A DNA stretch of 64,000 nucleotides from an uncultured Eubacteriales bacterium (lineage in GTDB: Bacteria > Bacillota > Clostridia > Christensenellales > Aristaeellaceae). The notes under the pieces are model-generated. The model did not search any database. It was not told where the DNA came from and was given only the letters and a program-made list of their open reading frames with translations. Shown in pieces: positions 1-64,000 of the stretch. The translations under genes and the position numbers were made by a program. The stretch spans positions 35,514 through 99,513 of the forward strand of contig CACZXF010000008.1 in assembly GCA_902785105.1 (NCBI GenBank). Direction: 5' to 3'. Within the stretch, counting starts at the first letter, position 1. Every line of letters starts with the position of its first letter.

Positions 1-1
1 G

Positions 2-337
2 CTGGCCTTTGACATATCATCGGCCTACAAGCTGAAAAACGTGCTGGGCAACGGCTTCTTTGGAGAGGAACGGGACGAGGTCGCTTACCTCTGGTCGAAT
101 CAATACGATGAAACCTCTGATACTGTGACCATGGATTTGACCTTCTTTGCACGTCAAAAGGGTGATCTATATCGAAGGTTCAATGAAATCCATGTTCAGA
201 AGGCCCACGACGCGGGGCATATCGCGTCACTGCTGGAGCAAAACGGCTTTATCAACATCGGCATTTTCGGGGACAAAACCTTTGAAGCTCCGAAGGCCGA
301 TGAGCAGCGCGTCCACTTTCTGGCGACGCGACAATAA
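2..337 (+). CDS. Class I SAM-dependent methyltransferase, C-terminal part
   Basis: The frame is open from the first base of the window, so the gene starts upstream and only about 111 C-terminal residues are present. The segment FDISSAYKLKNVLGNGFF, then a tryptophan/DET strand (LWSNQYDETSDTVTMDLTFF) and GDLYRRFNEIHVQKAH, matches the C-terminal half of the small Firmicute class I methyltransferases often found next to conserved housekeeping genes. The SAM-binding motif I would lie upstream and is not visible. The hslO start follows 21 bases later, so the two may be co-transcribed. The substrate is unknown. Confidence 0.75.
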   Translation: MAFDISSAYKLKNVLGNGFFGEERDEVAYLWSNQYDETSDTVTMDLTFFARQKGDLYRRFNEIHVQKAHDAGHIASLLEQNGFINIGIFGDKTFEAPKADEQRVHFLATRQ

Positions 338-358
338 TGATATTAAGGAGAATAAAAA

Positions 359-1258
359 ATGGATCTGAGAACCACGGACGGCATACTGCATATATCGCTG
401 ATGGGCGGTCAGGCCCGCGCCATACTGATTGAATCGACGCAGATGGTGCAGGAAGCGAAGCGCATCCATGGCTTATCGAAAATCGCCACGGCGGCGCTGG
501 GGCGGACGCTGACGGCGACGGCCATGATGGGCTCGATGCTTAAAGGAAAAGACGAGAGCATCACCGCCTCCATCAAGGGCGGCGGACCCATCGGCGTGGT
601 GCTGGCGGTGAGCAATGAAAAGAGCGAGGTCAAAGGGTATGTTGGCAATCCCGACATCGACCTGCCCCGCACTGGCAAAAAGCTGCCCGTGGGTGCGGCG
701 GTGGGCAAGGACGGACGGCTGACCGTTATCAAGGACATGCACCTGAAAGAGCCCTACGTGGGCCAGGTGAATTTGGTATCCGGCGAGATTGCCGAGGACT
801 TCGCCATGTACTTTACGGCCTCGGAGCAGACGCCTTCACTGGTGTCGCTGGGTGTGCTGGTGTCTGACGAGAAGGTGGAGTCCGCCGGCGGGCTGATCGT
901 TCAGGTGATGCCGGGGGCCAGCGAAGCCGCCATCGCCTCCATCGAGGCCAGTGCGGGCATGTTCATGGACATTTCGGGCACAATGAAGGAATACCATCTT
1001 GATGGCGCGGTGCAGCAGCTTCTGATGCACCTGGAGCCGGAGGTCCTGGAGCGTCGGGACACCCGCTATGCCTGCGATTGCAGTCGGGCCCGGGTGGAGC
1101 GGGCATTGATCACACTGGGAAGGGACGAGCTGACGGACATGATCGACCAGCAGCACGGTGCCCAGGTGGACTGCCATTTCTGCAACAAGCGCTATGAATT
1201 CAGCGAGGAAGAGCTTCGGGCCCTGCTTGCGGCGGCGACCCAAAGGGAGGATGAATGA
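359..1258 (+). CDS. hslO: Redox-regulated chaperone Hsp33
   Basis: Hsp33 is a cytosolic holdase that is activated by oxidation and binds unfolding proteins under oxidative stress. At 299 residues it has the family length. The N-terminal chaperone core carries the typical GGGPIGVVLAV and GYVGNP segments near residues 75-97. The C-terminal redox switch is intact: C239-x-C241 and C272-x-x-C275, the four zinc-binding cysteines that form disulfides on activation. An AAGGAG ribosome site at 345-350 sets the start. Its stop overlaps the next ATG (ATGA), so it is translationally coupled to the TPR gene. Confidence 0.97.
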   Translation: MDLRTTDGILHISLMGGQARAILIESTQMVQEAKRIHGLSKIATAALGRTLTATAMMGSMLKGKDESITASIKGGGPIGVVLAVSNEKSEVKGYVGNPDIDLPRTGKKLPVGAAVGKDGRLTVIKDMHLKEPYVGQVNLVSGEIAEDFAMYFTASEQTPSLVSLGVLVSDEKVESAGGLIVQVMPGASEAAIASIEASAGMFMDISGTMKEYHLDGAVQQLLMHLEPEVLERRDTRYACDCSRARVERALITLGRDELTDMIDQQHGAQVDCHFCNKRYEFSEEELRALLAAATQREDE

Positions 1259-2937
1259 GCAAAATTCCAAAGGTGGTTCCCTTTACGCGCTCGGCGGCGT
1301 ACCTGCATCATCGGGCGATGATGAACCGCCGGGACAATCATCATGTGGACGCGCTGGAGCTGATGCGCCGCGCTGTGGAGGCCCAGCCGGACAACAGCGA
1401 ATACCGGCTCGATCTGGCGGAGCTGTACTGCGAGATGGGGCTGCACCAACAGTCCTCCCGGCTGCTGCTGGACATGCTGTCGGAAAACGACGCGCCCAGC
1501 GAGTGCTTTTACGGACTGGCGCTGAACCAGCTCGGCATGAACGACATCGATGGGGCGCGGCAGTCGCTCAACATCTATCGCAATCAGGACCCTGAGGGAC
1601 CTCACTTCGAGGACGTCAGCCGACTGGCGGAGGAACTGGATTACTATTCCGTCGCCAATCGTCCCGCCAGCCGCCGCCTCAATCGGGCGCTGTGCGTGGC
1701 GAACCGGGCCTGCGATGCCATGCGTGCGGGAGACATTCCCAAGGCGGAGCGGCTGTTTGAAAAGACCCTCAAAATGTCCAGCGAGCAGTATGAAATGCGG
1801 GCGCTTTATGCGCTGACGCTGGTGATGAACGACAAGCGGGATGAGGCGTTAAAGGAGGCCAAACGCGCCTCCAACGGCTATCCGCCCTCCTGCCGGGCGC
1901 TGTGCGTTGCGGCGCAGGTGTATCACCTGCTGGGCGACGACGGGGAAGCGGTTAAACTGCTGGACGCTGCGGCGGGCGAATATCCCGCCGGGCAGGAGCT
2001 TCGACTGCTGCTGTACTCCGCCGGGGAAATCGGCCTGCACGAGCGCGCCGCCGAATACGCGCGGCTGGCCCTGCAGGAGACGCCCTACGACCGGGAGCTG
2101 CTCCACAATCGTGCCGTGGGGCTGGCGAAGTCCGGTTCCATTGATGAGGCGGCCCGCTGCTGGGAGCGCATCCTGCGGCTGGACCCGGAGGACAGCGTGG
2201 CCCAGTATCACAGTCAAGCGGCAGAAGCGGGCGAATTAAACCCGGAGGATCTGGATTACGCCTACGAGGTGCCCCGGGAGGAATACAACCGGCGGATGCT
2301 CGACTTGTCCAGCGCCCTCTCCGAGGGGTATGAGACGGTGTGTCAACGCTGGCACGACGAGGCGAATTTCCGCCGCCTGGTGCGCTGGGCGGCGACGACG
2401 GACGACACGCGGCTTGGGCGTCTCTCCATGACGGTGCTGTCCACCGTGGAGGAGGACGACGCCAAGAGCGTCCTGCGAGAGCTGATGTTCGCCCCGGAGG
2501 TGTCCAAGGATTTGAAGCTCCATGCCGCCGTGCTGCTGAGGCTGCAAAACCGCTCGCTGTCCGAGATACTGCCCAAGCCCATGGACGCCATGGGAGAAGC
2601 GCTGGTGGACTCGGAGGAGCTGCTGAGCAAAATGCCGGTGGGCGACCGGCAACTGGTACGATATGCCGACGAGGTATTGGAGCGGGAGTACGGCATCAGC
2701 GCCCGCCCGGTGCTGGCGCTGATGTGGCAGAGTTACCGGCAGCTTCGGGGCACGAAGGGTGACCCCCTGAAGCGCGTGGACGCGGCGGCGGCGGCGCTGG
2801 CCTGTGGCTATCTGATGGCCGCGGGGCAGAAACCCGACCTCGGAAAACTGGCGAAGCTCTTCGGCTGTCCAACGCGGCAGCTCGTATTCTACGCCACCCG
2901 GCTGGCGGACCGGCTGGATCGAACGGACAAAGGATGA
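1255..2937 (+). CDS. TPR-repeat protein
   Basis: A 560-residue soluble protein with no signal peptide or membrane segment. Degenerate tetratricopeptide helices fill roughly residues 30-330 (for example ALELMRRAVEAQPDNSEYRL, then AERLFEKTLKMSSEQYEMRA and AARCWERILRLDPEDSVAQY). A helical region follows without clear repeats. TPR arrays scaffold protein-protein contacts; the partner is unknown. It overlaps hslO by ATGA upstream and the next repeat protein by ATGA downstream, with AGGGAGG just before the start, so the three are one operon. No catalytic motif is visible. Confidence 0.8.
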   Translation: MSKIPKVVPFTRSAAYLHHRAMMNRRDNHHVDALELMRRAVEAQPDNSEYRLDLAELYCEMGLHQQSSRLLLDMLSENDAPSECFYGLALNQLGMNDIDGARQSLNIYRNQDPEGPHFEDVSRLAEELDYYSVANRPASRRLNRALCVANRACDAMRAGDIPKAERLFEKTLKMSSEQYEMRALYALTLVMNDKRDEALKEAKRASNGYPPSCRALCVAAQVYHLLGDDGEAVKLLDAAAGEYPAGQELRLLLYSAGEIGLHERAAEYARLALQETPYDRELLHNRAVGLAKSGSIDEAARCWERILRLDPEDSVAQYHSQAAEAGELNPEDLDYAYEVPREEYNRRMLDLSSALSEGYETVCQRWHDEANFRRLVRWAATTDDTRLGRLSMTVLSTVEEDDAKSVLRELMFAPEVSKDLKLHAAVLLRLQNRSLSEILPKPMDAMGEALVDSEELLSKMPVGDRQLVRYADEVLEREYGISARPVLALMWQSYRQLRGTKGDPLKRVDAAAAALACGYLMAAGQKPDLGKLAKLFGCPTRQLVFYATRLADRLDRTDKG

Positions 2938-3761
2938 ATACCGATGAAATTTACGATTTTGACGCGAAGTTCTACGACTACGTGCGGGTGCAGATGGCCA
3001 TGCAGCCGGCGCTGAAAGAGGACGAGATCGAGGAGAAATACAATCAGATGATGAAGAGCTGGTTGAACGCTCCGGCCCAGTGGCTGGACGGCGTGAAGCC
3101 GGTGGACTACTTCAAGCGCTACAGCGAGCCGAAGGACCTCGTCAAGCTGCTGAACGAATACATGCAGCGGGACATTGGCCTGCCGGAGCCGCTGTACACG
3201 CGGATCGTCGAGGTCGGCGAGCCCTGCGCGGCTCAGCTTACGCGCATCGCCGGGGACATCGACAAACCGGAGAAGCTCCGGGCCACGGCTATCGCGCTGC
3301 TGAGGGACATGGGTTCCCGTCAGCCCATGGAGCTGTTCATCGACATGGTCTGTGAGTGCAGGGAGATGAACGAGCTGTGTGAACTGGCCTGTGACAGTCT
3401 CCGTGAGATGGACGCCGACCTGTCCGACCGGCTGCTCCAGCGCTACGAGAGTGCTGCGCCCTACGCAAGGACCATGATTCTGGACATCGTGGCCCACGGT
3501 CCCGGCCGGGCGAAAGCCTACGACCTGCTGGTGGAGGGACTGCGAAGGGATACCGAGCAACGGGGCCTCTACGCGGGACTGCTGGCGGAGGTGGGCAATG
3601 AAGCCGCCATCGAGCCGCTGCGGGAGGCCGAGAAGCTGACGGATCTCAACTATCTCGATTACCTTGAAATACGCAGTGCCATCGAAATGCTGGGCGGCGA
3701 ACCGGGCGAGCCCAGGGAATTTAACGGCGATCCCACCTATGAAGCCATGCGGAACCTTTGA
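2934..3761 (+). CDS. HEAT-like helical repeat protein
   Basis: A 275-residue, acidic, all-helical cytosolic protein. Residues from about 85 onward form paired helices of the HEAT/armadillo type (LTRIAGDIDKPEKLRATAIA, LCELACDSLREMDADLSDRL, GLLAEVGNEAAIEPLREAEK). I do not recognise a named family and see no catalytic motif. The start ATG overlaps the stop of the TPR gene, so the two are probably made together and may interact. Function is not assigned. Confidence 0.7.
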   Translation: MNTDEIYDFDAKFYDYVRVQMAMQPALKEDEIEEKYNQMMKSWLNAPAQWLDGVKPVDYFKRYSEPKDLVKLLNEYMQRDIGLPEPLYTRIVEVGEPCAAQLTRIAGDIDKPEKLRATAIALLRDMGSRQPMELFIDMVCECREMNELCELACDSLREMDADLSDRLLQRYESAAPYARTMILDIVAHGPGRAKAYDLLVEGLRRDTEQRGLYAGLLAEVGNEAAIEPLREAEKLTDLNYLDYLEIRSAIEMLGGEPGEPREFNGDPTYEAMRNL

Positions 3762-3806
3762 TACACGACAGGAAATGCGACCGATTCATCAGGGAGTGAG
3801 AGTTTG

Positions 3807-4733
3807 ATGTATTGTTCACATTGCGGGAAGAAAGTACTGGATACGATGCGGTTTTGTCCCTTCTGCGGCACGAAGATCATTTTGCCCGAACAGGATGAGG
3901 ATGTTTCCTCCCCCGCCCCTCAGAAAAAGGCGGAGAAACCGGTCGAGGAGGAGCGCTTTACCTTTGACATGACCCAGGAAGAGACCGGCGTCGATGCATC
4001 GAGCCATGAGGATGCGCCCGCGGCAAAGGCTGAACCTGAGCCTGTTGTATTGGAGAAGAAGGAAGAACCTCTGAAGAAGGTCAATAGTGTCAGGGAAACT
4101 CCTCCCGCCGGTGACAGCTTCAAGGCAAGCGTTGGCTTTGATGAAGAGGATGACTACGATAGCTTCGAGCGCTCCCGTCAGAAGCAGGAGGCACTATATC
4201 GCAGCTACAGGAACAGCGATGATGAGGATGACGAGGATGACGACGACGAGGATGACTATGAGGATGGTTTCTTCGCGCGCCACTGGAAGGGGCTGTTGGT
4301 ATTCCTGCTGCTGATCGCGCTGGTGGGCGGCGGCGTCTTCTTCGCCATGACGGACCAGGGGCAGACGATGATCGCGAAGTTCAACTATCCCCTGCCCTTC
4401 ATCAAGGCCGAAACCTACGGCCGGCTGGGCTATGCGGCCTATCAGGACCAGAGCTACGAGGATGCCGGTGCTTACTACGAGCGGGCTCTCAGCCGCGAAC
4501 CGGACAGCTTCAACTATGCCCAGTCCGCCGCGATGGCCTATATCGCCGCCAAGGACACCAATAAGGCCGCCGATATGCTGAAAAGGTGTATTGAACTGGA
4601 GCCGAAGAACGTCGATCTCTATCTCCATCTGTTGTCCCTCTATCCCGATGCCTCGACCCGACCCGCGGAGGTTGTCGGGCTGATTGAAAGAGGCTACGCG
4701 GAGACCGGCGATGTCCGGCTGATGCCGAGCTGA
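3807..4733 (+). CDS. Zinc-ribbon, single-pass membrane TPR protein
   Basis: The protein opens with a double CxxC zinc ribbon (YCSHCGKK, then FCPFCGTK). A long acidic low-complexity linker follows (runs of D and E near residues 135-150), then one transmembrane helix (GLLVFLLLIALVGGGVFFAM) and TPR-like helices to the end (DAGAYYERALSREPDSFNYA). The likely topology puts the ribbon in the cytoplasm and the TPR part outside. Zinc-ribbon membrane proteins of this layout are common in Clostridia, with mostly unknown roles. I chose ATG 3807, ten bases after AGGGAG; a TTG one codon earlier is also possible. Dus follows after 7 bases. Confidence 0.75.
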   Translation: MYCSHCGKKVLDTMRFCPFCGTKIILPEQDEDVSSPAPQKKAEKPVEEERFTFDMTQEETGVDASSHEDAPAAKAEPEPVVLEKKEEPLKKVNSVRETPPAGDSFKASVGFDEEDDYDSFERSRQKQEALYRSYRNSDDEDDEDDDDEDDYEDGFFARHWKGLLVFLLLIALVGGGVFFAMTDQGQTMIAKFNYPLPFIKAETYGRLGYAAYQDQSYEDAGAYYERALSREPDSFNYAQSAAMAYIAAKDTNKAADMLKRCIELEPKNVDLYLHLLSLYPDASTRPAEVVGLIERGYAETGDVRLMPS

Positions 4734-4740
4734 ACAGGAT

Positions 4741-5775
4741 ATGAGTGAACCACAATTTGTACTCGCGCCGATGGACGGCATGACCCGGGCGTCCTTTCGG
4801 CGCGTCTGCTTTGATTACGGCGCGGACGGGGCCACCACGGAGATGATCCAGTCACTGGCGCTGGGCCGTGCGAAGCGCAAGCTCAGCCCCACCTTCGCGG
4901 AGACGATGGCCCGCCTGCCGGGAGAGGGCAATCTGGCAGCCCAGCTCATCGGCAGCGTGCCCGCGATGATGGGCGCGTCGGCCCGGAAGCTCACCGATTT
5001 AGGAAGGTTCAACGCCATCGACATCAACATGGGCTGTCCCGCCCGGACGGTGGTGGGCAGCGGCAACGGCTCCGCGCTGCTTAAAAACCCGACTCTCGCC
5101 ATGGAGGTCATGCGGGCCGTCCGGGAAAGCACGGACCTGCCCGTGCGGCTCAAGCTGCGGCTGGGCTGGGACGGGGAGCACATCACCGCCCCGGAGTTGG
5201 TCGCATATGCGGAGGCGCTGGGGTTTGAGAGCATCACCCTCCACGGGCGCACGCGAATGCAGATGTATTCGGGCAAGGTGGACCTCCCGGCCATGCGCGC
5301 CATCATTGGCAGCGTCAGTATTCCGGTGTTCGCCAACGGGGCCGTTACCTGCGCCAGGGACGCGCTGAGCTTTCTGGAGGCCACCGGCGCGGCGGGCGTG
5401 TCCATCGGTCGCGCGGCGCTAAAGCAACCCTGGATATTCGAGGACATTCGCCGCCTACGGGCAGGCCTGCCGCTTCGGGAACACAATGCCGGTGAGCGCG
5501 TTCAGGTGCTGATCCGGCTGGCGACGCTGGCCTGCGGATTGCGGCCCGAAGCGGTTGCCATCAGCGAAATGCGCAAGTTCTCAGGATGGCTGCTGGCGGG
5601 GCTCACCAATGCCCCTGAGCTTCTGACATTGCTCAACAGTATCACTACGCTGGACGCCTACCGCGAAGCGCTTGAACGTTATCTAAATAAGCTGGCCCAG
5701 ACTGGCGACATCCATATTCACCCGGAAAAGGACCCCTCATCCAGCCTCGACACAGTGGATTACAGGCGCAGATAA
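4741..5775 (+). CDS. dus: tRNA-dihydrouridine synthase
   Basis: An FMN enzyme that reduces specific uridines of tRNA to dihydrouridine using NADPH. The TIM-barrel family signature is present: APMDGMTRASFR at the N-terminus, INMGCPARTV with the catalytic cysteine C99, then LKLRLGWDG, the ITLHGRTRMQMYSG loop, VFANGAV and the phosphate-binding GVSIGRAAL. At 344 residues it has family length. It is the last gene of the hslO-linked run, 7 bases after the zinc-ribbon gene. Which uridine position it modifies cannot be told from sequence. A weak GC hairpin lies just after the stop, near 5785-5802. Confidence 0.95.
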   Translation: MSEPQFVLAPMDGMTRASFRRVCFDYGADGATTEMIQSLALGRAKRKLSPTFAETMARLPGEGNLAAQLIGSVPAMMGASARKLTDLGRFNAIDINMGCPARTVVGSGNGSALLKNPTLAMEVMRAVRESTDLPVRLKLRLGWDGEHITAPELVAYAEALGFESITLHGRTRMQMYSGKVDLPAMRAIIGSVSIPVFANGAVTCARDALSFLEATGAAGVSIGRAALKQPWIFEDIRRLRAGLPLREHNAGERVQVLIRLATLACGLRPEAVAISEMRKFSGWLLAGLTNAPELLTLLNSITTLDAYREALERYLNKLAQTGDIHIHPEKDPSSSLDTVDYRRR

Positions 5776-5826
5776 GCTCTATGACCGCCGCACAAGCGAC
5801 GGCCTTCTGTTTCCATTAGAAATAGA

Positions 5827-5855
5827 TTGTTTTCCCGAGAGGCATGTGCTATAAT
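5827..5855 (+). promoter_or_regulatory. Sigma-A promoter of the PBP4B-like gene
   Basis: TTGTTT at 5827-5832, a 17-base spacer, and a perfect TATAAT at 5850-5855. The predicted start of transcription is about 5862, which falls on the ribosome site AAGGAG at 5862-5867, so the leader would be only about 14 bases long. Confidence 0.8.
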
Positions 5856-5875
5856 GACCGTAAGGAGTGTAATAA

Positions 5876-7816
5876 ATGAAAAAAGCGATGTGCCTTATTC
5901 TGACTGTGCTTTTATTATGCACTGGACTTTCGACGATGGCTGAAGAACAAAGCAAAAATATGGGCGAAATGAAGATGACCCTCATCAATGCCCTGCCAGA
6001 GCAGGGATGGCAGAAAAGCGCCGTGTTCCCGGACCGCAAGGGCTGCACGGATGACACGCTGGCGATGAACAGCAGGGTGAGCTATCAGGGCTTTCACGGA
6101 CAGGGGAATCTGTATCTTGAAATCTCTGAGGCGGTCGAGAGCTTTGTGCTGTATGTCAACAATACAAAGATCGACACCTCGGAGGTGACCGGCGGTGTCT
6201 GGTCGCTGGACATCCCGGAGGCGGCGGTGGACGGCGTGAACACGGTACAGGTCTCGAATATACTGCCGCTGGGACTAAAGGAGGCCGTAAAGGTCTATAT
6301 CCCCTACCCTTTGGTGCTGGAAGGCGACGGGCTGGAGGGTATACATCCCGAAGCGCTGCGGCTGGTGGAGGACATCATACAGACCGACATCGAACACGGC
6401 TTCACCAGCGCCCAGCTTGCCATCGTGAAGAACGGTCGGCTGGTCTATGAAAACGCCTGGGGACGGGTCAACAGCTACAATCCCGACGGGACACCCAACA
6501 CGGAAAGCCCGTTAGTGACCACGGAAACGCTCTACGACCTGGCGAGCGTGACCAAGATGTTTTCGGTCAACTATGCTGTGCAGAAGCTGGTGATGGACGG
6601 GGCGCTGGATCTCAATACCCCAATCGTAGAGATCCTGGGTGATGCCTTCACGGAGGATACGCTGGACATCACCTATGTCGGCGTCGAGGATGTCCCCGAT
6701 CACGAGACCCAGGTGGCCTGGAAGAGGACACTGACGTCTCGGGACCTTCTGAGGCATCAGGGCGGCTTCCCCATCGGTCCTCATTACGACAACCCGGATT
6801 ACGACATGGCAACGGATGCCCAGGGGCTGCCGGGCTGCAATCTCTGCTATGCCAACAACCGGGCGGATACGCTGAAGGCCATCTTTAAGACGCCGCTGCT
6901 CTACGCGCCGGGTTCCCGGACGGTCTATTCCGATGTCGATTACATGCTGCTCTGCTTCGTCGTGGAGCAGGTCACCGGCCAGCGGCTGGACGATTACATG
7001 CGGGAGACCTTCTACGCGCCTCTGGGGCTTCATCACATCACCTATCTGCCGCTGGAAAACGGCTTTGCCCCGGAGGACTGCGCGGCCACGGAGCTGAACG
7101 GCAATACACGGGACGGCAATGTGTACTTCGAGGGCATCCGCACCGAGACCCTCCAGGGGCAGGTCCACGACGAGCGGGCGGCCATCTGCATGGAGGGCGT
7201 GTCCGGCCACGCGGGACTGTTCGCCAATGCCAGGGACTTGGCGAAGCTGGCAAGCGTGATGCTCACCGGCGGCTATGGGGAGCATCGCTTCTTCTCCCGG
7301 AATGTCATGGACCTGTTCACCGCGCCCAAGGCCGCCTATTTCGGCCAGTGGGGGCTGGGCTGGTGGCGTCAGGGCGACGACCAGCGTTCCTGGTACTACG
7401 GCGGCGAGGCCGCGCCTTCCACCGTCGGCCATCAGGGCTGGACCGGTACGCTGGCGATGATCGATCCTTCCCGAAACCTTGTGATCGTCTATCTGACCAA
7501 CAAGATCAACAGCCCCGTCCTCAGTCCGGACAATCTGAATAAGTTCCACGGGAGCTGTTATACCGCGTCGTCGCTGGGCTTCGTACCCCAGCTCCTGTCC
7601 ATCGGCATGGATGATGACGGCGATATCTCCGGTCAGCTTCTCGACCTTTTGGCCGACATGGCCGCCGAGAGCATGAAGCTGATTCCGGAGAACGCGGACC
7701 AGGATGAACCCCACGTGAAAAACAGTCAGAGTAAAATCGACGTCTTGCGCACATGGGCCAGAGGCGATGAAGCATATCTCGCCTTCGCAGACAAACTCGA
7801 TGCAATGTTGCCATGA
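5876..7816 (+). CDS. Exported serine hydrolase, beta-lactamase/PBP4B-like
   Basis: A secreted 646-residue protein with a signal peptide (residues 1-22, cleavage after STMA). Residues 35-145 look like a beta-sandwich carbohydrate-binding or accessory domain. A class C beta-lactamase/PBP4-type serine hydrolase domain follows. The catalytic triad motifs are visible: S224-V-T-K227 (SxxK), Y351-S-D353 in place of YxN, and H519-Q-G521 in place of KTG. This arrangement matches penicillin-binding protein 4B (YfeW-type) proteins, which have DD-carboxypeptidase or esterase-like activity. It probably acts on peptidoglycan or small esters outside the membrane. It has its own promoter and appears monocistronic. 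Confidence 0.85.
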   Translation: MKKAMCLILTVLLLCTGLSTMAEEQSKNMGEMKMTLINALPEQGWQKSAVFPDRKGCTDDTLAMNSRVSYQGFHGQGNLYLEISEAVESFVLYVNNTKIDTSEVTGGVWSLDIPEAAVDGVNTVQVSNILPLGLKEAVKVYIPYPLVLEGDGLEGIHPEALRLVEDIIQTDIEHGFTSAQLAIVKNGRLVYENAWGRVNSYNPDGTPNTESPLVTTETLYDLASVTKMFSVNYAVQKLVMDGALDLNTPIVEILGDAFTEDTLDITYVGVEDVPDHETQVAWKRTLTSRDLLRHQGGFPIGPHYDNPDYDMATDAQGLPGCNLCYANNRADTLKAIFKTPLLYAPGSRTVYSDVDYMLLCFVVEQVTGQRLDDYMRETFYAPLGLHHITYLPLENGFAPEDCAATELNGNTRDGNVYFEGIRTETLQGQVHDERAAICMEGVSGHAGLFANARDLAKLASVMLTGGYGEHRFFSRNVMDLFTAPKAAYFGQWGLGWWRQGDDQRSWYYGGEAAPSTVGHQGWTGTLAMIDPSRNLVIVYLTNKINSPVLSPDNLNKFHGSCYTASSLGFVPQLLSIGMDDDGDISGQLLDLLADMAAESMKLIPENADQDEPHVKNSQSKIDVLRTWARGDEAYLAFADKLDAMLP

Positions 7817-7846
7817 TATGATATATTTTTGCAACTATTCAGTCGA

Positions 7847-7975
7847 CCCCTGTAAATTGGGATTTGTCGGGGAGTCAAACCAACCTTGTAGGGGCGCCGT
7901 TTCGGCGCCCGCCCCCAACGAAACGCATCGTCCTACCCGGCGGGCGGCGCAACGCCGCCCCTGTTTAACGACAGG
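7847..7975. repeat. Palindromic intergenic repeat, copy 1
   Basis: The left arm holds GGGATTTGTCGGGGAG. Two self-complementary GC hairpins follow: GGGGCGCCGTTTCGGCGCCC, then CGGGCGGCGCAACGCCGCCC. The right arm is eroded and ends GTTTAACGACAGG. The same modules recur at 20481-20665, 22411-22579, 26972-27213, 34882-35056 and 38614-38804. No coding capacity. Confidence 0.85.
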
Positions 7976-8014
7976 ACTAAATAATTACATATAATTTTTA
8001 TAGGAGGCGAAATC

Positions 8015-9526
8015 ATGAGCGGTGAACTGACAAGGCGCAATTTTCTGAAGACCGCGGCGGTCGGCGCGGCGGGGGTGGCGGCGGCGGGAATCCTTGGCGG
8101 CTCGCCCTTCTCGGCCAGGGCTGAGGAGGCGGAGGCCAAGGCATTTGAGGGCAAGAAGAAGTTCGCTGGCATCGGCAGCGTGCGGATGGTGGCGGAGGAT
8201 GTGGCCTATCTGGGCGTCAGCGACCGGCGGATACAACTCTTTGAGAACGTGTATCCCATCCCCCGGGGTGTGGCGTACAATTCTTATCTGCTGCTGGACG
8301 AGAAGACCGCGCTGGTGGACACGGTGGACCGGTCCGTCACAGGCCAATTCTTCGAGAACCTGGTGGCCGCGCTGGACGACAGGCCGCTGGACTACCTCAT
8401 CGTGAACCACATGGAACCGGACCACAGCTCCGCCATCTCAGAGGTGCTGGTACGCTATCCCGACGTGAAGGTGGTCTGTACCGCGGCGGCGGCGGTGATA
8501 CTGAACCAGTTCTTCGCCTGCGATATCTCTGACCGCGCGATACTCGTCGGCGAGGGCGATACGCTCTCCACCGGCAAACACACGCTGACCTTCGTCATGG
8601 CGCCCATGGTCCACTGGCCGGAGGTCATGATGACCTACGACGACGTCCACGGCATACTCTTCTCCGCCGACGCCTTCGGCAGCTTCGGCGCGCTGAACGG
8701 CAACCTGTTCGCGGACGAGGTGGACTTTGAGAAGGACTGGCTGCCCGACGCCCGGCGATATTACTGTAACATCGTCGGCAAGTACGGCGATCAGGTACAG
8801 GCTGTGCTGGCGAAGGCAGGGACGGTGGACATCCGGATGCTCTGTCCCACCCACGGCCCGGTGTGGCGTGAGAATCTGGGCTGGATCATCGAGAAGTATA
8901 GCCTCTGGAGCAGCTATACCCCGGAGGAGCCGGCCGTGATGGTGGTCTATGGCTCCATCTACGGTGGCACGGAGAGCGCCGCCAACGCGCTGGCCGCGAA
9001 GATTTCCCACGCGGGCGTTGTCAACGTGGCGGTGTACGACGTCTCCAAGACCCATGTCAGTGAGCTCATCGGCGAGGCCTTCCGTTGCAGCCACATCGTG
9101 CTGGCCTCCATCACCTACAACATGGGGATATTCACGCCGATGAAGAACTTCCTGCTGGACCTTGAAGCCCATAACCTGCAAAACCGCGCCTTCGCGCTGG
9201 TGGAAAACGGCTCCTGGTCTCCCGCGGCTGGCGGACTGATGAAGGAGATCATCGACCGGTTGAAGGGGGCGAGCTATGTGGGCGACCTGGTGACCATACT
9301 CTCTTCCCCCGATGCCAAAGACGCTGCCGCGCTGGACGCGCTGGGGGAGGCTGTGGCCAACTCCGTGCTCTACGGCGAAGCCGAAGCCACTCCCGCTGAA
9401 GAAGCTGCCCCCGCCCGCTGGGTCTGCAAGATCTGCGGCTATGTCTACGAGGGCGATACCGTCCCCGAGGACTATAAATGCCCCCTCTGCGGCGCAGGCG
9501 CGGATATGTTTGAGAAGGAGGAGTGA
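8015..9526 (+). CDS. Tat-signal flavodiiron protein with C-terminal rubredoxin domain
   Basis: Flavodiiron proteins reduce O2 or NO to water or N2O with electrons from rubredoxin. All seven di-iron ligands are present in the beta-lactamase-like domain: H132, E134, D136, H137, H200, D219 and H280. A flavodoxin domain follows (YGSIYGGTE near 312-320), then a rubredoxin-type knot with C471, C474, C489 and C492. The oddity is the N-terminus: TRRNFLKT at residues 6-13, a hydrophobic stretch and SARA before the mature part, a textbook twin-arginine signal. The family is normally cytosolic. Start supported by TAGGAGG at 8001-8007; a TATAAT at 7990-7995 gives an almost absent leader. Probably an oxygen-defence enzyme exported folded. 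Confidence 0.92.
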   Translation: MSGELTRRNFLKTAAVGAAGVAAAGILGGSPFSARAEEAEAKAFEGKKKFAGIGSVRMVAEDVAYLGVSDRRIQLFENVYPIPRGVAYNSYLLLDEKTALVDTVDRSVTGQFFENLVAALDDRPLDYLIVNHMEPDHSSAISEVLVRYPDVKVVCTAAAAVILNQFFACDISDRAILVGEGDTLSTGKHTLTFVMAPMVHWPEVMMTYDDVHGILFSADAFGSFGALNGNLFADEVDFEKDWLPDARRYYCNIVGKYGDQVQAVLAKAGTVDIRMLCPTHGPVWRENLGWIIEKYSLWSSYTPEEPAVMVVYGSIYGGTESAANALAAKISHAGVVNVAVYDVSKTHVSELIGEAFRCSHIVLASITYNMGIFTPMKNFLLDLEAHNLQNRAFALVENGSWSPAAGGLMKEIIDRLKGASYVGDLVTILSSPDAKDAAALDALGEAVANSVLYGEAEATPAEEAAPARWVCKICGYVYEGDTVPEDYKCPLCGAGADMFEKEE

Positions 9527-9550
9527 TCGAAGTAGTTCAGACTTAACGAT

Positions 9551-9607
9551 CAATTGGGATTTGTTGGGACGTTTGTTTAAGGCCACCTCAACAAATTCCA
9601 ATTTGTC
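9551..9607. repeat. Minimal copy of the palindromic repeat arms
   Basis: CAATTGGGATTTGTTGGGAC on the left and its imperfect complement CAACAAATTCCAATTTGTC on the right, with only about 20 bases between. It looks like the terminal arms of the repeat family without the GC hairpins. It sits in the 154-base gap before the DUF308 gene. I see no clear promoter in that gap. Confidence 0.6.
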
Positions 9608-9680
9608 AGAAGAATAATATAGTTACATTTTATCTTCACATTTCCGAGTATGACGACAATAGTATCAGGAGGAAAACAAT

Positions 9681-10202
9681 ATGTTTGTTTTGAGTATAAT
9701 CATGGGTATCTTAATGATCATCGGCGGCTTTTCCTGCATGTTTACGCCTCTGGCGACATTTTTACAGACCGGTATATACATTGGCGTGATGATGTTTGTC
9801 TACGGCGTAATAGGAATTGCTCGCGGCATCAGACGGGAAGCCCAGACGCTGGAGGTCGTCTTCGCGGTGCTTGCGCTGATCGTGGGTCTGATCTCCATCT
9901 TCCGTCCGGGCAGCACGCTGATATTTGACGGCATAATCCTCAATCTGATCGCAGTCTGGTATGTGGCCCAGGGCATCAGCTCCATCGTATTGGCATTTCA
10001 GACCAGAGAACAGTTCAGCGGGTGGGTTTTGATACTGATTACGGGCATACTGAGCCTGGTACTGGGTATTTATTCCTTTGCCCACCCGATGGTGACCGCC
10101 CTTACCGCAGGCATACTGATCGGCATGTACTTCGTTGAAACCGGCATCAATATGATCGCTTTGGCAGTGGCCGCAAATTCCATCCAATCGTATCGACGCT
10201 AA
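9681..10202 (+). CDS. DUF308/HdeD-like membrane protein
   Basis: A 173-residue integral membrane protein with about six hydrophobic helices and short loops (for example LSIIMGILMIIGGFSCMF and ILILITGILSLVLGIYSF). The G/I-rich helix pairs are typical of the HdeD/DUF308 family, whose E. coli member is linked to acid resistance; the Clostridial members have no proven role. CAGGAGG lies 9 bases upstream of the ATG. A terminator-like hairpin follows the stop. It shares a direction with the flavodiiron gene but is separated from it by a repeat, so co-transcription is uncertain. Confidence 0.8.
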   Translation: MFVLSIIMGILMIIGGFSCMFTPLATFLQTGIYIGVMMFVYGVIGIARGIRREAQTLEVVFAVLALIVGLISIFRPGSTLIFDGIILNLIAVWYVAQGISSIVLAFQTREQFSGWVLILITGILSLVLGIYSFAHPMVTALTAGILIGMYFVETGINMIALAVAANSIQSYRR

Positions 10203-10215
10203 TCCAGATTTTTAT

Positions 10216-10260
10216 ACCCGTTCGCGTGGAAGCTCCACCCGTGAACGGGTTTTATTTTTA
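10216..10260 (+). terminator. Rho-independent terminator after the DUF308 gene
   Basis: An ACCCGTTC...GAACGGGT stem with an inner GTGGA/TCCAC pairing, followed by TTTTATTTTTA. It separates the DUF308 gene from the histidine operon. Confidence 0.8.
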
Positions 10261-10295
10261 TTTAATATACTTTCCATGCAGTCCGGCGCAAAATC

Positions 10296-10304
10296 TGATA
10301 TAAT
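10296..10304 (+). promoter_or_regulatory. Possible upstream extended -10 promoter of the his operon
   Basis: TGATATAAT is an extended -10 element. No good -35 box lies at the expected distance. If it is used, the his leader is about 80 bases long and includes the palindrome at 10340-10357. Confidence 0.45.
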
Positions 10305-10336
10305 GCTATAGGTATGGTTTATTAACAGGAGTTACG

Positions 10337-10365
10337 TTGACTTTAGTATGCTAAAGTACTAAAAT
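10337..10365 (+). promoter_or_regulatory. His operon promoter with operator in the spacer
   Basis: TTGACT (10337-10342), a 17-base spacer, then TAAAAT (10360-10365). The spacer and -35 contain the palindrome ACTTTAG-TATG-CTAAAGT (10340-10357), which overlaps a second pairing TTTAGTA (10342-10348) with TACTAAA (10357-10363). A protein bound here would block RNA polymerase. TrpR-related YerC/HisR repressors control his operons in many Firmicutes and are the obvious candidates, but this is inference; no regulator gene is in the window. Confidence 0.65.
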
Positions 10366-10393
10366 ATCGTATCATCAAGCATGGAGGTCTGCT

Positions 10394-11485
10394 ATGACCA
10401 TGAATCCTTTGGGCTATCCGCTGAAGCGCGAGGAGCGCGTGCTGTTTGGGCTTCGGGCGTTGTATCAGCGGCACGGCTACCGGCAATACAAGATGGGCAA
10501 GTTTGAGGAATACGACCTCTATGCCCGGAACAAAGATTTTCTGGTGTCCGACGGCATCATCACCTTTACGGACACGGACGGGCGGCTGATGGCCTTAAAG
10601 CCGGACGTGACGCTCTCCATCATCAAAAATACGAAGGATGTGGAAGATCAGGTTCAGAAGGTCTGCTATTCCGAAAACGTCTACCGCATTTCCGGCTCCA
10701 CCCGTCAGTTCAAGGAGCTGATGCAGACGGGGCTGGAGTGCATCGGCGATGTGGATCTATACAGCCTCTGCGAGGTCATCGCGCTGGCGGCGGAGAGCCT
10801 GGATCTGATCGACGCGGACAACGTGCTGGAGCTGTCCCACATGGGCGTGGTGTCCGCGCTGGTCAATACGCTGGATCTTGACCCGGACGAGCGCGCGGCG
10901 GCGCTTCAGTGCATCGGCGAGAAGAACATCGACGGGCTGAAGAAGCTGTGCCCCGGAAAGGACGTCGCGGGGGTGGAGAAACTGATCTCCGCTCATGGCG
11001 CGCCGAAAGCGGTCATTGAGGCATTGAGGCCCTTCTGCGGCCAGGGGCTGGCGAAGGCGGCGCTGGACGAGCTGGAGACGGTGACCCGGCTGCTGAACCG
11101 GCACAATGTGCAGTTGGACTTCTCCATCGTCAACGATATGAACTATTACAACGGCATCGTGTTTCAGGGCTACATCCACGGAATTCCCACAGGCGTGCTG
11201 TCTGGCGGGCAGTATGACCGGCTGATGCAGCGGATGGGCCGGGAATCCCGGGCCGTGGGCTTCGCCATCTACATGGACCTGCTGGAACGGCTGGATAAGG
11301 AGTCGCGGCCCTATGATGTGGACGTGCTGCTGCTCTACGACGCCTCGGCGGACGTGGCGGCGCTTTCGCAGGCGGTTGAAGTGCTGACCAAAGACGGAAG
11401 CACCGTTACCGCTCAAAGGGCCATTCCCGACAAGCTGAAATACAGGAAGCTCGTGAAATTTGAAGGAGGGAAGATCATTGATTAA
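10394..11485 (+). CDS. hisZ: ATP phosphoribosyltransferase regulatory subunit
   Basis: HisZ is a catalytically inactive paralogue of histidyl-tRNA synthetase. It joins the short form of HisG to give a histidine-sensitive ATP phosphoribosyltransferase, step 1 of histidine synthesis. The class II synthetase-like fold is shown by RVLFGLRALYQRHGYRQY, the motif-2 relative MALKPDVTLSI, and the late GGQYDRLMQRMG segment. Length 363 residues, short for a synthetase because the anticodon domain is reduced. GGAGGT lies upstream of the ATG. It is first in the operon and overlaps the hisG start, which fits its role as the HisG partner. Confidence 0.93.
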   Translation: MTMNPLGYPLKREERVLFGLRALYQRHGYRQYKMGKFEEYDLYARNKDFLVSDGIITFTDTDGRLMALKPDVTLSIIKNTKDVEDQVQKVCYSENVYRISGSTRQFKELMQTGLECIGDVDLYSLCEVIALAAESLDLIDADNVLELSHMGVVSALVNTLDLDPDERAAALQCIGEKNIDGLKKLCPGKDVAGVEKLISAHGAPKAVIEALRPFCGQGLAKAALDELETVTRLLNRHNVQLDFSIVNDMNYYNGIVFQGYIHGIPTGVLSGGQYDRLMQRMGRESRAVGFAIYMDLLERLDKESRPYDVDVLLLYDASADVAALSQAVEVLTKDGSTVTAQRAIPDKLKYRKLVKFEGGKIID

Positions 11486-12104
11486 CGTGGCGCTGCCCAA
11501 GGGGCGGCTGGGCGAGAAGGTCTATGCCATGTTCGCCGCCGCGGGCTATGAATGTCCCTCCATACTGGAAAACAATCGAAAGCTGATCTTTGAAAACGAG
11601 GCAGCGGGGGTGCGCTACTTCTGGGTAAAGCCCTCGGACGTGGCGATCTACGTCGAGCGCGGCGCGGCGGACATCGGCGTGGCGGGCAAGGACATATTGC
11701 TGGAATACCGGCCTGACGTCTATGAATTGTTGGATCTGAACCTCGGCAGGTGCCGCATGGCCGTGGCCGCGAAGAAGGACTTCCGGGACGACACAGAAAA
11801 GACGCTGCGCGTCGCCACAAAGTTCACCCGCATCGCCCGTGAATACTACGCGGGGCTGGGGCGGGACATCGACATCATCCATCTGAACGGCTCCATCGAA
11901 ATCGCGCCCATCCTGGGCCTGTCGGATGTCATCGTGGACATCGTGGAGACGGGCAAGACGTTACTGGAAAACAACCTTGAGCCGGTGGAGACCATCGTGC
12001 CCATTTCGGCGCGGCTCATCGCCAACAAAGCCAGCTTCAAATTCAACGCTTCTACCATAGAGGCCATCGCGGAAGGGCTGAAAGGACAGATCAAGTATGA
12101 TTAG
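11478..12104 (+). CDS. hisG: ATP phosphoribosyltransferase, short-form catalytic subunit
   Basis: Condenses ATP with PRPP to start histidine synthesis. At 208 residues it is the short HisG type, lacking the C-terminal regulatory domain and needing HisZ, which is encoded just before it. Conserved parts include NVALPKGRLGEKV at the start, ADIGVAGKDILLE, and the PRPP-loop region DVIVDIVETGKTLLENNLEP. I chose the TTG at 11478 because it lies 7 bases after AAGGAGGG and gives the normal N-terminus; an upstream in-frame TTG at 11460 precedes the ribosome site. It overlaps hisZ by 8 bases and hisD by 8. Confidence 0.94.
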   Translation: MINVALPKGRLGEKVYAMFAAAGYECPSILENNRKLIFENEAAGVRYFWVKPSDVAIYVERGAADIGVAGKDILLEYRPDVYELLDLNLGRCRMAVAAKKDFRDDTEKTLRVATKFTRIAREYYAGLGRDIDIIHLNGSIEIAPILGLSDVIVDIVETGKTLLENNLEPVETIVPISARLIANKASFKFNASTIEAIAEGLKGQIKYD

Positions 12105-13368
12105 GATCATGAAATACGGCGAGGTCGCCAACGAGGATATTTTCGCCCGTGTAGTGCCGGAGGTGGACGTTCAGAAGATCGTTTCGGACATCATCGCGGA
12201 CGTTCGCGCCCGGGGTGACGTCGCTCTAAAGGAATACTGCGCGAAATTCGACGGAGTGAAGCTGGACAATCTGGAGGTCTCCGCCGACGAGCTGGAGGAG
12301 GCCCTCTGGCAGGTGGAGCCGGAGTTTATCGAGGTGCTTGAAACCGCCGCAGCGAACATCCGTCAGTTCCACGAAAAGCAGGTGCGCAACAGCTTCATCA
12401 TCACCGAGCGCGAGGGCGTGGTGATGGGCCAGAAGGTGACGCCGCTGGATCGGGTGGGCCTGTACGTCCCCGGTGGCACGGCGGCTTATCCGTCCACGGT
12501 GCTGATGGATGCCATCCCCGCGAAGATCGCTGGGTGTAAGGAGATCGTCATCACCACCCCGCCGGGGAAGGATGGTAAGATCAATCCCGCCATACTGGCC
12601 GCCGCCAAGGTGGCCGGGGTGAACCGCGTATTCAAGATGGGCGGCGCCCAAGCTGTGGCGGCGCTGGCCTATGGCACAAAGACCATCCCCTGCGTGGACA
12701 AGATCGTCGGCCCCGGCAATGCCTTTGTGGCCGAGGCGAAGAAGCAGGTGTTCGGGCGGGTCGCCATCGACATGATCGCGGGGCCCAGTGAAATCCTCGT
12801 GGTGGCCGACGGGAACAGCAATCCCCGCCACGTCGCCGCCGACCTGCTGAGCCAGGCCGAGCACGACAAGCTGGCCTCTGCCGTGCTGGTTACGGATTCC
12901 ATGGCACTGGCCGAGGCCGTCCGGGATGAGATCGAGCGGCAGGTGCGGCTGCTGCCCAGGGTGGAGATCGCCTCGGCGTCCATCGACAAGAACGGCAAGA
13001 TCATCGTCGCGGATACTTTGGATAAGGCCATCGACATCGCCAACGCCCTGGCCCCGGAGCACCTCGAATTGTGCGTTGACAATCCCTTCGACTATCTGGA
13101 CAAGGTACGCCACGCCGGCTCCATCTTCATGGGCCGAAGCTGCCCCGAGGCACTGGGCGACTATCTGGCAGGTCCCAACCACACCCTGCCCACCGGCGGC
13201 ACCGCCCGGTTCTACAGCCCGCTGTCCGTGGACGATTTCGTCAAGAAGTCCCAGTACACCTACTTCACTCGGGATGCCCTCGCCGCCGTCAAGGACAAGG
13301 TGGCCATGTTCGCGGAGAAGGAAGGGCTTTCGGGACACGCGCGGAGCGTGCTGACGCGGTTCGAATAA
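12097..13368 (+). CDS. hisD: Histidinol dehydrogenase
   Basis: A zinc enzyme that oxidises L-histidinol to L-histidine in two NAD-dependent steps, the last reactions of the pathway. The 423-residue protein has family length and signatures: LDRVGLYVPGGTAAYPSTVL, IDMIAGPSEILVVAD, LLSQAEHDKLASAVLVT with the catalytic glutamate/histidine region, and the C-terminal NHTLPTGGTARFYSPLSVDDF. The start ATG overlaps hisG; a second in-frame ATG lies 12 bases on. The preceding enzyme, histidinol-phosphatase, is not encoded in this operon. Confidence 0.96.
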   Translation: MIRIMKYGEVANEDIFARVVPEVDVQKIVSDIIADVRARGDVALKEYCAKFDGVKLDNLEVSADELEEALWQVEPEFIEVLETAAANIRQFHEKQVRNSFIITEREGVVMGQKVTPLDRVGLYVPGGTAAYPSTVLMDAIPAKIAGCKEIVITTPPGKDGKINPAILAAAKVAGVNRVFKMGGAQAVAALAYGTKTIPCVDKIVGPGNAFVAEAKKQVFGRVAIDMIAGPSEILVVADGNSNPRHVAADLLSQAEHDKLASAVLVTDSMALAEAVRDEIERQVRLLPRVEIASASIDKNGKIIVADTLDKAIDIANALAPEHLELCVDNPFDYLDKVRHAGSIFMGRSCPEALGDYLAGPNHTLPTGGTARFYSPLSVDDFVKKSQYTYFTRDALAAVKDKVAMFAEKEGLSGHARSVLTRFE

Positions 13369-13388
13369 ATGCGACGGGAGTGTTTGCC

Positions 13389-14447
13389 ATGAGCCGGTAT
13401 CTCATCGATCAATACCAGTCCCTTGAGGTCTACGTCCCCGGCGAGCAGCCGCGGGACATGCAATATGTAAAGCTGAACACCAATGAAAGCCCCTATCCTC
13501 CCTCCCCCGCCGTGATCGACGCGGTGACAAAAGAAGCAGGACGCTTACAGCTCTATTCCGACCCCACTTTGATGGAGCTTCGGGAGGCCATCGCGGGCCT
13601 GTACGGCGTGAAGCGGGAAAACGTCTACGCCTCCAACGGCTCCGACGACATACTGAACTTCGCCTTCATGGCCTTCGCGGGCAAGGGCGGCAGGGCATAT
13701 TTCCCGGACATCAGCTACGGTTTTTACAAGGTGTTCGGCGACCTGCATGGTGTGAATTATACCACCATCCCGCTGGAGGAAGATTTCTCTATCGACCCCG
13801 AAAAGTATCATAATCTCGACGGGCTGGTGGTCATCGCCAACCCCAACGCGCCCACGGGCGTGGCGCTTTCGGTGGAAGAGATCGAGGGGATCGTGAAGTC
13901 CAATCCGAACAATGTCGTTTTAATTGACGAAGCCTATGTGGACTTCGGCGGGGAATCCTGCGTGGGACTGACAACGAAATATGATAACCTGCTGGTGTGC
14001 CAGACCTTCTCCAAGTCCCGCAGCATGGCCGGCGCTCGGCTGGGCTTCGCCATCGCCGACGCGGGGCTCATCGGCGATCTGGACAGGATTCGCAATACCA
14101 CCAACCCCTACAACGTCAACCGCATGACGCTGTCGGCGGGTGTGGCGGCCATCCAAGACAACGATTATTACATGGACAACTGCCGCAAAATCGAGGCCAC
14201 CCGTGCCGAGACCGTGCGCCGCCTGGAGGGGCTGGGCTTCACCGTCATACCGTCCAAGGCCAACTTCATTTTTGCGAAATCGGACAAGGTTGACGGCGGG
14301 ACGCTGTATAGGGAATTGAAATCGCGGGGCGTACTGGTGCGGCACTTTGAGAGTCCGCGCATCAAGGATTTCAACCGCATCACCATCGGCACGCCGGAGC
14401 AGATGGACGTGCTCGTTACAAAAATCAAGGAAATTCTGGGGGTGTGA
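13389..14447 (+). CDS. hisC: Histidinol-phosphate aminotransferase
   Basis: A PLP-dependent fold-type I aminotransferase that converts imidazole-acetol phosphate and glutamate to histidinol phosphate. Seen: KLNTNESPYPPSP at the N-terminus (typical of HisC), the NPNAPTGVALS cofactor segment, LIDEAYVDFG, and the lysine motif TFSKSRSMAGARLGF that forms the Schiff base. 352 residues. ATG 13389 is 8 bases after CGGGAG; an earlier GTG at 13380 overlaps that site and is less likely. Only 20 bases separate it from hisD. Confidence 0.95.
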   Translation: MSRYLIDQYQSLEVYVPGEQPRDMQYVKLNTNESPYPPSPAVIDAVTKEAGRLQLYSDPTLMELREAIAGLYGVKRENVYASNGSDDILNFAFMAFAGKGGRAYFPDISYGFYKVFGDLHGVNYTTIPLEEDFSIDPEKYHNLDGLVVIANPNAPTGVALSVEEIEGIVKSNPNNVVLIDEAYVDFGGESCVGLTTKYDNLLVCQTFSKSRSMAGARLGFAIADAGLIGDLDRIRNTTNPYNVNRMTLSAGVAAIQDNDYYMDNCRKIEATRAETVRRLEGLGFTVIPSKANFIFAKSDKVDGGTLYRELKSRGVLVRHFESPRIKDFNRITIGTPEQMDVLVTKIKEILGV

Positions 14448-14451
14448 CGCC

Positions 14452-15039
14452 ATGCGCGAGGCAGAGATCACCCGCCGCACGGCGGAGACAGACATCCATT
14501 TGAAATTGAAACTGGACGGCACGGGCAAATCGGAGATCGACACCGGCTGCGGCTTCATGAACCACATGCTGACGCTGTTTGCCAGACACGGGCGCTTTGA
14601 TTTGAATGTGAAATGCCTGGGCGACACTGACGTGGACGACCACCACAGCGTGGAGGACATCGGCATCTGCCTGGGGCAGGCGTTTGCGCAGGCGCTGGGC
14701 GACATGGGCGGCATCTGCCGCTACGGCAGTACCATCCTCCCCATGGACGAGGCGCTGATGCTGACCGCCGTGGACATCTCGGGGCGGGCCCATCTGAGCT
14801 ACGAGGCGAACATCCCGACCCAGAAGATCGGCACCTTCGACACCGAACTGGTCAAGGAATTTTGGCTGGGCTTTGTGCGCAAGGCCAATGTGACGCTGCA
14901 CATCCGCCAGCTCGCTGGGGAGAACAGCCACCACATCGTCGAGGGCATGTTCAAATCCGCCGCCCGCACCTTCCGCGCTGCCTGTGCGGTGGACGCGGCG
15001 CTGAACGGGGAGATCCCGTCCACGAAGGGAGTATTATGA
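14452..15039 (+). CDS. hisB: Imidazoleglycerol-phosphate dehydratase
   Basis: A Mn-dependent enzyme that dehydrates imidazoleglycerol phosphate. The 195-residue single-function form is present, without the phosphatase domain found in the enteric fusion. Metal-binding histidine clusters are visible: GCGFMNHMLTLFARH, DVDDHHSVEDIGICLG, and the repeat-related GENSHHIVEGMFKSAARTF. It starts 4 bases after the hisC stop and overlaps hisH by TATGA. Because no HisN, HisJ or HisK type phosphatase lies nearby, that step must be encoded elsewhere. Confidence 0.96.
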   Translation: MREAEITRRTAETDIHLKLKLDGTGKSEIDTGCGFMNHMLTLFARHGRFDLNVKCLGDTDVDDHHSVEDIGICLGQAFAQALGDMGGICRYGSTILPMDEALMLTAVDISGRAHLSYEANIPTQKIGTFDTELVKEFWLGFVRKANVTLHIRQLAGENSHHIVEGMFKSAARTFRAACAVDAALNGEIPSTKGVL

Positions 15040-15656
15040 TCGCGATTATTGATTACGGGGTGGGCAACCTGTTTTCGCTGTCCCACTCCCTGACCCACAT
15101 CGGCGCGGAGGTTACTGTCACCGGTGGCGCGGAGGTCATCCGGAGGGCTGATAAGGTGATACTGCCCGGCGTCGGGGCCTTCGGCGACGCGGCGAAAAAG
15201 CTGCGGGAAACCGGGCTGGATGTCGTCGTGAAGGACGCCGCCGCCGCGGGCACACCGGTGATGGGCATATGTCTGGGGATGCAGTTGCTGTTGGATAAAT
15301 CCTATGAGTTCGGCGAGCACGCGGGCCTCGGGCTGATTCCCGGCGAAGTGCGGCCCATCGCCGAGGTCATTCCTGCTGACTATAAAATTCCCCACATCGG
15401 CTGGAACCGGCTGGACATCGCCCGCCCCCACCCCATCTTCAAGAGAATCAAAGAGGGCGACTGCGTGTATTTCGTCCACTCCTACTATGGCGCAAAGTGC
15501 GACGCCTCCGTCATCGCCACCGCCGAGTACGGCGCGAATCTCACCGCCGCCGTGGCGAAGGGGAACGTCTGCGGCTGTCAGTTCCACCCAGAGAAGAGCG
15601 GCGACGTGGGGCTGGGGATACTTAAATCCTTCTGCGAATGGAGGGGCGAGGCATGA
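15036..15656 (+). CDS. hisH: Imidazole glycerol phosphate synthase, glutaminase subunit
   Basis: A class I glutamine amidotransferase that passes ammonia to HisF. The triad is visible: the nucleophile in GICLGMQLL and the His-Glu pair in CQFHPEKSGDVG. It starts IAIIDYGVGNLFSLSHSL, typical of HisH, and has 206 residues. The ATG at 15036 overlaps the hisB stop, and its own stop overlaps the hisA ATG. Confidence 0.96.
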   Translation: MIAIIDYGVGNLFSLSHSLTHIGAEVTVTGGAEVIRRADKVILPGVGAFGDAAKKLRETGLDVVVKDAAAAGTPVMGICLGMQLLLDKSYEFGEHAGLGLIPGEVRPIAEVIPADYKIPHIGWNRLDIARPHPIFKRIKEGDCVYFVHSYYGAKCDASVIATAEYGANLTAAVAKGNVCGCQFHPEKSGDVGLGILKSFCEWRGEA

Positions 15657-16369
15657 ACATCTTTCCCGCCATCGATTTATACGGTGGTCAGGCTGTGCGG
15701 CTCTACAAAGGCGACTATCAGCAGATGACGGTTTACGACCCCGACCCGCTGAACACGGCGAAGAAGTTCGAGGCCGCTGGGGCGAAGTACCTGCACATGG
15801 TGGATTTGGAAGGGGCCAAGACCGGCGGCACGCCCAACGCGGCCACCATAAAGCGCATAGTGAAAAATACAGGCTTATTTGTCGAGCTGGGCGGCGGCAT
15901 TCGGGACATGGACGTAATCGAAAAGTATCTGTCCATCGGCGTCAGGCGTGTGATTCTGGGCACGGCGGCCATCACGGGCGGTGATTTCGTCCAGCGGGCC
16001 GTTGAGAAATATGGCGACGCCATCGCCGTAGGCGCGGATGTGCGCGACGGGTTCATCTCCATCAAGGGCTGGACGGAGCAGAGCGACATGACGCTGGATC
16101 AGTTCATGGAGAAGTTTCAGAAGATCGGCGTGAAAACCGTCATCTGCACCGACATCAGCCGCGACGGCGCCATGCGGGGCACCAACCGGGCGCTGTACGC
16201 GGATTTGCAGAAGAAGTATCATATGGACATCATCGCTTCGGGTGGGGTCTCCACGCTGGAGGACATCGAGGCCTTGAAGGCTATGGACCTGTATGGGGCC
16301 ATCATCGGCAAGGCGTATTACACCGGGGCCATCGACTTGAAAAAGGCATTGGAGGTGGCGCGGGCATGA
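15653..16369 (+). CDS. hisA: ProFAR isomerase (phosphoribosylformimino-AICAR-P isomerase)
   Basis: A (beta/alpha)8 barrel isomerase for step 4 of histidine synthesis. The two catalytic aspartates are in NIFPAIDLYGGQAVRL at the N-terminus and VICTDISRDGAMRGTN in the second half. Phosphate-binding glycine motifs are VELGGGIRD and IIASGGVST. 238 residues. The ATG at 15653 overlaps the hisH stop; it overlaps hisF at its 3' end. Confidence 0.96.
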   Translation: MNIFPAIDLYGGQAVRLYKGDYQQMTVYDPDPLNTAKKFEAAGAKYLHMVDLEGAKTGGTPNAATIKRIVKNTGLFVELGGGIRDMDVIEKYLSIGVRRVILGTAAITGGDFVQRAVEKYGDAIAVGADVRDGFISIKGWTEQSDMTLDQFMEKFQKIGVKTVICTDISRDGAMRGTNRALYADLQKKYHMDIIASGGVSTLEDIEALKAMDLYGAIIGKAYYTGAIDLKKALEVARA

Positions 16370-17124
16370 TCACAAAGCGCATCATCCCCTGTCTGGACGT
16401 GAAGGACGGGCGCGTGGTGAAGGGCGTCAATTTCCTGGGTCTGGCAGATGTGTCCAGCCCGGTGAAGCTGGCGGAATACTACAGCCAGTGCGGCGCGGAT
16501 GAGCTGGTGTTTTACGACATCACCGCCTCCGCGGAAGGAAGGGCGCTGTTCACTGACATACTGCGGCAGGTGGCCGAGCGGGTGTTCATACCGCTGACCG
16601 TCGGGGGCGGCATAAACACGGTAGCCGATTTTGACCGGGTGTTGAAGTGCGGCGCGGACAAGGTTTCTGTCAACTCCGGGGCCATCCGCAATCCCGATTT
16701 GATCCCTGCCGCCGCTGAGCGCTATGGCAGCCAGTGCGTGGTGATCTCGGCGGACGTCAAGCGCGTGGACGGCGAATTTCGCGTATTCGCCAAGGGCGGG
16801 CGCGAGGACACGGGCATGGAGGCCATCTCGTGGATTAAAAAATGTGTGGACAACGGCGCGGGCGAGGTAGTACTCAATTCCATCGACACCGACGGCGTGA
16901 AGGGCGGCTTTGACCTGGAAATGCTGAAGGCGGTTTGCGATGCGGTCAGCGTGCCGGTGATCGCCTCCGGCGGCGCGGGCGGCGTACAGGATTTCGTGAC
17001 GCTGTTCAACACACTCCCCAAGGTGGACGCGGGTCTGGCCGCCTCCATATTCCACTTCGGCGAGGTCCAGATCCCCGATTTGAAAAAGGCATTGCGCGCA
17101 AACGGCATCAATGTGAGGTTATGA
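16366..17124 (+). CDS. hisF: Imidazole glycerol phosphate synthase, cyclase subunit
   Basis: The cyclase half of IGP synthase. It uses ammonia from HisH to make IGP and AICAR. Barrel signature [18 protein letters not shown] with the first catalytic aspartate, then [23 protein letters not shown] with the second aspartate, and VIASGGAGG. 252 residues, normal length. ATGA overlaps join it to hisA and to hisIE. Confidence 0.97.
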
Positions 17125-17780
17125 ATATGATTGATATCAATACCCTGAAATTCGACGAAAAAGGCCTGATTCCCGCCATCGTGGTGGATGCGGAGAGCAA
17201 GAAGGTGCTCACGTTGGCCTACATGAACCGGGAGAGCCTGCAAATCTCCATGGAAAAGCAACTCACCTGCTTTTGGAGCCGTTCCCGCCATGAGCTGTGG
17301 CTGAAGGGCGAGACCAGCGGCAATTATCAGCACATCGTCTCCATCACCGCCGACTGCGATAAGGACGCGCTGGTGATCGAGGTCAACAAGGACGGCCCCG
17401 CCTGCCATCTGGGCACGGAGTCCTGCTTCACCAATCCAGTCTTTGAATCCGACGAGAACCACGCCTTCACCCTTGAAGGGCTCATGAAGCTCATCGAGGG
17501 CCGCCGCACCGAGAAGAAGGAAGGCAGTTACACCACCTACCTCTTTGAGAAAGGTATCGACAAGATCCTCAAGAAGGTCGGCGAGGAATCCACCGAGGTC
17601 ATCATCGCCGGCAAGGCCGGGGACAAGGCCGAGACTATCTATGAAATCGCCGATCTGACCTACCACGTGATGGTGCTGATGATCCAGATGGGCATTTCCC
17701 TGGACGACATCCACAAGGAACTTGCTTCCCGCCACGTCATCGACCACAAGGTAAAGCAGGAGAAAATGACAGGAAAATAA
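17121..17780 (+). CDS. hisIE: Bifunctional phosphoribosyl-AMP cyclohydrolase / phosphoribosyl-ATP diphosphatase
   Basis: A fused enzyme for steps 2 and 3. The N-terminal cyclohydrolase domain (residues about 10-115) has [12 protein letters not shown], the [16 protein letters not shown] signature, DCDKDALVI and a [10 protein letters not shown] zinc site. The C-terminal MazG-like diphosphatase (about 120-205) has [15 protein letters not shown] and the helical [16 protein letters not shown] 17121 overlaps the hisF stop; another in-frame ATG lies at 17127. It closes the operon right before a strong terminator. Confidence 0.96.
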
Positions 17781-17781
17781 T

Positions 17782-17819
17782 AAAAAGACTGGCCGACGCG
17801 TATGTCGGCCAGTCTTTTT
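17782..17819. terminator. Bidirectional terminator between hisIE and the DUF445 gene
   Basis: A perfect 16-base stem, AAAAAGACTGGCCGAC paired with GTCGGCCAGTCTTTTT, around the loop GCGTAT. It has a T-run in both directions and serves both convergent genes; it overlaps the last codon of the DUF445 gene. Confidence 0.95.
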
Positions 17820-18714
17820 AAAACAGCAGATTGATAAACCCCATCAGGAAACCCAGCCCCGCGCCGAGATAAACGATGGCGTTCAGCTCGCGCTTCATGA
17901 TGCCGAAGATCATCTCCTCAAGCTGGGCGGCATCGAAGCCGCTAATCTTGTCGACGATGATCTGCTCCAGGTTGAGGGCTTGAAGGACCTTCTCCATGTT
18001 GCTGCCGAGGATGTCGATATACAACTCCGTTCCGCGCTCGATGAGCCAATCTTCCTTGTCGTGATACTTTTCATAGATGTCACAGACGCGCATATTCATG
18101 AAACGCGCACGGTATTTATGGATGGTGGAGTGAACGGTTTCCGGGGCGTTCTGGGAGATGAGCTCGTTGATCTTGTCCGCCAGCTTATCCCGGATGGCTT
18201 TCTTGGCAGAGGCATCCATGAACATCGAGAGGACCTTGTTCTGGGCGATCATGTCCATGATATTGCCCATGAGGCTGTCCACGATGGAATAGCCGATCTT
18301 CGCCTCGTCAATTTTTTCACATATGGCGACTGTCAGTTTATCCTCCAGCACCAACGTGTTTGTGCGGATGGTTTCCGAATCAAAACGGGTCTCCAGGAGC
18401 TCCTTGATCGTCCGGTCGTCCTCAAAAAAGCCTCTGACAGCTTCCCGCACCTTGCTTTGCAATGTGGCGATGGTCTTTTCGGAGAGCAGCGTCGCCCTCA
18501 TGGTTTCCTCGTTGAGAAGCTGCTCGCTGATGACCTTGCCCACGGATCTCGCGATGCGATCCTTCTGGCTCGGAATCAAGCCAGGCGTGAAGGGCACATG
18601 GAATTTACCGATGTATATCGCTTTCCGGGGGCGAAAGAGCATGCGGATCGCCAGATCATTTGTGATATACCCTATAACACCGCCGAGGACCGGCGCAACG
18701 ATAAACTTGTACAT
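17818..18714 (-). CDS. DUF445 family membrane-associated protein
   Basis: A 298-residue DUF445 (YheB/YtrA-like) protein of unknown function. The N-terminus is a membrane segment ending in the family motif GYITNDLAIRMLFRP, followed by PFTPGLIPSQKDRIARSVG. The middle is a long amphipathic helical region, and a C-terminal helix (NAIVYLGAGLGFLMGFINLL) again enters the membrane, giving a hairpin anchored at both ends. Family members in bacilli affect spores or the envelope; no role can be shown here. It is convergent with the his operon and stands alone. Confidence 0.85.
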   Translation of the reverse strand: MYKFIVAPVLGGVIGYITNDLAIRMLFRPRKAIYIGKFHVPFTPGLIPSQKDRIARSVGKVISEQLLNEETMRATLLSEKTIATLQSKVREAVRGFFEDDRTIKELLETRFDSETIRTNTLVLEDKLTVAICEKIDEAKIGYSIVDSLMGNIMDMIAQNKVLSMFMDASAKKAIRDKLADKINELISQNAPETVHSTIHKYRARFMNMRVCDIYEKYHDKEDWLIERGTELYIDILGSNMEKVLQALNLEQIIVDKISGFDAAQLEEMIFGIMKRELNAIVYLGAGLGFLMGFINLLF

Positions 18715-18769
18715 ACGACGATTTCACCTTATGCTTTGATTGCCTGTCACTATTCTGTTCGTCTCAGTG

Positions 18770-18906
18770 AATTGGAATTTGTCGGGGAAAGCGGGAATCC
18801 ACCTCATCCGGCGCTTCGCGCCACCTTCCCCTCAAGGGGAAGGCTTTTGGGACCCGCCGTTCCCAGCCCCTTGCCTTCCCCTTGAGGGGAAGGTGCCCGT
18901 GAGGGC
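18770..18906. repeat. Repeat variant that overlaps the 3' end of the GH78 gene
   Basis: The family arm GGAATTTGTCGGGG is followed by a different core: two inverted copies of CCTTCCCCTCAAGGGGAAGG-like sequence around 18828-18848 and 18870-18894. The element extends into the downstream gene and encodes its terminal residues and stop. Confidence 0.7.
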
Positions 18907-20447
18907 GTGGATTTGATGATATACGCCGGCGTACAGCTCCAAGCGTGGCAATAGCTGTTGACGACCCGTCCGCCGTAAGGGGAATCCTCGGGCTGTTCGG
19001 GGTTCCAGGCCTCCCAGAAGGTGTCCGCCCCGGCTTCGATCATGCTCCCCCAATAAGCCTTCAGGTGTCCAAGCGCTTCATCCTTCAGCCCCACGCGCAG
19101 AAGCGCCATCACATAATAGTGGTTCATATAAGGCGTCACCATGGGGTAATCCCGGAAGTCATCCACGCGCCGCATCAGGTTCAGGGCATCCTCCGGGGGC
19201 AGCACATCCGCCAATACCATCCAGACCTGGCTGGCGATGGAACACTGACCACCGGCGACGAAGCAACACTTTTCCGCGTCCCAGAAGTGCTCCATGGCGG
19301 CCTTGCGCAACTGCTCCTGCCGCTGCCCCATCCAGTTCGCCTGGGAAAAGTCACCCTTGCGCCGGGCCAGCCGCTGAGCATAGCGAAGGGCATAGATCAG
19401 TATGGCCTGGGCGCAGGCCGATTTATCCATGCTGTCGTTCCAATCTACAAAGGTATCCTTCGCCGCCTGGGCGTTGACGACGTCGTTTTCCACATACATG
19501 CGGAACGCCATTTCGATCTGGTGAATGGCCACGTGATAGAGGTCGTTCAACGCTTCCTCGTCACCGGTCTCCTGGAGGTATTCCTCCAGCGCCACGACAT
19601 AGAACAGCGCATAGTCCAGCAGGAAGGTGTCATCGGCATCGACGGTGGGGCGCGTGAAGATGCAGGCGCTGATCCTTCCGTCCGGGAACCGGCTGCCCGC
19701 GAACAGATACAGGCAGCGCTTCACCAGATCCATATTGCGGAAGGACTGATAGTTCGTCAGCGCCTGCAAGCGGAAGTCGCCGACCCACAGGCGCTGATCG
19801 CGCTTGGGGCCGTCCTCGAACACGTCCTGCATACAGTTGGCCAGGGTCCTCAGGCTGACATCGTAAATACGGTCCAGCATAGCGTCGCCGGAGTTCAGCG
19901 GCGCAAGCCTGGTCAGATCCGCGGAGGTCTCGGTCAGGCATTCGGCGTGACGGATGATCAGCCGATACTTGGGCGATGTGTCCATCATCGTTATTTTGAG
20001 ATAGCGAAAGGCATACCGCCTCGGCAGGGCGAGCTTCGAGGGCAGCACATCGACATGCACATATTCCTCCTGTATCCAGCTCCGGGAAAGCCAGCCCTGA
20101 TAGTCGTCGGAATTCTCGCTCAACTCCTCCAGGGTCTCGGCGAATTTCAGCTTCAAAAAGGCCGGCGCGTCGGGATGGCTGCCCGAATAGGACAGCTCAA
20201 GCGTGACGTAGCCCACCATGTGTCGGCCGAAGTCCAGGCAGAGATTCTGCCCCTTTCCGATGGCCAGGTGCGGGATCTTCTGAAGGACGATCTCCTCCTT
20301 CTCCTGGCTGTAGCGCTCCTTGAGCTGAAAGCCGCCCACCGGTTCCTTGATCTCGTGGTGCAGCGTGGGAGACAGCTCCTCCGCCCGCGTCAGCAGCTTT
20401 GCGTCGTTCATGGGGTGAAAATCCCGGATAATACTGATCAGCGGCAT
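18804..20447 (-). CDS. Alpha-L-rhamnosidase-like glycosidase (GH78 type)
   Basis: A cytosolic enzyme (no signal peptide) of 547 residues. An N-terminal beta-sandwich part (residues about 30-170) precedes an (alpha/alpha)6 barrel. The barrel opens with DVFEDGPKRDQRLWVGDFRL, the acidic signature that carries the general acid in GH78 rhamnosidases, and ends DTFWEAWNPEQ and YCHAWSCTPAYII. This suggests removal of rhamnose or a similar sugar from imported oligosaccharides. AAGGGAGG supports the start. About 35 C-terminal residues (from TPSRAPSPQGEGKG on) are encoded by an inverted repeat and look unrelated to the family. The sugar transporter lies upstream. Confidence 0.8.
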   Translation of the reverse strand: MPLISIIRDFHPMNDAKLLTRAEELSPTLHHEIKEPVGGFQLKERYSQEKEEIVLQKIPHLAIGKGQNLCLDFGRHMVGYVTLELSYSGSHPDAPAFLKLKFAETLEELSENSDDYQGWLSRSWIQEEYVHVDVLPSKLALPRRYAFRYLKITMMDTSPKYRLIIRHAECLTETSADLTRLAPLNSGDAMLDRIYDVSLRTLANCMQDVFEDGPKRDQRLWVGDFRLQALTNYQSFRNMDLVKRCLYLFAGSRFPDGRISACIFTRPTVDADDTFLLDYALFYVVALEEYLQETGDEEALNDLYHVAIHQIEMAFRMYVENDVVNAQAAKDTFVDWNDSMDKSACAQAILIYALRYAQRLARRKGDFSQANWMGQRQEQLRKAAMEHFWDAEKCCFVAGGQCSIASQVWMVLADVLPPEDALNLMRRVDDFRDYPMVTPYMNHYYVMALLRVGLKDEALGHLKAYWGSMIEAGADTFWEAWNPEQPEDSPYGGRVVNSYCHAWSCTPAYIIKSTPSRAPSPQGEGKGLGTAGPKSLPLEGKVARSAG

Positions 20448-20480
20448 TGGTTATGCCTCCCTTTCTCTGCGTTTTGCAAC

Positions 20481-20665
20481 GATTCAGTGCTCCCCGATAA
20501 ACTGGGATTTGTCGGGGAGATACCCTCTCTCCTGTAGGGGCGGCGTTGCGCCGCCCGCCCAATAGAACGAGCCGTCTCACAGGGGGGGCGGGCGCCGAAA
20601 CGGCGCCCCTACAGGGTTGGTTTGTCTCCCCATTCAGTTCCAACTCACCGGGGTGGACTGAATCG
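20481..20665. repeat. Palindromic intergenic repeat, copy 2 (reverse orientation)
   Basis: Outer arms GATTCAGTGCTCCCCG and CGGGGTGGACTGAATC, inner arm GGGATTTGTCGGGGAG. The two GC hairpins are in the order opposite to copy 1 (GGCGGCGTTGCGCCGCC first, then GGGCGCCGAAACGGCGCCC). It fills the gap between the GH78 and transporter genes. Confidence 0.85.
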
Positions 20666-20685
20666 CTGCTTGAGTTTTTTAATTC

Positions 20686-22377
20686 TCACCCGAGCAGCTT
20701 GCCAATAAGGCTGTTCTTCCGCTTGGCCTGCTTCTCCTGGTACTTCTTTTCTTCTTCCTCGAAGTTCAGGCCCTTTTCGCTGCACATCTTTTTCAAATCG
20801 GCGATGCGGGCGGCCTCGGCCTCCCGGTCGGCCTTTTCCTGCTCCATTTTAGCGCGAACCTCGGGCTCGATCCACTCGTCGCCCTCGGCCAGCACCGCCG
20901 CCTTCTGGCGCTCGATGATGGCGTCGTGGTCCGCCTTAGCATACTTCTCGACGTCCATCCGCCACATGGCGATGATCGACAGCGCGAAGGCAATCATATC
21001 CATCATCAGATAGACGAATATGATCATCCGCTCCGCCGACGCGGGCTGGCGGCTCAGGGTGGCGTCATAACCGGAGGCGGAAAGCACGCCGTTGACGATG
21101 CCGATGGCCAGGCCCAGCAGGCCCACCATGATCGCGCCATAGATAGACATGGAGAAGCCGTCGGAGCGGAAGCCGTGCTTGGCCTCCAGATGGTCCAGCA
21201 CGTCAGACAGCACCGCCAGCATCACATACTGGGCGGGAATGATGCCGATGGCCTTCAGAATCACGCCCACGCAGACGATACCAAAGTTGTGGACGTTGAT
21301 GAACGACACCAGGCCGCCGATCACCGAAAATGCCAGGCCCAGCACGATGGCCCGCTTCTTGCCCAGCTTGGAGGCCAGGGGCCAGGCGATCACCATGCCG
21401 ATAGCGGAGGGCAGGCCGCCGATGAGGCCCAAGGTGGACATCAGCGCGCCGGAGGCGGATTCGGGATTGGCGGAGCTGAGGACGGAGTCAAACATCCAGC
21501 GCACATAGTAGCTCATGGAGGTGTTCTTCACAAGCTGTCCCGCCTGGAACACCAGTATGAAGATGATGACCATCCACCAGTAGGGTTCCTTTGTGCAGAC
21601 CTCGATGTGCTTGGAGGTGGGGATGGCCGCCGCCTGGATGTTCAGATCCGCGGTCTCCTCGGTGATGCGCTCGCGGGTGTACAAATACTCCAGGAACACG
21701 CCCGCGGCAGTGACCAGCGCCATGATGATGGAGATGATCCGCCAGTTGCCGTAGCTGGCCGCGATGTCAATGGTGCCCGTGGCCGCGTCGGTGACGAACA
21801 TCAGGGGCTGGAGCAGTATCGGCACCACGATGCTGGCCCCCACGCCCGCCGCCGCCACCATGCCCGCGTTGCTGAGCGTCGCCAGCAATCCGCGCTGGTT
21901 GGCGTTTCGGGTGGACAGCGATACCATGGAGCTGTGGGCCGTGTAGTAGCAGGGATAGGCGATGGCGTAATAGAGATTGTAGGTGATGGCGATAAACACC
22001 ATTTGAATGAAGTTGGAACCATTGGTGGGCGCCATGAACATGAGCAAAATGGCCGCCGCCAGCAGCGGTATGGACAGCAGAAGATAGGGCCGCGCCTTGC
22101 CCGCGGTGGAGCGGGTATTATCGATCCAGCGGCCGATCATCAGGTTGCCCGCCACCACGAATACCACCGACACGATGGGCAGCAGCGCCGCGAAAGCGCC
22201 GAACTTCGTCCAGCCCAGCACGTCCGAATAATAGCGGGACAGGTACGCCCCGAATATGGAATTGGCCAACATGGCGCACATCGGCGCCAGAAAGTAGCCA
22301 ATGGCCATCTCCGGCAGCTTCACGTTGGCAGATTTGATCCGCGTCGGAGGCAGCTTGTTAAATAGCTTTTGCTGCAC
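20686..22377 (-). CDS. MFS transporter, GPH-type glycoside:cation symporter
   Basis: About 12 transmembrane helices with the GPH-family layout: SRYYSDVLGWTKFGAFAALL early, GRWIDNTRSTAGKARPYLLL after helix 2 (equivalent to the DxxxD...G(K/R) loop of melibiose-type symporters), and long charged C-terminal coiled tail from about residue 490 (EKADREAEAARIADLKKMCS). Likely imports di- or oligosaccharides by cation symport for the neighbouring cytosolic GH78, GH2 and GH43 enzymes. Start: AAGGAG abuts an ATG at 22386, which is too close; the GTG at 22377 is 9 bases from it and is preferred. The start is uncertain by a few codons. Confidence 0.85.
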   Translation of the reverse strand: MQQKLFNKLPPTRIKSANVKLPEMAIGYFLAPMCAMLANSIFGAYLSRYYSDVLGWTKFGAFAALLPIVSVVFVVAGNLMIGRWIDNTRSTAGKARPYLLLSIPLLAAAILLMFMAPTNGSNFIQMVFIAITYNLYYAIAYPCYYTAHSSMVSLSTRNANQRGLLATLSNAGMVAAAGVGASIVVPILLQPLMFVTDAATGTIDIAASYGNWRIISIIMALVTAAGVFLEYLYTRERITEETADLNIQAAAIPTSKHIEVCTKEPYWWMVIIFILVFQAGQLVKNTSMSYYVRWMFDSVLSSANPESASGALMSTLGLIGGLPSAIGMVIAWPLASKLGKKRAIVLGLAFSVIGGLVSFINVHNFGIVCVGVILKAIGIIPAQYVMLAVLSDVLDHLEAKHGFRSDGFSMSIYGAIMVGLLGLAIGIVNGVLSASGYDATLSRQPASAERMIIFVYLMMDMIAFALSIIAMWRMDVEKYAKADHDAIIERQKAAVLAEGDEWIEPEVRAKMEQEKADREAEAARIADLKKMCSEKGLNFEEEEKKYQEKQAKRKNSLIGKLLG

Positions 22378-22410
22378 TTGTTTCATCTCCTTTTTGTAAT
22401 AATTCCTTCC

Positions 22411-22579
22411 GCCCCGATAAATTGGAATTTGTCGGGGAATCAAACCAACCCTGTAGGGGCGCCGTTTCGGCGCCCGCTCCCTGCGAGACGTTGCGTTCTA
22501 TCGGGCGGGCGGCGCAACGCCGCCCCTACAAGAGCGTGTGCATCTCCCCGACAAATCCCTGTTTATCGACAGGACTGAA
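22411..22579. repeat. Palindromic intergenic repeat, copy 3
   Basis: Arms CCCCGATAAATTGGAATTTG and its partner CAAATCCCTGTTTATCGACA, with both GC hairpins between. Its core is nearly identical over more than 100 bases to the copy at 38614-38804. Confidence 0.88.
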
Positions 22580-22593
22580 CAGTTATTCTTTTT

Positions 22594-24975
22594 CTAAATA
22601 ATCGGAATTGTCAGCGAAACGGATTCGTCGCCCTCATCCTCGGACACAAACAGGGTCACCTCGCCGGTTGCCCCGGCCCGCACTACGGCCAGCGCCTCGC
22701 CATAATAGGTCTCTGTCCTGCCATCGGTGTAGTTGCCGCGCACATAGGCATTGGCGCTGCACAGGCCCATCAGCGTGCCGTTTTCCGCCCTGGCCTTCAG
22801 GGTATGATGCTCTGTCGGCATCCATATTCCGTTTTTATCCGCATAGCGCAGGCGCACGAAGCACAGGGCACCGGGGCGCGCCGCGTCAGTCTCGGGGAGC
22901 AGCCGAAGCGCTGCCGGACCCGTCGCGGATGACAGAGAACAGGTGCCCTGAACCGCGCCGTTCGCGTCATAGGCAATTGCGGTCAGCTCGCCCGGCGCGT
23001 AGCTGGTTTTGAAGAGGGTCCGGCAGGACTTATGCGCCTTTTTGCGACCCAGGCTCTCGCCGTTCAAGAGAAGCTCCACCTCGACCGCCCGCGCGTAGAC
23101 CTCCACGACGGCGGGCTTTCCCCCACACCCCGGCCAGGCCCAGCTTTCGACGGCCTTGGTCAGGTTCCAGCCCGTCAGGTTGGGCCGGTCCTCCCGGTCC
23201 ACGGGCCAGACGCCGATGGAGGGCGCGGCCTGCTGTCCCAGCGCCACGCGGGTGTAGGCCGCCTCGGCCCGTGGCTTGCCGGTCAGGTCGATCCGGCCGT
23301 TGCCGCCGGTCATGCGGGTCTCCTCGGCTTCCATGCGATAGTCGCCGTATTCCGGGGCGCCGTCGCCGGTCTCGCCGATGTAGTCCATGCCCGCCCAGAC
23401 GAAATCGCCGATGATCTGCGGGTTATCCCGTGCGATGTCCCAGAACAGCCAGGCGTCCTTGCAGAAGGTCTCCGAGCCCAGTATCAGCCGGTTCGGATAC
23501 TTCTTGACGTCCTTTTTGTAGCGCCAGATGCCGTAGTTGTAGCCGGCGATGTCCATCTTTGAGAAGGCGTCGCGGGTCTTGACGTCGCTGCCGTGGAGCG
23601 TCGCGCCCCACTTCATGAACTTGTCGCCCATCATGCAGGCGAGGCGGTTGTAAAACTCGCTGCCCACGGCCTTCTTCTTTTTGGGCTTGTCGGGCTTCGG
23701 AGCCTGCTTCTCGGCCTTCTCGTCGGAATAGACGCCCATGCCCATGGAGCTCAGAAAGTTGAAGAATATGTTGATGCCGCAGGTGACCGGGCGGGTGTCG
23801 TCCAGGGAATGGAGGTATTCGGTCATTTCGGCGGTGAACTGTATGCCCTCGGGCCGGGCGGTCTCGGCCACCTCGTTGCCGGTGGAGTACATGATGACCG
23901 ACGGGTGGTTGTAGTCCTTCTCCACCATGTCCCTCAGGTCCTGCTGCCACCAGTCCTTGAGATAGGTAACGTAATCGTATTTGGTCTTGTGCATGGTCCA
24001 GGCATCCACGTATTCGTCCATCACCAGCATTCCCAGCCGGTCGCAGGCCTCCAGCAGCGCCTTGGAGCAGGGGTTGTGGGCGCTGCGCAGGGCATTGTAG
24101 CCGTTCTCCTTGTGGAGGCGCACCTTGCGCTCCTCGGCCTCCGGAAAGGCGCAGGCTCCCAGGGGGCCGTTGTCGTGATGTATGCACGCGCCGCGCAGTA
24201 TGACCCGCTCGCCGTTGATGGTCATGCCCGCCTGTGGGGACCAGGCCAGGGTCCGTATGCCGAAGCGCTCCTCCACCACGTCATCCCCGAAGGTGACCCG
24301 GCAGGTGTACAGGTTCGGATGATCGGGAGTCCACAATTTGGCATCCGGCACGGTGATTTTGAACAGCAGACTGGACTTCCGTCCAGTATGGCGGCGCGCA
24401 TAGACGACCTGTTCGCCGTCCAGAATCTCCAGCAGCACCTCGCCGGGACGGGAAGTTTTGACGAGGACCTCGATCTGCCCGGTGTGATAGTCCAGTGTGC
24501 GGATGCGCACGCCGTTCAATTTAATGTGATCCTCGCCGCCCATCCACAGGCTGACCGGGCGATAGATGCCCGTGCCGGAATACCAGCGGCTGTTGGGCTG
24601 GTCCGCGTTGTGGGCGACGACGCGTAGTGCGTTTTCCCAGCCATAGCGCAGGTATTTGTTCAGGGGAACATAAAAGTTGGTATAGCCGTAGGGGCGATAA
24701 GCCACCTTTTCGCCGTTGACGTACACCTCGGCGTTGTGATACACGCCCTCAAACTCCAAAATGAGCTTGCGCCCCCGCCACTCTTCCGGGATGGACAGCG
24801 TTCGGGTATACTCATAGTCGCCGCCCATGTACCAGCCGATGTTGCCCTCGCCCGGGCTTTCCGGGGTGCGGGGCTCATCCAGCATGGCATCGTGGGGCAG
24901 CGTCACCGCCTTCGGAGCCCCCTCGCGGCTGAGGGGGCGCACCGTCCAGCGGTCGTTCAGATCGATCCTCTTCAT
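22594..24975 (-). CDS. Glycoside hydrolase family 2 (beta-galactosidase-like)
   Basis: A 793-residue cytosolic GH2 enzyme. Order: sugar-binding jelly roll (about 1-165, with FEGVYHNAEVYVNGEKV), immunoglobulin-like domain (about 165-260), TIM barrel (about 260-560) and C-terminal beta domains of the DUF4982 type. The acid/base lies in MYSTGNEVAET and the nucleophile in ILGSETFCKD; HNPCSKALLEACDRLGMLVMDE is the usual barrel signature. A basic linker with KPDKPKKKK near residue 425 is unusual. Substrate may be a beta-galactoside or beta-glucuronide; not decided by sequence. Starts 2 bases after the GH43 stop, so the two are one transcript. Confidence 0.9.
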   Translation of the reverse strand: MKRIDLNDRWTVRPLSREGAPKAVTLPHDAMLDEPRTPESPGEGNIGWYMGGDYEYTRTLSIPEEWRGRKLILEFEGVYHNAEVYVNGEKVAYRPYGYTNFYVPLNKYLRYGWENALRVVAHNADQPNSRWYSGTGIYRPVSLWMGGEDHIKLNGVRIRTLDYHTGQIEVLVKTSRPGEVLLEILDGEQVVYARRHTGRKSSLLFKITVPDAKLWTPDHPNLYTCRVTFGDDVVEERFGIRTLAWSPQAGMTINGERVILRGACIHHDNGPLGACAFPEAEERKVRLHKENGYNALRSAHNPCSKALLEACDRLGMLVMDEYVDAWTMHKTKYDYVTYLKDWWQQDLRDMVEKDYNHPSVIMYSTGNEVAETARPEGIQFTAEMTEYLHSLDDTRPVTCGINIFFNFLSSMGMGVYSDEKAEKQAPKPDKPKKKKAVGSEFYNRLACMMGDKFMKWGATLHGSDVKTRDAFSKMDIAGYNYGIWRYKKDVKKYPNRLILGSETFCKDAWLFWDIARDNPQIIGDFVWAGMDYIGETGDGAPEYGDYRMEAEETRMTGGNGRIDLTGKPRAEAAYTRVALGQQAAPSIGVWPVDREDRPNLTGWNLTKAVESWAWPGCGGKPAVVEVYARAVEVELLLNGESLGRKKAHKSCRTLFKTSYAPGELTAIAYDANGAVQGTCSLSSATGPAALRLLPETDAARPGALCFVRLRYADKNGIWMPTEHHTLKARAENGTLMGLCSANAYVRGNYTDGRTETYYGEALAVVRAGATGEVTLFVSEDEGDESVSLTIPII

Positions 24976-24977
24976 AA

Positions 24978-26465
24978 TTATTTCAGTTCAAAATCGACGA
25001 AATCGAAGGTGCCCTTTCCCTCGATGGAGAAGTACAGCGCCTCCTTATCCCCCAATCCGCCCGGCAGGTCGGTTTCAAAGGTCTGAGCCTTTGTGCAGGT
25101 GATCACGGGGAGCTTACACAGCAGGTCTCCCCCATGCTCCTTTGTCCTGACCGTCACGGCGCAGTCCGGGCTGTTGGCGTAGCCCTGTAGCGTCACCGCC
25201 AGCTTCTTCGTGTTCCGCAGATCGAAATACTTGAAGCCCACGGTGCAGCCGGTGCAGAAGTTGGAAACGTACTGGTCCGGCTCGTTGACGGGGCCCTTTT
25301 CCGGGTCGCGGTCCGTGCCCTTCATAGTCAGGAACGGGTCCGCGCCCTTGGGATGCTTCAGCATCGACAGGAAGCGCGTGCCGTTTCTGCCGTAGACGTT
25401 GCAGGCGATGTAGGCGGGATATTTGCCGACACCTGCCAGCGGGCCGCCGTTCAGGCCGCAGGAGGTCATCTCCGCCTGGAGGAATTTACCATTGACGAAT
25501 TGTATCTCGTCGGCGCAGGCCTGGCGAGAGGACTGCTTGCGGTTGGAGTGGCGGTGATAGAAGATATAATACTTGCCGTTGAGCCTGATGAGACTGCCGT
25601 GGGTGTTGCCGGTACACATGCGGGCGTGCTGGACGTCCGGGACGCCCTCCAGCCCGATGTCGCCGCAGGACACCAGCACACCGCCGAACTCAAAGCCGCC
25701 GGTGGGGCTGTCGGAGACGGCATAGCACAGGTTGTGGCTGTTCAGCGAGGAATAGATGAAGTAATACTTCCCGTCGAACTTGCGCATGGAGCTGGCCTCG
25801 CCGAAGGGCTGAGCCTCATAGGGCGTGCCCTTGGCCGCCTCGCCGGTCTTGACGCCGAGATAGTGCAGCTCGTCGCCGGAGATCACCGTCAGCATGTCGG
25901 AGGTGTCCAGTTCGAACCACATGGGACCTTCCTTTGTGGGCTGGGATCCGTCCAGCAGGATGGGATTGCCGCCGAAGGCGAAGCCGGTGTACAGGTACAG
26001 TCTGCCGTCCTCGTCCATCAGGCAGCCGGGGTCGAACTGGAAGGGTTCGTTCCGCTTGCCGATGGGGGTGCCGTCCTTGTAGTGGACATAGCCCAGGAAC
26101 TCATACTTGCCCGCGGGTTCGTCGCACACGGCCACGGAGATCATCTTCGTACCGCCCATGAAGTAGTAGAGGTAATACTTTCCGTCCGGACCTACCACCA
26201 TGTCCGGGGCCGCGAGGCCGTTGGTGACGCGGATCTTTGGCGCGGCGGGATCCTGCTCGCGTTTGAAGATCACGCCGTGATAGGTCCAGTTGCCCAGATC
26301 GTCCAGCGGCGCGGACCAGCAAACATAGTCGCCCAGGCAGAAGTTGATGCCGTTGAACAGGTCGTGGGAGCCGTAGATATACACCCGGTTCCCAACGACG
26401 TGAGGTTCCGCGTCGGGCACGTATTCCCAGGAGGGCAGATAGGGATTGAAAGCCTGCTTGTTCAC
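24978..26465 (-). CDS. Glycoside hydrolase family 43 protein (arabinosidase/xylosidase-like)
   Basis: A 495-residue five-bladed propeller enzyme without signal peptide. The three acidic residues of GH43 can be placed: the base aspartate in YVPDAEPHV (near residue 18), the pKa-tuning aspartate in LAAPDMVVGPDGKYYLYY, and the acid glutamate in FGEASSMRKFDGKYYF. Blade motifs such as DGRLYLYTGF and NGKYYIFYHRHS recur. From about 375 on a beta-sandwich resembling a CBM6-type module follows. Likely cleaves arabinose or xylose side chains from imported oligosaccharides with the adjacent GH2 enzyme. Confidence 0.9.
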   Translation of the reverse strand: MNKQAFNPYLPSWEYVPDAEPHVVGNRVYIYGSHDLFNGINFCLGDYVCWSAPLDDLGNWTYHGVIFKREQDPAAPKIRVTNGLAAPDMVVGPDGKYYLYYFMGGTKMISVAVCDEPAGKYEFLGYVHYKDGTPIGKRNEPFQFDPGCLMDEDGRLYLYTGFAFGGNPILLDGSQPTKEGPMWFELDTSDMLTVISGDELHYLGVKTGEAAKGTPYEAQPFGEASSMRKFDGKYYFIYSSLNSHNLCYAVSDSPTGGFEFGGVLVSCGDIGLEGVPDVQHARMCTGNTHGSLIRLNGKYYIFYHRHSNRKQSSRQACADEIQFVNGKFLQAEMTSCGLNGGPLAGVGKYPAYIACNVYGRNGTRFLSMLKHPKGADPFLTMKGTDRDPEKGPVNEPDQYVSNFCTGCTVGFKYFDLRNTKKLAVTLQGYANSPDCAVTVRTKEHGGDLLCKLPVITCTKAQTFETDLPGGLGDKEALYFSIEGKGTFDFVDFELK

Positions 26466-26479
26466 ACTTACACCTCCCG

Positions 26480-26899
26480 TTACGCCTGCTTCTTCACATT
26501 GGCAAACGCTGCAATACAGGCCAGCAGCGCGGCCACGGCCATGAACACCAAGGCGACCAGGGCGCTCTTGAGGTCCGCCATATTGGCCTCGTTGGCCTCA
26601 AAGGTCATGATGGCAGCGATGCCGTTGATGCGGGAGTTGAGCAGGGTCAGAAAGCCGAACATGAACAGCGACGGCGCAGCCAGAGGCAGTATGTCCTTCC
26701 AGGTGACCTTCGCTTCGCCCAGAGCGATCCAGAGCAGCAGCGCGACGATGCCGACGATCAGACTGCATATGACAAGGGTGTTCTTTCCGAGGCCCACAAA
26801 ATAGGTGGTGCCCGCGTTCATCATATAGGCGATCAGCCCCACGACAGCCGCGCAGGCGGCCAGCAGGCTGACGATGGTTCCGAAATAGGATCTTTTCAT
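26480..26899 (-). CDS. Small four-helix membrane protein
   Basis: 139 residues with four hydrophobic segments (IVSLLAACAAVVGLIAYMM, TLVICSLIVGIVALLLWIAL, a helix around PLAAPSLFMFGFLTLL, and LVALVFMAVAALLACIAAFA). No family recognised with certainty. ATG 26899 is 8 bases after AAGGAG. It sits 14 bases upstream of the GH43 gene in the same direction and is part of the glycosidase operon. A role in transport or as a membrane subunit is possible, but nothing in the sequence shows it. Confidence 0.7.
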   Translation of the reverse strand: MKRSYFGTIVSLLAACAAVVGLIAYMMNAGTTYFVGLGKNTLVICSLIVGIVALLLWIALGEAKVTWKDILPLAAPSLFMFGFLTLLNSRINGIAAIMTFEANEANMADLKSALVALVFMAVAALLACIAAFANVKKQA

Positions 26900-26971
26900 T
26901 TTCTTCGCTCCTTTTCCTGATGGGTGGATGCGTATCAATGCGACTTCACAGAGATAATTTTGTGCTGATGA

Positions 26972-27213
26972 TTAATTGGGAATTGTCGGGGTGAATTGAA
27001 AATGGAAAATTGAAAATTAAGTTGCCAGCGTTCGTGCCTAACAAACAGTGTTACTGTAGGGGCGGCGTTGCGCCGCCCGCCGGGTACCGCGATGCGTTTC
27101 GTTGGAGGCGGGTGCCGAAACGGCGCCCCTACAAGGATATCGGCAGTACCATTATAATTTTCAATTTTCAATTATAAATTTTCAATTCAACTCCCCGACA
27201 AATTCCAATTTAC
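26972..27213. repeat. Palindromic intergenic repeat, copy 4, with nested AT-rich arms
   Basis: Outer arms ATTGGGAATTGTCGGGG and CCCCGACAAATTCCAATT. Inside lies a second inverted pair, GAATTGAAAATGGAAAATTG against CAATTATAAATTTTCAATTC, then the usual two GC hairpins. It fills the gap between the GH3 gene and the small membrane protein. Confidence 0.85.
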
Positions 27214-27217
27214 CACC

Positions 27218-30200
27218 TTACGCCTTCCTCTTCCGGATAAACATGAAGCCACAGAGCACGAACAGCACCGCGAAAGCGATGTTCAGGCCGGTGAGCAGCT
27301 TGTCGTACCAGGTCTGCACGGCCTCGATGTGGCTGGAGGAGACCACGCCGTCCATGGCATTGGAATTGGCGAGGGCGTAGTTCTGCATCTTCATGGCGTT
27401 CTTCAGCGCCTGCTGAAGATTGGCGTCCGCGCCTACGGTGGCCTCGTTCCAGTTCAGCGCCGGATAGTAGGCCGCCACCGCCGCCAGGGAATTGTCGCCG
27501 GTGTTGCAGGACATGGTGATGCCGTTCAGCACGGCTTCCTTCAAGGAGGCGTACACGGGGTCCATGATGAAGTCCTCACTGATGAGGCCGTAGAAGCCGA
27601 ACTCACCGTGAAGGATGTTCTTCTGGAGGCCGGTGTGGGCGTTGTCGGTGTAGCAGCCGACGCGGTTGTAGGCGGTCATGACGCCCAGCGCCTTGGCGTC
27701 CTCGATGGGCGACTGCATGGCGCGGATGTCGCCCTCGCGGGCCTTCTGCTCCGTCATGAAGGGCGCCACGCCGGTGCGGTTCATCTCCGTATCGTTGAAG
27801 GCGAAGTGCTTCACGGACGCGATGACGCCATAGCGCTGCTCGGCCTCGGTCTGGGCCGCGGCCAGGAAGGAGGACAGCACGGGGTCCTCGGAGTAATACT
27901 CCAGGTTGCGTGCGCAGTAGGGCAGGCGGTGCAGGTTGGCCGAGATGCCCCAGAGAATGGTGCAGTTGGACCACAGGGACCAGTTGCCCACGGTCTCGCC
28001 CCATTCCTTGGCCAGCTCCTTGTTGAAGGTCTGGGCCACGACGATGTTGTTCGCCATGATGTTGCCCATGAAGCCGGCGTTCTTGTCGTTGTCCGCGATG
28101 ACACAGGGGTCGCCGGAGGAAGCGTCCTTGTTGGCGTACTGGCCCAGCGGGTAGTTGGCGAAGCCGGTGGGGCCGTCGTTCTGGATGGCCTCGGGAGAGG
28201 AGATGGAGTCGATGGCCTTGGTGCTGGTGCCGCCGAAGGCCGTGCGGATGAGCGCCTCGGAGAGCTGCATCTGGTCGATGAGCTGATCCCAGCGGGCGTC
28301 GTCCTTATCGGAAACGCCCTTCAGGTTGCCCAGGGTCAGACCGTTGGACGCGCCCCAGGTGACAGCGCCCTCGCCGCCGGTCTGGTACTCATAAACGTCG
28401 TTGTCCATGACGGCCAGCATGTCCGCCGTGGCGGTAAGGCCGGAATAGGTCTTGGGGAAGGTGCCCGCCCAGTCGTTTCGGGTCAGCCAGGTCACGGTGT
28501 CGGGCATCCAGTAGTTGAGGTCCATGTCCGCAAGCTGGTTTTCCACGGCGGTGCCGTTCTTGGTCTTGGCGAAGGTCTCGCCGTCCAGGGCGTCCAGGTG
28601 CCAGGTCTGCACGTTGGCGGCGTCGCCGTCAGCGGAGGGTCCGCTCCCAGCGGTCATGCCGTCTGCGGCGGTCTTGCCCTGGGCGGCCAGCACGTTGTTC
28701 AGCGCCTCGTGCGCGCCGTTGCCCACGGTGAAGAAGTAGTCGCCGTCGTCCAGGATGTAGCAGCCCTTGGTCCCGGCGGCGTTGTCGGCGGTGGAATCCC
28801 AGCTCGCCATGTAGGTCAGGTCGGCGGTGATGGTCACCGTCTCCGACTGGCCGGGCTCGATGATGCCGGTCTTGGCGAAGTCCAGCAGCTGTATGGCGGA
28901 CTTCTCCACGCCATGCTCGATGTCGTAGGCGGTGTAGGGCACGGAAACGTAGAGCTGCACGGCGTCTTTGCCCGCCACGCTGCCGGTGTTGGAGACCTCC
29001 ACAGTCGCCTTGGCGGTCTTTGCGGCCAAATCCACCTCCAGCGCGGTGATCTTCTGCTCAAAGGTGGTGTAGGACAGGCCGAAGCCGAAGGGATAGGTTA
29101 CTTCATTTTCATAGCGCCACGCGCCGCCGGTGCTGCCTACATCGGAATCGGCGTCGCCCTGGCCCAGCACCACATCCGCGTAGCGGGTCTCGTAATACTT
29201 GTAGCCGGTGTAGATGCCCTCGGCCTCCACGATGGCGTCATTGATGTACTGCTCCGGGGCGGCGTTGGCCCACTGGAGGTCGCCGTAGTTCATGGCGGCG
29301 GGGCTGATGGAGTTGTCCACCGCGTAGGTGTCCGTCAGGTGGCCGCTGGGGTTGGCATCGCCCTTCAGGAGGTCCGCCACGCCGTAGAAACCGAAACTGC
29401 CGGGGGTGCCCACCTGAAGGATGGCGCCGATGCCGTCATTCTTCGCTAGTTCGTCGATCTCCATGGGGTTGCCGTTGTTCAGCAGCACGATGACCTTGCC
29501 GCCGCTGGCCTGAGCCGATTCGATGGCCGCCGCGATGAGGTTCCGCTCGTCGTCGGACAGGCCCAGGGGGTCGGCCTGATTGAGGCCGTCCGCGGGGTTG
29601 ACGCCCGCCTCACCGGGGGTGTAGTCCGCGTTCTCAGAGCCTGCGCGGCCGATGGTGACGATGATGACGTTGTTGGCCGCCAGGGAATCCCGCCAGCCGC
29701 CGTCGATGCCGTCCAGGTCCGCCGGGGAAGGCTCCTTGTCGGTGTACACACCGCCCACGGAGGGCGCGGTCAGCGTCAGATATTCCGCCGTACCCGTCCA
29801 GGTGGCCACCTCAGACTTGAAGATGACCTTGGCCGCGTCGCCGTTGTAGAGGGTCTTCAAAGTGGGGTTCAGCGTGAAGCCCCGGGCCTCCAGCGCGCCC
29901 ACCAGGTCCACGGTGTCCGCGTCGGTGCCGTGGTTTTCCGCGGCGGTGGGGCCCAGGATCGCGCCCTTGTTCGGGAAGTAGGAGGAGAAGCCCAGAAGGG
30001 AAACCTTGCCGATCTCATCCGCGCTCAGCGGCAGCGTGTTGTTTTCATTTTTCAGAAGAACGCTGCCCTCCTCGCTCATGCGCTCGCCAATGTCGGCCAT
30101 GGCCGTCACCAGATCCGTGGTGGATTTGTAGTCCGTGGAATAGGTGTAAAGCTCCTCCGGGGTGACATTGCCGTCCGTCACGATGCGGCTGCTGACGGTG

Positions 30201-30322
30201 CCCAAAAATTTGTTGATGTCCGTCCGGTGGTCGGATACGATGGCGCCCGCGGTCAGTGACGTTGTCAGAAGCATCGCCATGACGGTCGTAAGGCCGCGCC
30301 ATAAACGTGATTGTCTGCCCAT
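27218..30322 (-). CDS. Circularly permuted, membrane-anchored GH3 beta-glucosidase-like protein
   Basis: A 1034-residue GH3 enzyme with its domains in reversed order. The C-terminal-type alpha/beta domain comes first (SVLLKNENNTLPL, IIVTIGRAGSENADY), then a fibronectin III-like part (YPFGFGLSYTTFE). The TIM barrel usually found at the N-terminus comes last (DGPTGFANYPLG, VIASVKHFAFNDTE, and the nucleophile region FGFYGLISEDFIMDP). One membrane segment lies at each end (LTTVMAMLLTTSLTAGAIV and LNIAFAVLFVLCGFMFIRKR), so the enzyme is probably tethered outside. ATG 30322 follows GAGGAGG by 6 bases; the promoter is directly upstream. Probably the external enzyme feeding the leftward operon. Confidence 0.9.
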   Translation of the reverse strand: MGRQSRLWRGLTTVMAMLLTTSLTAGAIVSDHRTDINKFLGTVSSRIVTDGNVTPEELYTYSTDYKSTTDLVTAMADIGERMSEEGSVLLKNENNTLPLSADEIGKVSLLGFSSYFPNKGAILGPTAAENHGTDADTVDLVGALEARGFTLNPTLKTLYNGDAAKVIFKSEVATWTGTAEYLTLTAPSVGGVYTDKEPSPADLDGIDGGWRDSLAANNVIIVTIGRAGSENADYTPGEAGVNPADGLNQADPLGLSDDERNLIAAAIESAQASGGKVIVLLNNGNPMEIDELAKNDGIGAILQVGTPGSFGFYGVADLLKGDANPSGHLTDTYAVDNSISPAAMNYGDLQWANAAPEQYINDAIVEAEGIYTGYKYYETRYADVVLGQGDADSDVGSTGGAWRYENEVTYPFGFGLSYTTFEQKITALEVDLAAKTAKATVEVSNTGSVAGKDAVQLYVSVPYTAYDIEHGVEKSAIQLLDFAKTGIIEPGQSETVTITADLTYMASWDSTADNAAGTKGCYILDDGDYFFTVGNGAHEALNNVLAAQGKTAADGMTAGSGPSADGDAANVQTWHLDALDGETFAKTKNGTAVENQLADMDLNYWMPDTVTWLTRNDWAGTFPKTYSGLTATADMLAVMDNDVYEYQTGGEGAVTWGASNGLTLGNLKGVSDKDDARWDQLIDQMQLSEALIRTAFGGTSTKAIDSISSPEAIQNDGPTGFANYPLGQYANKDASSGDPCVIADNDKNAGFMGNIMANNIVVAQTFNKELAKEWGETVGNWSLWSNCTILWGISANLHRLPYCARNLEYYSEDPVLSSFLAAAQTEAEQRYGVIASVKHFAFNDTEMNRTGVAPFMTEQKAREGDIRAMQSPIEDAKALGVMTAYNRVGCYTDNAHTGLQKNILHGEFGFYGLISEDFIMDPVYASLKEAVLNGITMSCNTGDNSLAAVAAYYPALNWNEATVGADANLQQALKNAMKMQNYALANSNAMDGVVSSSHIEAVQTWYDKLLTGLNIAFAVLFVLCGFMFIRKRKA

Positions 30323-30353
30323 AGTCTGCCTCCTCATAATAATGTATAATATT

Positions 30354-30382
30354 ATTCTAACACAGAGACGCGGCAATGTAAA
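30354..30382 (-). promoter_or_regulatory. Promoter of the GH3 gene and leftward glycan operon
   Basis: On the minus strand, TTTACA (30382-30377), a 17-base spacer, then TAGAAT (30359-30354) preceded by TGT, an extended -10. It lies back-to-back with the start of the SGNH-LRR cassette, whose own -10 TATAAT is at 30447-30452. Confidence 0.7.
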
Positions 30383-30483
30383 AATATATATTTGTTATTT
30401 AACATTATTCGATGAATTGTAATGTTCATATTCATGCAATAAGCATTATAATGATAAGTGAAAATGAAAAACGGGGATAAATA

Positions 30484-32256
30484 ATGAGGAGAACGATCAT
30501 ACTCTGCGTCTGCCTGTCCATGCTGCTGAGCGCCTGCGGCCAACGGATGAATAATCCTGAGCGGACGGTGCGCGTGGTGCTGGAAGAGGGGGACGGCTTT
30601 GCCGCGGAGGAGCGGGTGTTTGACGGGTCTGCAGGCGGCACATTTCGCATAAAGGTCATCCCCTTTGAGGATTGGGAGATCGAGGGCTGCGATTATCCCG
30701 GCGCGACCTGCGCGACGGATGACGACGACGCCGTCGAAATCACACTGGACGACGTACGCTACAGCACCGTGGTCACCCTGTCCGCCGAGCAGCACCCCTA
30801 TCGCATCCGCTATCACGATGACGATAATATAGAGGAAGTCTCCCGCCCCGCCCATCATCTGCGCGTCAACACTGCCACGCGAAGCAATATCGACGGGCTG
30901 ATTTCCGACGACGGCGCCCGCCTTCTGTGCGGCTGGAAGCTGGAAAACGGAAAACGCATTGACCTGGGGAGCCGGGTGGATGTGAACAAGGGCGTTCCGC
31001 TGGATTTGTACGCGGACTGGCACGCGTTTGGCAAGGCTGACGACTTTGACCGGGAATCGGATGCCTCGGGGCGGGCGGTGATCCGCGGGTATCGCGGCAG
31101 CGCTTCGGAGATCGTCATCCCCGCGCATATCAATGGTCAGCCCGTCGTCAGTATCGCGGCGGGGGCCTTTGCGGGCGTCGAATGTGAAAGCGTCATACTG
31201 CCGCCGACGGTGGAGGTCGTGGAACCTCACGCCTTTGATGGCTGCGCCTTTTCCTCGCTCACATTTTTCGACACCATTCGGGAGATCACCGATTACGCGT
31301 TCTCGGACTGTAAGCAGCTCCGGGAAATACACATCAACGCTGTGCGGCCTCCGGTGTACAGCGGCACGTATTTTGACACCTTTCCGGACAAGCTGGACCG
31401 GCTGCGGAGCCTGAAGGACCGCCCGAAGATCATACTGTTTTCCGGCTCCTCCACCCGCTTCGGCTACGATTCGGAGATGATCAACAGCGCGTTTCCGGGA
31501 TATGATGTCGTGAACATGGGCGTGTATGCCTACACCAACGCGCTGCCCCAGTTCGACCTGATGCTTCAATATGTGAAGCCGGGGGATATACTGCTCCACG
31601 CTCCGGAATTTGACGCCGTCAAGCGTCAGTTCTGCGTAACGAACGCCATGGATGAACACTTCTTCGCCATGATCGAATCGGATTACGATATTTTGAGCCT
31701 CCTGGATTATCGGGATTACGGCGGCGTGCTGTCCGCGTTCACCACGTTTCAGAAAAACCGTCAGGGCATGTCTGAGGGGAACTATCAGCTCAGCGCCGCC
31801 CGCTTTGACGAGGACCACAATCCCGTTTCCAGCCCCTCCTATAATATCTACGGCGACTACATCGTCCATCGCCCCAATGGCGCGGATGATACGCCCATCT
31901 ACAACCTGCCGGTGGACTATCTGGCGGGGGCATTTCCGGCAAAGACCGTCATCGAGCCACTGAATCGGGTGTATCAGCGGTTTCAGAACGCGGGCGCGCG
32001 GGTGTTCTTCACATACGCGCCGAGGAACCGGCTGGCGCTGTCCGAACGCAGCACCGAGGCGGAGCGGGCACGACTGGACGAATGGCTGCGGCAAAGTCTC
32101 GCCGCGCCTGTCATTTCGGACATCGAGGCGTCCCTGTTCCCCGGCCATCTGCTCTACGGCACCGACAACCATCTGTCCACCGAGGGCGTCAGCCTGCGCA
32201 CGGCGATGGTGATCCGGGACATTCAAGACCATCTGGAGAGGGAGGGTGTTGAATGA
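30484..32256 (+). CDS. Lipoprotein with BspA-like LRR and SGNH acyltransferase-like domain
   Basis: A lipoprotein (lipobox LSAC, lipidated C18) of 590 residues. A beta-rich part leads to two or three BspA-type leucine-rich units at about 205-290 (EIVIPAHINGQPVVSIAAGA, PPTVEVVEPHAFDGC). An SGNH-like domain follows: KIILFSGSSTRFGYD with S322/S323 as candidate nucleophile and the C-terminal GTDNHLSTEG with D561 and H563. SGNH proteins next to an MBOAT gene move acyl groups onto surface polymers outside the cell (as AlgX/AlgJ or DltD do). Its stop overlaps the MBOAT start (ATGA). The LRR part may bind the polymer or cell wall; that is inference. Confidence 0.82.
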   Translation: MRRTIILCVCLSMLLSACGQRMNNPERTVRVVLEEGDGFAAEERVFDGSAGGTFRIKVIPFEDWEIEGCDYPGATCATDDDDAVEITLDDVRYSTVVTLSAEQHPYRIRYHDDDNIEEVSRPAHHLRVNTATRSNIDGLISDDGARLLCGWKLENGKRIDLGSRVDVNKGVPLDLYADWHAFGKADDFDRESDASGRAVIRGYRGSASEIVIPAHINGQPVVSIAAGAFAGVECESVILPPTVEVVEPHAFDGCAFSSLTFFDTIREITDYAFSDCKQLREIHINAVRPPVYSGTYFDTFPDKLDRLRSLKDRPKIILFSGSSTRFGYDSEMINSAFPGYDVVNMGVYAYTNALPQFDLMLQYVKPGDILLHAPEFDAVKRQFCVTNAMDEHFFAMIESDYDILSLLDYRDYGGVLSAFTTFQKNRQGMSEGNYQLSAARFDEDHNPVSSPSYNIYGDYIVHRPNGADDTPIYNLPVDYLAGAFPAKTVIEPLNRVYQRFQNAGARVFFTYAPRNRLALSERSTEAERARLDEWLRQSLAAPVISDIEASLFPGHLLYGTDNHLSTEGVSLRTAMVIRDIQDHLEREGVE

Positions 32257-33569
32257 ATTTCGTCAGTCCCCTGTTCCTGCCCGGCCTGGCGCTGACGGTG
32301 TTTTTCTATCGACGATTGCCCGGACACGCCCGGCCCGGACTGCTGCTGATGGTCAGCCTGGCCTTTTTCCTGCTCGACAGCCCCGCCTCCGCGGCGGTGC
32401 TGCTGGCGGTGATCGCCCTTTCCTGGCTGATGGGGTTGTCGTTGGAGAGGGTGCAGCACCGCAAGGCGCTCCTGCTTGGCGGCAGCGGCCTGATGCTGGG
32501 AAACCTCTGTGTTTTCAAGGCAGCGCCGCTTGGGTTCATCCCCATCGGCATCTCCTTTTACACCTTTCAGGCCCTGGCCTACTGCGTCGATGTCTATCGG
32601 GGCCGCTTTCCCGCGGAGCGCGATCCCCTTCGCTACGCGCTGTTTGTCGCCTTCTTCCCCCAGGTGACGGCTGGTCCCATCGAGCGCCCCGGAAGCCTGA
32701 TGCCCCAGTTGGAGGCGTGTCCCTCCCCCACCTCCGGCGACTTCCGCGTCGGCGGATTCCTGATACTGCGGGGCTTTGCGCGAAAGATCATCATCGCGGA
32801 CGGACTCGCGCCGCTGGTGGACGGGTTGTTCGTCCGCGTCGGCGGGCTGACCGGCCCTGAGGCGCTGGCAGCCTGCGCGCTTTTCGCGTTTCAGATCTAC
32901 GCGGATTTCGCCGGGTATACCGACATCGCCCGGGGCGCGGCGCGGCTGATGGGCATACGCCTCAGCGAGAACTTCGACCATCCCTACCGCGCCCGCGGCC
33001 TGCGGGATTTCTGGCGGCGCTGGCACATGACGCTGACCGGCTGGCTTCGGGATTACGTCTACATCCCGCTGGGCGGCAGTCGGCGCGGCGGGCCTCGGAC
33101 GGTCATCAACGTGCTGATCGTGTTTGCATTAAGCAGCCTCTGGCACGGCCTTGGGCTTCACTTTCTGGCCTGGGGACTGGCCCACGGGCTGCTGATGCTG
33201 GCGGATGACCGCCTTTCCCGAAAGCCGGGGCCCCTGCTGACCTTCATCCCCGTCTGCCTGCTGTGGGCGCTGTTCCGCGCGCCGACCCTCTCCGCAGCGG
33301 GCGCGCTCTACGCCGCGCTGCCCACGGGCTGGAGGCTGGCCCCAGCGCTCTTATGGAGCTTTGTCCACGCCCATCCCTGGACAATCCTGCGGCTGGCCGC
33401 CATGCCCCTTATCCTTCTGCTGACGGACAGGGTCCCCGTGGAGACGGACGTTCCGGCGGATATGAAAAGTCTGCTGTCGGGATATGCCCTCTTCCTCATC
33501 ATAATGCTTTGTCTGTTTGCCGACCTGAGAAGCGACGCCATCACGCCCTTCATCTACTTTCAGTTTTGA
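32253..33569 (+). CDS. MBOAT family membrane O-acyltransferase
   Basis: A 438-residue polytopic protein of the AlgI/DltB/PatA type, which passes an acyl group across the membrane for O-acylation of a surface polymer. Family marks: FIPIGISFYTFQALAY, FPQVTAGPIERP, FQIYADFAGYTDIARG, ENFDHPYRARGLRDFWRRWH with H258, and the catalytic-histidine motif SSLWHGLGLHFLAWG with H298. About 11 hydrophobic helices. It sits between two SGNH-LRR genes, overlapping the first and 6 bases from the next. The polymer being modified cannot be told; no teichoic acid (dlt) or alginate genes are nearby. Confidence 0.93.
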   Translation: MNFVSPLFLPGLALTVFFYRRLPGHARPGLLLMVSLAFFLLDSPASAAVLLAVIALSWLMGLSLERVQHRKALLLGGSGLMLGNLCVFKAAPLGFIPIGISFYTFQALAYCVDVYRGRFPAERDPLRYALFVAFFPQVTAGPIERPGSLMPQLEACPSPTSGDFRVGGFLILRGFARKIIIADGLAPLVDGLFVRVGGLTGPEALAACALFAFQIYADFAGYTDIARGAARLMGIRLSENFDHPYRARGLRDFWRRWHMTLTGWLRDYVYIPLGGSRRGGPRTVINVLIVFALSSLWHGLGLHFLAWGLAHGLLMLADDRLSRKPGPLLTFIPVCLLWALFRAPTLSAAGALYAALPTGWRLAPALLWSFVHAHPWTILRLAAMPLILLLTDRVPVETDVPADMKSLLSGYALFLIIMLCLFADLRSDAITPFIYFQF

Positions 33570-33575
33570 GCCGCC

Positions 33576-34868
33576 ATGCGTACAAGACGTTTTATCATCA
33601 TCAGCACATTGCTCACGGTACTGCTGGCCGCACCCTTCACGCTGGCCGGACTGCTGCTCCCGCCGCAGTATCAGGGCACCTATCTGGGGGCCTTTCAGGA
33701 GAAGTGCCATCTTCTGGAAAACACGCCCGGCAAGCGCATCATCGTTGCGGGCGGCAGCGGCGCGGCCTTTGCCATCGACAGCGCCCTGCTGGAGCGGAAT
33801 TTTCCTGGCTACAGCGCTGTCAACCTGGGCATGTACGGCGACCTCGGCATCAAGGTGCCGCTGGACATCGCCCGTTCCTGCCTGCATGAGGGCGACATCG
33901 TCATCATCGCCCCCGAGCAGCACGCGCAGACGCTCTCCCTGCGCGTGGGCGGCCGATCCGCCCTGCAATGTCTGGATGGCGCCTGGTCGCTGCTCTTGCG
34001 CATGGACAGCGCGGACTACGGCGCGCTCATGGCCTATCTGCCGGAGTTCTCGCTGGAAAAGTGGCGCTATGCGCTGTCCGGCGGCCGCTCCGAGGGCGAG
34101 GGCGTCTACAAAAGGGATTCCTTCAATCATTATGGCGACATTGAGACGGACATCGCCGCGGCCAACACTATGCCCAACCTGTATGACCCGACGGTGGAAA
34201 TCTCCTACGATCCCGCGCAGATCGAACAGAGCTTTGTTGATTATCTGAACCGGTTCGCGTCTTCGGCCAAAAGAAGCGGGGCGGAAGTCTGTTATTACTT
34301 CTGCCCCGCCGATCGGCTGGCTGTGACCGGTGAGTACGCGCCGGATGATTTTTACAACGCGCTGAGTGAGGCTCTGACCTTCCCCATACTGGGAGACCCC
34401 AACCACAGCGTCATGGACGCAGGATGGTTTTTCGACACCAATTTTCACCTGAATCAGTCCGGCAGAACAGTGTACACGCGACAGCTCATCCGTGATCTGA
34501 AGGCCTGGAAGGGCATTGCCGCCCGCACCGACATCGCACTGCCCCCGCTCCGCTCCCCCGCTCCCGACTGGAACGGCTTTACCGTGACGCGGAAAATGTG
34601 GGCAGGCAACGCGGAGATCACCGAGGTGGAGCTTCCCGAAAACACCATCGTCATTGAAGACTATGCCTTTGATGGATGCGGCGCCCTCAAATATATCCAT
34701 CTGAGGAATCCTCAACCCTCCAGGGTCATCGTCGGCGACCATCTGCTGGATGGAACCGCCGCCGCTCTGATCGTTCCCCGTGGCACCCTTTCCGCCTATC
34801 GCACGGACTATCGCTTTTCCAGATACGCCGATCGCATCGAAGAGGAGAAACTCAGTCCTTCGGATTGA
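33576..34868 (+). CDS. SGNH-like protein with C-terminal LRR segment
   Basis: 430 residues with an N-terminal membrane anchor or signal (residues 6-28). An SGNH/DltD-like domain follows with IIVAGGSGAAFAID (S61 as candidate nucleophile), NLGMYGDLGIKVPLDIA and FFDTNFHLNQSG (D287, H291). The C-terminal 90 residues carry a BspA-type leucine-rich unit (ITEVELPENTIVIEDYAFDG). Domain order is the reverse of the first gene in the cassette, where the LRR precedes SGNH. The pair plus MBOAT looks like a complete acyl-transfer unit with two extracellular partners. Start is supported mainly by spacing after the MBOAT stop; the ribosome site is weak. Confidence 0.8.
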   Translation: MRTRRFIIISTLLTVLLAAPFTLAGLLLPPQYQGTYLGAFQEKCHLLENTPGKRIIVAGGSGAAFAIDSALLERNFPGYSAVNLGMYGDLGIKVPLDIARSCLHEGDIVIIAPEQHAQTLSLRVGGRSALQCLDGAWSLLLRMDSADYGALMAYLPEFSLEKWRYALSGGRSEGEGVYKRDSFNHYGDIETDIAAANTMPNLYDPTVEISYDPAQIEQSFVDYLNRFASSAKRSGAEVCYYFCPADRLAVTGEYAPDDFYNALSEALTFPILGDPNHSVMDAGWFFDTNFHLNQSGRTVYTRQLIRDLKAWKGIAARTDIALPPLRSPAPDWNGFTVTRKMWAGNAEITEVELPENTIVIEDYAFDGCGALKYIHLRNPQPSRVIVGDHLLDGTAAALIVPRGTLSAYRTDYRFSRYADRIEEEKLSPSD

Positions 34869-34881
34869 TATGATTTGAGCA

Positions 34882-35056
34882 GCGATTCAGTTCTCTACGA
34901 TAAACAGGGTTTTATCGAAGAGATACTCACTCTCCTGTAGGGGGCGGCGTTGCGCCGCCCGCCCAATAGAACGAACCGCCACATAGGGGACGGGCGCCGA
35001 AACGGCGCCCCTACAGGGTTGGTTTGTCTCCCCGCCAAATCCCAATTAATCAATCC
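34882..35056. repeat. Palindromic intergenic repeat, copy 5 (reverse orientation)
   Basis: Arms ATTCAGTTCTCTACGATAAA on the left and CCCCGCCAAATCCCAATTAA on the right. The hairpins come in the order GGCGGCGTTGCGCCGCC, then GGGCGCCGAAACGGCGCCC. It lies between convergent genes. Confidence 0.85.
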
Positions 35057-35064
35057 GAACTCAA

Positions 35065-36945
35065 TCATTCCCGACTCGCCTGTATATTCACCCTGCCATT
35101 TTCTTTATCAATGCGCACAGAGCCGTTTCTGATCGGAACGACGCAATGCAGTTCTTTAAAGAACTCCACGTGAGGCGCGACATCATAGCGCGTATAGCCG
35201 GGCTCCAGGGGCTTTACACCAAGGAAATAGCGACCGATGAGATAGATCGGGCTGGCTGACCAGGCATGGCACAGGCTCTTTCCGAAGGGATCTCCGTACA
35301 TGGCGTAATGCTCCTTTCCGGTGCAGGTGGGGTCATACTGTTCCCAGAAGGTCACCGCGCCCTTTTCAACCATGCCGCCCCAGTAGGTGTGAAGGGCCTC
35401 CCAGATGATGTCCAATCTGCCCAGCTTTCCCCACATGTCCAGCTCAAAGAACTTGAAATACGGTGTAGTGATGGCCGGGATCGCGTCATTGAGGAGCACA
35501 TGGTCGAGTATCGCTTCCGTTTTGTCCGCCTCCACGAGTCCGAAAAGAATGGCGAATATGTTGGCATGCCGGGTGACATTGTTTCTGCCGGATTCATAGG
35601 TATCAATGAAAGCCTGCTTCTCCTCATTCCAGAAGTAATGAAGGATATTGGCTTTCAGCATCGCCGCCTTATCCGCCCAGCCCGCGTCGGGCTTCCCAAG
35701 CACCTTTCCGCAATCGTCCATGACCCGGCAGCATTTCCACAGCAAAATCTGCTCCGCGCACAGAACGCCGTCCTTATCCATTTCCGCCCAGTCGATGTAG
35801 ATCCAATCCCTTTCCCGGCCATAGATAAAGCCCAGTTCGTTGGTCTGCTTCATCAGCAGGGCCATCATCGCTTCCAGCTTCGGGTACATCTCAGCAAGGA
35901 AATCCGCGTCTCCGGTCATCCAGTAGTGGTTCTCCAGGCCGATCACCCACAGCATGGAATAGTCCACGATGGTATTCAGGTGTTGAGTGATCTCCGTATT
36001 GCCCCGTAAGGCGCGTATGGTGCGCTTGTTGATCTCCTCATCGAAGAAGAGATACTGATTGACGAAATAGCTCTGGTAGGCGTCCCCGGACCAGATCCAG
36101 CGGTCCCGCTTGATGCCATCGATGAAAAACAGCCCGCTGCACAGCCGGAAGGTCTCCACAGAGATATCCCAGATGCGATTCAGCAGCGCGTCGTCACAGT
36201 GAAAGGACGCCCGGACCTCCAGCGGAAATTCCTCATGGACAGCCTCGCAATCCATCGTTTCGGTGCTGCCCTCCGGAATATAGACATATCGAAATGCTCG
36301 TTTGCGCAGCCACATGCCGTCAACGGTATTCTCCTCTTTGTAATAGCACCACTTTAGGTCCAGCGCCTCGGCCTCTGATTCACCATAGGCCACGGTGACG
36401 GTCTGCGCCTTATCCCCGGTGATAATTTTCAATGAACCGTTTATCATCCTGCCAAAGTCGAACAGTACGCCGCCATTGACCTCCCGCTTTGATACAGGCT
36501 TGCATGGAACATAGCGCCAGGGTATCTGATTGGGATTCGGCTCCGCTTCAGTATACAGCGGAGAATACCCCACCGCGCGACATTCGCGGAAGTCGTCGGC
36601 CATCCACTCCGGCGTTGAATGAATCACATCGCCCTCCACACAGGCGCAGGGCAGCGCCGCCATGTTGCCGACATATATTTCGATTTTGTGCTTCCCCGCG
36701 GGGCAGGTGATATCCCGTTCAAAACTGTATTTTCGTCCGTCCACTGCCACATAGCCAACGCCCTGGGCATGCACGACAAACCGGGAATCCCTTTCCAGTT
36801 CATAGTCCCTGCTGAAGCATACATTCTTTCTCCAGTCATCCATCTTCCAGTAAGCCGGCCAGCCATAGCCGCGCTCTTCACGCTGGAAGTTTTGCAGCAT
36901 TCCATGATAGATCTCAAAATCACCGGGATACCATATCCAGTTCAT
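35065..36945 (-). CDS. Second alpha-L-rhamnosidase-like glycosidase (GH78 type)
   Basis: A 626-residue cytosolic protein. N-terminal beta-sandwich domains (about 1-240) hold a sugar-binding-like fold; the (alpha/alpha)6 barrel starts near LCSGLFFIDGIKRDRWIWSGD, the counterpart of the GH78 acidic signature, and includes GAVTFWEQYDPTCTGKEHYA and the HAWSASPIYLIGRYFLG end. A small C-terminal beta domain completes it. ATG 36945 is about 9 bases after AGAGAGG; an ATG three codons earlier is too close to that site. It stands apart from the first glycan operon, with no transporter next to it. Exact substrate not determinable. Confidence 0.82.
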   Translation of the reverse strand: MNWIWYPGDFEIYHGMLQNFQREERGYGWPAYWKMDDWRKNVCFSRDYELERDSRFVVHAQGVGYVAVDGRKYSFERDITCPAGKHKIEIYVGNMAALPCACVEGDVIHSTPEWMADDFRECRAVGYSPLYTEAEPNPNQIPWRYVPCKPVSKREVNGGVLFDFGRMINGSLKIITGDKAQTVTVAYGESEAEALDLKWCYYKEENTVDGMWLRKRAFRYVYIPEGSTETMDCEAVHEEFPLEVRASFHCDDALLNRIWDISVETFRLCSGLFFIDGIKRDRWIWSGDAYQSYFVNQYLFFDEEINKRTIRALRGNTEITQHLNTIVDYSMLWVIGLENHYWMTGDADFLAEMYPKLEAMMALLMKQTNELGFIYGRERDWIYIDWAEMDKDGVLCAEQILLWKCCRVMDDCGKVLGKPDAGWADKAAMLKANILHYFWNEEKQAFIDTYESGRNNVTRHANIFAILFGLVEADKTEAILDHVLLNDAIPAITTPYFKFFELDMWGKLGRLDIIWEALHTYWGGMVEKGAVTFWEQYDPTCTGKEHYAMYGDPFGKSLCHAWSASPIYLIGRYFLGVKPLEPGYTRYDVAPHVEFFKELHCVVPIRNGSVRIDKENGRVNIQASRE

Positions 36946-37206
36946 AAGCTGCATTCCTCTCTTTTTTTAACTACATCGCATGTTAGCCCGCAAAAATCTG
37001 ATTCCTTTGAGAAGTCCGGAATCCCCATTACTTCTCAATAACGCAGATGAGCGCAGACAGGTTTTACAATGAATAACGGCTACGTTCTCCGTCAAACTTC
37101 CAATATCTGCCGGACATCAGCACAGATCCGGCCTATGTATGATTTTTTATAGCAGGCATCTGTTCTTCCCAAATGCGTTTCTTGCCTGTATTTGTATTCG
37201 ATGCAG
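36946..37206. other. Intergenic region with no recognised gene
   Basis: This 261-base gap is the upstream region of the second GH78-like gene. It is more AT-rich than the genes around it. I looked for a minus-strand promoter and found only poor matches (TTGCGG, 17 bases, TTAAAA). No repeat of the family is present. Confidence 0.5.
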
Positions 37207-38499
37207 TCAGAGAACTGCTTTCCACGCCTGGCTTTGCTCAAAAAGGTCAAGGATTTCCCCATCGACATTTCCCTCCCGCACCATACTGTGCAAAATCTTG
37301 AGCGACCTGTCCACGGATATGGGCTTTTTATAGGGTCTGTCTTTGGCTGTAAGGGCCTCAAAGATATCCAGAACCGTCAGCATCCTCACTTCACGGGGTA
37401 TCGCGCTGTCGTGCATCTGCCGTGGGTATCCCGATCCGCTCAAAAGCTCATGATGCTCTGAAGCCCAATCTGGAACCATCGCAAAGAGATCAGGAAATTT
37501 GACACCGTTGAGAATCTTGCGGGTCGCGCTGGCGTGGCCCTGCATGATCCTGCGCTCCTCATCCGTCAGCGTACCCTTTCGGATCGACAGGTTCTCTGCC
37601 TCTGTTTGCGTCAAAACGGATTGCTCCGCGCCTTCCGTATCTGTATACACTGCCCTGCTGATCTCCTGAACCAGCGCCATATCCTCGTCCGAGAGGAACG
37701 GCGCGGTGTTGATCCGTCGGATCTGCTCAAGCCAGTCCCGGTAACGGTCTTCACGCTTTTCATATTCCTCCCGCAGAATACGGCCCTCCAGGAATTCGAT
37801 GCGGTTCAGCAGCAGCATTTTCTCAAACCGCGTCTCGATGCGTTCAAGGCGATCGCCCAGCCGTGTCGCCTTGTCCATGATGGAAAGCGGCACCGTCAGC
37901 TTGCCCACGTCATGCAGCCAGACGCTCATTAAAAAGGCGTGGCGCCTATCCGCGTTCAGCCGATTGGGATTATTCGTGCTGTCGAGCCAATCCAGGAAAG
38001 CTTCGCCCAGCTTTACCATGTTTCTCGTATGTTTGGCGGTGTATGGCGATCGCTCGTCGATGGCAATGGAGAGCGCCGTCACCAGAGAATCCAGCAGTTC
38101 GGTGATCTGCCGGGCATATTTTAATTCCGCGTCGGCCAGTTCCGTGATGTCTCCAAGCACTACGATGATCCCCACAGGCTCTTCGCCTACCCGCAGATAG
38201 GAAGTCGTCATGTATAGCTGAAGCATTTCTTTTCCCGTGTAGTAGTTCGCGCTACGATAATGCGTGCCCATCGGATTGTAAACCACCTCGAGCATCGCCT
38301 GATTGAAATCGTCGTTTTCACTGTATTCATAGAAAACACTGCCGATTTTCTCGCCGATCATCCGCTTTGACGTGCGCCCGAAGATCAGCTTCGCGGCAAG
38401 GTTCATGCTTTTGATTGTGCCGTCGAGGCCAAGCACCATCACGCCCTCCGACAGTTCCTCAAGAATGCTCTGATAAATCAAGTCCGATTTGGCGTCCAT
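37207..38499 (-). CDS. PAS-HD-GYP signalling protein
   Basis: A cytosolic 430-residue protein. Residues about 5-125 form a PAS sensor (LEELSEGVMVLGLDGTIKSM, VGIIVVLGDITELADAE). After a short linker comes an HD-GYP domain of the cyclic-di-GMP phosphodiesterase type: AKHTRNMVKLGE, WLHDVGKLTVP, GHASATRKILNGV, then SEHHELLSGSGYP and DIFEALTAKDRPYKKP. In the usual HHExxDGxGYP the aspartate is replaced by serine, so activity may differ. An insert of about 90 residues between the HD and the next histidine is unusually long. ATG 38499 follows GAGGAGGG closely; a consensus promoter lies upstream. Confidence 0.88.
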   Translation of the reverse strand: MDAKSDLIYQSILEELSEGVMVLGLDGTIKSMNLAAKLIFGRTSKRMIGEKIGSVFYEYSENDDFNQAMLEVVYNPMGTHYRSANYYTGKEMLQLYMTTSYLRVGEEPVGIIVVLGDITELADAELKYARQITELLDSLVTALSIAIDERSPYTAKHTRNMVKLGEAFLDWLDSTNNPNRLNADRRHAFLMSVWLHDVGKLTVPLSIMDKATRLGDRLERIETRFEKMLLLNRIEFLEGRILREEYEKREDRYRDWLEQIRRINTAPFLSDEDMALVQEISRAVYTDTEGAEQSVLTQTEAENLSIRKGTLTDEERRIMQGHASATRKILNGVKFPDLFAMVPDWASEHHELLSGSGYPRQMHDSAIPREVRMLTVLDIFEALTAKDRPYKKPISVDRSLKILHSMVREGNVDGEILDLFEQSQAWKAVL

Positions 38500-38542
38500 A
38501 AGCCCTCCTCGATTTTTCATTTGTCCGTATATAAGTACATTC

Positions 38543-38572
38543 ATTATAAACTTCCTGGCAAAGGCTTGTCAA
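38543..38572 (-). promoter_or_regulatory. Consensus sigma-A promoter of the PAS-HD-GYP gene
   Basis: Minus strand TTGACA (38572-38567), an 18-base spacer, TATAAT (38548-38543). Both boxes are perfect. The start site would be near 38536, leaving a 37-base leader. Confidence 0.85.
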
Positions 38573-38613
38573 GCCGGGCGTTACAGTTCAGCGTCCCCCA
38601 GAGCGGACTCCCT

Positions 38614-38804
38614 GTTACTGCTCAGAGTCCTCAGTAAATTGGAATTTGTCGGGGAATCAAACCAACCCTGTAGGGGCGCCGTTTCGGCGCCCGCTCCCTG
38701 CGAGACGTTGCGTTCTATCGGACGGGCGGCGCAACGCCGCCCCTACAAGAGCGTGTGCATCTCCCCGACAAATCCCTATTTATAAGGGGACTCTGAGCTG
38801 TAAC
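38614..38804. repeat. Palindromic intergenic repeat, copy 6, with extra outer arms
   Basis: The outer arms TTACTGCTCAGAGTCC and GGACTCTGAGCTGTAA enclose the family arms GGAATTTGTCGGGG/CCCCGACAAATCCC and both GC hairpins. The outer arms match those of the different element at 62708-62825. Confidence 0.88.
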
Positions 38805-38943
38805 AGCCGGGCGGCCGCTTCATTCGACTACATCAAGCACTGTCTGGGGCTCCAATCTCCAAATCAGGTGTTGGCAGAATACCAGGCAGTGAAGAAGTGT
38901 TTGATTTTTTCTGTACCCTGTGCCTTCTGTATATAAAATTGGA

Positions 38944-38977
38944 GGCTGTTGCAGCTTTTTTATAATCTACAACAGCC
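38944..38977 (-). terminator. Possible terminator of the interrupted peptidase gene
   Basis: Stem GGCTGTTG with CAACAGCC, 8 base pairs around an 18-base loop. Read on the minus strand it is followed by TCCAATTTTATA, a weak T-tract. It is about 70 bases beyond the stop of the leftward gene. The rest of 38805-39043 holds nothing I can support. Confidence 0.4.
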
Positions 38978-39043
38978 CTTTGAATTATTAGATTTCTTAT
39001 CAATTACAAAACCCAAGTTGGTGGTGAAAAGAGTACCTGAGCG

Positions 39044-41290
39044 CTATTCAGCGGCCTCAATCGTATCGATGTCTGCTTCCGACTGCGATTCGTCTGCCGT
39101 GAAGCTGTCGCCTTCGTCGAATTCAGAAACGTCGGAGTTCTCCACCCCGTCATCATCGCAGGCAGTTCCATTTTCGGACACCTCGGAGATGTGCTCCGCG
39201 TCGGCGTCGACAACAGCTTCGTCCTCCGAGACTTCGGGGGCGGCCTCCGCGTCAGCGTCCAGGGGGGCGGATGTGCCTTCCTCGCCGGCTTCGGCAGAGG
39301 CATTCGCCTCCTGCGCCTCGTTATATGCCGGATCGCCGCTCAGGCTCTTGCCGCCGTCCGCCCAGCGGTCGACGGTGGAATCCACATATTCGTTGCTCTC
39401 GACGATTTTGAAGAGATCGGACTCCGCCGTCTTTTCCGGGTCCAGCGGGGAGTCGTAATCCTCGTCAAAATCCTTGAGGATGGAGCCATTGCCGCCGTAG
39501 GCCATATCCTCGTCGTTATACAGATCGAGCATGTAGTTGAGGAAGGTGACGCAGAAGTCCAGGGACTCGGCGTCTCCCGTGTAAGCGCCGTCCGCTCCGG
39601 CCGTGCCCTTGATGAACTGCTTTTCAAAGGCTACGGTGTCCTCGAACTTGCCGTCGGAGATCTCCCGGATTACGCTGTCCAGGGTCTGGCCGTCGTGGAG
39701 GCTGCCCAGCATATCGCTAAGGCCCAGGTGGATAGTCTCACTGTCCATCGACACCGTGCCGGTCTCCGCATCCCGGCGTATAGAGGATTCGCGCCCCGCA
39801 TGGGTGGACGCCAGCTCGCCGAGATAGAGGGAGGCCAGGTAGCCGGTGACCTATCGGGGCGGCGTCTTCTCGGTGTTGTTGAGGTTCGGGTCGTCCGCCC
39901 GTTCCAGATCGTAATAAACGGTGTTGGTGCCCTCCCGTCCATCCGGGGATTGGAGCTCGAAATCCGGGTCCACGCAGGCGTTCAGCAGCATAGAATCGTT
40001 GAACCGATCCGCCCACCACTTCGTCTCCGGGTTGTAGCGGTAGAACCAAAGGTCGCGATAGCGGTAATGATAATTGTTCTGAACCGTCGAAGCCAGCCCC
40101 TCCTTGAGCCAGTTCGGGAAGAAAGTAGCCTCGTATTTTGACCAGTCCTTGTCGGGGTCGGTGATGTTCTCGTGATAGTCCAGCAACTCCTCCGGGGAGG
40201 TGCCGCCGGTCTGACCGATGCGGTTGTAATCTCTCATGAAGGCGTGGAGCATCTCGTGAATGATGAAGTTCTCCAGATCCGTGGTGTCGTCCGTCAGTCT
40301 GTATTTTCCGTTCTCATCTACCACAACGTTGCCTTCCGCGTCGTTGAGGACGAAATTCTCTGCGCCTACGCTGAGGATATAGCCGAAGTGGACAAACTGA
40401 TCATCCGCCTCGTCCCGCCAGGCATTTTCAGAGACGGAGGCGATGGTTTTGGCCGGCATCTCAAGCTCGTGGGCCATGGAGCCATCCTTGTCGCCCTGCA
40501 CAAAATAGATATAGAGGCCGATCTCTTCGCCCAGCTCGCCATTTTCGGCGGCCTCCCTGAAGCAGGGGAAGCTGTCCCTGAGCAGGTTCACCGCCTGAGG
40601 CTCCAGCCGGTTCTTCACCAGATCCACCAACCGTTCCAGATCCTCGGCAGCCACCGCGTCCTTCGCTGTCTGGGAGCAGTAGAGATCGACGAGATTCACC
40701 GGCGCAGGCTCCGGCTCCGATGGCGCAGGCCAGTAAACGACCTCTTCTTCATCGTCGGTATCGTCGTGGTGATGGCTGTCATCCTTCTGAGTGCTGACCG
40801 TTTTGGCGTCGCCATAGATCCCACTCAGATCGATGTTGCCGGGGAAGATGTAGGTCACGCCCTTGGTCCGATCGTAGACCGACAGCACACCCGAGTTTCC
40901 AAAAAGCGCCGTTACATCGTCCGCCAGCGCGAGGGACCGGCCCTACATGCCGTATCCTTCCGGCAGGAAGAACACCCGCACCGGCTGAAGCCTGTCCGAC
41001 CACACGATGCCCTCCGCCACTGTGCCGTTCTCATCCAGCCACATCACCGGGATCTCCCAGGACATCCCCTCCGCCGATGTGACCGTCGCCCGCTCGACCC
41101 TGGGCTGTCCCGCCACCGGCGCGGACAGCCCCGACACGCGAAGTCCGGACAGTCGCTGCCCCGCCTCGTCACCGGTCGCCGCGCTGTCCAATGTAACTAC
41201 CGTTTCAGCATACACGCTTCCAGTCATCCCGGCCAGCATCGCCAGGATCAGCACCGCGCATAACGCCATCCGCCAGAGTTTTCCCTTCAT
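39044..41290 (-). pseudogene. Exported zinc-peptidase-like gene interrupted by two in-frame TAG codons
   Basis: One reading frame of 748 codons runs from ATG 41290 (GGAGG upstream) to the stop at 39044, broken only by TAG at 40945-40943 and TAG at 39853-39851. It begins with a signal peptide (CAVLILAMLAGMTGSVYA). The middle matches the intact gene at 44175-45665 (LYCSQTAKDAV, EPQAVNLL, FIIHEMLHAFMRDYN with HExxH, then FPNWLKEGLAS) and so does the part after the second TAG (VTGYLASLYLGEL against VSGYMACLYLADL). There TAG stands where the relative has tyrosine. The tail is very acidic. Most simply a recent pseudogene; readthrough or sequencing error remain possible. Confidence 0.82.
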
Positions 41291-41324
41291 CCTCAAATCC
41301 TCCACCCTCCTGCCCTGTTGTGTA

Positions 41325-41651
41325 TTAGAGTGTGTTTCCAAAGTCGCCGCACTGCAATTTCGGCGTCTTGGCTTGCATTTCCGCGTTATTTTTCTTGACA
41401 GCGGCGACCTGCTCAAATCTATGATTTGACCAGGTCGGTCTGGCTAAAGGCCAGACTTGCAAATCCAGCGGATTCGCAACCTCGCCCCACTAAGCCTGCG
41501 GAAAAATGCCTTGAACTGCAAGCAAAGGTGCCTTGCCAAAATCTTCGATTTTGCCAAGGCAGTCTGGCTAAAGGCCAGACCTGAAAACCTGAAAGGTTTT
41601 CAGCCTCTTCGCTCGAACTTGCAGCACTTCGACTTTGGAAACACACTCTAA
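41325..41651. mobile_element. MITE-like element with 23-base terminal inverted repeats
   Basis: The ends TTAGAGTGTGTTTCCAAAGT and its exact complement ACTTTGGAAACACACTCTAA bound 327 bases without a transposase. Pairing continues imperfectly inward (about 40 bases). Inside are small palindromes and two copies of GTCTGGCTAAAGGCCAGAC. It lies 35 bases upstream of the interrupted peptidase gene and next to the stop of the channel gene. Likely moved by a transposase encoded elsewhere; that is inference. Confidence 0.65.
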
Positions 41652-41655
41652 ATAA

Positions 41656-42513
41656 TTATTGCATGGTTCCGGTGTCTCGATCAGGATCTGTTTTTTTCAT
41701 CTCCCCATAGAAGTTGACGATGATGGATGTGATCAGCGCGACCACGACGATGCCGTAAACCCCGAGAATGACGCTCAGGATTCGCCCGATACCGTCGGAG
41801 GGCGTCAGATCGCCGAAGCCGATGGTCGTCACGATGGCGAAGCAGTACCACAGTGCGTCCCAGAAGCTGTTGAAAGCGTCATCTATGATATTCAGCACAA
41901 AGGAAAAGGCCACCATCATCACCAACAGACCGGATATGATCTCTACGGCGTAGGTCTTGCGAATGATCTCCTTCAGAATATCGACCCTTATATGGGAGAA
42001 AATGAGGATCATGACGGTGAGGAGCGAGGATAACGCGGCGATAAAGCCTACGATGACCATCGAATACCTGTCGAAAGCACCGTAGGCGAGTGAGATTATC
42101 GCCAGTATGATGACTGCGTTGAAAAGAACGGACCCAATATTGTGATTTTTTACGATGGCAAGGACCCGTTTTGAGAGCGCACAGGCCCAGTATATCATAA
42201 AAGCCGCCACTGTCGTCGTCGGATTGAGGCCGATGACCGCCGAAAGCGCGCCCCAGGCCACAAAGGCGGCGCTGCAGACCAGATGGACAATGAATGTCGG
42301 CCTCGATTCTCCGCGCAGGCGGAAGGCGCGGAACAGGTCAACCAGGCCCAGTGTGACATAAAAGGCGCAAAACCAGGCTGACGTTTTGGCGTCATATGGG
42401 TTTGCGATCCACTTTTCCATGAAAGTAAAGGCGATGGGAAAGGTGAGTACGGAGAACAGCATGTGGCCGAGAAAGGGTATTTTTCCGAGATTGCTTTTCA
42501 GCAGACCAATCAT
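41656..42513 (-). CDS. Ion channel of the voltage-gated potassium channel superfamily
   Basis: 285 residues with about seven or eight hydrophobic helices. The C-terminal pore unit has the selectivity filter TTIGFGDLTP between two helices (AFSFVLNII and LGVYGIVVVALITSIIVNFY). The sequence GFGD instead of GYGD is an accepted potassium variant. The N-terminal helices lack an obvious arginine-rich S4. No cytosolic RCK domain is present. It starts 33 bases after the stop of the membrane protein gene, with AAAAGGAG between, so the two form an operon. Probably a K+ conducting channel in the cell membrane. Confidence 0.85.
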   Translation of the reverse strand: MIGLLKSNLGKIPFLGHMLFSVLTFPIAFTFMEKWIANPYDAKTSAWFCAFYVTLGLVDLFRAFRLRGESRPTFIVHLVCSAAFVAWGALSAVIGLNPTTTVAAFMIYWACALSKRVLAIVKNHNIGSVLFNAVIILAIISLAYGAFDRYSMVIVGFIAALSSLLTVMILIFSHIRVDILKEIIRKTYAVEIISGLLVMMVAFSFVLNIIDDAFNSFWDALWYCFAIVTTIGFGDLTPSDGIGRILSVILGVYGIVVVALITSIIVNFYGEMKKTDPDRDTGTMQ

Positions 42514-42546
42514 TTGAAGGCGCTCCTTTTAATAGGATCAGTTCGA

Positions 42547-43944
42547 TTAAAAAAGCATGGCGATGTAGAAAGTGACCATGTTTTTTATTTCCTGGAGATC
42601 CACCTTTTCAATGGGCAGGTGGCCCAGAAGCTGGTGGAAGCTCTCGATATACACGAACAGTATCAGAAATATGCCTGCCACCGGGATCAGGGCGTCCAGC
42701 AGGCGATTTTTCGGCTTGCGCGTGTATGAGAACAGCAGCACCACCGGAGCCAGGAAGAACAGATAAACGGAACCGCCGAAGCCGACAGCCCGGGAAAGCC
42801 GGATGCCCGAATCGATGGAGGCGTTGATCTTCTCCTTCTTCAAGGCCGCTTCCAGCTCCTCGGGCGACAGCCTGCTCTCCGCCGCTTCATTGTCCGTGGG
42901 CCTGGCGAGCTCATTCTCCAGCGCCAGATGCAGGTTTGCGAACGCCGCTTCCAGAGGTTCCGGCGTCTCCTGAACCTCCACGAGGGCCGCTTCCGTCGGC
43001 GACGCTTCATCGCCCGCTCCGATGTTCTGGACCACCTCACCCAAGGAGATGCCGATGACCACCGAAAGATCGAGGAGACTGACCACCACGAGCATGATGG
43101 CAAGGAACACGGAGAAGTTCCAGGCGTTGCGCCGGGTCTTCAAAAACACCTTGTATTCCTCATGGGTCTTGCCGTGGCGGCGGAAGCGAAGCTCCCGCGT
43201 CTTGACGAACAGACAGAGCGCCACGAACAGCACAAAGGTCATGGGCGGCTTCACGGTCAGCAGCGGAAAAGCCCAGACAGGAATCTGAACCAGCCCTCTG
43301 GCGGCGTTCAGCTTGAGCAGCATACATCCCACCTCATAGGCGATGGGCAGCAGCGCCAGCAGGCGGAAGAATATGCGGGCCTTTCCTGTAAACACCCGGC
43401 GAGGGTCGTAATTCAGAAATATCATCGTCAGCGTACAGAGGAACAGGTCCACGAAGAGGTTGAAGGCATAAAAGCCGTATGGCAAAACCAGGGCGAGCCC
43501 GCCTTCAATGGTGGGAAGGGCCTCGGCAGGGTTCTGAAGGAGCGCCGCCAGTCCGCCAACGATATAGCGGTAGAATACCAGATAGGAAAGCCCGCACACG
43601 CCCGCCATCGCCGCGCCGTTGATGAGGAGCTGCTTTTTGTAGCCCTCGTGGGCGCTGAGAAGCTGGGCGAAGTTGAAGATGAGCAGAAACGGCAGCGCCA
43701 TTTCCGCAATTTCTTCCAGGACTGACAGCCAGCCAGCGCTCTTTGCGGCGATGTCCGGGGCGAAGCGTCCTCCAAGCCTGAGGATCACCGCAATCTGCGC
43801 GAATACGAGGCACAGCCAGCCGAGCGCTTTAAAATGCGTGGGAGATAAAGGCCCCCTGTAGTGAATATCATTTTCAAGCGTCGTTTCGTGGATCTGCAAT
43901 CGCCTTTTCGTTGCAGCGCGAGTCCCATCGTGCCTGCCAAACAT
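42547..43944 (-). CDS. Polytopic membrane protein of unknown family
   Basis: 465 residues, about ten hydrophobic helices with a soluble insert near 330-400 rich in E and A (EASPTEAALVEVQETPEPLE). I recognise no transporter or enzyme motif. The frame is open upstream, but ATG 43944 lies 9 bases after CGGGAGG and is the best start; a -10-like TATAAC is about 20 bases further up. Co-directional with the potassium channel gene, so it may act with it. Function not assigned. Confidence 0.65.
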   Translation of the reverse strand: MFGRHDGTRAATKRRLQIHETTLENDIHYRGPLSPTHFKALGWLCLVFAQIAVILRLGGRFAPDIAAKSAGWLSVLEEIAEMALPFLLIFNFAQLLSAHEGYKKQLLINGAAMAGVCGLSYLVFYRYIVGGLAALLQNPAEALPTIEGGLALVLPYGFYAFNLFVDLFLCTLTMIFLNYDPRRVFTGKARIFFRLLALLPIAYEVGCMLLKLNAARGLVQIPVWAFPLLTVKPPMTFVLFVALCLFVKTRELRFRRHGKTHEEYKVFLKTRRNAWNFSVFLAIMLVVVSLLDLSVVIGISLGEVVQNIGAGDEASPTEAALVEVQETPEPLEAAFANLHLALENELARPTDNEAAESRLSPEELEAALKKEKINASIDSGIRLSRAVGFGGSVYLFFLAPVVLLFSYTRKPKNRLLDALIPVAGIFLILFVYIESFHQLLGHLPIEKVDLQEIKNMVTFYIAMLF

Positions 43945-44174
43945 AGGATGCGGCCTCCCGAATAATGTTATAATCTGATTGTACCGCCGGAAGAGACGAT
44001 CTGTCCACCATCCAGTGTAAATATTGCCATCAACGAGGACCGCCTTCCCAGTGTCCGTCCTGATCCATAATAACTGTTTTGCCGTCGCCAGAGCCATGCG
44101 ATTTCACGATATCCGTTCCGCGAAGTCCGTATTTTGAAAAACGATTGACCTGTCAGTCCCGCAGACAGATATCG

Positions 44175-45665
44175 TCATGGATTATTCTTCGCTTTGAACA
44201 TCTCCACGACTGTTTCAAAATCGTCCCTGCTGCTGTAGGAGGTGCCGCCATCCTTTACGCTTTCATTGGGAACCGTCGAGTCCACCAGGGTGTTTTTTTC
44301 GACAAATCTGTAGAAATCCGATGTAGCGGCGGCGTCCTTCTCAAGAGGGGTAGGCTGTGTCGAGCCAAAATCGTCCATCAGCAATGAACCTGCTGGGTGT
44401 GTATCCGGGTCCATGGCATCCAGACGGTACATATAATTCAGAAAGCCCACGCAGAAGGACAGCGTCTCCTGCTCCCCGTCATAGGCCTGCGCTTCCTCGT
44501 TATAGTTTCCCTTGACGAAGCGCTCCGTGAAATCCTTTGTGTCCTCAAAAGCGCCACCGGATATTTCATGGATGACTTCGTCGAGCGTGTCGCCCCGATG
44601 CAGACGGCGGAGGACCTCGCTCAGTCCTTCCCGCAGCTTTTCAGAGGAGAGGGATTGGATATCGCCGTTCTGGTCGAAGGTCACCGCGGGGGAACCTTCC
44701 AGCGCCTGGTATCCCAGATCCGCCAGATACAGACATGCCATATACCCGGACACATAGGTCGCGCCGTTCGTCTCCCCATCGTCATTGCCCTCCAACGACG
44801 CTTCCATGTCATACCACTGCTCGCCGCTCCCCTCCAGGTAATCCCGGTAGACATACATTTGGAGGAGCTGATCGTTATTGCAGGTATCAATGTACTGCTC
44901 CGCATCAATGTCATAATGGTATTCCCGAAACAAATACAGATCTGCCGGATATATGTTGCCGACGCATCCGGCTGTCCCCTCTATGAACCAGCTTGGGAAC
45001 TGGGTTTCCTTTATCAGTTCTTCTCCTTCCTCCTCTGTGAACAGTTCATCCGGGCTAAACACATAGGAAGTTAAATCGGTATAGCCGGACATGCCTGCGC
45101 GATTGTAGTCGTACATAAAGGCATGGAACAGCTCATGGCAGAAGGTGGTATCCACCTGAATGCGCGCCTGACCGTCCAAATTCAGCACGGCATTGTCCAT
45201 GTCGTCGGGGGTGACCAGGGTTTCCGCGTCAATGCAGATCATATATTTTAACTTGCCTTCCCCGGCTTCATATAACGGATATCCATTGACATACGCATAG
45301 GCGCCGGAGAGGACGTCCTTGTGCTCCATGATCCCGTCCTCATCTCCTGTTCCATAATAGATATACAGACCGATTTCCCGCCCAAGCGCGTCGTTTTCCG
45401 CCGCTTCACTGAAGCATGGAAAGCTTTCGACGATGAGATTCACCGCCTGCGGCTCGATGGATTTCACGATGAGACCGACCAGCGATTGAAGCTGCTCGTA
45501 ACCGAGCGCATCCTTCGCGCTTTGAGAACAGTAGGTATCGACAAGACGGTAAGGCTCCTCCGAAAAGCCGGACGCCCCGAAGCACCCCGCAAGCATCACA
45601 ATGCACAGTACGGCGGCTGTCAGCTTTGCCACAACAATGTTTCCTGCGCCAGAACTGAGTTTCAT
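44175..45665 (-). CDS. Lipoprotein zinc-metallopeptidase-like protein
   Basis: A lipoprotein (lipobox LAGC, lipidated C28) of 496 residues. The gluzincin-type motif is complete: H177-E-L-F-H181 and, about 48 residues later, the downstream glutamate in SWFIEGTAG (E229). This suggests a peptidase anchored on the outer face of the membrane. The C-terminal half has repeated helical motifs (LHRGDTLDEVIHEISGG, FCVGFLNYMYRLDA). The interrupted gene at 39044-41290 is its paralogue, with similar order and tail. AAAGGAGG precedes the ATG. Substrate unknown; no close family name recognised. Confidence 0.78.
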   Translation of the reverse strand: MKLSSGAGNIVVAKLTAAVLCIVMLAGCFGASGFSEEPYRLVDTYCSQSAKDALGYEQLQSLVGLIVKSIEPQAVNLIVESFPCFSEAAENDALGREIGLYIYYGTGDEDGIMEHKDVLSGAYAYVNGYPLYEAGEGKLKYMICIDAETLVTPDDMDNAVLNLDGQARIQVDTTFCHELFHAFMYDYNRAGMSGYTDLTSYVFSPDELFTEEEGEELIKETQFPSWFIEGTAGCVGNIYPADLYLFREYHYDIDAEQYIDTCNNDQLLQMYVYRDYLEGSGEQWYDMEASLEGNDDGETNGATYVSGYMACLYLADLGYQALEGSPAVTFDQNGDIQSLSSEKLREGLSEVLRRLHRGDTLDEVIHEISGGAFEDTKDFTERFVKGNYNEEAQAYDGEQETLSFCVGFLNYMYRLDAMDPDTHPAGSLLMDDFGSTQPTPLEKDAAATSDFYRFVEKNTLVDSTVPNESVKDGGTSYSSRDDFETVVEMFKAKNNP

Positions 45666-45820
45666 TAAAATTTCCTCCTTTTGTTTTTTGCAAAGGCGGC
45701 ATGTCCATCTTTTGGTAAAACCAGAACTTTACCGTCAATGCTGTCCTGTATGGTGATATCAAAATTTCAAATGCCTGCATGAACACCTGCGACTATGGAT
45801 TATTCCAGAACTGCATATTT

Positions 45821-45850
45821 ATTATAATGAATTGCCCAGGCACATGTCCA
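45821..45850 (-). promoter_or_regulatory. Promoter of the lipoprotein peptidase gene
   Basis: Minus strand TGGACA (45850-45845), an 18-base spacer and TATAAT (45826-45821). The leader would be about 148 bases and contains a small GGTAAA...TTTACC hairpin near 45708-45735; I recognise no riboswitch in it. The rest of the gap up to 46227 shows no gene. Confidence 0.6.
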
Positions 45851-46227
45851 CCATTAATGTATGATATCGAACACAATATTCTGTAATTTACGATAATTAT
45901 ATCGCTGTAGAAAAGGCGAATGGCAACGCTGCGGTGACACTTTACGGATCTTTTGTATTCCTCAAGTCTGGACACAGGCATAGTTGCTATGGTAAAATAA
46001 TAAAAAAGCTTTCGCAGACTACGGATTAATGTTGACCGCCATTATCTGCGGCACAGAATACAGAACCACGATACGACGGGCCGTTTTTCCGGATGAAACC
46101 TGTCAGGCAGCGGATTGCCATCGTCCCTGTACCCGGGAAAACATATTTCCAGGTCAGGTTATCGTGAAATATAATTCCACAACAGGAGTGGATGCCGATG
46201 CGCTCAATCCGGGCAGAGCAGGACTTA

Positions 46228-46256
46228 TTGTAAAGAGGCCATCTATGATGTATAAA
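46228..46256 (+). promoter_or_regulatory. Promoter of the FMN-acetolactate decarboxylase gene
   Basis: TTGTAA (46228-46233), a 17-base spacer, TATAAA (46251-46256). The predicted start, about 46263, touches the ribosome site TGGAGGA (46264-46270). A further TATAAT at 46170-46175 has only a weak -35. Confidence 0.65.
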
Positions 46257-46276
46257 AATGAAATGGAGGAATGGTT

Positions 46277-47377
46277 ATGAGGCGTTTGATGTGTGTGCTG
46301 GTGATGATGTGTGTGCTGACGGTGAGCTTCTGTGCCATGGCTGAGCAGAGCGCGACCGTGACGGTGAAGGGCATCGGGGAGAATGTCACGGTGACCCTGG
46401 CGATGGAGGACGGGAAGATCAAGTCCGTGGAGGCCACCAGCGACAACACCGAGGCGGACGAGCGCGGTGTGGAATCGCTGAAGCTCGTCGCGGACGCGAT
46501 GGTGGAGAAAAACAGCGTCAACGTGGACGCGATCTCCGGCGCGACGGGCACGAGCAACGCGGTCATTGCCGCGGCCACCGAGGCCTGGCTGCAAATCCAG
46601 GCGGAAGCGGCGCGCGGGGAGGGCTGGATGGAGGCGGCTCTGGACGGGGACACGCTCTATCAGGTCGCGCTTTTGCAGTCCCTGGTCCAGGGCTATTATG
46701 ACGGCATCGTCACCGTGGGCGAGTTGAAGCGGCACGGCGATACCGGCATCGGCACCTTTGAGGGCGTCAACGGCGAAATGATCGTGCTGGACGGCACCGT
46801 CTATCAGGCCGTGGCGGACGGCAGCATCGCCATCCCTGCCGACGAGGAGACCGTTCCCTTCAGCAACGTGACCTTCTTTGACGTGGATGAAACGCTGTCC
46901 CTCTCCGGCATTGCGGATATGGCGGCGCTCCAGGAGGCGATGAACGGCGCGGTGAACGCCCTCGGCGCGAACTGCTTCTACATGGTGAAGATCGACGGCA
47001 CATTTGATTCCATCAAGGTGCGCAGCGAATACAAGCAGGAAAAGCCTTATCGGGCGCTGGACGTGGCGCTGGCGGAGGATCAGACGGAGTTTGACTACAC
47101 GGACATCCGCGGCACCATCGTCGGCCTGTACTGCCCCGATTACATGGGCGGGCTCAACACCCCCGGCTGGCATTTCCACTTCATCAATGAGGATCGGACG
47201 AGGGGCGGACACGTCCTGCAGGTCAGCGTGAGGGAGGCGGAGGCCGCCTTCGACATGACCGACGGCTTCGAGATGGCGCTTTCCCGCGAATCGGCATTCC
47301 AGGAAATGGAGCTGGCCAAGGATGTGAACGAGGCAATCCATCGTGCGGAGACGGCGACGACCGGGAAAAACGATTGA
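46277..47377 (+). CDS. Exported fusion of FMN-binding domain and alpha-acetolactate decarboxylase
   Basis: 366 residues. A signal peptide (1-22, ending FCAMA) is followed by an FMN_bind domain (about 25-108) with the ApbE flavinylation motif DAISGAT, T90 being the expected attachment residue. The rest (about 115-355) is an acetolactate decarboxylase: LYQVALLQSLVQGYYDG, GELKRHGDTGIGTFEGVNGE, and the zinc site GWHFHFINEDRTRGGH with H299, H301 and H312, spaced as in the Brevibacillus enzyme. That enzyme makes acetoin from acetolactate and some are secreted; a fusion to a flavin domain is unusual. The ATG at 46277 is 6 bases after TGGAGGA; the ATG at 46271 is too close. Apparently monocistronic. 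Confidence 0.88.
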   Translation: MRRLMCVLVMMCVLTVSFCAMAEQSATVTVKGIGENVTVTLAMEDGKIKSVEATSDNTEADERGVESLKLVADAMVEKNSVNVDAISGATGTSNAVIAAATEAWLQIQAEAARGEGWMEAALDGDTLYQVALLQSLVQGYYDGIVTVGELKRHGDTGIGTFEGVNGEMIVLDGTVYQAVADGSIAIPADEETVPFSNVTFFDVDETLSLSGIADMAALQEAMNGAVNALGANCFYMVKIDGTFDSIKVRSEYKQEKPYRALDVALAEDQTEFDYTDIRGTIVGLYCPDYMGGLNTPGWHFHFINEDRTRGGHVLQVSVREAEAAFDMTDGFEMALSRESAFQEMELAKDVNEAIHRAETATTGKND

Positions 47378-47425
47378 CCGGCTGCAGCGTGAAGGATCAG
47401 TTGCAGCTCAGCCTTTTTGAACTAT

Positions 47426-47525
47426 ACCTGTACGGGCGTCGTTTCGGCGCCCTTCCTTTTTGCGCGACATCACATCCTACAGAGAGGGCGGCGTAACGTC
47501 GAACTCCCTTTTTATACCGGGAGAC
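47426..47525. repeat. Decayed copy of the palindromic repeat
   Basis: TACGGGCGTCGTTTCGGCGCCC and GAGGGCGGCGTAACGTCGAA are mutated versions of the two hairpins. The arms are mostly lost. Confidence 0.65.
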
Positions 47526-47526
47526 T

Positions 47527-47805
47527 TATCAGAAGTCATATATTATATAAAATAGATAAAGCAGTATGAAATAAACCGGGAACACAAGCACATCAATAAA
47601 GTCCATTGTGGAACTCGCTCCGGAAAAATAAATATAATATTCGTCTGTACCATTTGCTAAGGTACCGCTAAATAAGACTTGTGTTTTGTAAATATTTATG
47701 AAAAAATATTATTGATGGATTATGTTTTGCCTCATCGTGCCATGAGGCAGGATCGCTTTTTCTTATAGATAGAGGGTTGGACTTTCGGAAGGGGGAGGAA
47801 TTGAC
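47527..47805 (+). promoter_or_regulatory. Upstream region of the yia-like operon
   Basis: An AT-rich stretch with TATAAT at 47633-47638 (no good -35 at 17 bases) and a 7-base-pair hairpin GCCTCAT-CGTGCC-ATGAGGC at 47729-47748 followed by CGCTTTTTC. The hairpin could be a terminator or attenuator just before the operon. No regulator gene is present. Confidence 0.4.
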
Positions 47806-48724
47806 TTGAGAATTGTTGTATTGGGCGCTGGAGCGATGGGCGGCCTGTATGGCTCCTACCTGAGCAGGGGCGACGACGTGACGATGGTAGATATCAATGC
47901 CGAGGTCGTGGACAAGATCAACCGCGAGGGCTTTGAGGTTCGCGAACCGGACGGCAGCTCCAATATCTTCCATCCAAAGGGAGCTACCACCACCGCGGGC
48001 ATGGAGCCCGTGGACCTCATCATCATCTTCCTGAATTCCCGGTTCAGCGAGAGCGCGCTGAACGCCAACAAAGGCCATTATCGGCCCGAATACCTGTCTG
48101 ATGACGCTGCAAAACGGCTCCGGCCACGAGGCCACGCTGGGCAAGTTCGTGCCCCAGGAGAACATCATCATCGGCACCACCCAGCACAACGCCAATGTGG
48201 CGGGCCCCGGCATCACCAACCACGGCGGCTCCGGCATGACCCACATCGGCTGCGTCACCGGTTCCGCCAGCCGCTTCCAGGCCATCGCGGGCAGCTTCAC
48301 CGCCTGCGGGCTCCAGACGGACGTCGGCGACGACGTCCAGAAGATGATCTGGAACAAGATGTTCACCAACGTCTCCGCCTCCGCGCTGACGGCGGTGCTG
48401 CAAATGCCGCTGGGCTACATCTCGTTGGACCCCTTCGCCTGGGGTCTCTGCCAGAAGCTGATCCGCGAGACCGTGGACGTGGCCGCCGCGCTGGGCATGG
48501 ATTTCGTTTACAACCAGAAGGTGGCCGAGGTCAAGGCCGTCTGCGACAATTCCCCAAACGGACTCACCAGCATCTACACCGACATCAAGAAGGGTCGCCG
48601 CAGCGAGGTGGACACCATCTCCGGCTCCATCGTCCGCGCCGGCGAGAAAGCGGGCGTGCCTACGCCGAACCACTCCTTCATGGTCGCGCTGATCCACGCG
48701 CTGGAGGACAGGACCGCGAAGTGA
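47806..48724 (+). pseudogene. 2-dehydropantoate 2-reductase family protein, frameshifted
   Basis: A Rossmann NADP-dependent reductase (PanE/ApbA family) start is clear: TTG start after GGGAGGA and VVLGAGAMGGLYGSYLSRG. The frame breaks at about 48070-48074 (AACAAAGGCC, one extra base); the next frame continues with the proper sequence AIIGPNTCLMTLQNGSGHE through KMIWNKMFTNV and PTPNHSFMVALI to 48724. The combined protein would have the normal length of about 305 residues. In this setting it is more likely a hydroxy-acid or sugar-acid reductase than a pantothenate enzyme. Real frameshift or sequencing error cannot be told apart here. Confidence 0.88.
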
Positions 48725-48754
48725 TCTACATTTGTATATAAGGAGGAATCGCCC

Positions 48755-49507
48755 ATGCCCTGCAATTCCCTGTATGATTTCACCGCCGGTAATCCCAAGC
48801 GAGTGCCTGAGAAGCTGCCGCCGAAGGAGTACACCATCGGCAATCTGCACATCGTCGATCTGACCAAGACGATGGACCCCAACACGGAGACCCGCCGCTG
48901 CCGCCTGTGGCGGTTCAATACCGGCGGCGTCATCCCGGATTTTCATACCATCATGGACCTGACCAGCTACCTGGGCACCCACTGTGAATGCCCCTATCAT
49001 CACGATGAGGACTGGCCCTCCGTGGCGGAGCTGCCCCTGTCCCAGTTCATGGGCCGCGGCCTGTACGTGGTCATCGACGACCTGCCGGAGAACGCGGAGA
49101 TCACCGCGGAGGCCCTGGAGAAGCATCTGGGCGCGAGGATCAAGCCCGGAGACACCGTCATCATCGACAGTCCCTATCGCATCCCGCCCTTCACCCCCGC
49201 CACCAACGGCCCCACGGACCACCGGCTCCACATGGGCGCAGAATCGGCTCAGTGGCTGGCAGACCGCGGCGTTCAGAGCGTAGGCTTTGGCGATGGCGTG
49301 ACCATCGAGGACTGCGAAGCCAACGTCAAGCCCTTCCACGACATACTGATGGCGAACAACTGCACCTTCCTGGAGGTCCTCCAGAACCTTGACCTCTTGA
49401 AGACCGACACCTTCTTCATCAGCTATGCCCCCCTGCCCATCATCGGCCTGGATTCCTGCCCCGTTCGTGCGTATGCGATCGAGGGGCTGGCGGAGTTCAG
49501 CAAGTAG
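48755..49507 (+). CDS. Cyclase family protein (KynB-like metal hydrolase)
   Basis: 250 residues of the cyclase family (arylformamidase/KynB-like, metal-dependent amidase or lactonase fold). The metal-binding signature appears as YLGTHCECPYHHDEDW, a variant of HxGTHxDxPxHF, with a later glycine-rich GVQSVGFGDGVTIED. Its ring-opening or dehydrating reaction is unknown, but position between a reductase and yiaK suggests a step on a sugar acid or lactone. Start by AAGGAGG at 48741-48747, 31 bases after the reductase. Intact, unlike several neighbours. Confidence 0.8.
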   Translation: MPCNSLYDFTAGNPKRVPEKLPPKEYTIGNLHIVDLTKTMDPNTETRRCRLWRFNTGGVIPDFHTIMDLTSYLGTHCECPYHHDEDWPSVAELPLSQFMGRGLYVVIDDLPENAEITAEALEKHLGARIKPGDTVIIDSPYRIPPFTPATNGPTDHRLHMGAESAQWLADRGVQSVGFGDGVTIEDCEANVKPFHDILMANNCTFLEVLQNLDLLKTDTFFISYAPLPIIGLDSCPVRAYAIEGLAEFSK

Positions 49508-49560
49508 GTCAACGGATTGGGTGGAATTGAACCATAACGTTTGAGAATCCCGGAGGTTTT

Positions 49561-50565
49561 ATGGCAACGGTAAAATATGAAGACATGCTGGCTGAGTTCC
49601 AGCGGGTGCTGATGAAGCGGGGCTTCTCTGAAAAGGATGCCTTGGACGCGGCAGCAGTGTTCGCGGACAACAGCCTGGACGGCGTTTACAGCCACGGCTA
49701 CATCCGCTTTCCCCGCATGGTGAGCTATCTGGATCAGGGGGTCATCGACCCGAAGATGGAGGCGACCTGCGAAATGTCCTTCGGTGCGATGGAGCGCTGG
49801 AACGGCCACCGGGGCTTCGGCCCGCTGAACGCCCGCAAGGCCATGGACCGGGCAATTGCGCTGGCCCACGAATACGGCATCGGTCTGGTGGCCCTGGGCA
49901 ACAACAACCACTGGCTCCGCGGTGGCAGCTACGGCTGGCAGGCGGCGAATCAGGGCTGTATAGGCATATGCTGGTCCAACACCACGCCCAACATGCCCGC
50001 CTGGGGCAGCAAGGACCGCAAGATCGGCAACAATCCCATCATATTCGCCGTGCCCCAGTCCAACGGGGAGCACGTGGTGGTGGACTGTGCTCTGTCCCAG
50101 TTCTCCTTCGGCAAGCTGGAAGAAGCCAAGCTGGCGGGCAAACAGATGCCCCTGCCCTGCGGCTATGACGACAATGACGAGCTGACCACGGACCCCGCCC
50201 CCGTGATGGCCAACCTGCGTCTGGCCCCCGTGGGCTACTGGAAGGGCAGCGGCATCTCCATGCTGCTGGACCTCATCGCCACCGTGCTGACCAATACCAA
50301 TTCCGTCCAGAAGATCGGCACCTTCGGCGCGGAGGTGGGCCTGAGCCAGATCATGATCGCCATCGACCCGGCAAAGTTCAACGACGCCGCCACCACGGAT
50401 GAGATCGTCAAAGCCCTGATCGCCGACGTCAAGTCCTCTGAGCCTTTGAAGGGTGGCGCGCCCGTCCGCTATCCCGGCGAGCGGGACGTCAAGACCCGGA
50501 AGGAGAACAAGGCGAACGGCATCCCCGTCAACGACGAGGTTTGGACGCTGATACAGGGATTGTAA
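49561..50565 (+). CDS. yiaK: 2,3-diketo-L-gulonate reductase-like dehydrogenase
   Basis: A 334-residue member of the malate/L-lactate dehydrogenase (LDH2) family. It resembles E. coli YiaK closely, including GVYSHGYIRFPR, the near-identical GIGLVALGNNNHWLRGGSYG, GCIGICWSN, IGNNPIIFAVP and YWKGSGISMLLDLIA. YiaK reduces 2,3-diketo-L-gulonate to 3-keto-L-gulonate with NADH. The genes that follow are a TRAP transporter and a YiaL-type protein, the same set as the E. coli yiaKLMNO operon. CGGAGG precedes the ATG. Intact. Confidence 0.88.
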   Translation: MATVKYEDMLAEFQRVLMKRGFSEKDALDAAAVFADNSLDGVYSHGYIRFPRMVSYLDQGVIDPKMEATCEMSFGAMERWNGHRGFGPLNARKAMDRAIALAHEYGIGLVALGNNNHWLRGGSYGWQAANQGCIGICWSNTTPNMPAWGSKDRKIGNNPIIFAVPQSNGEHVVVDCALSQFSFGKLEEAKLAGKQMPLPCGYDDNDELTTDPAPVMANLRLAPVGYWKGSGISMLLDLIATVLTNTNSVQKIGTFGAEVGLSQIMIAIDPAKFNDAATTDEIVKALIADVKSSEPLKGGAPVRYPGERDVKTRKENKANGIPVNDEVWTLIQGL

Positions 50566-50614
50566 CACAGCGTTGCGATCATCAGAAAAATAGACCTGGA
50601 ACAGTACGGACATC

Positions 50615-50645
50615 GTAGGGGCGCCGTTTCGGCGCCCGCCCCTAC
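50615..50645. repeat. Single-hairpin copy of the palindromic repeat
   Basis: GTAGGGGCG...CGCCCCTAC flanking the GGCGCCGTTTCGGCGCC hairpin; the second hairpin and both arms are missing. It lies in the 199-base gap between yiaK and the TRAP binding-protein gene. Confidence 0.75.
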
Positions 50646-50764
50646 GGAGATATAAGTGCGAGTAACAGAGCAGAGAAGGTGAGGCAGGAGGAAAAAGAAG
50701 GGAGCCCCAAACGCATAGATCGGAAAACCAACAACATTTTCGACCAATTGAAAGGAGAAACCCC

Positions 50765-51777
50765 ATGAAGAAGTTTTTGTCCATCGTCCTGGTTCTGGCC
50801 ATGGTCGCGCTGTTCATCCCCGCGCTGGCTGAAGTAACCCCCGAGCTGATCCTCACCATCGCCTCCAACGCCACCGACCCCACCAACCCCTACAGCTACG
50901 GCCTTGACAAGTTCAAGGAGGTCGCCGAAGAGGTTTCCGGCGGCAAGATCGCCGTGGTCGTCCACAAGGGCACCCTGGGCGAGAACGAGTCCGAGCTGGT
51001 TGAAAAGCTGACCATGGGCGCGGCCGACATGGTCGTCTCCTCCCCGGGCTTCATGACCGGCATCGGCGTGGCCGAGGTCGATTTCCTCTCCCTCGAGTAT
51101 CTGTTCGACAGCTTCGAGCACTGGGAGAAGTGCATGGACGGCGAGTTTGGCGCCAACATGCGCGAGCTGATCTCCCAGAAGACCGGCAACATGTTCCGCA
51201 TCATGGGCTACTGGTCCTCCTCCGTGCGCGACGTGTACGCCAAGAAGGCCATCAAGAGCCCCGAGGATCTGAAGGGCCTGTCCATCCGCACCCAGTCCTC
51301 CCAGGTGCAGCAGCAGTTCTTCCAGGCCTGCGGCGCCATCCCCACCAGCGTGGCCTGGGGCGAGCTGTATCAGGCGCTGCAGCAGGGCGTCGTGGACGGT
51401 GCTGAGAACGACTACACCAACCTGACCCTGAAGGAGCACCATCGTACTCCCAACGGCAAGTTCATCAGCGAGACCCATCACGACTACACCACCCGCCTCT
51501 TCCTGATGGACGGCACCAAGTATGACCGCCTGACCGACGAGCAGAAGGCCTGGATCGACGAAGCCAGCGCCGCCGCCACCGCCGAGGAGCGCGCCATCAC
51601 CTATCGCATGTTCGAGGAATCCAAGCAGAAGGCCATCGAGGCCGGCGCTGAGGTCACCGAGCACGCCGACATCGACATCGCCGCCTTCAAGGCCATTGCT
51701 GCCCCATCCAGGACGAGTTCGCCGCCAAGAACAACATGACCGCCCAGATGGACATGATCCGCGCCGCGGCTGAATAA
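50765..51777 (+). pseudogene. TRAP transporter solute-binding protein (DctP/YiaO-like), frameshifted near the C-terminus
   Basis: An exported binding protein: signal peptide to residue 21 (VALFIPALA), then LGENESELVEKLTMGAADMV, the family region SVRDVYAKKAIKSPEDLKGL, and AWGELYQALQQGVVDGAEND. The frame leaves the family sequence at GCTGCCCCATCC (51698-51709), where one C seems to be missing from a C-run; in the other frame IQDEFAAKNNMTAQMDMIRA leads to a stop at 51777. The first frame ends at 51739. About 25 residues would be replaced, perhaps without full loss of function. AAAGGAG precedes the ATG. Confidence 0.88.
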
Positions 51778-51805
51778 TTTCATTGGTAGAATCCGTACCA
51801 TTATG

Positions 51806-51841
51806 AAGGTCCCCTGCCCCTGCGAAGTGGGGGGCCTTTTT
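51806..51841 (+). terminator. Terminator-like hairpin after the TRAP binding-protein gene
   Basis: AAGGTCCCC...GGGGGCCTT with a T-run at its end. In operons with a binding protein such hairpins often lower expression of the membrane subunits. Confidence 0.65.
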
Positions 51842-51843
51842 GA

Positions 51844-52000
51844 GAGAATGGGGAATGGAAAATGGGGAATGATTGTGGAAATCCTCCGGATTTCTTTTTA
51901 TTAATATAATATCCGGTCATCGGGCGATTATCTTCAATAAAAACAAATCCGACAGGATTTGCTCCTTCATTCCCCATTTCCCATTCCCAATTCCCCATTA
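51844..52000. repeat. AT-rich inverted repeat element inside the TRAP operon
   Basis: GAGAATGGGGAATGGAAAAT on the left and ATTTCCCATTCCCAATTCCC on the right enclose about 100 bases that include ATAAAAACAAATCCGACAGG. No coding potential. It separates the binding protein from the membrane subunits. Confidence 0.7.
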
Positions 52001-52027
52001 ACTGCATGTATTGATTCGGAGAGGGCT

Positions 52028-52510
52028 ATGAAAAAAGCGATTGACACCATGCAGAAGATACAGATCGCCATTGGCGGCGTATTTCTGCTGATCTTTCTGG
52101 TGACGGTCGTCATCCAGATGGCCTGCCGCTATTTGGGCGTGGCGGCCATGTGGACGGAGGACGTCTCCATGTATTCCTTCATCTGGGCGGTGTTCACCGG
52201 CGCGGGCGCGATGGTCCACGCCAAGGCGCACTTCGCCTTCACCACCCTCAGCGATTCCATGAAGGACCCCCGCAAGAAGGCGATGCTTCAGATCTTCATC
52301 AACATCGTCATGCTGATCTTCTCCGTGCTGATGGTGAAGTACGGCATCGACGCGGCGAAGCAGTTCTGGAATTTCCGCTGGATCACCATCCCCTCGCTGC
52401 AGCGCGGCCCCACCTGGCTGTGCATCCCGCTTTGCGGGCTGACCTCCAGCATCTATCTGCTTTATTCGATCTATGAAGAGATCCAGAAGCTGAAAGGAGG
52501 CAACGGCTGA
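52028..52510 (+). CDS. TRAP transporter small permease (DctQ/YiaM-like)
   Basis: 160 residues with four transmembrane helices, the size and layout of DctQ. After the first helix (IGGVFLLIFLVTVVIQMACR) comes the family segment MWTEDVSMYSFIWAVFTGAG, then a charged loop (HAKAHFAF) and TWLCIPLCGLTSSIYLLYSI. It forms the membrane complex with the large subunit, using a cation gradient to take up a substrate delivered by DctP. The stop shares a base with the next start (TGATG). Intact, but its partners on both sides carry frameshifts. Confidence 0.88.
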   Translation: MKKAIDTMQKIQIAIGGVFLLIFLVTVVIQMACRYLGVAAMWTEDVSMYSFIWAVFTGAGAMVHAKAHFAFTTLSDSMKDPRKKAMLQIFINIVMLIFSVLMVKYGIDAAKQFWNFRWITIPSLQRGPTWLCIPLCGLTSSIYLLYSIYEEIQKLKGGNG

Positions 52511-53798
52511 TGTTAGGCGCGATTCTGGTCATCATGTTCGTCCTGCTGGTGGCCATCGGCTGCCCCATCGCCTTTGCGCTGGGCCTGGTGTCCTTCACGG
52601 GCATCGCCTGCCTGCCGGACATCCCGAACATGGTCGTGTTCACCAAGATGTTCAACGGCCTGAACAGCTTCACCCTGCTGGCCGTGCCGCTGTTCATACT
52701 CGCCGCCAACCTGATGAACGAGGGCGGCATCACCGAAAAGCTGATCGAGTGCATCTGCGACCTGGTCGGCCACTGGAAGGGCGGCCTGGCCCACGCCAAC
52801 GTGCTGGTGTCCATGGTGTTCGCCGGCATCTCAGGCTCCTCCCAGGCGGACACCTCCGGCGTCGGAAAGATCTTCATCCCCGCCATGGAGAAGCAGGGCT
52901 ATGACAAGGGCACCTCCGTCGGCGTCACGGCGGCGTCCTCCACCCTCGGCTCCATCATCCCGCCTTCTATCACCATGGTGGTGTATTCGGGCATCGCCAA
53001 CGTGTCCACCGGCGCGCTGTTCATGTCCGGCATCGTGCCCGGCATACTGCTGGGCGTCGCCATGATGGCGGTGGTGGTTTACTATTCCGACAAGAAGCAC
53101 TTCCCCCAGAGCCCTAAGGTGCCCGTCAAGACCGCCATCATGCACACGCTGAAGTCCCTGCCCGCCCTTCTGACCCCCATCATCCTCATCGGCGGCATCG
53201 TCTCCGGCCTGTTCACCCCCACCGAGTCCGCGGCCTTCGCCTGCATCTACACGCTGCTGGTCGGCATTTTCTTCTATCGTTCTATCAAGGTGCAGCGCCT
53301 GCCGGCGATACTGATCGAGACCATGAAGATGGCCTCCCTGTCCCTGTTCGCGCTGGCCACCGCAACGCCCTGGGCGAGCTGCTGAGCTACTATCGCCTGA
53401 ACGTCATCGCCCAGCAGTTCTTCACCGCGCTGCCCGGCGGACGGTTCGTGTTCCTGATCGTGGTCGTGGCCTTCTTCCTGTTCGTCGGCACCTTCATGGA
53501 CGCCGTGCCCGCCATGATCCTGTTCGTGCCCATCATTCTGCCCTCCGCCACCGCGCTGGGCCTGAGCCCCATCATCCTGGGCCTCATCATCATCGTCACC
53601 CTGGCCCTGGGCCTGGTCACCCCGCCCTACGGCCTCTGCCTGCTGTTGGCCTGTAACATCAGCGGGACGACCATAGAGGAAGGCTTCAAGGGCACCTTGC
53701 CCTACTTTCTTTCCTCCTTGGCCGTCCTCTTCCTGCTGATCCTGTTCCCCAACTTCTGGCTCGCCATCCCCAAGGCCATCTTCCCGGCACTGTTCTGA
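52510..53798 (+). pseudogene. TRAP transporter large permease (DctM/YiaN-like), frameshifted
   Basis: The first frame (52510-53385) has the start and middle of a DctM protein: FVLLVAIGCPIAFALGLVSF, GISGSSQADTSGVGKIFIPA and SSTLGSIIPPSITMVVYSGI. It ends early at ACCGCAACGCC (53359-53369). A one-base loss explains this: the other frame reads ANALGELLSYYRLNVIAQQF and then the family C-terminus FFLFVGTFMDAVPAMILFVP and VTPPYGLCLLLACN to 53798. Together about 430 residues, normal length. As it stands the transporter would lack its last four or so helices. Confidence 0.9.
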
Positions 53799-53805
53799 TT
53801 CCAAG

Positions 53806-53845
53806 GGGCTGTCTCCAAACGAACTGTGGGACAGCCCTGTTCCAT
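53806..53845 (+). terminator. Possible terminator after the TRAP large subunit
   Basis: GGGCTGTC (53806-53813) pairs with GACAGCCC (53830-53837), then TGTTCCATTT. The T-tract is poor. Confidence 0.4.
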
Positions 53846-53861
53846 TTATGAAGCATAGTCT

Positions 53862-53900
53862 CCTGTGGGAGCGGGCGCCGAAACGGCGCCCCTACAGGGG
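53862..53900. repeat. Single-hairpin copy of the palindromic repeat (reverse orientation)
   Basis: CCTGTGGGAGCGGGCGCCG continuing into AAACGGCGCCCCTACAGGGG: one GC hairpin with short flanks and no second hairpin. Confidence 0.75.
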
Positions 53901-53950
53901 TATGCGTTATTTCAAAGATGCGTACCTTATTATATGATTGAGGCTATTCC

Positions 53951-54822
53951 ATGGGCTACATTTACCTGCTCCTCCAGGCGCTGATATTCAGCTTTGGCGG
54001 GATATTGATCAAGACCACGGCGCACTGCTTTTCATCCTTCATGGTATCGTTCCTGCGATTCGCGCTGGGCGTGGTGTTTCTGCTGGCGTTCCAGCTGATA
54101 CGCGGGCGAAAGCCGAACATCAAACTGGCGAATAAGATGATCATATTTGGCGGCATCGCCAAGACGCTCCACTATCTGGGGGAAAACTTCGGCGTGATGC
54201 ACGGCTTTTCCTACGGCAACGTGGTGATCTGGCCGGTGCAGACCGTGGTGATACTGCTGATTTCTGTGTTCATATTGAAGGAAAAGGTCACCCGGCGGGC
54301 GGTGATCGGGGCGCTGCTGTGCGTGTCCGGCATCGTGCTGCTGACCTGGAACGGCATGCCTATCGAGAAATTCATAGGCGGACAGGGGCCGCTGCTGATG
54401 GTCTTCGTCATCGCGGGCATCGGCGCGTCGCTGTTCTCCGTGGCCCAGAAGAAGCTGCTGGATAAAATGGACACAGTGGACCTCAACACCTCTATGTTCA
54501 TCATCGGCGGCTTCTGCGCCGGGGGCGTGCTGCCCTTGACCGGCGCGCCGGTGACCGGCTGATTTGAGTTGCCCGCGGCGGTATCCATGCTGATCCTCGG
54601 CGCGATTACCGGCGTGGACTTCCTCTTACAGGCCGAAGGGCTCAAGACCGTGCCCATCTTCACCGCCACCGTGGTCCAGAGCTCCACAGTGCTGCTGGCC
54701 CTGCTCTGGGCCGCGCTGCTGTATCACGAGCAGATCACCCCATGGATCCTCGCCGGAACCGCGCTGTTTTGGTCGGCATCATCTGCGTCAATCTGAAAAG
54801 CACTGGAAGGGAAAAAAGATAA
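53951..54822 (+). pseudogene. EamA/DMT family transporter with in-frame TGA and a frameshift
   Basis: Ten-helix drug/metabolite transporter family member. Helices are clear in the first part (LLLQALIFSFGGILIKTTAH, VIGALLCVSGIVLLTWNGMP). An in-frame TGA at 54560-54562 interrupts APVTG*FELPAA; the same frame continues with VSMLILGAITGVDFLLQAEG and TVVQSSTVLLALLWAALLYH. Near 54766-54770 (CTGTTTTGG) a second lesion shifts the frame, after which the other frame reads LVGIICVNLKS to a stop at 54822. Two lesions point to a decayed gene, or to poor sequence here. A TGG to TGA change would explain the stop. No SECIS-like hairpin was apparent. Confidence 0.85.
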
Positions 54823-54837
54823 AGGGGGAGAAACCAC

Positions 54838-55338
54838 ATGATCTACGGCAATGTCAACAACGAATTCTTCGAGCAGCAGACCGCCATACTGGCAAAGCCG
54901 CTGCGGGACGCACTGCACTTCCTTAAGACCGCCGATCTGGTCAACCACGAGGCGGGCAAGTTCCCGATGGACCTGAACGGCGTCCCGGTGATCCTCCAGG
55001 TGATGGACCTGAACACCAATCCCCGTGAGAAGCTCTATCCCGAGATTCATCGCAAGTACATCGATGTCCAGTTCTGCGTCAGCGGCGGCCCGGAGAAGGC
55101 TACTTATTACGATGACGACGGCTCCAATGTGGTCCGCTCCGATGAGCTCGCCACCGAGCGCGACATACTGTTCTATGAGAACAACCCCAAAGCGCTGGAG
55201 AACAGCGTCTACGTCATCCCCGGCACCTATGCCATCTACCTGCCCTGGGATGTCCACGTCCCCGGACAGAACGCCTTCGACGATTCCCGCCCCTTCCGAA
55301 AGATCGTCATGAAGGTGCCGATGGAAGCCTGTCTGTGA
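54838..55338 (+). CDS. yiaL: YhcH/YjgK/YiaL family protein
   Basis: A 166-residue cupin-like protein (EbgC/YiaL family). Seen: MIYGNVNNEFF at the start, LEKAxD-like AKPLRDALHFL, then EIHRKYIDVQFCVSGGPEK and a C-terminal AIYLPWDVHVPGQ with the conserved histidine. Family members are metal-binding proteins tied to sialic acid or diketogulonate use; E. coli YiaL belongs to the yia operon. GGGGGAG lies 8 bases upstream. It is the last gene of the operon and is intact. Confidence 0.88.
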   Translation: MIYGNVNNEFFEQQTAILAKPLRDALHFLKTADLVNHEAGKFPMDLNGVPVILQVMDLNTNPREKLYPEIHRKYIDVQFCVSGGPEKATYYDDDGSNVVRSDELATERDILFYENNPKALENSVYVIPGTYAIYLPWDVHVPGQNAFDDSRPFRKIVMKVPMEACL

Positions 55339-55377
55339 CAGGATAAGCGTCATCTTCAAGTTTGCTTTCTCGTCGCT

Positions 55378-55436
55378 GTGCCGCGCTACAAATCAATGAT
55401 TTGTGGCGCGGCAGTCTGTCCGTTGAGGTTTTTTTA
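55378..55436 (+). terminator. Hairpin after yiaL followed by a distal T-run
   Basis: GCCGCGCTACAAATCA-ATG-ATTTGTGGCGCGGC forms a strong stem near 55380-55413. GAGGTTTTTTTATTTTT follows about 12 bases later. It could terminate the yia-like operon. The rest of the gap to 55590 has nothing I can name. Confidence 0.5.
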
Positions 55437-55592
55437 TTTTTGTATGCAACTTTTTGCCGCCGTAATCCGTCTGATAGAGGAATCCAATAATTCTGAAAGG
55501 AAAACAGAAGCTATGATTGTACTAATCCTTGTCTAAGCCGTCGCTGTCGTTCCGTTCCCGGAAAATCTGTGACAGTTTTGTGACCCGCCTCA

Positions 55593-55601
55593 TGCTATAC
55601 T
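55593..55601 (+). promoter_or_regulatory. Extended -10 promoter of the SH3 protein gene
   Basis: TGCTATACT is an extended -10; the -35 is weak. The leader contains a CTGCCG-CATAT-CGGCAG hairpin at 55625-55641. Confidence 0.5.
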
Positions 55602-55663
55602 GTTCCCGTAAACAAGAAAACCGACTGCCGCATATCGGCAGTATAAAGAAAGAAGGTAACAAT

Positions 55664-56188
55664 ATGAAGAAGATTATCGCGTTGCTTATGATTGCGGCAC
55701 TGATGCTTACCGGTGCGGCCTTCGCAAAGGGGACTTACCTGGGAACCATGACTGTTGTCAACTGTGAAAACTGGGTCACTCTGCGTGAAAGCCCCAGCAC
55801 AAGCGCTGATACCGTGATACGGGTACCCTACGGGGAGAACGTTGACTCCTACTACTACAACAGTCGTTTTACTGAGTGCTATTACAAGGGCCTCCATGGC
55901 TACATACTTTCGGATTATCTCTCTGACGGTTATTATCGCGACTACCAGCGCTATGAGTACGGCGACTCAACAGAGCAGAACACGGATTATGATAACCTCC
56001 TGGGCTCGATGCGCATCGTCAACTGCAAAAGCTGGGTGACTCTGAGGTCAAGCCCGAGCACCAAGGCATCGACGGTCACTCGAATTCCTCTGGGCGCTTA
56101 TGTCGAGGCATACAAGTACAACAGCAAGTTCTCCGAGTGCTACTACAATGGAATGCACGGATATGTGCTGAACAAGTATTTGGGATAA
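55664..56188 (+). CDS. Secreted protein with two bacterial SH3 domains
   Basis: 174 residues: a signal peptide (KKIIALLMIAALMLTGAAFA) and two SH3b repeats, each with the pattern VxNCxxWVTLRxSPST and ending in a HGYxLxxYL segment (first at about 27-85, second at about 108-170). The repeats are about 60% alike by eye. SH3b domains bind peptidoglycan or other wall polymers, so this is probably a wall-bound protein. There is no catalytic domain. ATG 55664 follows GAAGGTAAC; the long open frame upstream lacks a ribosome site. Confidence 0.85.
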   Translation: MKKIIALLMIAALMLTGAAFAKGTYLGTMTVVNCENWVTLRESPSTSADTVIRVPYGENVDSYYYNSRFTECYYKGLHGYILSDYLSDGYYRDYQRYEYGDSTEQNTDYDNLLGSMRIVNCKSWVTLRSSPSTKASTVTRIPLGAYVEAYKYNSKFSECYYNGMHGYVLNKYLG

Positions 56189-56230
56189 ATATGGCAGACC
56201 TAAGACTGGTCTGACAGGTTCTCATAGAAC

Positions 56231-56317
56231 AAAATCCTCCCTGGACGCGATTTTTTCCTGACTGTGATTTTTCAAACACAGTGGGAAGAAAGGAATCGGC
56301 GCCAAGGAGGTTTTTTA
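56231..56317. terminator. Long imperfect hairpin between convergent genes
   Basis: AAATCCTCC...GGAGGTTTTTT encloses inner pairs CGATT/AATCG and CTGTG/CACAG. T-runs occur on the plus side, so it can terminate the SH3 gene; an A-run on the left gives a T-run for the opposite strand too. Confidence 0.55.
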
Positions 56318-56356
56318 TGGTTCCGGCTTTATCAAAATAAGGGTATGCCTCACCTG

Positions 56357-57139
56357 TCAATTGTTCTTCCCGGAAGCATACCGGTATTTTTCGAAGAGAT
56401 ACCGCTTCTTCTTTTGCGTAATATCCCCGTACTCAATGGCCTCTACAGGGCAATTCTGGATGCAGGACATGCAGTGAGCACAGTTCTTCCCGTGCCAGAT
56501 GGGTTTCCCGTTGACGACTTCAATCACATTCAAAGGACACAGACGCGCGCATTTCCCGCAGCCGACGCACTTTTCGGTGGCATGGAAGTCGCCGACACCC
56601 TGCCGAACGCGAACCCACACCGGGTTGAAGGGCAGGGTAATGAGCAGCTCAAATAACCATACGTGGCGGGATTTGAGGCGCTCCCCGTTCCTGATGGCAG
56701 CGGCTATGGCCTCGATTGCCTCGGCAGAGGTTCGAATTCTCCGTTCGATCTCCGGCGTATCAAGCTCCGGATAATGGTCGTTGGCAATGTAGTTTCGGGG
56801 CATGGTGAGGTCCCCGCAGCCCATGTATCGAAGCCCCTTCTTCCGCATGATATCGCCTGCCAGTACCCCGCTGATGCCGGAATAGCCGCCGCTGGTGAAG
56901 ATGAAGAAAGCATCTTTGCTGCCGGTCAGCGGCGTTTTCCGAAGGTAATCGGCGAGAAAGCGCGGCATTTCACAGACGAATGTCGGCGCACAGATGACGA
57001 AGGGTTTTTCCGAATGGATGGGCGCGTGGTTGCCCCGCTTAATCCTGTCCAAAAGATTCAGCGTTTCATCCTCCAGAAGTGCCGCCAGCCGCTGCGCGAC
57101 AAATCGCGTATTCCCCGTAGCACTGAAAAACAGAATCAT
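56357..57139 (-). CDS. EFR1-type flavodoxin-ferredoxin fusion protein
   Basis: 260 residues. The N-terminus is a flavodoxin-like domain (ILFFSATGNTRFVAQRLA, FIFTSGGYSGISGVLAGD). Near residues 190-240 are two [4Fe-4S] ferredoxin motifs, CVGCGKCARLCP and CAHCMSCIQNCP. This is the layout of the EFR1 family, common in anaerobic Clostridia, thought to move electrons between low-potential partners. Cytosolic. The partner enzyme is not in the window. Stop is close to the SH3 gene's terminator, the two genes being convergent. Confidence 0.88.
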   Translation of the reverse strand: MILFFSATGNTRFVAQRLAALLEDETLNLLDRIKRGNHAPIHSEKPFVICAPTFVCEMPRFLADYLRKTPLTGSKDAFFIFTSGGYSGISGVLAGDIMRKKGLRYMGCGDLTMPRNYIANDHYPELDTPEIERRIRTSAEAIEAIAAAIRNGERLKSRHVWLFELLITLPFNPVWVRVRQGVGDFHATEKCVGCGKCARLCPLNVIEVVNGKPIWHGKNCAHCMSCIQNCPVEAIEYGDITQKKKRYLFEKYRYASGKNN

Positions 57140-57453
57140 TGAATCAACTCCTTATATGGTTCCTGGCAGTCGGTGACATTGGAAGGCCGGCTGCGATATT
57201 TTTAACCATACCCGTAACATGTTAAAGCATATAAATCTATTTTATCATATTTCATCACTATGGGCAACCATCATGCCGCATGGCATCAGGATACATGCAG
57301 GCGTTAAATTAATATGATAGAACAAGACAGAAATGACTTTTTCGAAGGTATTGTCAGTTTCATCCCGGTATGTGACGTCGGAATATTAACCTGGTTTGAG
57401 GAAATAGCAAGAATAATGCCTCAATCCTCACAAAAGATAACAAAATTCACACA

Positions 57454-57481
57454 TTGGAATTATAATCAAAGATGATATAAT
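57454..57481 (+). promoter_or_regulatory. Promoter of the HD-GYP receptor gene
   Basis: TTGGAA (57454-57459), a 16-base spacer, and TGATATAAT with TATAAT at 57476-57481. The leader to 57591 is about 105 bases and has a GGGAAAGTTCCC palindrome. The gap from 57140 is AT-rich and holds no gene that I can support. Confidence 0.6.
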
Positions 57482-57591
57482 ATAAAAGGTGTTATATGCT
57501 GGAGAGAATGTGGGAGGTATGTGAGGACGGACAGGTAGACATGAGGGAAAGTTCCCAATAATAACTATACTTGAAAGTTGACGGACATATT

Positions 57592-59466
57592 ATGGCAAAG
57601 CAGGAAAGAAATCACGCGCAAACGGGCATTGGAAGGCGTTTTCATCAGCTTGCGGAGCGGACACGTCAGAGCAATATGCGGTCAGCCCGGGAGCAGGCGG
57701 TATTCCTCTATTTTCTGATCGTCTTTATTCTGGTTTCTGTTTATCTGGATCGCGACAGCGCGCTGTCCATTGCCGGGGAGAGCATTCCCATGAATTCAAA
57801 CTGGACCACTGAGGCAGGCGAGGTCGTGGACCTGTATGAAATGCCCCTCGGCCGACTTGAGTTGATTGCCGATGTCAGCGGCCTCCCTGTCGATGGCAAG
57901 TCTCTGTGCCTGAAGAGCATCGACACGCTGTTCGACGTCTATGCCGGCGGGCAGCGCGTGTACAGCTATCGTCCGATCATCCCCAAACGGCTCGGGGCAT
58001 CCTATGGCATGTACGTCCATACCATACCGATCCCTGAAAAAACTGCCGCGCTGAGCCTGCGCCTGGACCCTGTCTTTCCGAATGTCCCCGCCGCGCTGGA
58101 CGATGTGGTCATCGAGAACGGCGGTCAATACATGAACGCCCTGTTCAGAAACAATCTGCTGTCCTTTGGACGCTCCACGATAATACTGTTCATCGGCCTG
58201 TTCTTTCTGACCGTCGGCATCTTTGGGAAGATACTCATGAACAGCGCCGGACTGGATTTCATCTCCCTTGGGATATTCTGCGTCCTGATCGGCTTTACTG
58301 GATTTAATGATACGCTGCTATTACAGGTGTTGACGGGGCATCCGTCGCTCATTCGGGTGATCACCTATGTCTGCCTGATCTTCATGCCCTATCCGGCGGT
58401 GTCATTCTTTGCCAGTGCCACTGGAAACAGCCGCACCTGGATGATACCGGCTTCCCTGGTGTTGAGCCTTGCCAATTTCGCCGCACAGGTGCTCATGACC
58501 CATCGCGGTATCTCCGATTACTATTACATGGTCTACCTGAGCCATGGACTCATCGTACTGGCTTTCATTGCGACGGTCTGCCTGCTTTTCCGGGCAATCC
58601 GCCAGCACACCATCCAAAAGGAGCTTCTGCGCAGCCTGATGATCGGACTGGGCGCGATGATGGCCGGCGTCACTCTGGATATTGTGCGGTATTATATTCA
58701 GCAGAGCTACGGCTCCTCCGGCTATACCCGGCTGGGTGTGCTGGTGTTTACACTGATGATGGGCGTCTACCTGTTCAGGGAGCAGACCCAGGCGCTGCGA
58801 CAGAAGCAGCGGGAGAGCTCGGTCCTGCTCAGCGAGATCACGACGGCCTTCGCCAGGGTCATCGACATGAAGGACAGCTATACCAACGGCCACTCCTCCC
58901 GCGTGGCCAGGTACACCGCGATGCTGGCCAGGGAATTGGGCTGTGACGACGAGACGGTGGAGAAGTATTATCGCATCGCACAGCTGCACGATGTGGGCAA
59001 GATCGGCGTTCCAAAGTCCGTGCTGAACAAGCCCGGCAAGCTGACTGACGAGGAGTATGAGATCATCAAATCCCACACCCAAAAGGGATATGATGTGTTG
59101 AAGGACATCAGCATCATGCCGGAATTGGCGATCGGCGCGCAGGCCCATCACGAGCGTCCCGACGGGAAAGGCTATCCCAACCATTTGAAGGGGAACGAGA
59201 TTCCCAGAGTGGCCCAGATCATCGCTGTGGCGGACTGCTTTGACGCCATGTACTCCAACCGTCCCTATCGCAGCCGCATGAATTTTGATAAGGCCGTATC
59301 CATCATCAGGGAGGTCTCCGGCACCCAACTGACCCCGGATGTGGTGGATGCCTTCCTGCGCCTGGTGGACAGGGGCGAGTTCCGCGATCCCGAGGATGAT
59401 GGCGGCGGCAGTCTTGAAAACATAGAAAACATTCGCAGCGGTTTGGAGAATTCCCCGCAGGCATAG
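57592..59466 (+). CDS. Membrane receptor with HD-GYP phosphodiesterase domain
   Basis: 624 residues. An N-terminal helix (YFLIVFILVSVYL) leads to an extracellular beta domain (about 55-190). Seven transmembrane helices follow in the manner of 7TM-DISM receptors, then a coiled linker and a full HD-GYP domain: TNGHSSRVARYTAML, AQLHDVGKIGVPKSVLNKPG, SHTQKGYDVLK, AHHERPDGKGYPNHLKG and VADCFDAMYSNRPYR. All catalytic motifs are canonical, so it should hydrolyse cyclic di-GMP or a related messenger on sensing an outside signal. I prefer ATG 57592; a TTG at 57571 has no ribosome site. The next gene starts 43 bases later. Confidence 0.9.
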   Translation: MAKQERNHAQTGIGRRFHQLAERTRQSNMRSAREQAVFLYFLIVFILVSVYLDRDSALSIAGESIPMNSNWTTEAGEVVDLYEMPLGRLELIADVSGLPVDGKSLCLKSIDTLFDVYAGGQRVYSYRPIIPKRLGASYGMYVHTIPIPEKTAALSLRLDPVFPNVPAALDDVVIENGGQYMNALFRNNLLSFGRSTIILFIGLFFLTVGIFGKILMNSAGLDFISLGIFCVLIGFTGFNDTLLLQVLTGHPSLIRVITYVCLIFMPYPAVSFFASATGNSRTWMIPASLVLSLANFAAQVLMTHRGISDYYYMVYLSHGLIVLAFIATVCLLFRAIRQHTIQKELLRSLMIGLGAMMAGVTLDIVRYYIQQSYGSSGYTRLGVLVFTLMMGVYLFREQTQALRQKQRESSVLLSEITTAFARVIDMKDSYTNGHSSRVARYTAMLARELGCDDETVEKYYRIAQLHDVGKIGVPKSVLNKPGKLTDEEYEIIKSHTQKGYDVLKDISIMPELAIGAQAHHERPDGKGYPNHLKGNEIPRVAQIIAVADCFDAMYSNRPYRSRMNFDKAVSIIREVSGTQLTPDVVDAFLRLVDRGEFRDPEDDGGGSLENIENIRSGLENSPQA

Positions 59467-59509
59467 CGCATTATCGGCCTGCTGACGATTGAGTGAGGTA
59501 TTTGAAAAG

Positions 59510-60097
59510 ATGAAAACAGATGTCATTGTGATTTCCAATAGCGGAAACAATATGGAGAAGGTATTGAACCAGGTGGACGCGCTGGCGGTCTACCAGGTGC
59601 TTTCCCCGGAGGACGCCATGCACCTCCGCCTGCTGGCGGAGGAGACCATGGCGATGATGCGGGCCATTACCGGCGAGGTCAACGGCGAATTCTGGATCCA
59701 GAATCAGGACAACGTGTACGAGCTTCACCTGAAGGTCGATACGCTGACCGATGAAAAGAAGCGCGAACAGCTCCTTTCCGCCTCCTCCAGCGGCAAAAAT
59801 GAAGCCACCCGCGGCTTTATGGGCAAGCTTCGCGCCTTTTTCCAGCCGACGGCGGACGCCCCCATGTTCACCTCCGGCTTTGCCGGCGGCGCGCCGCAGA
59901 TGTACGGCAGCTATGAGTGGTCCATGGAGGATTACCGCGAACAGCTCAGACAGCACCGCGAACAGAACGAAAGGGGAGCTCAGGAGGCCTGGGACGAGCT
60001 GGAAAAGTCGGTCGTATCCCATGTCGCAGACGATGTCAAGGTGAGCATACTGGGTCGAGTGGTGGAAATGACCATCATCAAGGCGATGACAAGGTGA
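59510..60097 (+). CDS. Degenerate HATPase/anti-sigma-like protein
   Basis: 195 residues, no membrane segment. The region LSPEDAMHLRLLAEETMAMM resembles the N-box helix of anti-sigma factor type ATPases (RsbW-like), but the glycine-rich ATP lid is not obvious. A linker with TSGFAGGAPQMYGSYEWSME and a helical tail (EQLRQHREQNERGAQEAWDE) follow. It lies directly after the HD-GYP receptor and probably works with it. Start at ATG 59510 after GAGG; an upstream in-frame TTG is less likely. Identification is tentative. Confidence 0.6.
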   Translation: MKTDVIVISNSGNNMEKVLNQVDALAVYQVLSPEDAMHLRLLAEETMAMMRAITGEVNGEFWIQNQDNVYELHLKVDTLTDEKKREQLLSASSSGKNEATRGFMGKLRAFFQPTADAPMFTSGFAGGAPQMYGSYEWSMEDYREQLRQHREQNERGAQEAWDELEKSVVSHVADDVKVSILGRVVEMTIIKAMTR

Positions 60098-60185
60098 GCC
60101 GCGGATGCGGAGAGAAAAAATGAGCGATCATCAGCCTGCTGTACGCGGCTGGTGAGATAATAATCTGGAAAGGATGATTTGAACC

Positions 60186-60623
60186 ATGACGACAAGGGAT
60201 GAGAGACTTGCAAACCTCAGCGTGAAGCTGGCAGATCTGAGCAACAAGGCGGCGCATGCTTCTGAGGAAGCGAAGGCGGCGCGTGAACTGCGCAAGGAAG
60301 TCATCAGCGATAAGATCAGCACCGCCAAGGGCAACGTGGCCGCGATGCAGGAGGATGCCCGGATTGCCGAGGAGGAGCGGAAGGGCAAGATCAGAAGCGC
60401 TCTGCTCAAGGCCCGCATGACCGTCAAAGCCAAGCATGAGGATCGCAAGGAAGCCCGTGACAAGCGTCACCTGGAGAATTTCATCGATGATGAACTCAAT
60501 TACATTCTCGATTGCTACGACACCGCCGCCTTCCTGATTGCCGATGCCGAGCTGTCGATACTGGAAGTCGCTGGTGCCATGATGGAGTATGAGGAGCGCT
60601 TCGGTGGCGAGACCCAGGAATGA
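60186..60623 (+). CDS. Small coiled-coil protein
   Basis: 145 residues, almost wholly charged helix: LANLSVKLADLSNKAAHASE, AKHEDRKEARDKRHLENFID. Predicted to form a coiled coil over residues 5-95, followed by a short helical hairpin (NYILDCYDTAAFLIADAELS). No signal peptide, catalytic motif or named family recognised. GGAAAGGA is upstream. Its position behind the receptor and the ATPase-like gene suggests a third member of the same unit, though an 88-base gap separates them. Confidence 0.65.
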   Translation: MTTRDERLANLSVKLADLSNKAAHASEEAKAARELRKEVISDKISTAKGNVAAMQEDARIAEEERKGKIRSALLKARMTVKAKHEDRKEARDKRHLENFIDDELNYILDCYDTAAFLIADAELSILEVAGAMMEYEERFGGETQE

Positions 60624-60714
60624 CCTAAAAGCTTTGCCAGGTGAACAGACAGCGATCGGTATTGATTGGCAATATCAGGATTGTACCCTGATTTTACATC
60701 TCAGTGTCACACAT

Positions 60715-61068
60715 AAACAGGGATTTGGCGGGCTGTGCCCGCACCCCGATTGCTGCCGCGCATAGGTACCGGTCTTTGGGGGCCATAGGTCCGAGCCCCC
60801 AAAGACCTTCGATACGTTTCTATTATTTCCCCGTTCGAGGTTCCGACTTTTTGCCCCATAAATCCGAGAGCAAAAAGTCTGCGTTTTGGGGCTACAACGC
60901 AGTTTTTGAGGTCGTGCTTTTTGACCTCAAAAACGTCGCCTGCCGCTAAGGTAATAATAGAAACGTACCGAAGGTTCTGGGGGGCTCGAATCTATGGCCC
61001 CCCAGAACCGGGGCTCCTCCGCGGCAGCAATTGCCCGTGGGTGCAACCCACAAATTCCAATTTGTCAT
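60715..61068. repeat. Large nested inverted repeat element (about 350 bases)
   Basis: Outer arms AACAGGGATTTGGCGGGCTG and the complement-like CAACCCACAAATTCCAATTT, then GATTGCTGCCGCG and CGCGGCAGCAATTG. Inside are GGTCTTTGGGGGCCATAGG / GAGCCCCCAAAGACC, CTTTTTGCCCC... / AGCAAAAAGTCTG, TTTTGAGGTC/GACCTCAAAA and TTCTGGGGGGC / GCCCCCCAGAAC. Folded, it would form a cloverleaf-like structure. No protein or transposase. It ends 35 bases before the cardiolipin synthase start. Confidence 0.75.
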
Positions 61069-61103
61069 ATGTCTGAACGTACAAGCCAGAACGGAGGATG
61101 GAT

Positions 61104-62666
61104 ATGAGCGATGTCTACAGACTGGCAAAACCGAGAAAGAAGGGGCTGATCTCCCTTGTGTTCAGCCGCTTTTTTGTGATTGTTGTGCTTTTGCTGGTGC
61201 AGATACTGATAGTGATCAGCTTTTATTCCTGGCTGAAGGATATGATGCCCTATTTTTCGGCAATCACCGTGGCGTTTACCATTGGCGGGGTGATCTACCT
61301 GTTCAACTGCGACATGGATTCCTCTGCCAAGCTGACGTGGATGTTCGTCATCTCCCTCCTCCCGATCACCGGCGCGGCGCTGCTGGTATTTACGCAGACC
61401 AACCTGGGCCATCGGACGATTCAGCGCCGGGTGGCGGAGCTGACGGAACAAACTGCCCATGCCATTCCACAGTCTCCGGAAGTGCTGGAAAAGCTGGCGG
61501 ATGATCCCGCGGCGACGGATGATCTGGTGACCTTCATGAACCGAAGCGGCTGTTTTCCCGTATTTGAAAACACCGAAGTCACCTATTTCCCGCTGGGCGA
61601 GGATAAGTTCGAGGCGATGCTGGAGGAACTGCGCAAGGCCGAGAAATACATCTTCATGGAGTATTTCATCATCGACGAGGGCTACATGTGGGGCAGCATC
61701 CTTCAAATCCTGGAGGAGAAGGCGAAGGCCGGCGTGGATGTTCGCGTGATGTATGACGGCATGCTGGAAATCTCCACGCTTCCCCCGGATTACTGTCAGC
61801 TTCTTCAGGAGCATGGCATCCAAGCGAAGGCCTTTGCCCCGATCCGGCCCATCGTTTCCTCCCATTACAATTATCGCGATCATCGTAAGATACTGGTGAT
61901 CGATGGAAAGGTGGCCTTCAACGGCGGCGTCAATCTGGCGGATGAATACATCAACCGCCGGGAGCGCTTCGGCCACTGGAAGGACACGGCGGTCATGTTG
62001 AAGGGCGATGCCGCCCGCAGCTTTGCCCTGATGTTTTTGCAGATGTGGAACATTACCGAAAGGGAGCCCCGTTTCGACCCCTGGATTGAAGACACCCACT
62101 ATGTCCCGGAGCATCCTTCCGGCTTTGTGATCCCCTTCGGAGATTGCCCTCTGGATGAGGACAAGGTGGGCCGGGCGGTGTACATGGATATCCTCAATCG
62201 GGCGAGAAGCTATGTGCACATCATGACGCCTTACCTGATTCTGGATGGCGAGCTGGAGACCGCCATCACCTACGCGGCACAGCGCGGCGTCGATGTCAAG
62301 CTGATCCTGCCGGGCATTCCTGATAAGAAGCTTGCCTATGCGCTGGCCAAGTCCCATTACCGGCGGCTGGTCCACGCGGGCGTCAAAATCTATGAGTATA
62401 CCCCTGGCTTTGTCCATGCCAAGGTGTTTGTCAGTGACGACGTGAAGGCGGTCGTGGGAACCATCAATCTGGATTACCGCAGCCTGTATCACCATTTCGA
62501 GTGCGGAACCTATATTTACAAATCGGATTGTATCCCCGATATCGAACAAGATTTCCAAAACACGCTGTCCAGATGCCGCCAAGTCACGCCCAAGACCATC
62601 AAAAATGAGACGCTTTATTACAAGATCACGGGCAACCTGATAAAATTCATTGCCCCGCTCATGTAA
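61104..62666 (+). CDS. cls: Cardiolipin synthase (phospholipase D superfamily)
   Basis: 520 residues. Two N-terminal membrane helices (VFSRFFVIVVLLLVQILIVI and a second near 50-66) anchor a cytosolic-face enzyme with two HKD motifs: H260-R-K262 with D267 (DHRKILVIDG), and H438-A-K440 with D445 (FVHAKVFVSDD). Both are complete. It joins two phosphatidylglycerols to make cardiolipin. ATG 61104 is 6 bases after CGGAGG; ATG 61098 overlaps that site and is less likely. Apparently monocistronic. Confidence 0.95.
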   Translation: MSDVYRLAKPRKKGLISLVFSRFFVIVVLLLVQILIVISFYSWLKDMMPYFSAITVAFTIGGVIYLFNCDMDSSAKLTWMFVISLLPITGAALLVFTQTNLGHRTIQRRVAELTEQTAHAIPQSPEVLEKLADDPAATDDLVTFMNRSGCFPVFENTEVTYFPLGEDKFEAMLEELRKAEKYIFMEYFIIDEGYMWGSILQILEEKAKAGVDVRVMYDGMLEISTLPPDYCQLLQEHGIQAKAFAPIRPIVSSHYNYRDHRKILVIDGKVAFNGGVNLADEYINRRERFGHWKDTAVMLKGDAARSFALMFLQMWNITEREPRFDPWIEDTHYVPEHPSGFVIPFGDCPLDEDKVGRAVYMDILNRARSYVHIMTPYLILDGELETAITYAAQRGVDVKLILPGIPDKKLAYALAKSHYRRLVHAGVKIYEYTPGFVHAKVFVSDDVKAVVGTINLDYRSLYHHFECGTYIYKSDCIPDIEQDFQNTLSRCRQVTPKTIKNETLYYKITGNLIKFIAPLM

Positions 62667-62707
62667 TAGTGTAATGGTATGCAGGGCGGATATTGAGCGC
62701 TTACGAC

Positions 62708-62825
62708 GTTACTGCTCAGTGTCCCCGGGACGGACTCCCTCAGTCTGACCTTCGGCCATCCAGCTCCCTCATAGAGGGAGCTGGCACGCGAAGCGTGACT
62801 GAGGGAGGGGACTCTGAGCTATAAC
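62708..62825. repeat. Inverted repeat with GAGGGAGCTGG core
   Basis: Arms GTTACTGCTCAGTGTCC and GGGACTCTGAGCTATAAC; inner pairs GACTCCCTCAGT/ACTGAGGGAG and CAGCTCCCTC/GAGGGAGCTG. The outer arms recur around the copy at 38614-38804. The gaps on either side (62667-62707 and 62826-62877) hold no gene. Confidence 0.8.
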
Positions 62826-62877
62826 CTTACGAAAGCAGCGCCTCATCTGAAGAAAAGACGCCGTGAATTCAATATCA

Positions 62878-63915
62878 TCAGCGCGAATACTGTATTCTGT
62901 TCCGGTTATAGCCGGTGGTCACAAGATAGGTTCCTTCTCTCTGCGCTTCTGTCAGTCCGACTGGGATACAGCCGCTCATTTCCTCAACCTGTGTATCAGA
63001 GGCGACAAACTCAAACAATTCGCCCGTATCGCGTTCAATGATCTGAACTGATGCGTCCCCAAAGAAGAGCGAAAGCTCTATCAGAACCGCCTTCTTCGCG
63101 TTCTTATTCTTTTCGATCATACACGATACAAGCTCCCCGATAACGAGGGCCGCGTTGTCGGCTTTTGTACTCGCAATTTGATGGGAAAGCATGCAGCTTC
63201 TGACGCGCTGCGCCAAGTCAACGGTCGAATTTGCTGAGAGCACATCGTCCATGACCACGATCTCCGAACGCATATTGCCAAGCAGTAAGGGAAAGTTGTC
63301 CTTTCCAAATCGCAAAAGTACAAACAACAGCAGGCAGATCAGCGTTAGCACGGGCGCTATGGCAACGCCAGCCCACACGCCGTTGATGCCAAAAAGCGCA
63401 GAGCCCAGCATCGGAAGGAGTACATACAACAAGCCATACTGGAGACATGTGAAGCCCGTCGCTATCCCTATGTGATCGATCAGCATATAATACGAGGTCA
63501 TCAATGAACTCGCGCTGCAAAACGTTAATCCAAGCGATACAATCCGAACCGCGGAGACCGACGGCGCAAACGACGCACCACCAGTGACTCCGAAGATGGC
63601 GCAGAATTGCCTCGCGAAAGCGAAGATCAGCGCCGTTGCCATCACGCCTTCGATGAGCGCGGCCTTTATGCCGGCCTTTATGACCCTCTTGATAAGCTGA
63701 TGGTTTTTCTCACCAAAATAGGTGCTGATGAGCGGCTGCATCGCCAAACCCACTCCGTCCATGATGGCGCTGAATTCAATCAGGCTGATGACCATGGCAA
63801 GGGCCACCAGGCCTGGCGTGCCATAGTGCCTTGAGACAAAGCCAATCATCAAATAGTCCATCAGCCCCCAGCACAGGTAAAGCGAGGCATCCACGATACT
63901 GTAAGGAATAGTCAC
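62878..63915 (-). CDS. Half-length MATE transporter with ATPase-like C-terminal domain
   Basis: 345 residues. Six hydrophobic helices (about 5-220) resemble one half of a MATE efflux protein, including IMDGVGLAMQPLISTYFGEK, a loop motif shared by MATE halves. Residues about 225-345 look like an HATPase fold (DNAALVIGELVSCMIEKNKN with an ExxxN-like helix, then FVASDTQVEEMSG). Similar MATE-ATPase fusions in Clostridia are normally full length with 12 helices, so this may be truncated. It begins with a GTG, and only 74 bases separate it from a divergent start. A nearby ATG at about 63930 is in another frame. Confidence 0.6.
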   Translation of the reverse strand: MTIPYSIVDASLYLCWGLMDYLMIGFVSRHYGTPGLVALAMVISLIEFSAIMDGVGLAMQPLISTYFGEKNHQLIKRVIKAGIKAALIEGVMATALIFAFARQFCAIFGVTGGASFAPSVSAVRIVSLGLTFCSASSLMTSYYMLIDHIGIATGFTCLQYGLLYVLLPMLGSALFGINGVWAGVAIAPVLTLICLLLFVLLRFGKDNFPLLLGNMRSEIVVMDDVLSANSTVDLAQRVRSCMLSHQIASTKADNAALVIGELVSCMIEKNKNAKKAVLIELSLFFGDASVQIIERDTGELFEFVASDTQVEEMSGCIPVGLTEAQREGTYLVTTGYNRNRIQYSR

Positions 63916-63932
63916 GAAATAATTTAAGCATA

Positions 63933-63961
63933 TTGCATATAATTACCATATATGGTATACT
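63933..63961 (+). promoter_or_regulatory. Promoter with a palindromic operator, for a gene at the window end
   Basis: TTGCAT (63933-63938), a 17-base spacer, TATACT (63956-63961). The spacer contains the perfect palindrome TACCATATATGGTA (63944-63957), a likely repressor site. It points toward the ATG at 63990. Confidence 0.65.
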
Positions 63962-63989
63962 ACTTCCAGATAACCTACAGGGGGTAGAA

Positions 63990-64000
63990 ATGCCATGGCC
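63990..64000 (+). CDS. Start of a gene cut by the window end
   Basis: ATG CCA TGG CC after the ribosome site AGGGGGT at 63979-63985. Only three codons are visible, so no function can be given. The palindromic promoter upstream and the divergent MATE gene suggest it may encode that gene's regulator; this is a guess. Confidence 0.4.

Follow-up and report, generated by a model that had tools for sequence, protein, structure and literature searches.

The three genes at 30484-34868 probably form a variant of the MBOAT-SGNH extracytoplasmic O-acyltransferases, in which one MBOAT (gene B) would work with two LRR-bearing SGNH paralogues (genes A and C), through a C-to-A relay or by direct transfer, and a GH3 glycosidase would act on the same glycan. 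We give this reading a probability of about 0.6. It is supported by His298 and the C-terminal shuttle hexapeptide of B, by the Ser and His residues of A and C, and by the recurrence of the trio. The window is the whole stretch of 64,000 nucleotides that was analysed. The original prediction had the coordinates of the three genes correct. Its placing of LRR/SGNH proteins on both sides of the MBOAT was confirmed by profiles, motifs and 17 recurring loci, and the opposite domain orders that it had read (LRR-SGNH in A, SGNH-LRR in C) are the same in the 17 loci. The features are as follows.

27218-30322, minus strand: GH3 glycosidase gene, 1034 aa, divergent from A
30323-30483: divergent intergenic region, 161 bp between the GH3 gene and A
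30382-30354, minus strand: promoter-like site TTTACA-17-TAGAAT, a consensus match only
30425-30452, plus strand: promoter-like site TTCATA-16-TATAAT, a consensus match only
30484-32256, plus strand: gene A, 590 aa lipoprotein with a BspA-type LRR, then an SGNH-like domain
Cys18 of A: lipobox LSAC, read from the sequence
31075-31353, plus strand: LRR_5 of A (about residues 198-290), by Pfam profile
31381-32244, plus strand: SGNH-like domain of A (about residues 300-587); catalytic residues predicted from the sequence are nucleophile Ser322, His563 and Asp561
32253-33569, plus strand: gene B, 438 aa MBOAT O-acyltransferase
33576-34868, plus strand: gene C, 430 aa, membrane-anchored, with an SGNH-like domain, then an LRR
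N-terminus of C: a single membrane helix, hydrophobic from about residue 5
33711-34535, plus strand: SGNH-like domain of C (about residues 46-320), with Ser61, Asp287 and His291
34584-34847, plus strand: LRR of C (about residues 337-424)

Genes A and B overlap in an ATGA junction. The start of the GH3 gene was assigned to ATG 30322, which is preceded by GAGGAGG. Promoter-like consensus matches numbered 6 in 5 kb, against a mean of 2.2 in shuffled sequence. The lipobox of A, the N-terminal membrane helix of C and the divergent GH3 gene had no place in the original prediction.

Gene B matched the MBOAT family (PF03062) with an E-value of 2.8e-27 and 96.3 bits against a cut-off of 27. Its closest solved relative is DltB. 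The protein ends with the hexapeptide FIYFQF (433-438), which, with Tyr435, is the FXYXXF acyl-shuttle motif. This motif was found at the very C-terminus in all of the 23 MBOATs compared, and His298, His258 and the shuttle Tyr are invariant among them. One control MBOAT shorter than 420 aa was left out of a control-MBOAT comparison. In PatA, the Tyr of FXYXXF is acylated and the acyl group is then handed to the Ser of the SGNH partner, as described in an excerpt of PMC12148441.

The SGNH-like domain of A is homologous to that of C (27% identity, E 4e-24). The sequence blocks of both follow the S...H order, with a nucleophile after Gly, an oxyanion Gly (Gly346 in A, beside Ser322 and His563; Gly85 in C, beside Ser61 and His291) and His. 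Block III carries Glu where Asn is usual, and Glu stands at this place in 19/20 A-type proteins, 19/19 C-type proteins and 1/7 of the LRR-less SGNH kin. Both Ser and His are kept in 19/19 C-type domains. The A-type domains keep His in 20/20. Their nucleophile is Ser in 14 cases and Cys in the other 6, and their acid residue is not constant, with Asp at -2 in 12/20 and at -4 in 12/20; both variations count against the preferred reading. These residue counts omit the truncated SGNH rows L076 11335 and L079 2, and the G670 pair. The A-type domains form a single clade (support 99/98; 100% of 200 bootstrap trees). No Pfam SGNH family matched the SGNH domains at E<=1 in the 37 A/C-type proteins scanned, and a PDB profile search with the C-type domain gave no match at E<=10. 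Membership in AlgX or DHHW was rejected, as Ser precedes His and there was no Pfam match at E<=1.

The structure models were of low confidence, with a mean pLDDT of 57 for A and 69 for C. With these models, Foldseek matched SGNH hydrolases with probabilities of 0.57-0.99 for A (best 50 of 618 matches) and 0.85-0.99 for C (best 50 of 825), at E-values of 0.01-0.6 among the best 50 matches of each. YxiM (2o14) was matched by both models with a probability of 0.99 within the same best 50. Among the best 50 of 618 for the weak A model were rhamnogalacturonan acetylesterases (0.97-0.98) and DltD (0.57-0.60). Among the best 50 of 825 for the weak C model were PAF acetylhydrolase (0.95) and EstA (0.90); most of its SGNH matches ranked, by E-value, below sugar-isomerase-type proteins, whose probabilities reached 0.57. 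Motifs and weak models together suggest that these domains of A and C are SGNH-like. The SGNH identity claimed for the two outer proteins stood as far as the Ser/His blocks are concerned; the fold is suggested by motifs and low-confidence models, and Pfam offered no SGNH match.

The LRRs were supported by profiles. LRR_5 (PF13306) matched A with an E-value of 1.9e-11 and 44.4 bits, above the curated cut-off of 27.7. In C the match was under the curated cut-off (E 7e-4, 20.0 bits), and a solved BspA-type LRR protein, 2lz0, matched residues 338-422 in phmmer (E 1e-9). LRR_5 was found at E<=1 in 18/18 A-type and 19/19 C-type proteins scanned by Pfam, a set without the G670 pair and the A-type proteins of L076. 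The LRR spans in the 17-locus comparison were set with profiles that had been trained on these very proteins, and the Pfam scan serves as an independent check. Listeria-Bacteroides repeats were present at E<=1 in 8/18 A-type proteins; the A of the window has none.

The search for similar gene trios gave 17 loci including the window, each with the order LRR-SGNH in A, the order SGNH-LRR in C, and an MBOAT nearby. The 17 trios do not include L044, whose C lies at a contig edge, L061 and L067, which have A but no MBOAT, or the fragments of L079. No LRR-fused SGNH neighbour was found within 4 kb of 63 other MBOAT genes of the same order, whose SGNH partners were recognised by the A/C-type profiles only. 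These controls are 63 of 65 other MBOAT genes (G124:C97 and G116:C9 were left out); an 84-aa frame of G066 with a sub-cut-off match does not figure among the MBOAT genes, and the contig of control L136 ends within the partner SGNH. The 17 loci of the same architecture and the 0/63 among controls exclude a chance neighbourhood. Therefore, chance adjacency to common LRR proteins was rejected, and so was LRR fusion as a general trait of MBOAT partners.

The LRRs could instead be generic surface-binding modules, unrelated to any coupling of A and C, a possibility which we consider rather unlikely. LRR_5 is common, and the genome of the window alone has 10 matches. When the class was surveyed with the full C profile, all listed matches outside four genomes covered the LRR part only. 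A separate LRR protein without an SGNH match lies within 4 kb of 2/63 control MBOATs (L078 and L104). Beside the trio of L063 there is another LRR-bearing lipoprotein (5388-7139), with an SGNH-like motif recognised by eye. However, the LRRs are on both SGNH proteins in 17/17 trios and are fused to none beside the 63 controls. In A, the gap from LRR to SGNH is 8-15 residues in 17/17 loci, unlike a loose appendage.

By analogy with its family, the cassette would acylate a surface polymer. With His298, B would take the acyl group of a thioester donor in the cytoplasm and load it onto its own Tyr435. Outside, the acylated FIYFQF peptide would offer this group to Ser61 of C, and C might hand it to Ser322 of A or directly to the acceptor. 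A would then complete the transfer, and the acceptor would most likely be a cell-envelope glycan. The LRRs of C and A may be docking surfaces that join both SGNH enzymes, or may grip the acceptor, and the membrane-anchored GH3 may work on the same glycan. A stricter version is offered tentatively. It is a covalent two-stage relay from the Tyr of B to C and on to A, in which the LRR of C would grip the SGNH domain of A, GH3 would trim the same glycan, and a fixed A-C core would be served by an exchangeable donor module, the MBOAT alone or together with ligase/ACP.

The distance matrices bear on the order of transfer. Over 14-17 loci, which are related to each other, the A_SGNH domain co-varies best with the C_LRR (0.67 and 0.61; partial 0.60 both times), the C_SGNH domain correlates with the MBOAT (Spearman 0.48; 0.53 on 14 loci) and the A_SGNH domain does not (Spearman -0.21 and -0.15). 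The last difference argues against parallel action, in which B feeds both A and C, the targets are two acceptors or two positions, and each LRR binds its own acceptor. The pairing of several groups in the A and C trees speaks against it as well; these trees omit L076 11335 and L079 2, and add the G670 pair and two LRR-less rows. On the other hand, Ser (or Cys) and His are kept in both A and C, and their LRRs sit at opposite ends, as if for different geometry. A precedent is also published, since AlgI, a single MBOAT, works with the O-acetyltransferases AlgJ and AlgX (excerpt of PMC9487903). On plain identities, A_SGNH and the MBOAT even show a weak positive correlation (Pearson 0.24; 33/2000 permutations as high). 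Parallel action is conceivable, though we doubt it.

The GH3 protein has the domain order Glyco_hydro_3_C (77.8 bits, cut-off 31), Fn3-like (37.9, cut-off 25) and Glyco_hydro_3 (48.5, cut-off 27), and hydrophobic stretches near each end. A GH3 gene is near 13/17 trio loci against 1/62 control regions, where most regions spanned 15-19 kb for the trios and 6-11 kb for the controls. Its distance to a trio gene is at most 4.2 kb in those 13 loci. Mere abundance of GH3 was rejected as an explanation, as 11 were observed among the 13 trio loci of the order against 1.8 expected under random placement. GH3 is a probable functional partner and fourth member of the unit. The trio as originally drawn was confirmed; the unit would extend beyond it, to GH3 and, in some relatives, to an AMP-forming ligase, an ACP and a LytTR/GHKL two-component system.

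This linkage would also suit a degradative or remodelling unit, in which C with B adds acyl groups, A, as an esterase, takes them off or edits them and GH3 digests the deacylated glycan. The window locus has GH2, GH43 and rhamnosidase-like genes as further glycosidases, and the acetylesterase matches of the A model point in the same direction. However, Foldseek on a model of pLDDT 57 cannot separate esterases from transferases, and the Block III Glu is common to A and C and mostly absent from their LRR-less kin. We regard such a division of labour as improbable.

The donor supply in the preferred acyltransfer reading may be seen at some of the loci. An AMP-forming acyl ligase is found at 6/17 trio loci, joined by an ACP at 2 of these six, and the other 11/17 have no ligase; some relatives also carry a LytTR/GHKL two-component system. 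It is possible that the ligase, with or without ACP, supplies the acyl donor. Three of the six ligases were scanned; their best scores were for fatty acyl-CoA ligase, without reaching any of the curated cut-offs shown, and that of L076 matched DltA models among others. In the window, phmmer with the relatives' ligases and ACPs found neither, and this, with the 11 loci that show no ligase, counts against the acyltransfer reading. None of the 37 A/C-type proteins matched DltD (PF04914) at E<=1, and hhalign of DltD with the SGNH domains gave a probability of 1.1%, with a DltD profile of two proteins only. A Dlt-type D-alanylation system which has lost DltA and DltC is very improbable and was rejected: the DltB model TIGR04091 matches B at 1e-40, and the ligases and ACPs of relatives would fit, but B reaches 140 bits against an equivalog cut-off of 375, its own genome has no DltD match, neither Pfam nor profile comparison identifies A or C as DltD, phmmer found no ligase or ACP in the window, the three scanned ligases match fatty acyl-CoA ligase best, and the shuttle motif is within B, as in MBOATs using acyl-CoA, and not on DltX (excerpt of PMC12148441). 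No polymer-synthesis gene was recognised in the annotated parts of the window locus, a further point against the preferred reading.

MBOAT-SGNH systems determine which bacterial surface polymers bear acyl groups. To our knowledge, the SGNH enzymes of the known systems are bare or carry a sugar-binding module. The binding module of AlgX is a CBM, whereas A and C have BspA-type LRRs. We know of no LRR fusion in PatA1/PatB1. Twin LRR-SGNH enzymes and a membrane-anchored glycosidase point to a different guidance of acyl groups to the acceptor. The trio, with two SGNH enzymes behind one MBOAT, offers a clean test of whether such enzymes act in series or in parallel, a question that AlgJ and AlgX also raise. 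If the relay is true, LRR scaffolds would be the base of this acylation machine.

Among the known systems, PatA/PatB of Gram-negative peptidoglycan O-acetylation shares the MBOAT His, the FXYXXF Tyr and, as partner, an extracytoplasmic SGNH enzyme that has a catalytic Ser (excerpt of PMC12148441). It differs in having one SGNH partner; here there are two homologous ones, with LRRs on both, a GH3 neighbour and SGNH domains unmatched in Pfam. AlgI/AlgJ/AlgX of alginate O-acetylation likewise has a single MBOAT with two SGNH-type enzymes, but AlgJ and AlgX are circularly permuted (H-S-G-N), whereas in A and C Ser comes before His (excerpt of PMC9487903). PatA1/PatB1 (DHHW), which O-acetylates the secondary cell wall polysaccharide of Bacillus cereus, is also a Gram-positive MBOAT with an extracytoplasmic SGNH-superfamily enzyme, but the active site of PatB1 is circularly permuted (excerpt of PMC9487903). 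DltB/DltD of teichoic acid D-alanylation, which works with DltA, DltC and DltX, resembles the cassette in B and in the ligase plus ACP of two trio relatives; it differs by the shuttle motif fused to B, the missing matches to DltD and to a window ligase or ACP, and the twin LRR-SGNH proteins. BspA-type surface proteins (LRR_5), some of which also have Listeria-Bacteroides repeats, share the LRR module, but in A and C the repeats join SGNH-like domains within an MBOAT operon. No description of an MBOAT set with LRR-fused SGNH proteins was found in the literature searched, which supports the earlier view of an apparently undescribed acylation set. A Leptospira expression table in an excerpt of PMC10100824 gives MBOAT/DltB and LRR proteins in rows of their own, and an excerpt of PMC2824669 has a single mention of MBOAT and none of LRR.

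The trio is rare. It was found in 1/28 genomes of the genus, 13/396 of the order and 2/391 of the class sample. The class counts leave out G703 and G724 (open frames of 327 and 314 aa), and an SGNH-only profile was used for this survey because the full C profile gave mostly LRR-only matches. In the phylum survey of 388 genomes at E<=1e-15, only the window's genome matched. The nearest trio relatives are in MAGs labelled Lachnospiraceae and Butyrivibrio, and the trio may thus be mobile between lineages. A point against the preferred reading is that, within the window's own group, the A and C trees differ in the position of L045.

Three genes were read head to tail on the forward strand at 30484-34868, and the coordinates and domain order (LRR then SGNH-like, MBOAT, SGNH-like then LRR) given in the original prediction were right.

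30484-32256, + strand: A, 590 aa; signal peptide and lipobox LSAC, Cys18
32253-33569, + strand: B, 438 aa; MBOAT (Pfam)
33576-34868, + strand: C, 430 aa; N-terminal membrane helix, SGNH-like domain, C-terminal LRR

A overlaps B by 4 bp, and the gap from B to C is 6 bp. The lipobox of A is followed by about 170 residues with no Pfam match in the window protein, then by a BspA-type LRR and the SGNH-like domain. Listeria-Bacteroides repeats were matched by 8 of 18 A-type proteins (those built like A; Pfam, E ≤ 1). The solved protein nearest to the LRR of A is TpLRR.

A survey of 396 genomes of the order was carried out with the SGNH domain of A (E ≤ 0.001), and 18 genomes matched. Both fusion types and an MBOAT were found at one locus in 13 of these. 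Four (G287, G369, G094, G391) carry LRR-less MBOAT-SGNH pairs, and one (G082) has fragments at contig edges only. With L043, L045 and L046 from a genome collection and G670 from a class survey, 17 trio loci were obtained, the window included. In 17/17, A runs from LRR to SGNH (domains 8-15 residues apart), C runs from SGNH to LRR (15-82 residues apart), and all three genes share a strand. The gene order is A-B-C at 11 loci, B-C-A at four (L065, L068, L069, L076) and C-A-B at two (L064, L066), with extra genes interposed in some. As a control, MBOAT genes were drawn from 121 genomes of the order. Apart from the two trios (G000, G117), 63 of these genes were examined, and none had an SGNH gene with an LRR fusion less than 4 kb away; two (L078, L104) had a separate LRR protein within that distance. 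The trio recurs in other genomes.

The SGNH fold proposed for the outer proteins is a likely assignment. Motif order and structural matches speak for it, but the outer domains of A and C had no match to Pfam SGNH families and the structure models are weak (pLDDT 57 and 69). The domains have the S...H order, and the residue before the nucleophile is Gly, replaced in a few by Ser or Asp. The nucleophile is Ser in 19/19 C-type proteins (those built like C), 7/7 related SGNH proteins without LRR (LRR-less kin) and 14/20 A-type proteins; it is Cys in the other six (L064, L065, L066, L067, L068, L071). Four of these six (L064, L065, L066, L068) belong to trio loci that have a ligase and in which no ACP was found; as the six may be one lineage, this is not independent evidence. 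The oxyanion Gly is present in 19/20 A-type and 19/19 C-type proteins, and the His is kept in 20/20, 19/19 and 7/7 LRR-less kin. Glu stands at the Block III place in 19/20 A-type and 19/19 C-type proteins, against 1/7 LRR-less kin. Foldseek matches listed for the weak models include LRR proteins and, with probabilities of 0.57-0.99, the SGNH hydrolases YxiM, rhamnogalacturonan acetylesterase, PAF acetylhydrolase, EstA and DltD. For C, the listed sugar-isomerase-type matches outrank most SGNH ones by E-value, although at probabilities no higher than 0.57. Sequence motifs and models together indicate that the outer domains are likely SGNH.

The trio is classed as a variant of the MBOAT-SGNH acyltransferases. 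It would work like PatA/PatB, and it resembles AlgI/AlgJ/AlgX in that one MBOAT is combined with two SGNH enzymes. A Dlt system was rejected: B scores 140 against a DltB cut-off of 375, no DltD match was found in the genome, and no DltA/DltC-like gene was found in the window. AlgX or DHHW membership was also rejected because both are circularly permuted, according to PMC9487903. No description of the trio was found among the papers listed on MBOAT, SGNH, LRR/BspA, DltB/DltD, AlgI/AlgX and GH3, most subscription journals being outside the coverage, and the system appears to be undescribed.

The C-terminal end of B is FIYFQF, and the FXYXXF motif and both His are kept in 23/23 MBOATs compared. 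In PatA, the Tyr of this motif receives the acyl group from the MBOAT and hands it on to the Ser of the SGNH protein (PMC12148441). From this likeness we infer that the acyl group would pass from Tyr435 of B to an SGNH Ser. Distances of the C SGNH domain track those of the MBOAT (Spearman 0.48; 0.53 on 14 loci), and those of the A SGNH domain do not (-0.21; -0.15 on 14 loci). The latter track the LRR of C best (0.67, 0.61; partial 0.60 both times), with lower values against their own LRR (0.59, 0.44). This pattern, from 14-17 related loci with near-saturated distances, hints at a chain MBOAT - C - A, in which the LRR of C would lie at the A interface. Pearson correlations calculated from identities, the linker being included in the C LRR, were likewise highest between the A SGNH domain and the C LRR (0.83). 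However, the correlation between the A SGNH domain and the MBOAT was 0.24, a value equalled or exceeded in 33 of 2000 permutations, and this is at odds with a strict chain. The second MBOAT of the genome (L081, 11948-13354, - strand) also ends in FXYXXF and adjoins a MurB-like gene named by eye; no SGNH (A/C-type profiles) or LRR neighbour of it was found. LRR-less MBOAT-SGNH sets with ACP are present at L078 (8912-13748), where an FkbH-like protein adjoins the ACP, and at L080 (6379-14368). They suggest an ACP-bound donor, for example a glyceryl group.

The trio of the window is surrounded by a glycosidase-rich stretch (20689-36954).

20689-22443, opposite strand to the trio: MFS sugar transporter
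22597-24975, opposite strand: GH2
24981-26465, opposite strand: GH43
27218-30322, opposite strand: GH3
35068-36954, opposite strand: alpha-rhamnosidase-like protein

The GH3 gene and A point away from each other, and the 161 bp between them contain promoter-like sites on both strands. GH3 was found in 13/17 trio loci, 0.1-4.2 kb from the nearest trio gene, against 1/62 control MBOAT regions; the other four loci are L072, L088 and two on short contigs (L043, L070). In the 13 order loci it was observed at 11, against 1.8 expected from per-genome GH3 counts. Some relatives have many GH3 matches per genome (G346 60, G175 50, G253 32; loci L064, L065, L071). The identity of the window GH3 is 81% over 819 residues to the copy next to the L046 trio and 66% over 361 residues to the copy next to the L045 trio, both of which are cut by contig ends; to the matches listed in other genomes of the genus it is 26-44% over partial stretches. 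GH3 therefore appears, from these identities, to have moved together with the trio. Most trio-associated GH3 proteins carry terminal hydrophobic stretches, at one end or at both. GH3 is likely a fourth member of the unit, which the original prediction had not included. Other genes at the 17 loci are a LytTR response regulator (8), a GHKL kinase (6), an AMP-forming ligase (6) and an ACP (2); none of these was found in the window.

A tree was built from 50 SGNH domains with 200 bootstrap trees, and all 21 A-type rows fell into a single clade (99/98; 100% of bootstrap trees). On this tree three changes are required for the 20 C-type rows, and a single origin for them is conceivable. Several A and C groups are mirrored: the window with L043/L045/L046, L062 with L063, L069 with L076, and L072 with L073. 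In the group of the window, however, the positions of L045 differ between A and C, and long branches were seen for several A rows. In a quick tree, the MBOATs of the window, L043, L045 and L046 formed a group separate from the main group of trio MBOATs (SH-aLRT 99 for each group). The MBOAT may therefore have been swapped, with A and C remaining a pair. Of 28 genomes of the genus, 14 of which have a completeness of 90% or more and a contamination of 5% or less, one holds the trio. The closest relatives of the trio come from MAGs with the labels Lachnospiraceae and Butyrivibrio. Such a distribution suggests horizontal transfer, though MAG labels can be wrong.

L076 (1-14712) holds a doubled set in which MBOAT, C-type and A-type genes each occur twice, a ligase and an ACP lying between the two MBOAT-C pairs; the SGNH alignment of its second A-type gene is truncated. 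Adjoining the L063 trio, a lipoprotein-like protein (5388-7139, - strand) combines an LRR_5 stretch scoring under the cut-off with a GNSFT motif judged SGNH-like by eye, and LRR/SGNH fusions may thus be a wider theme.
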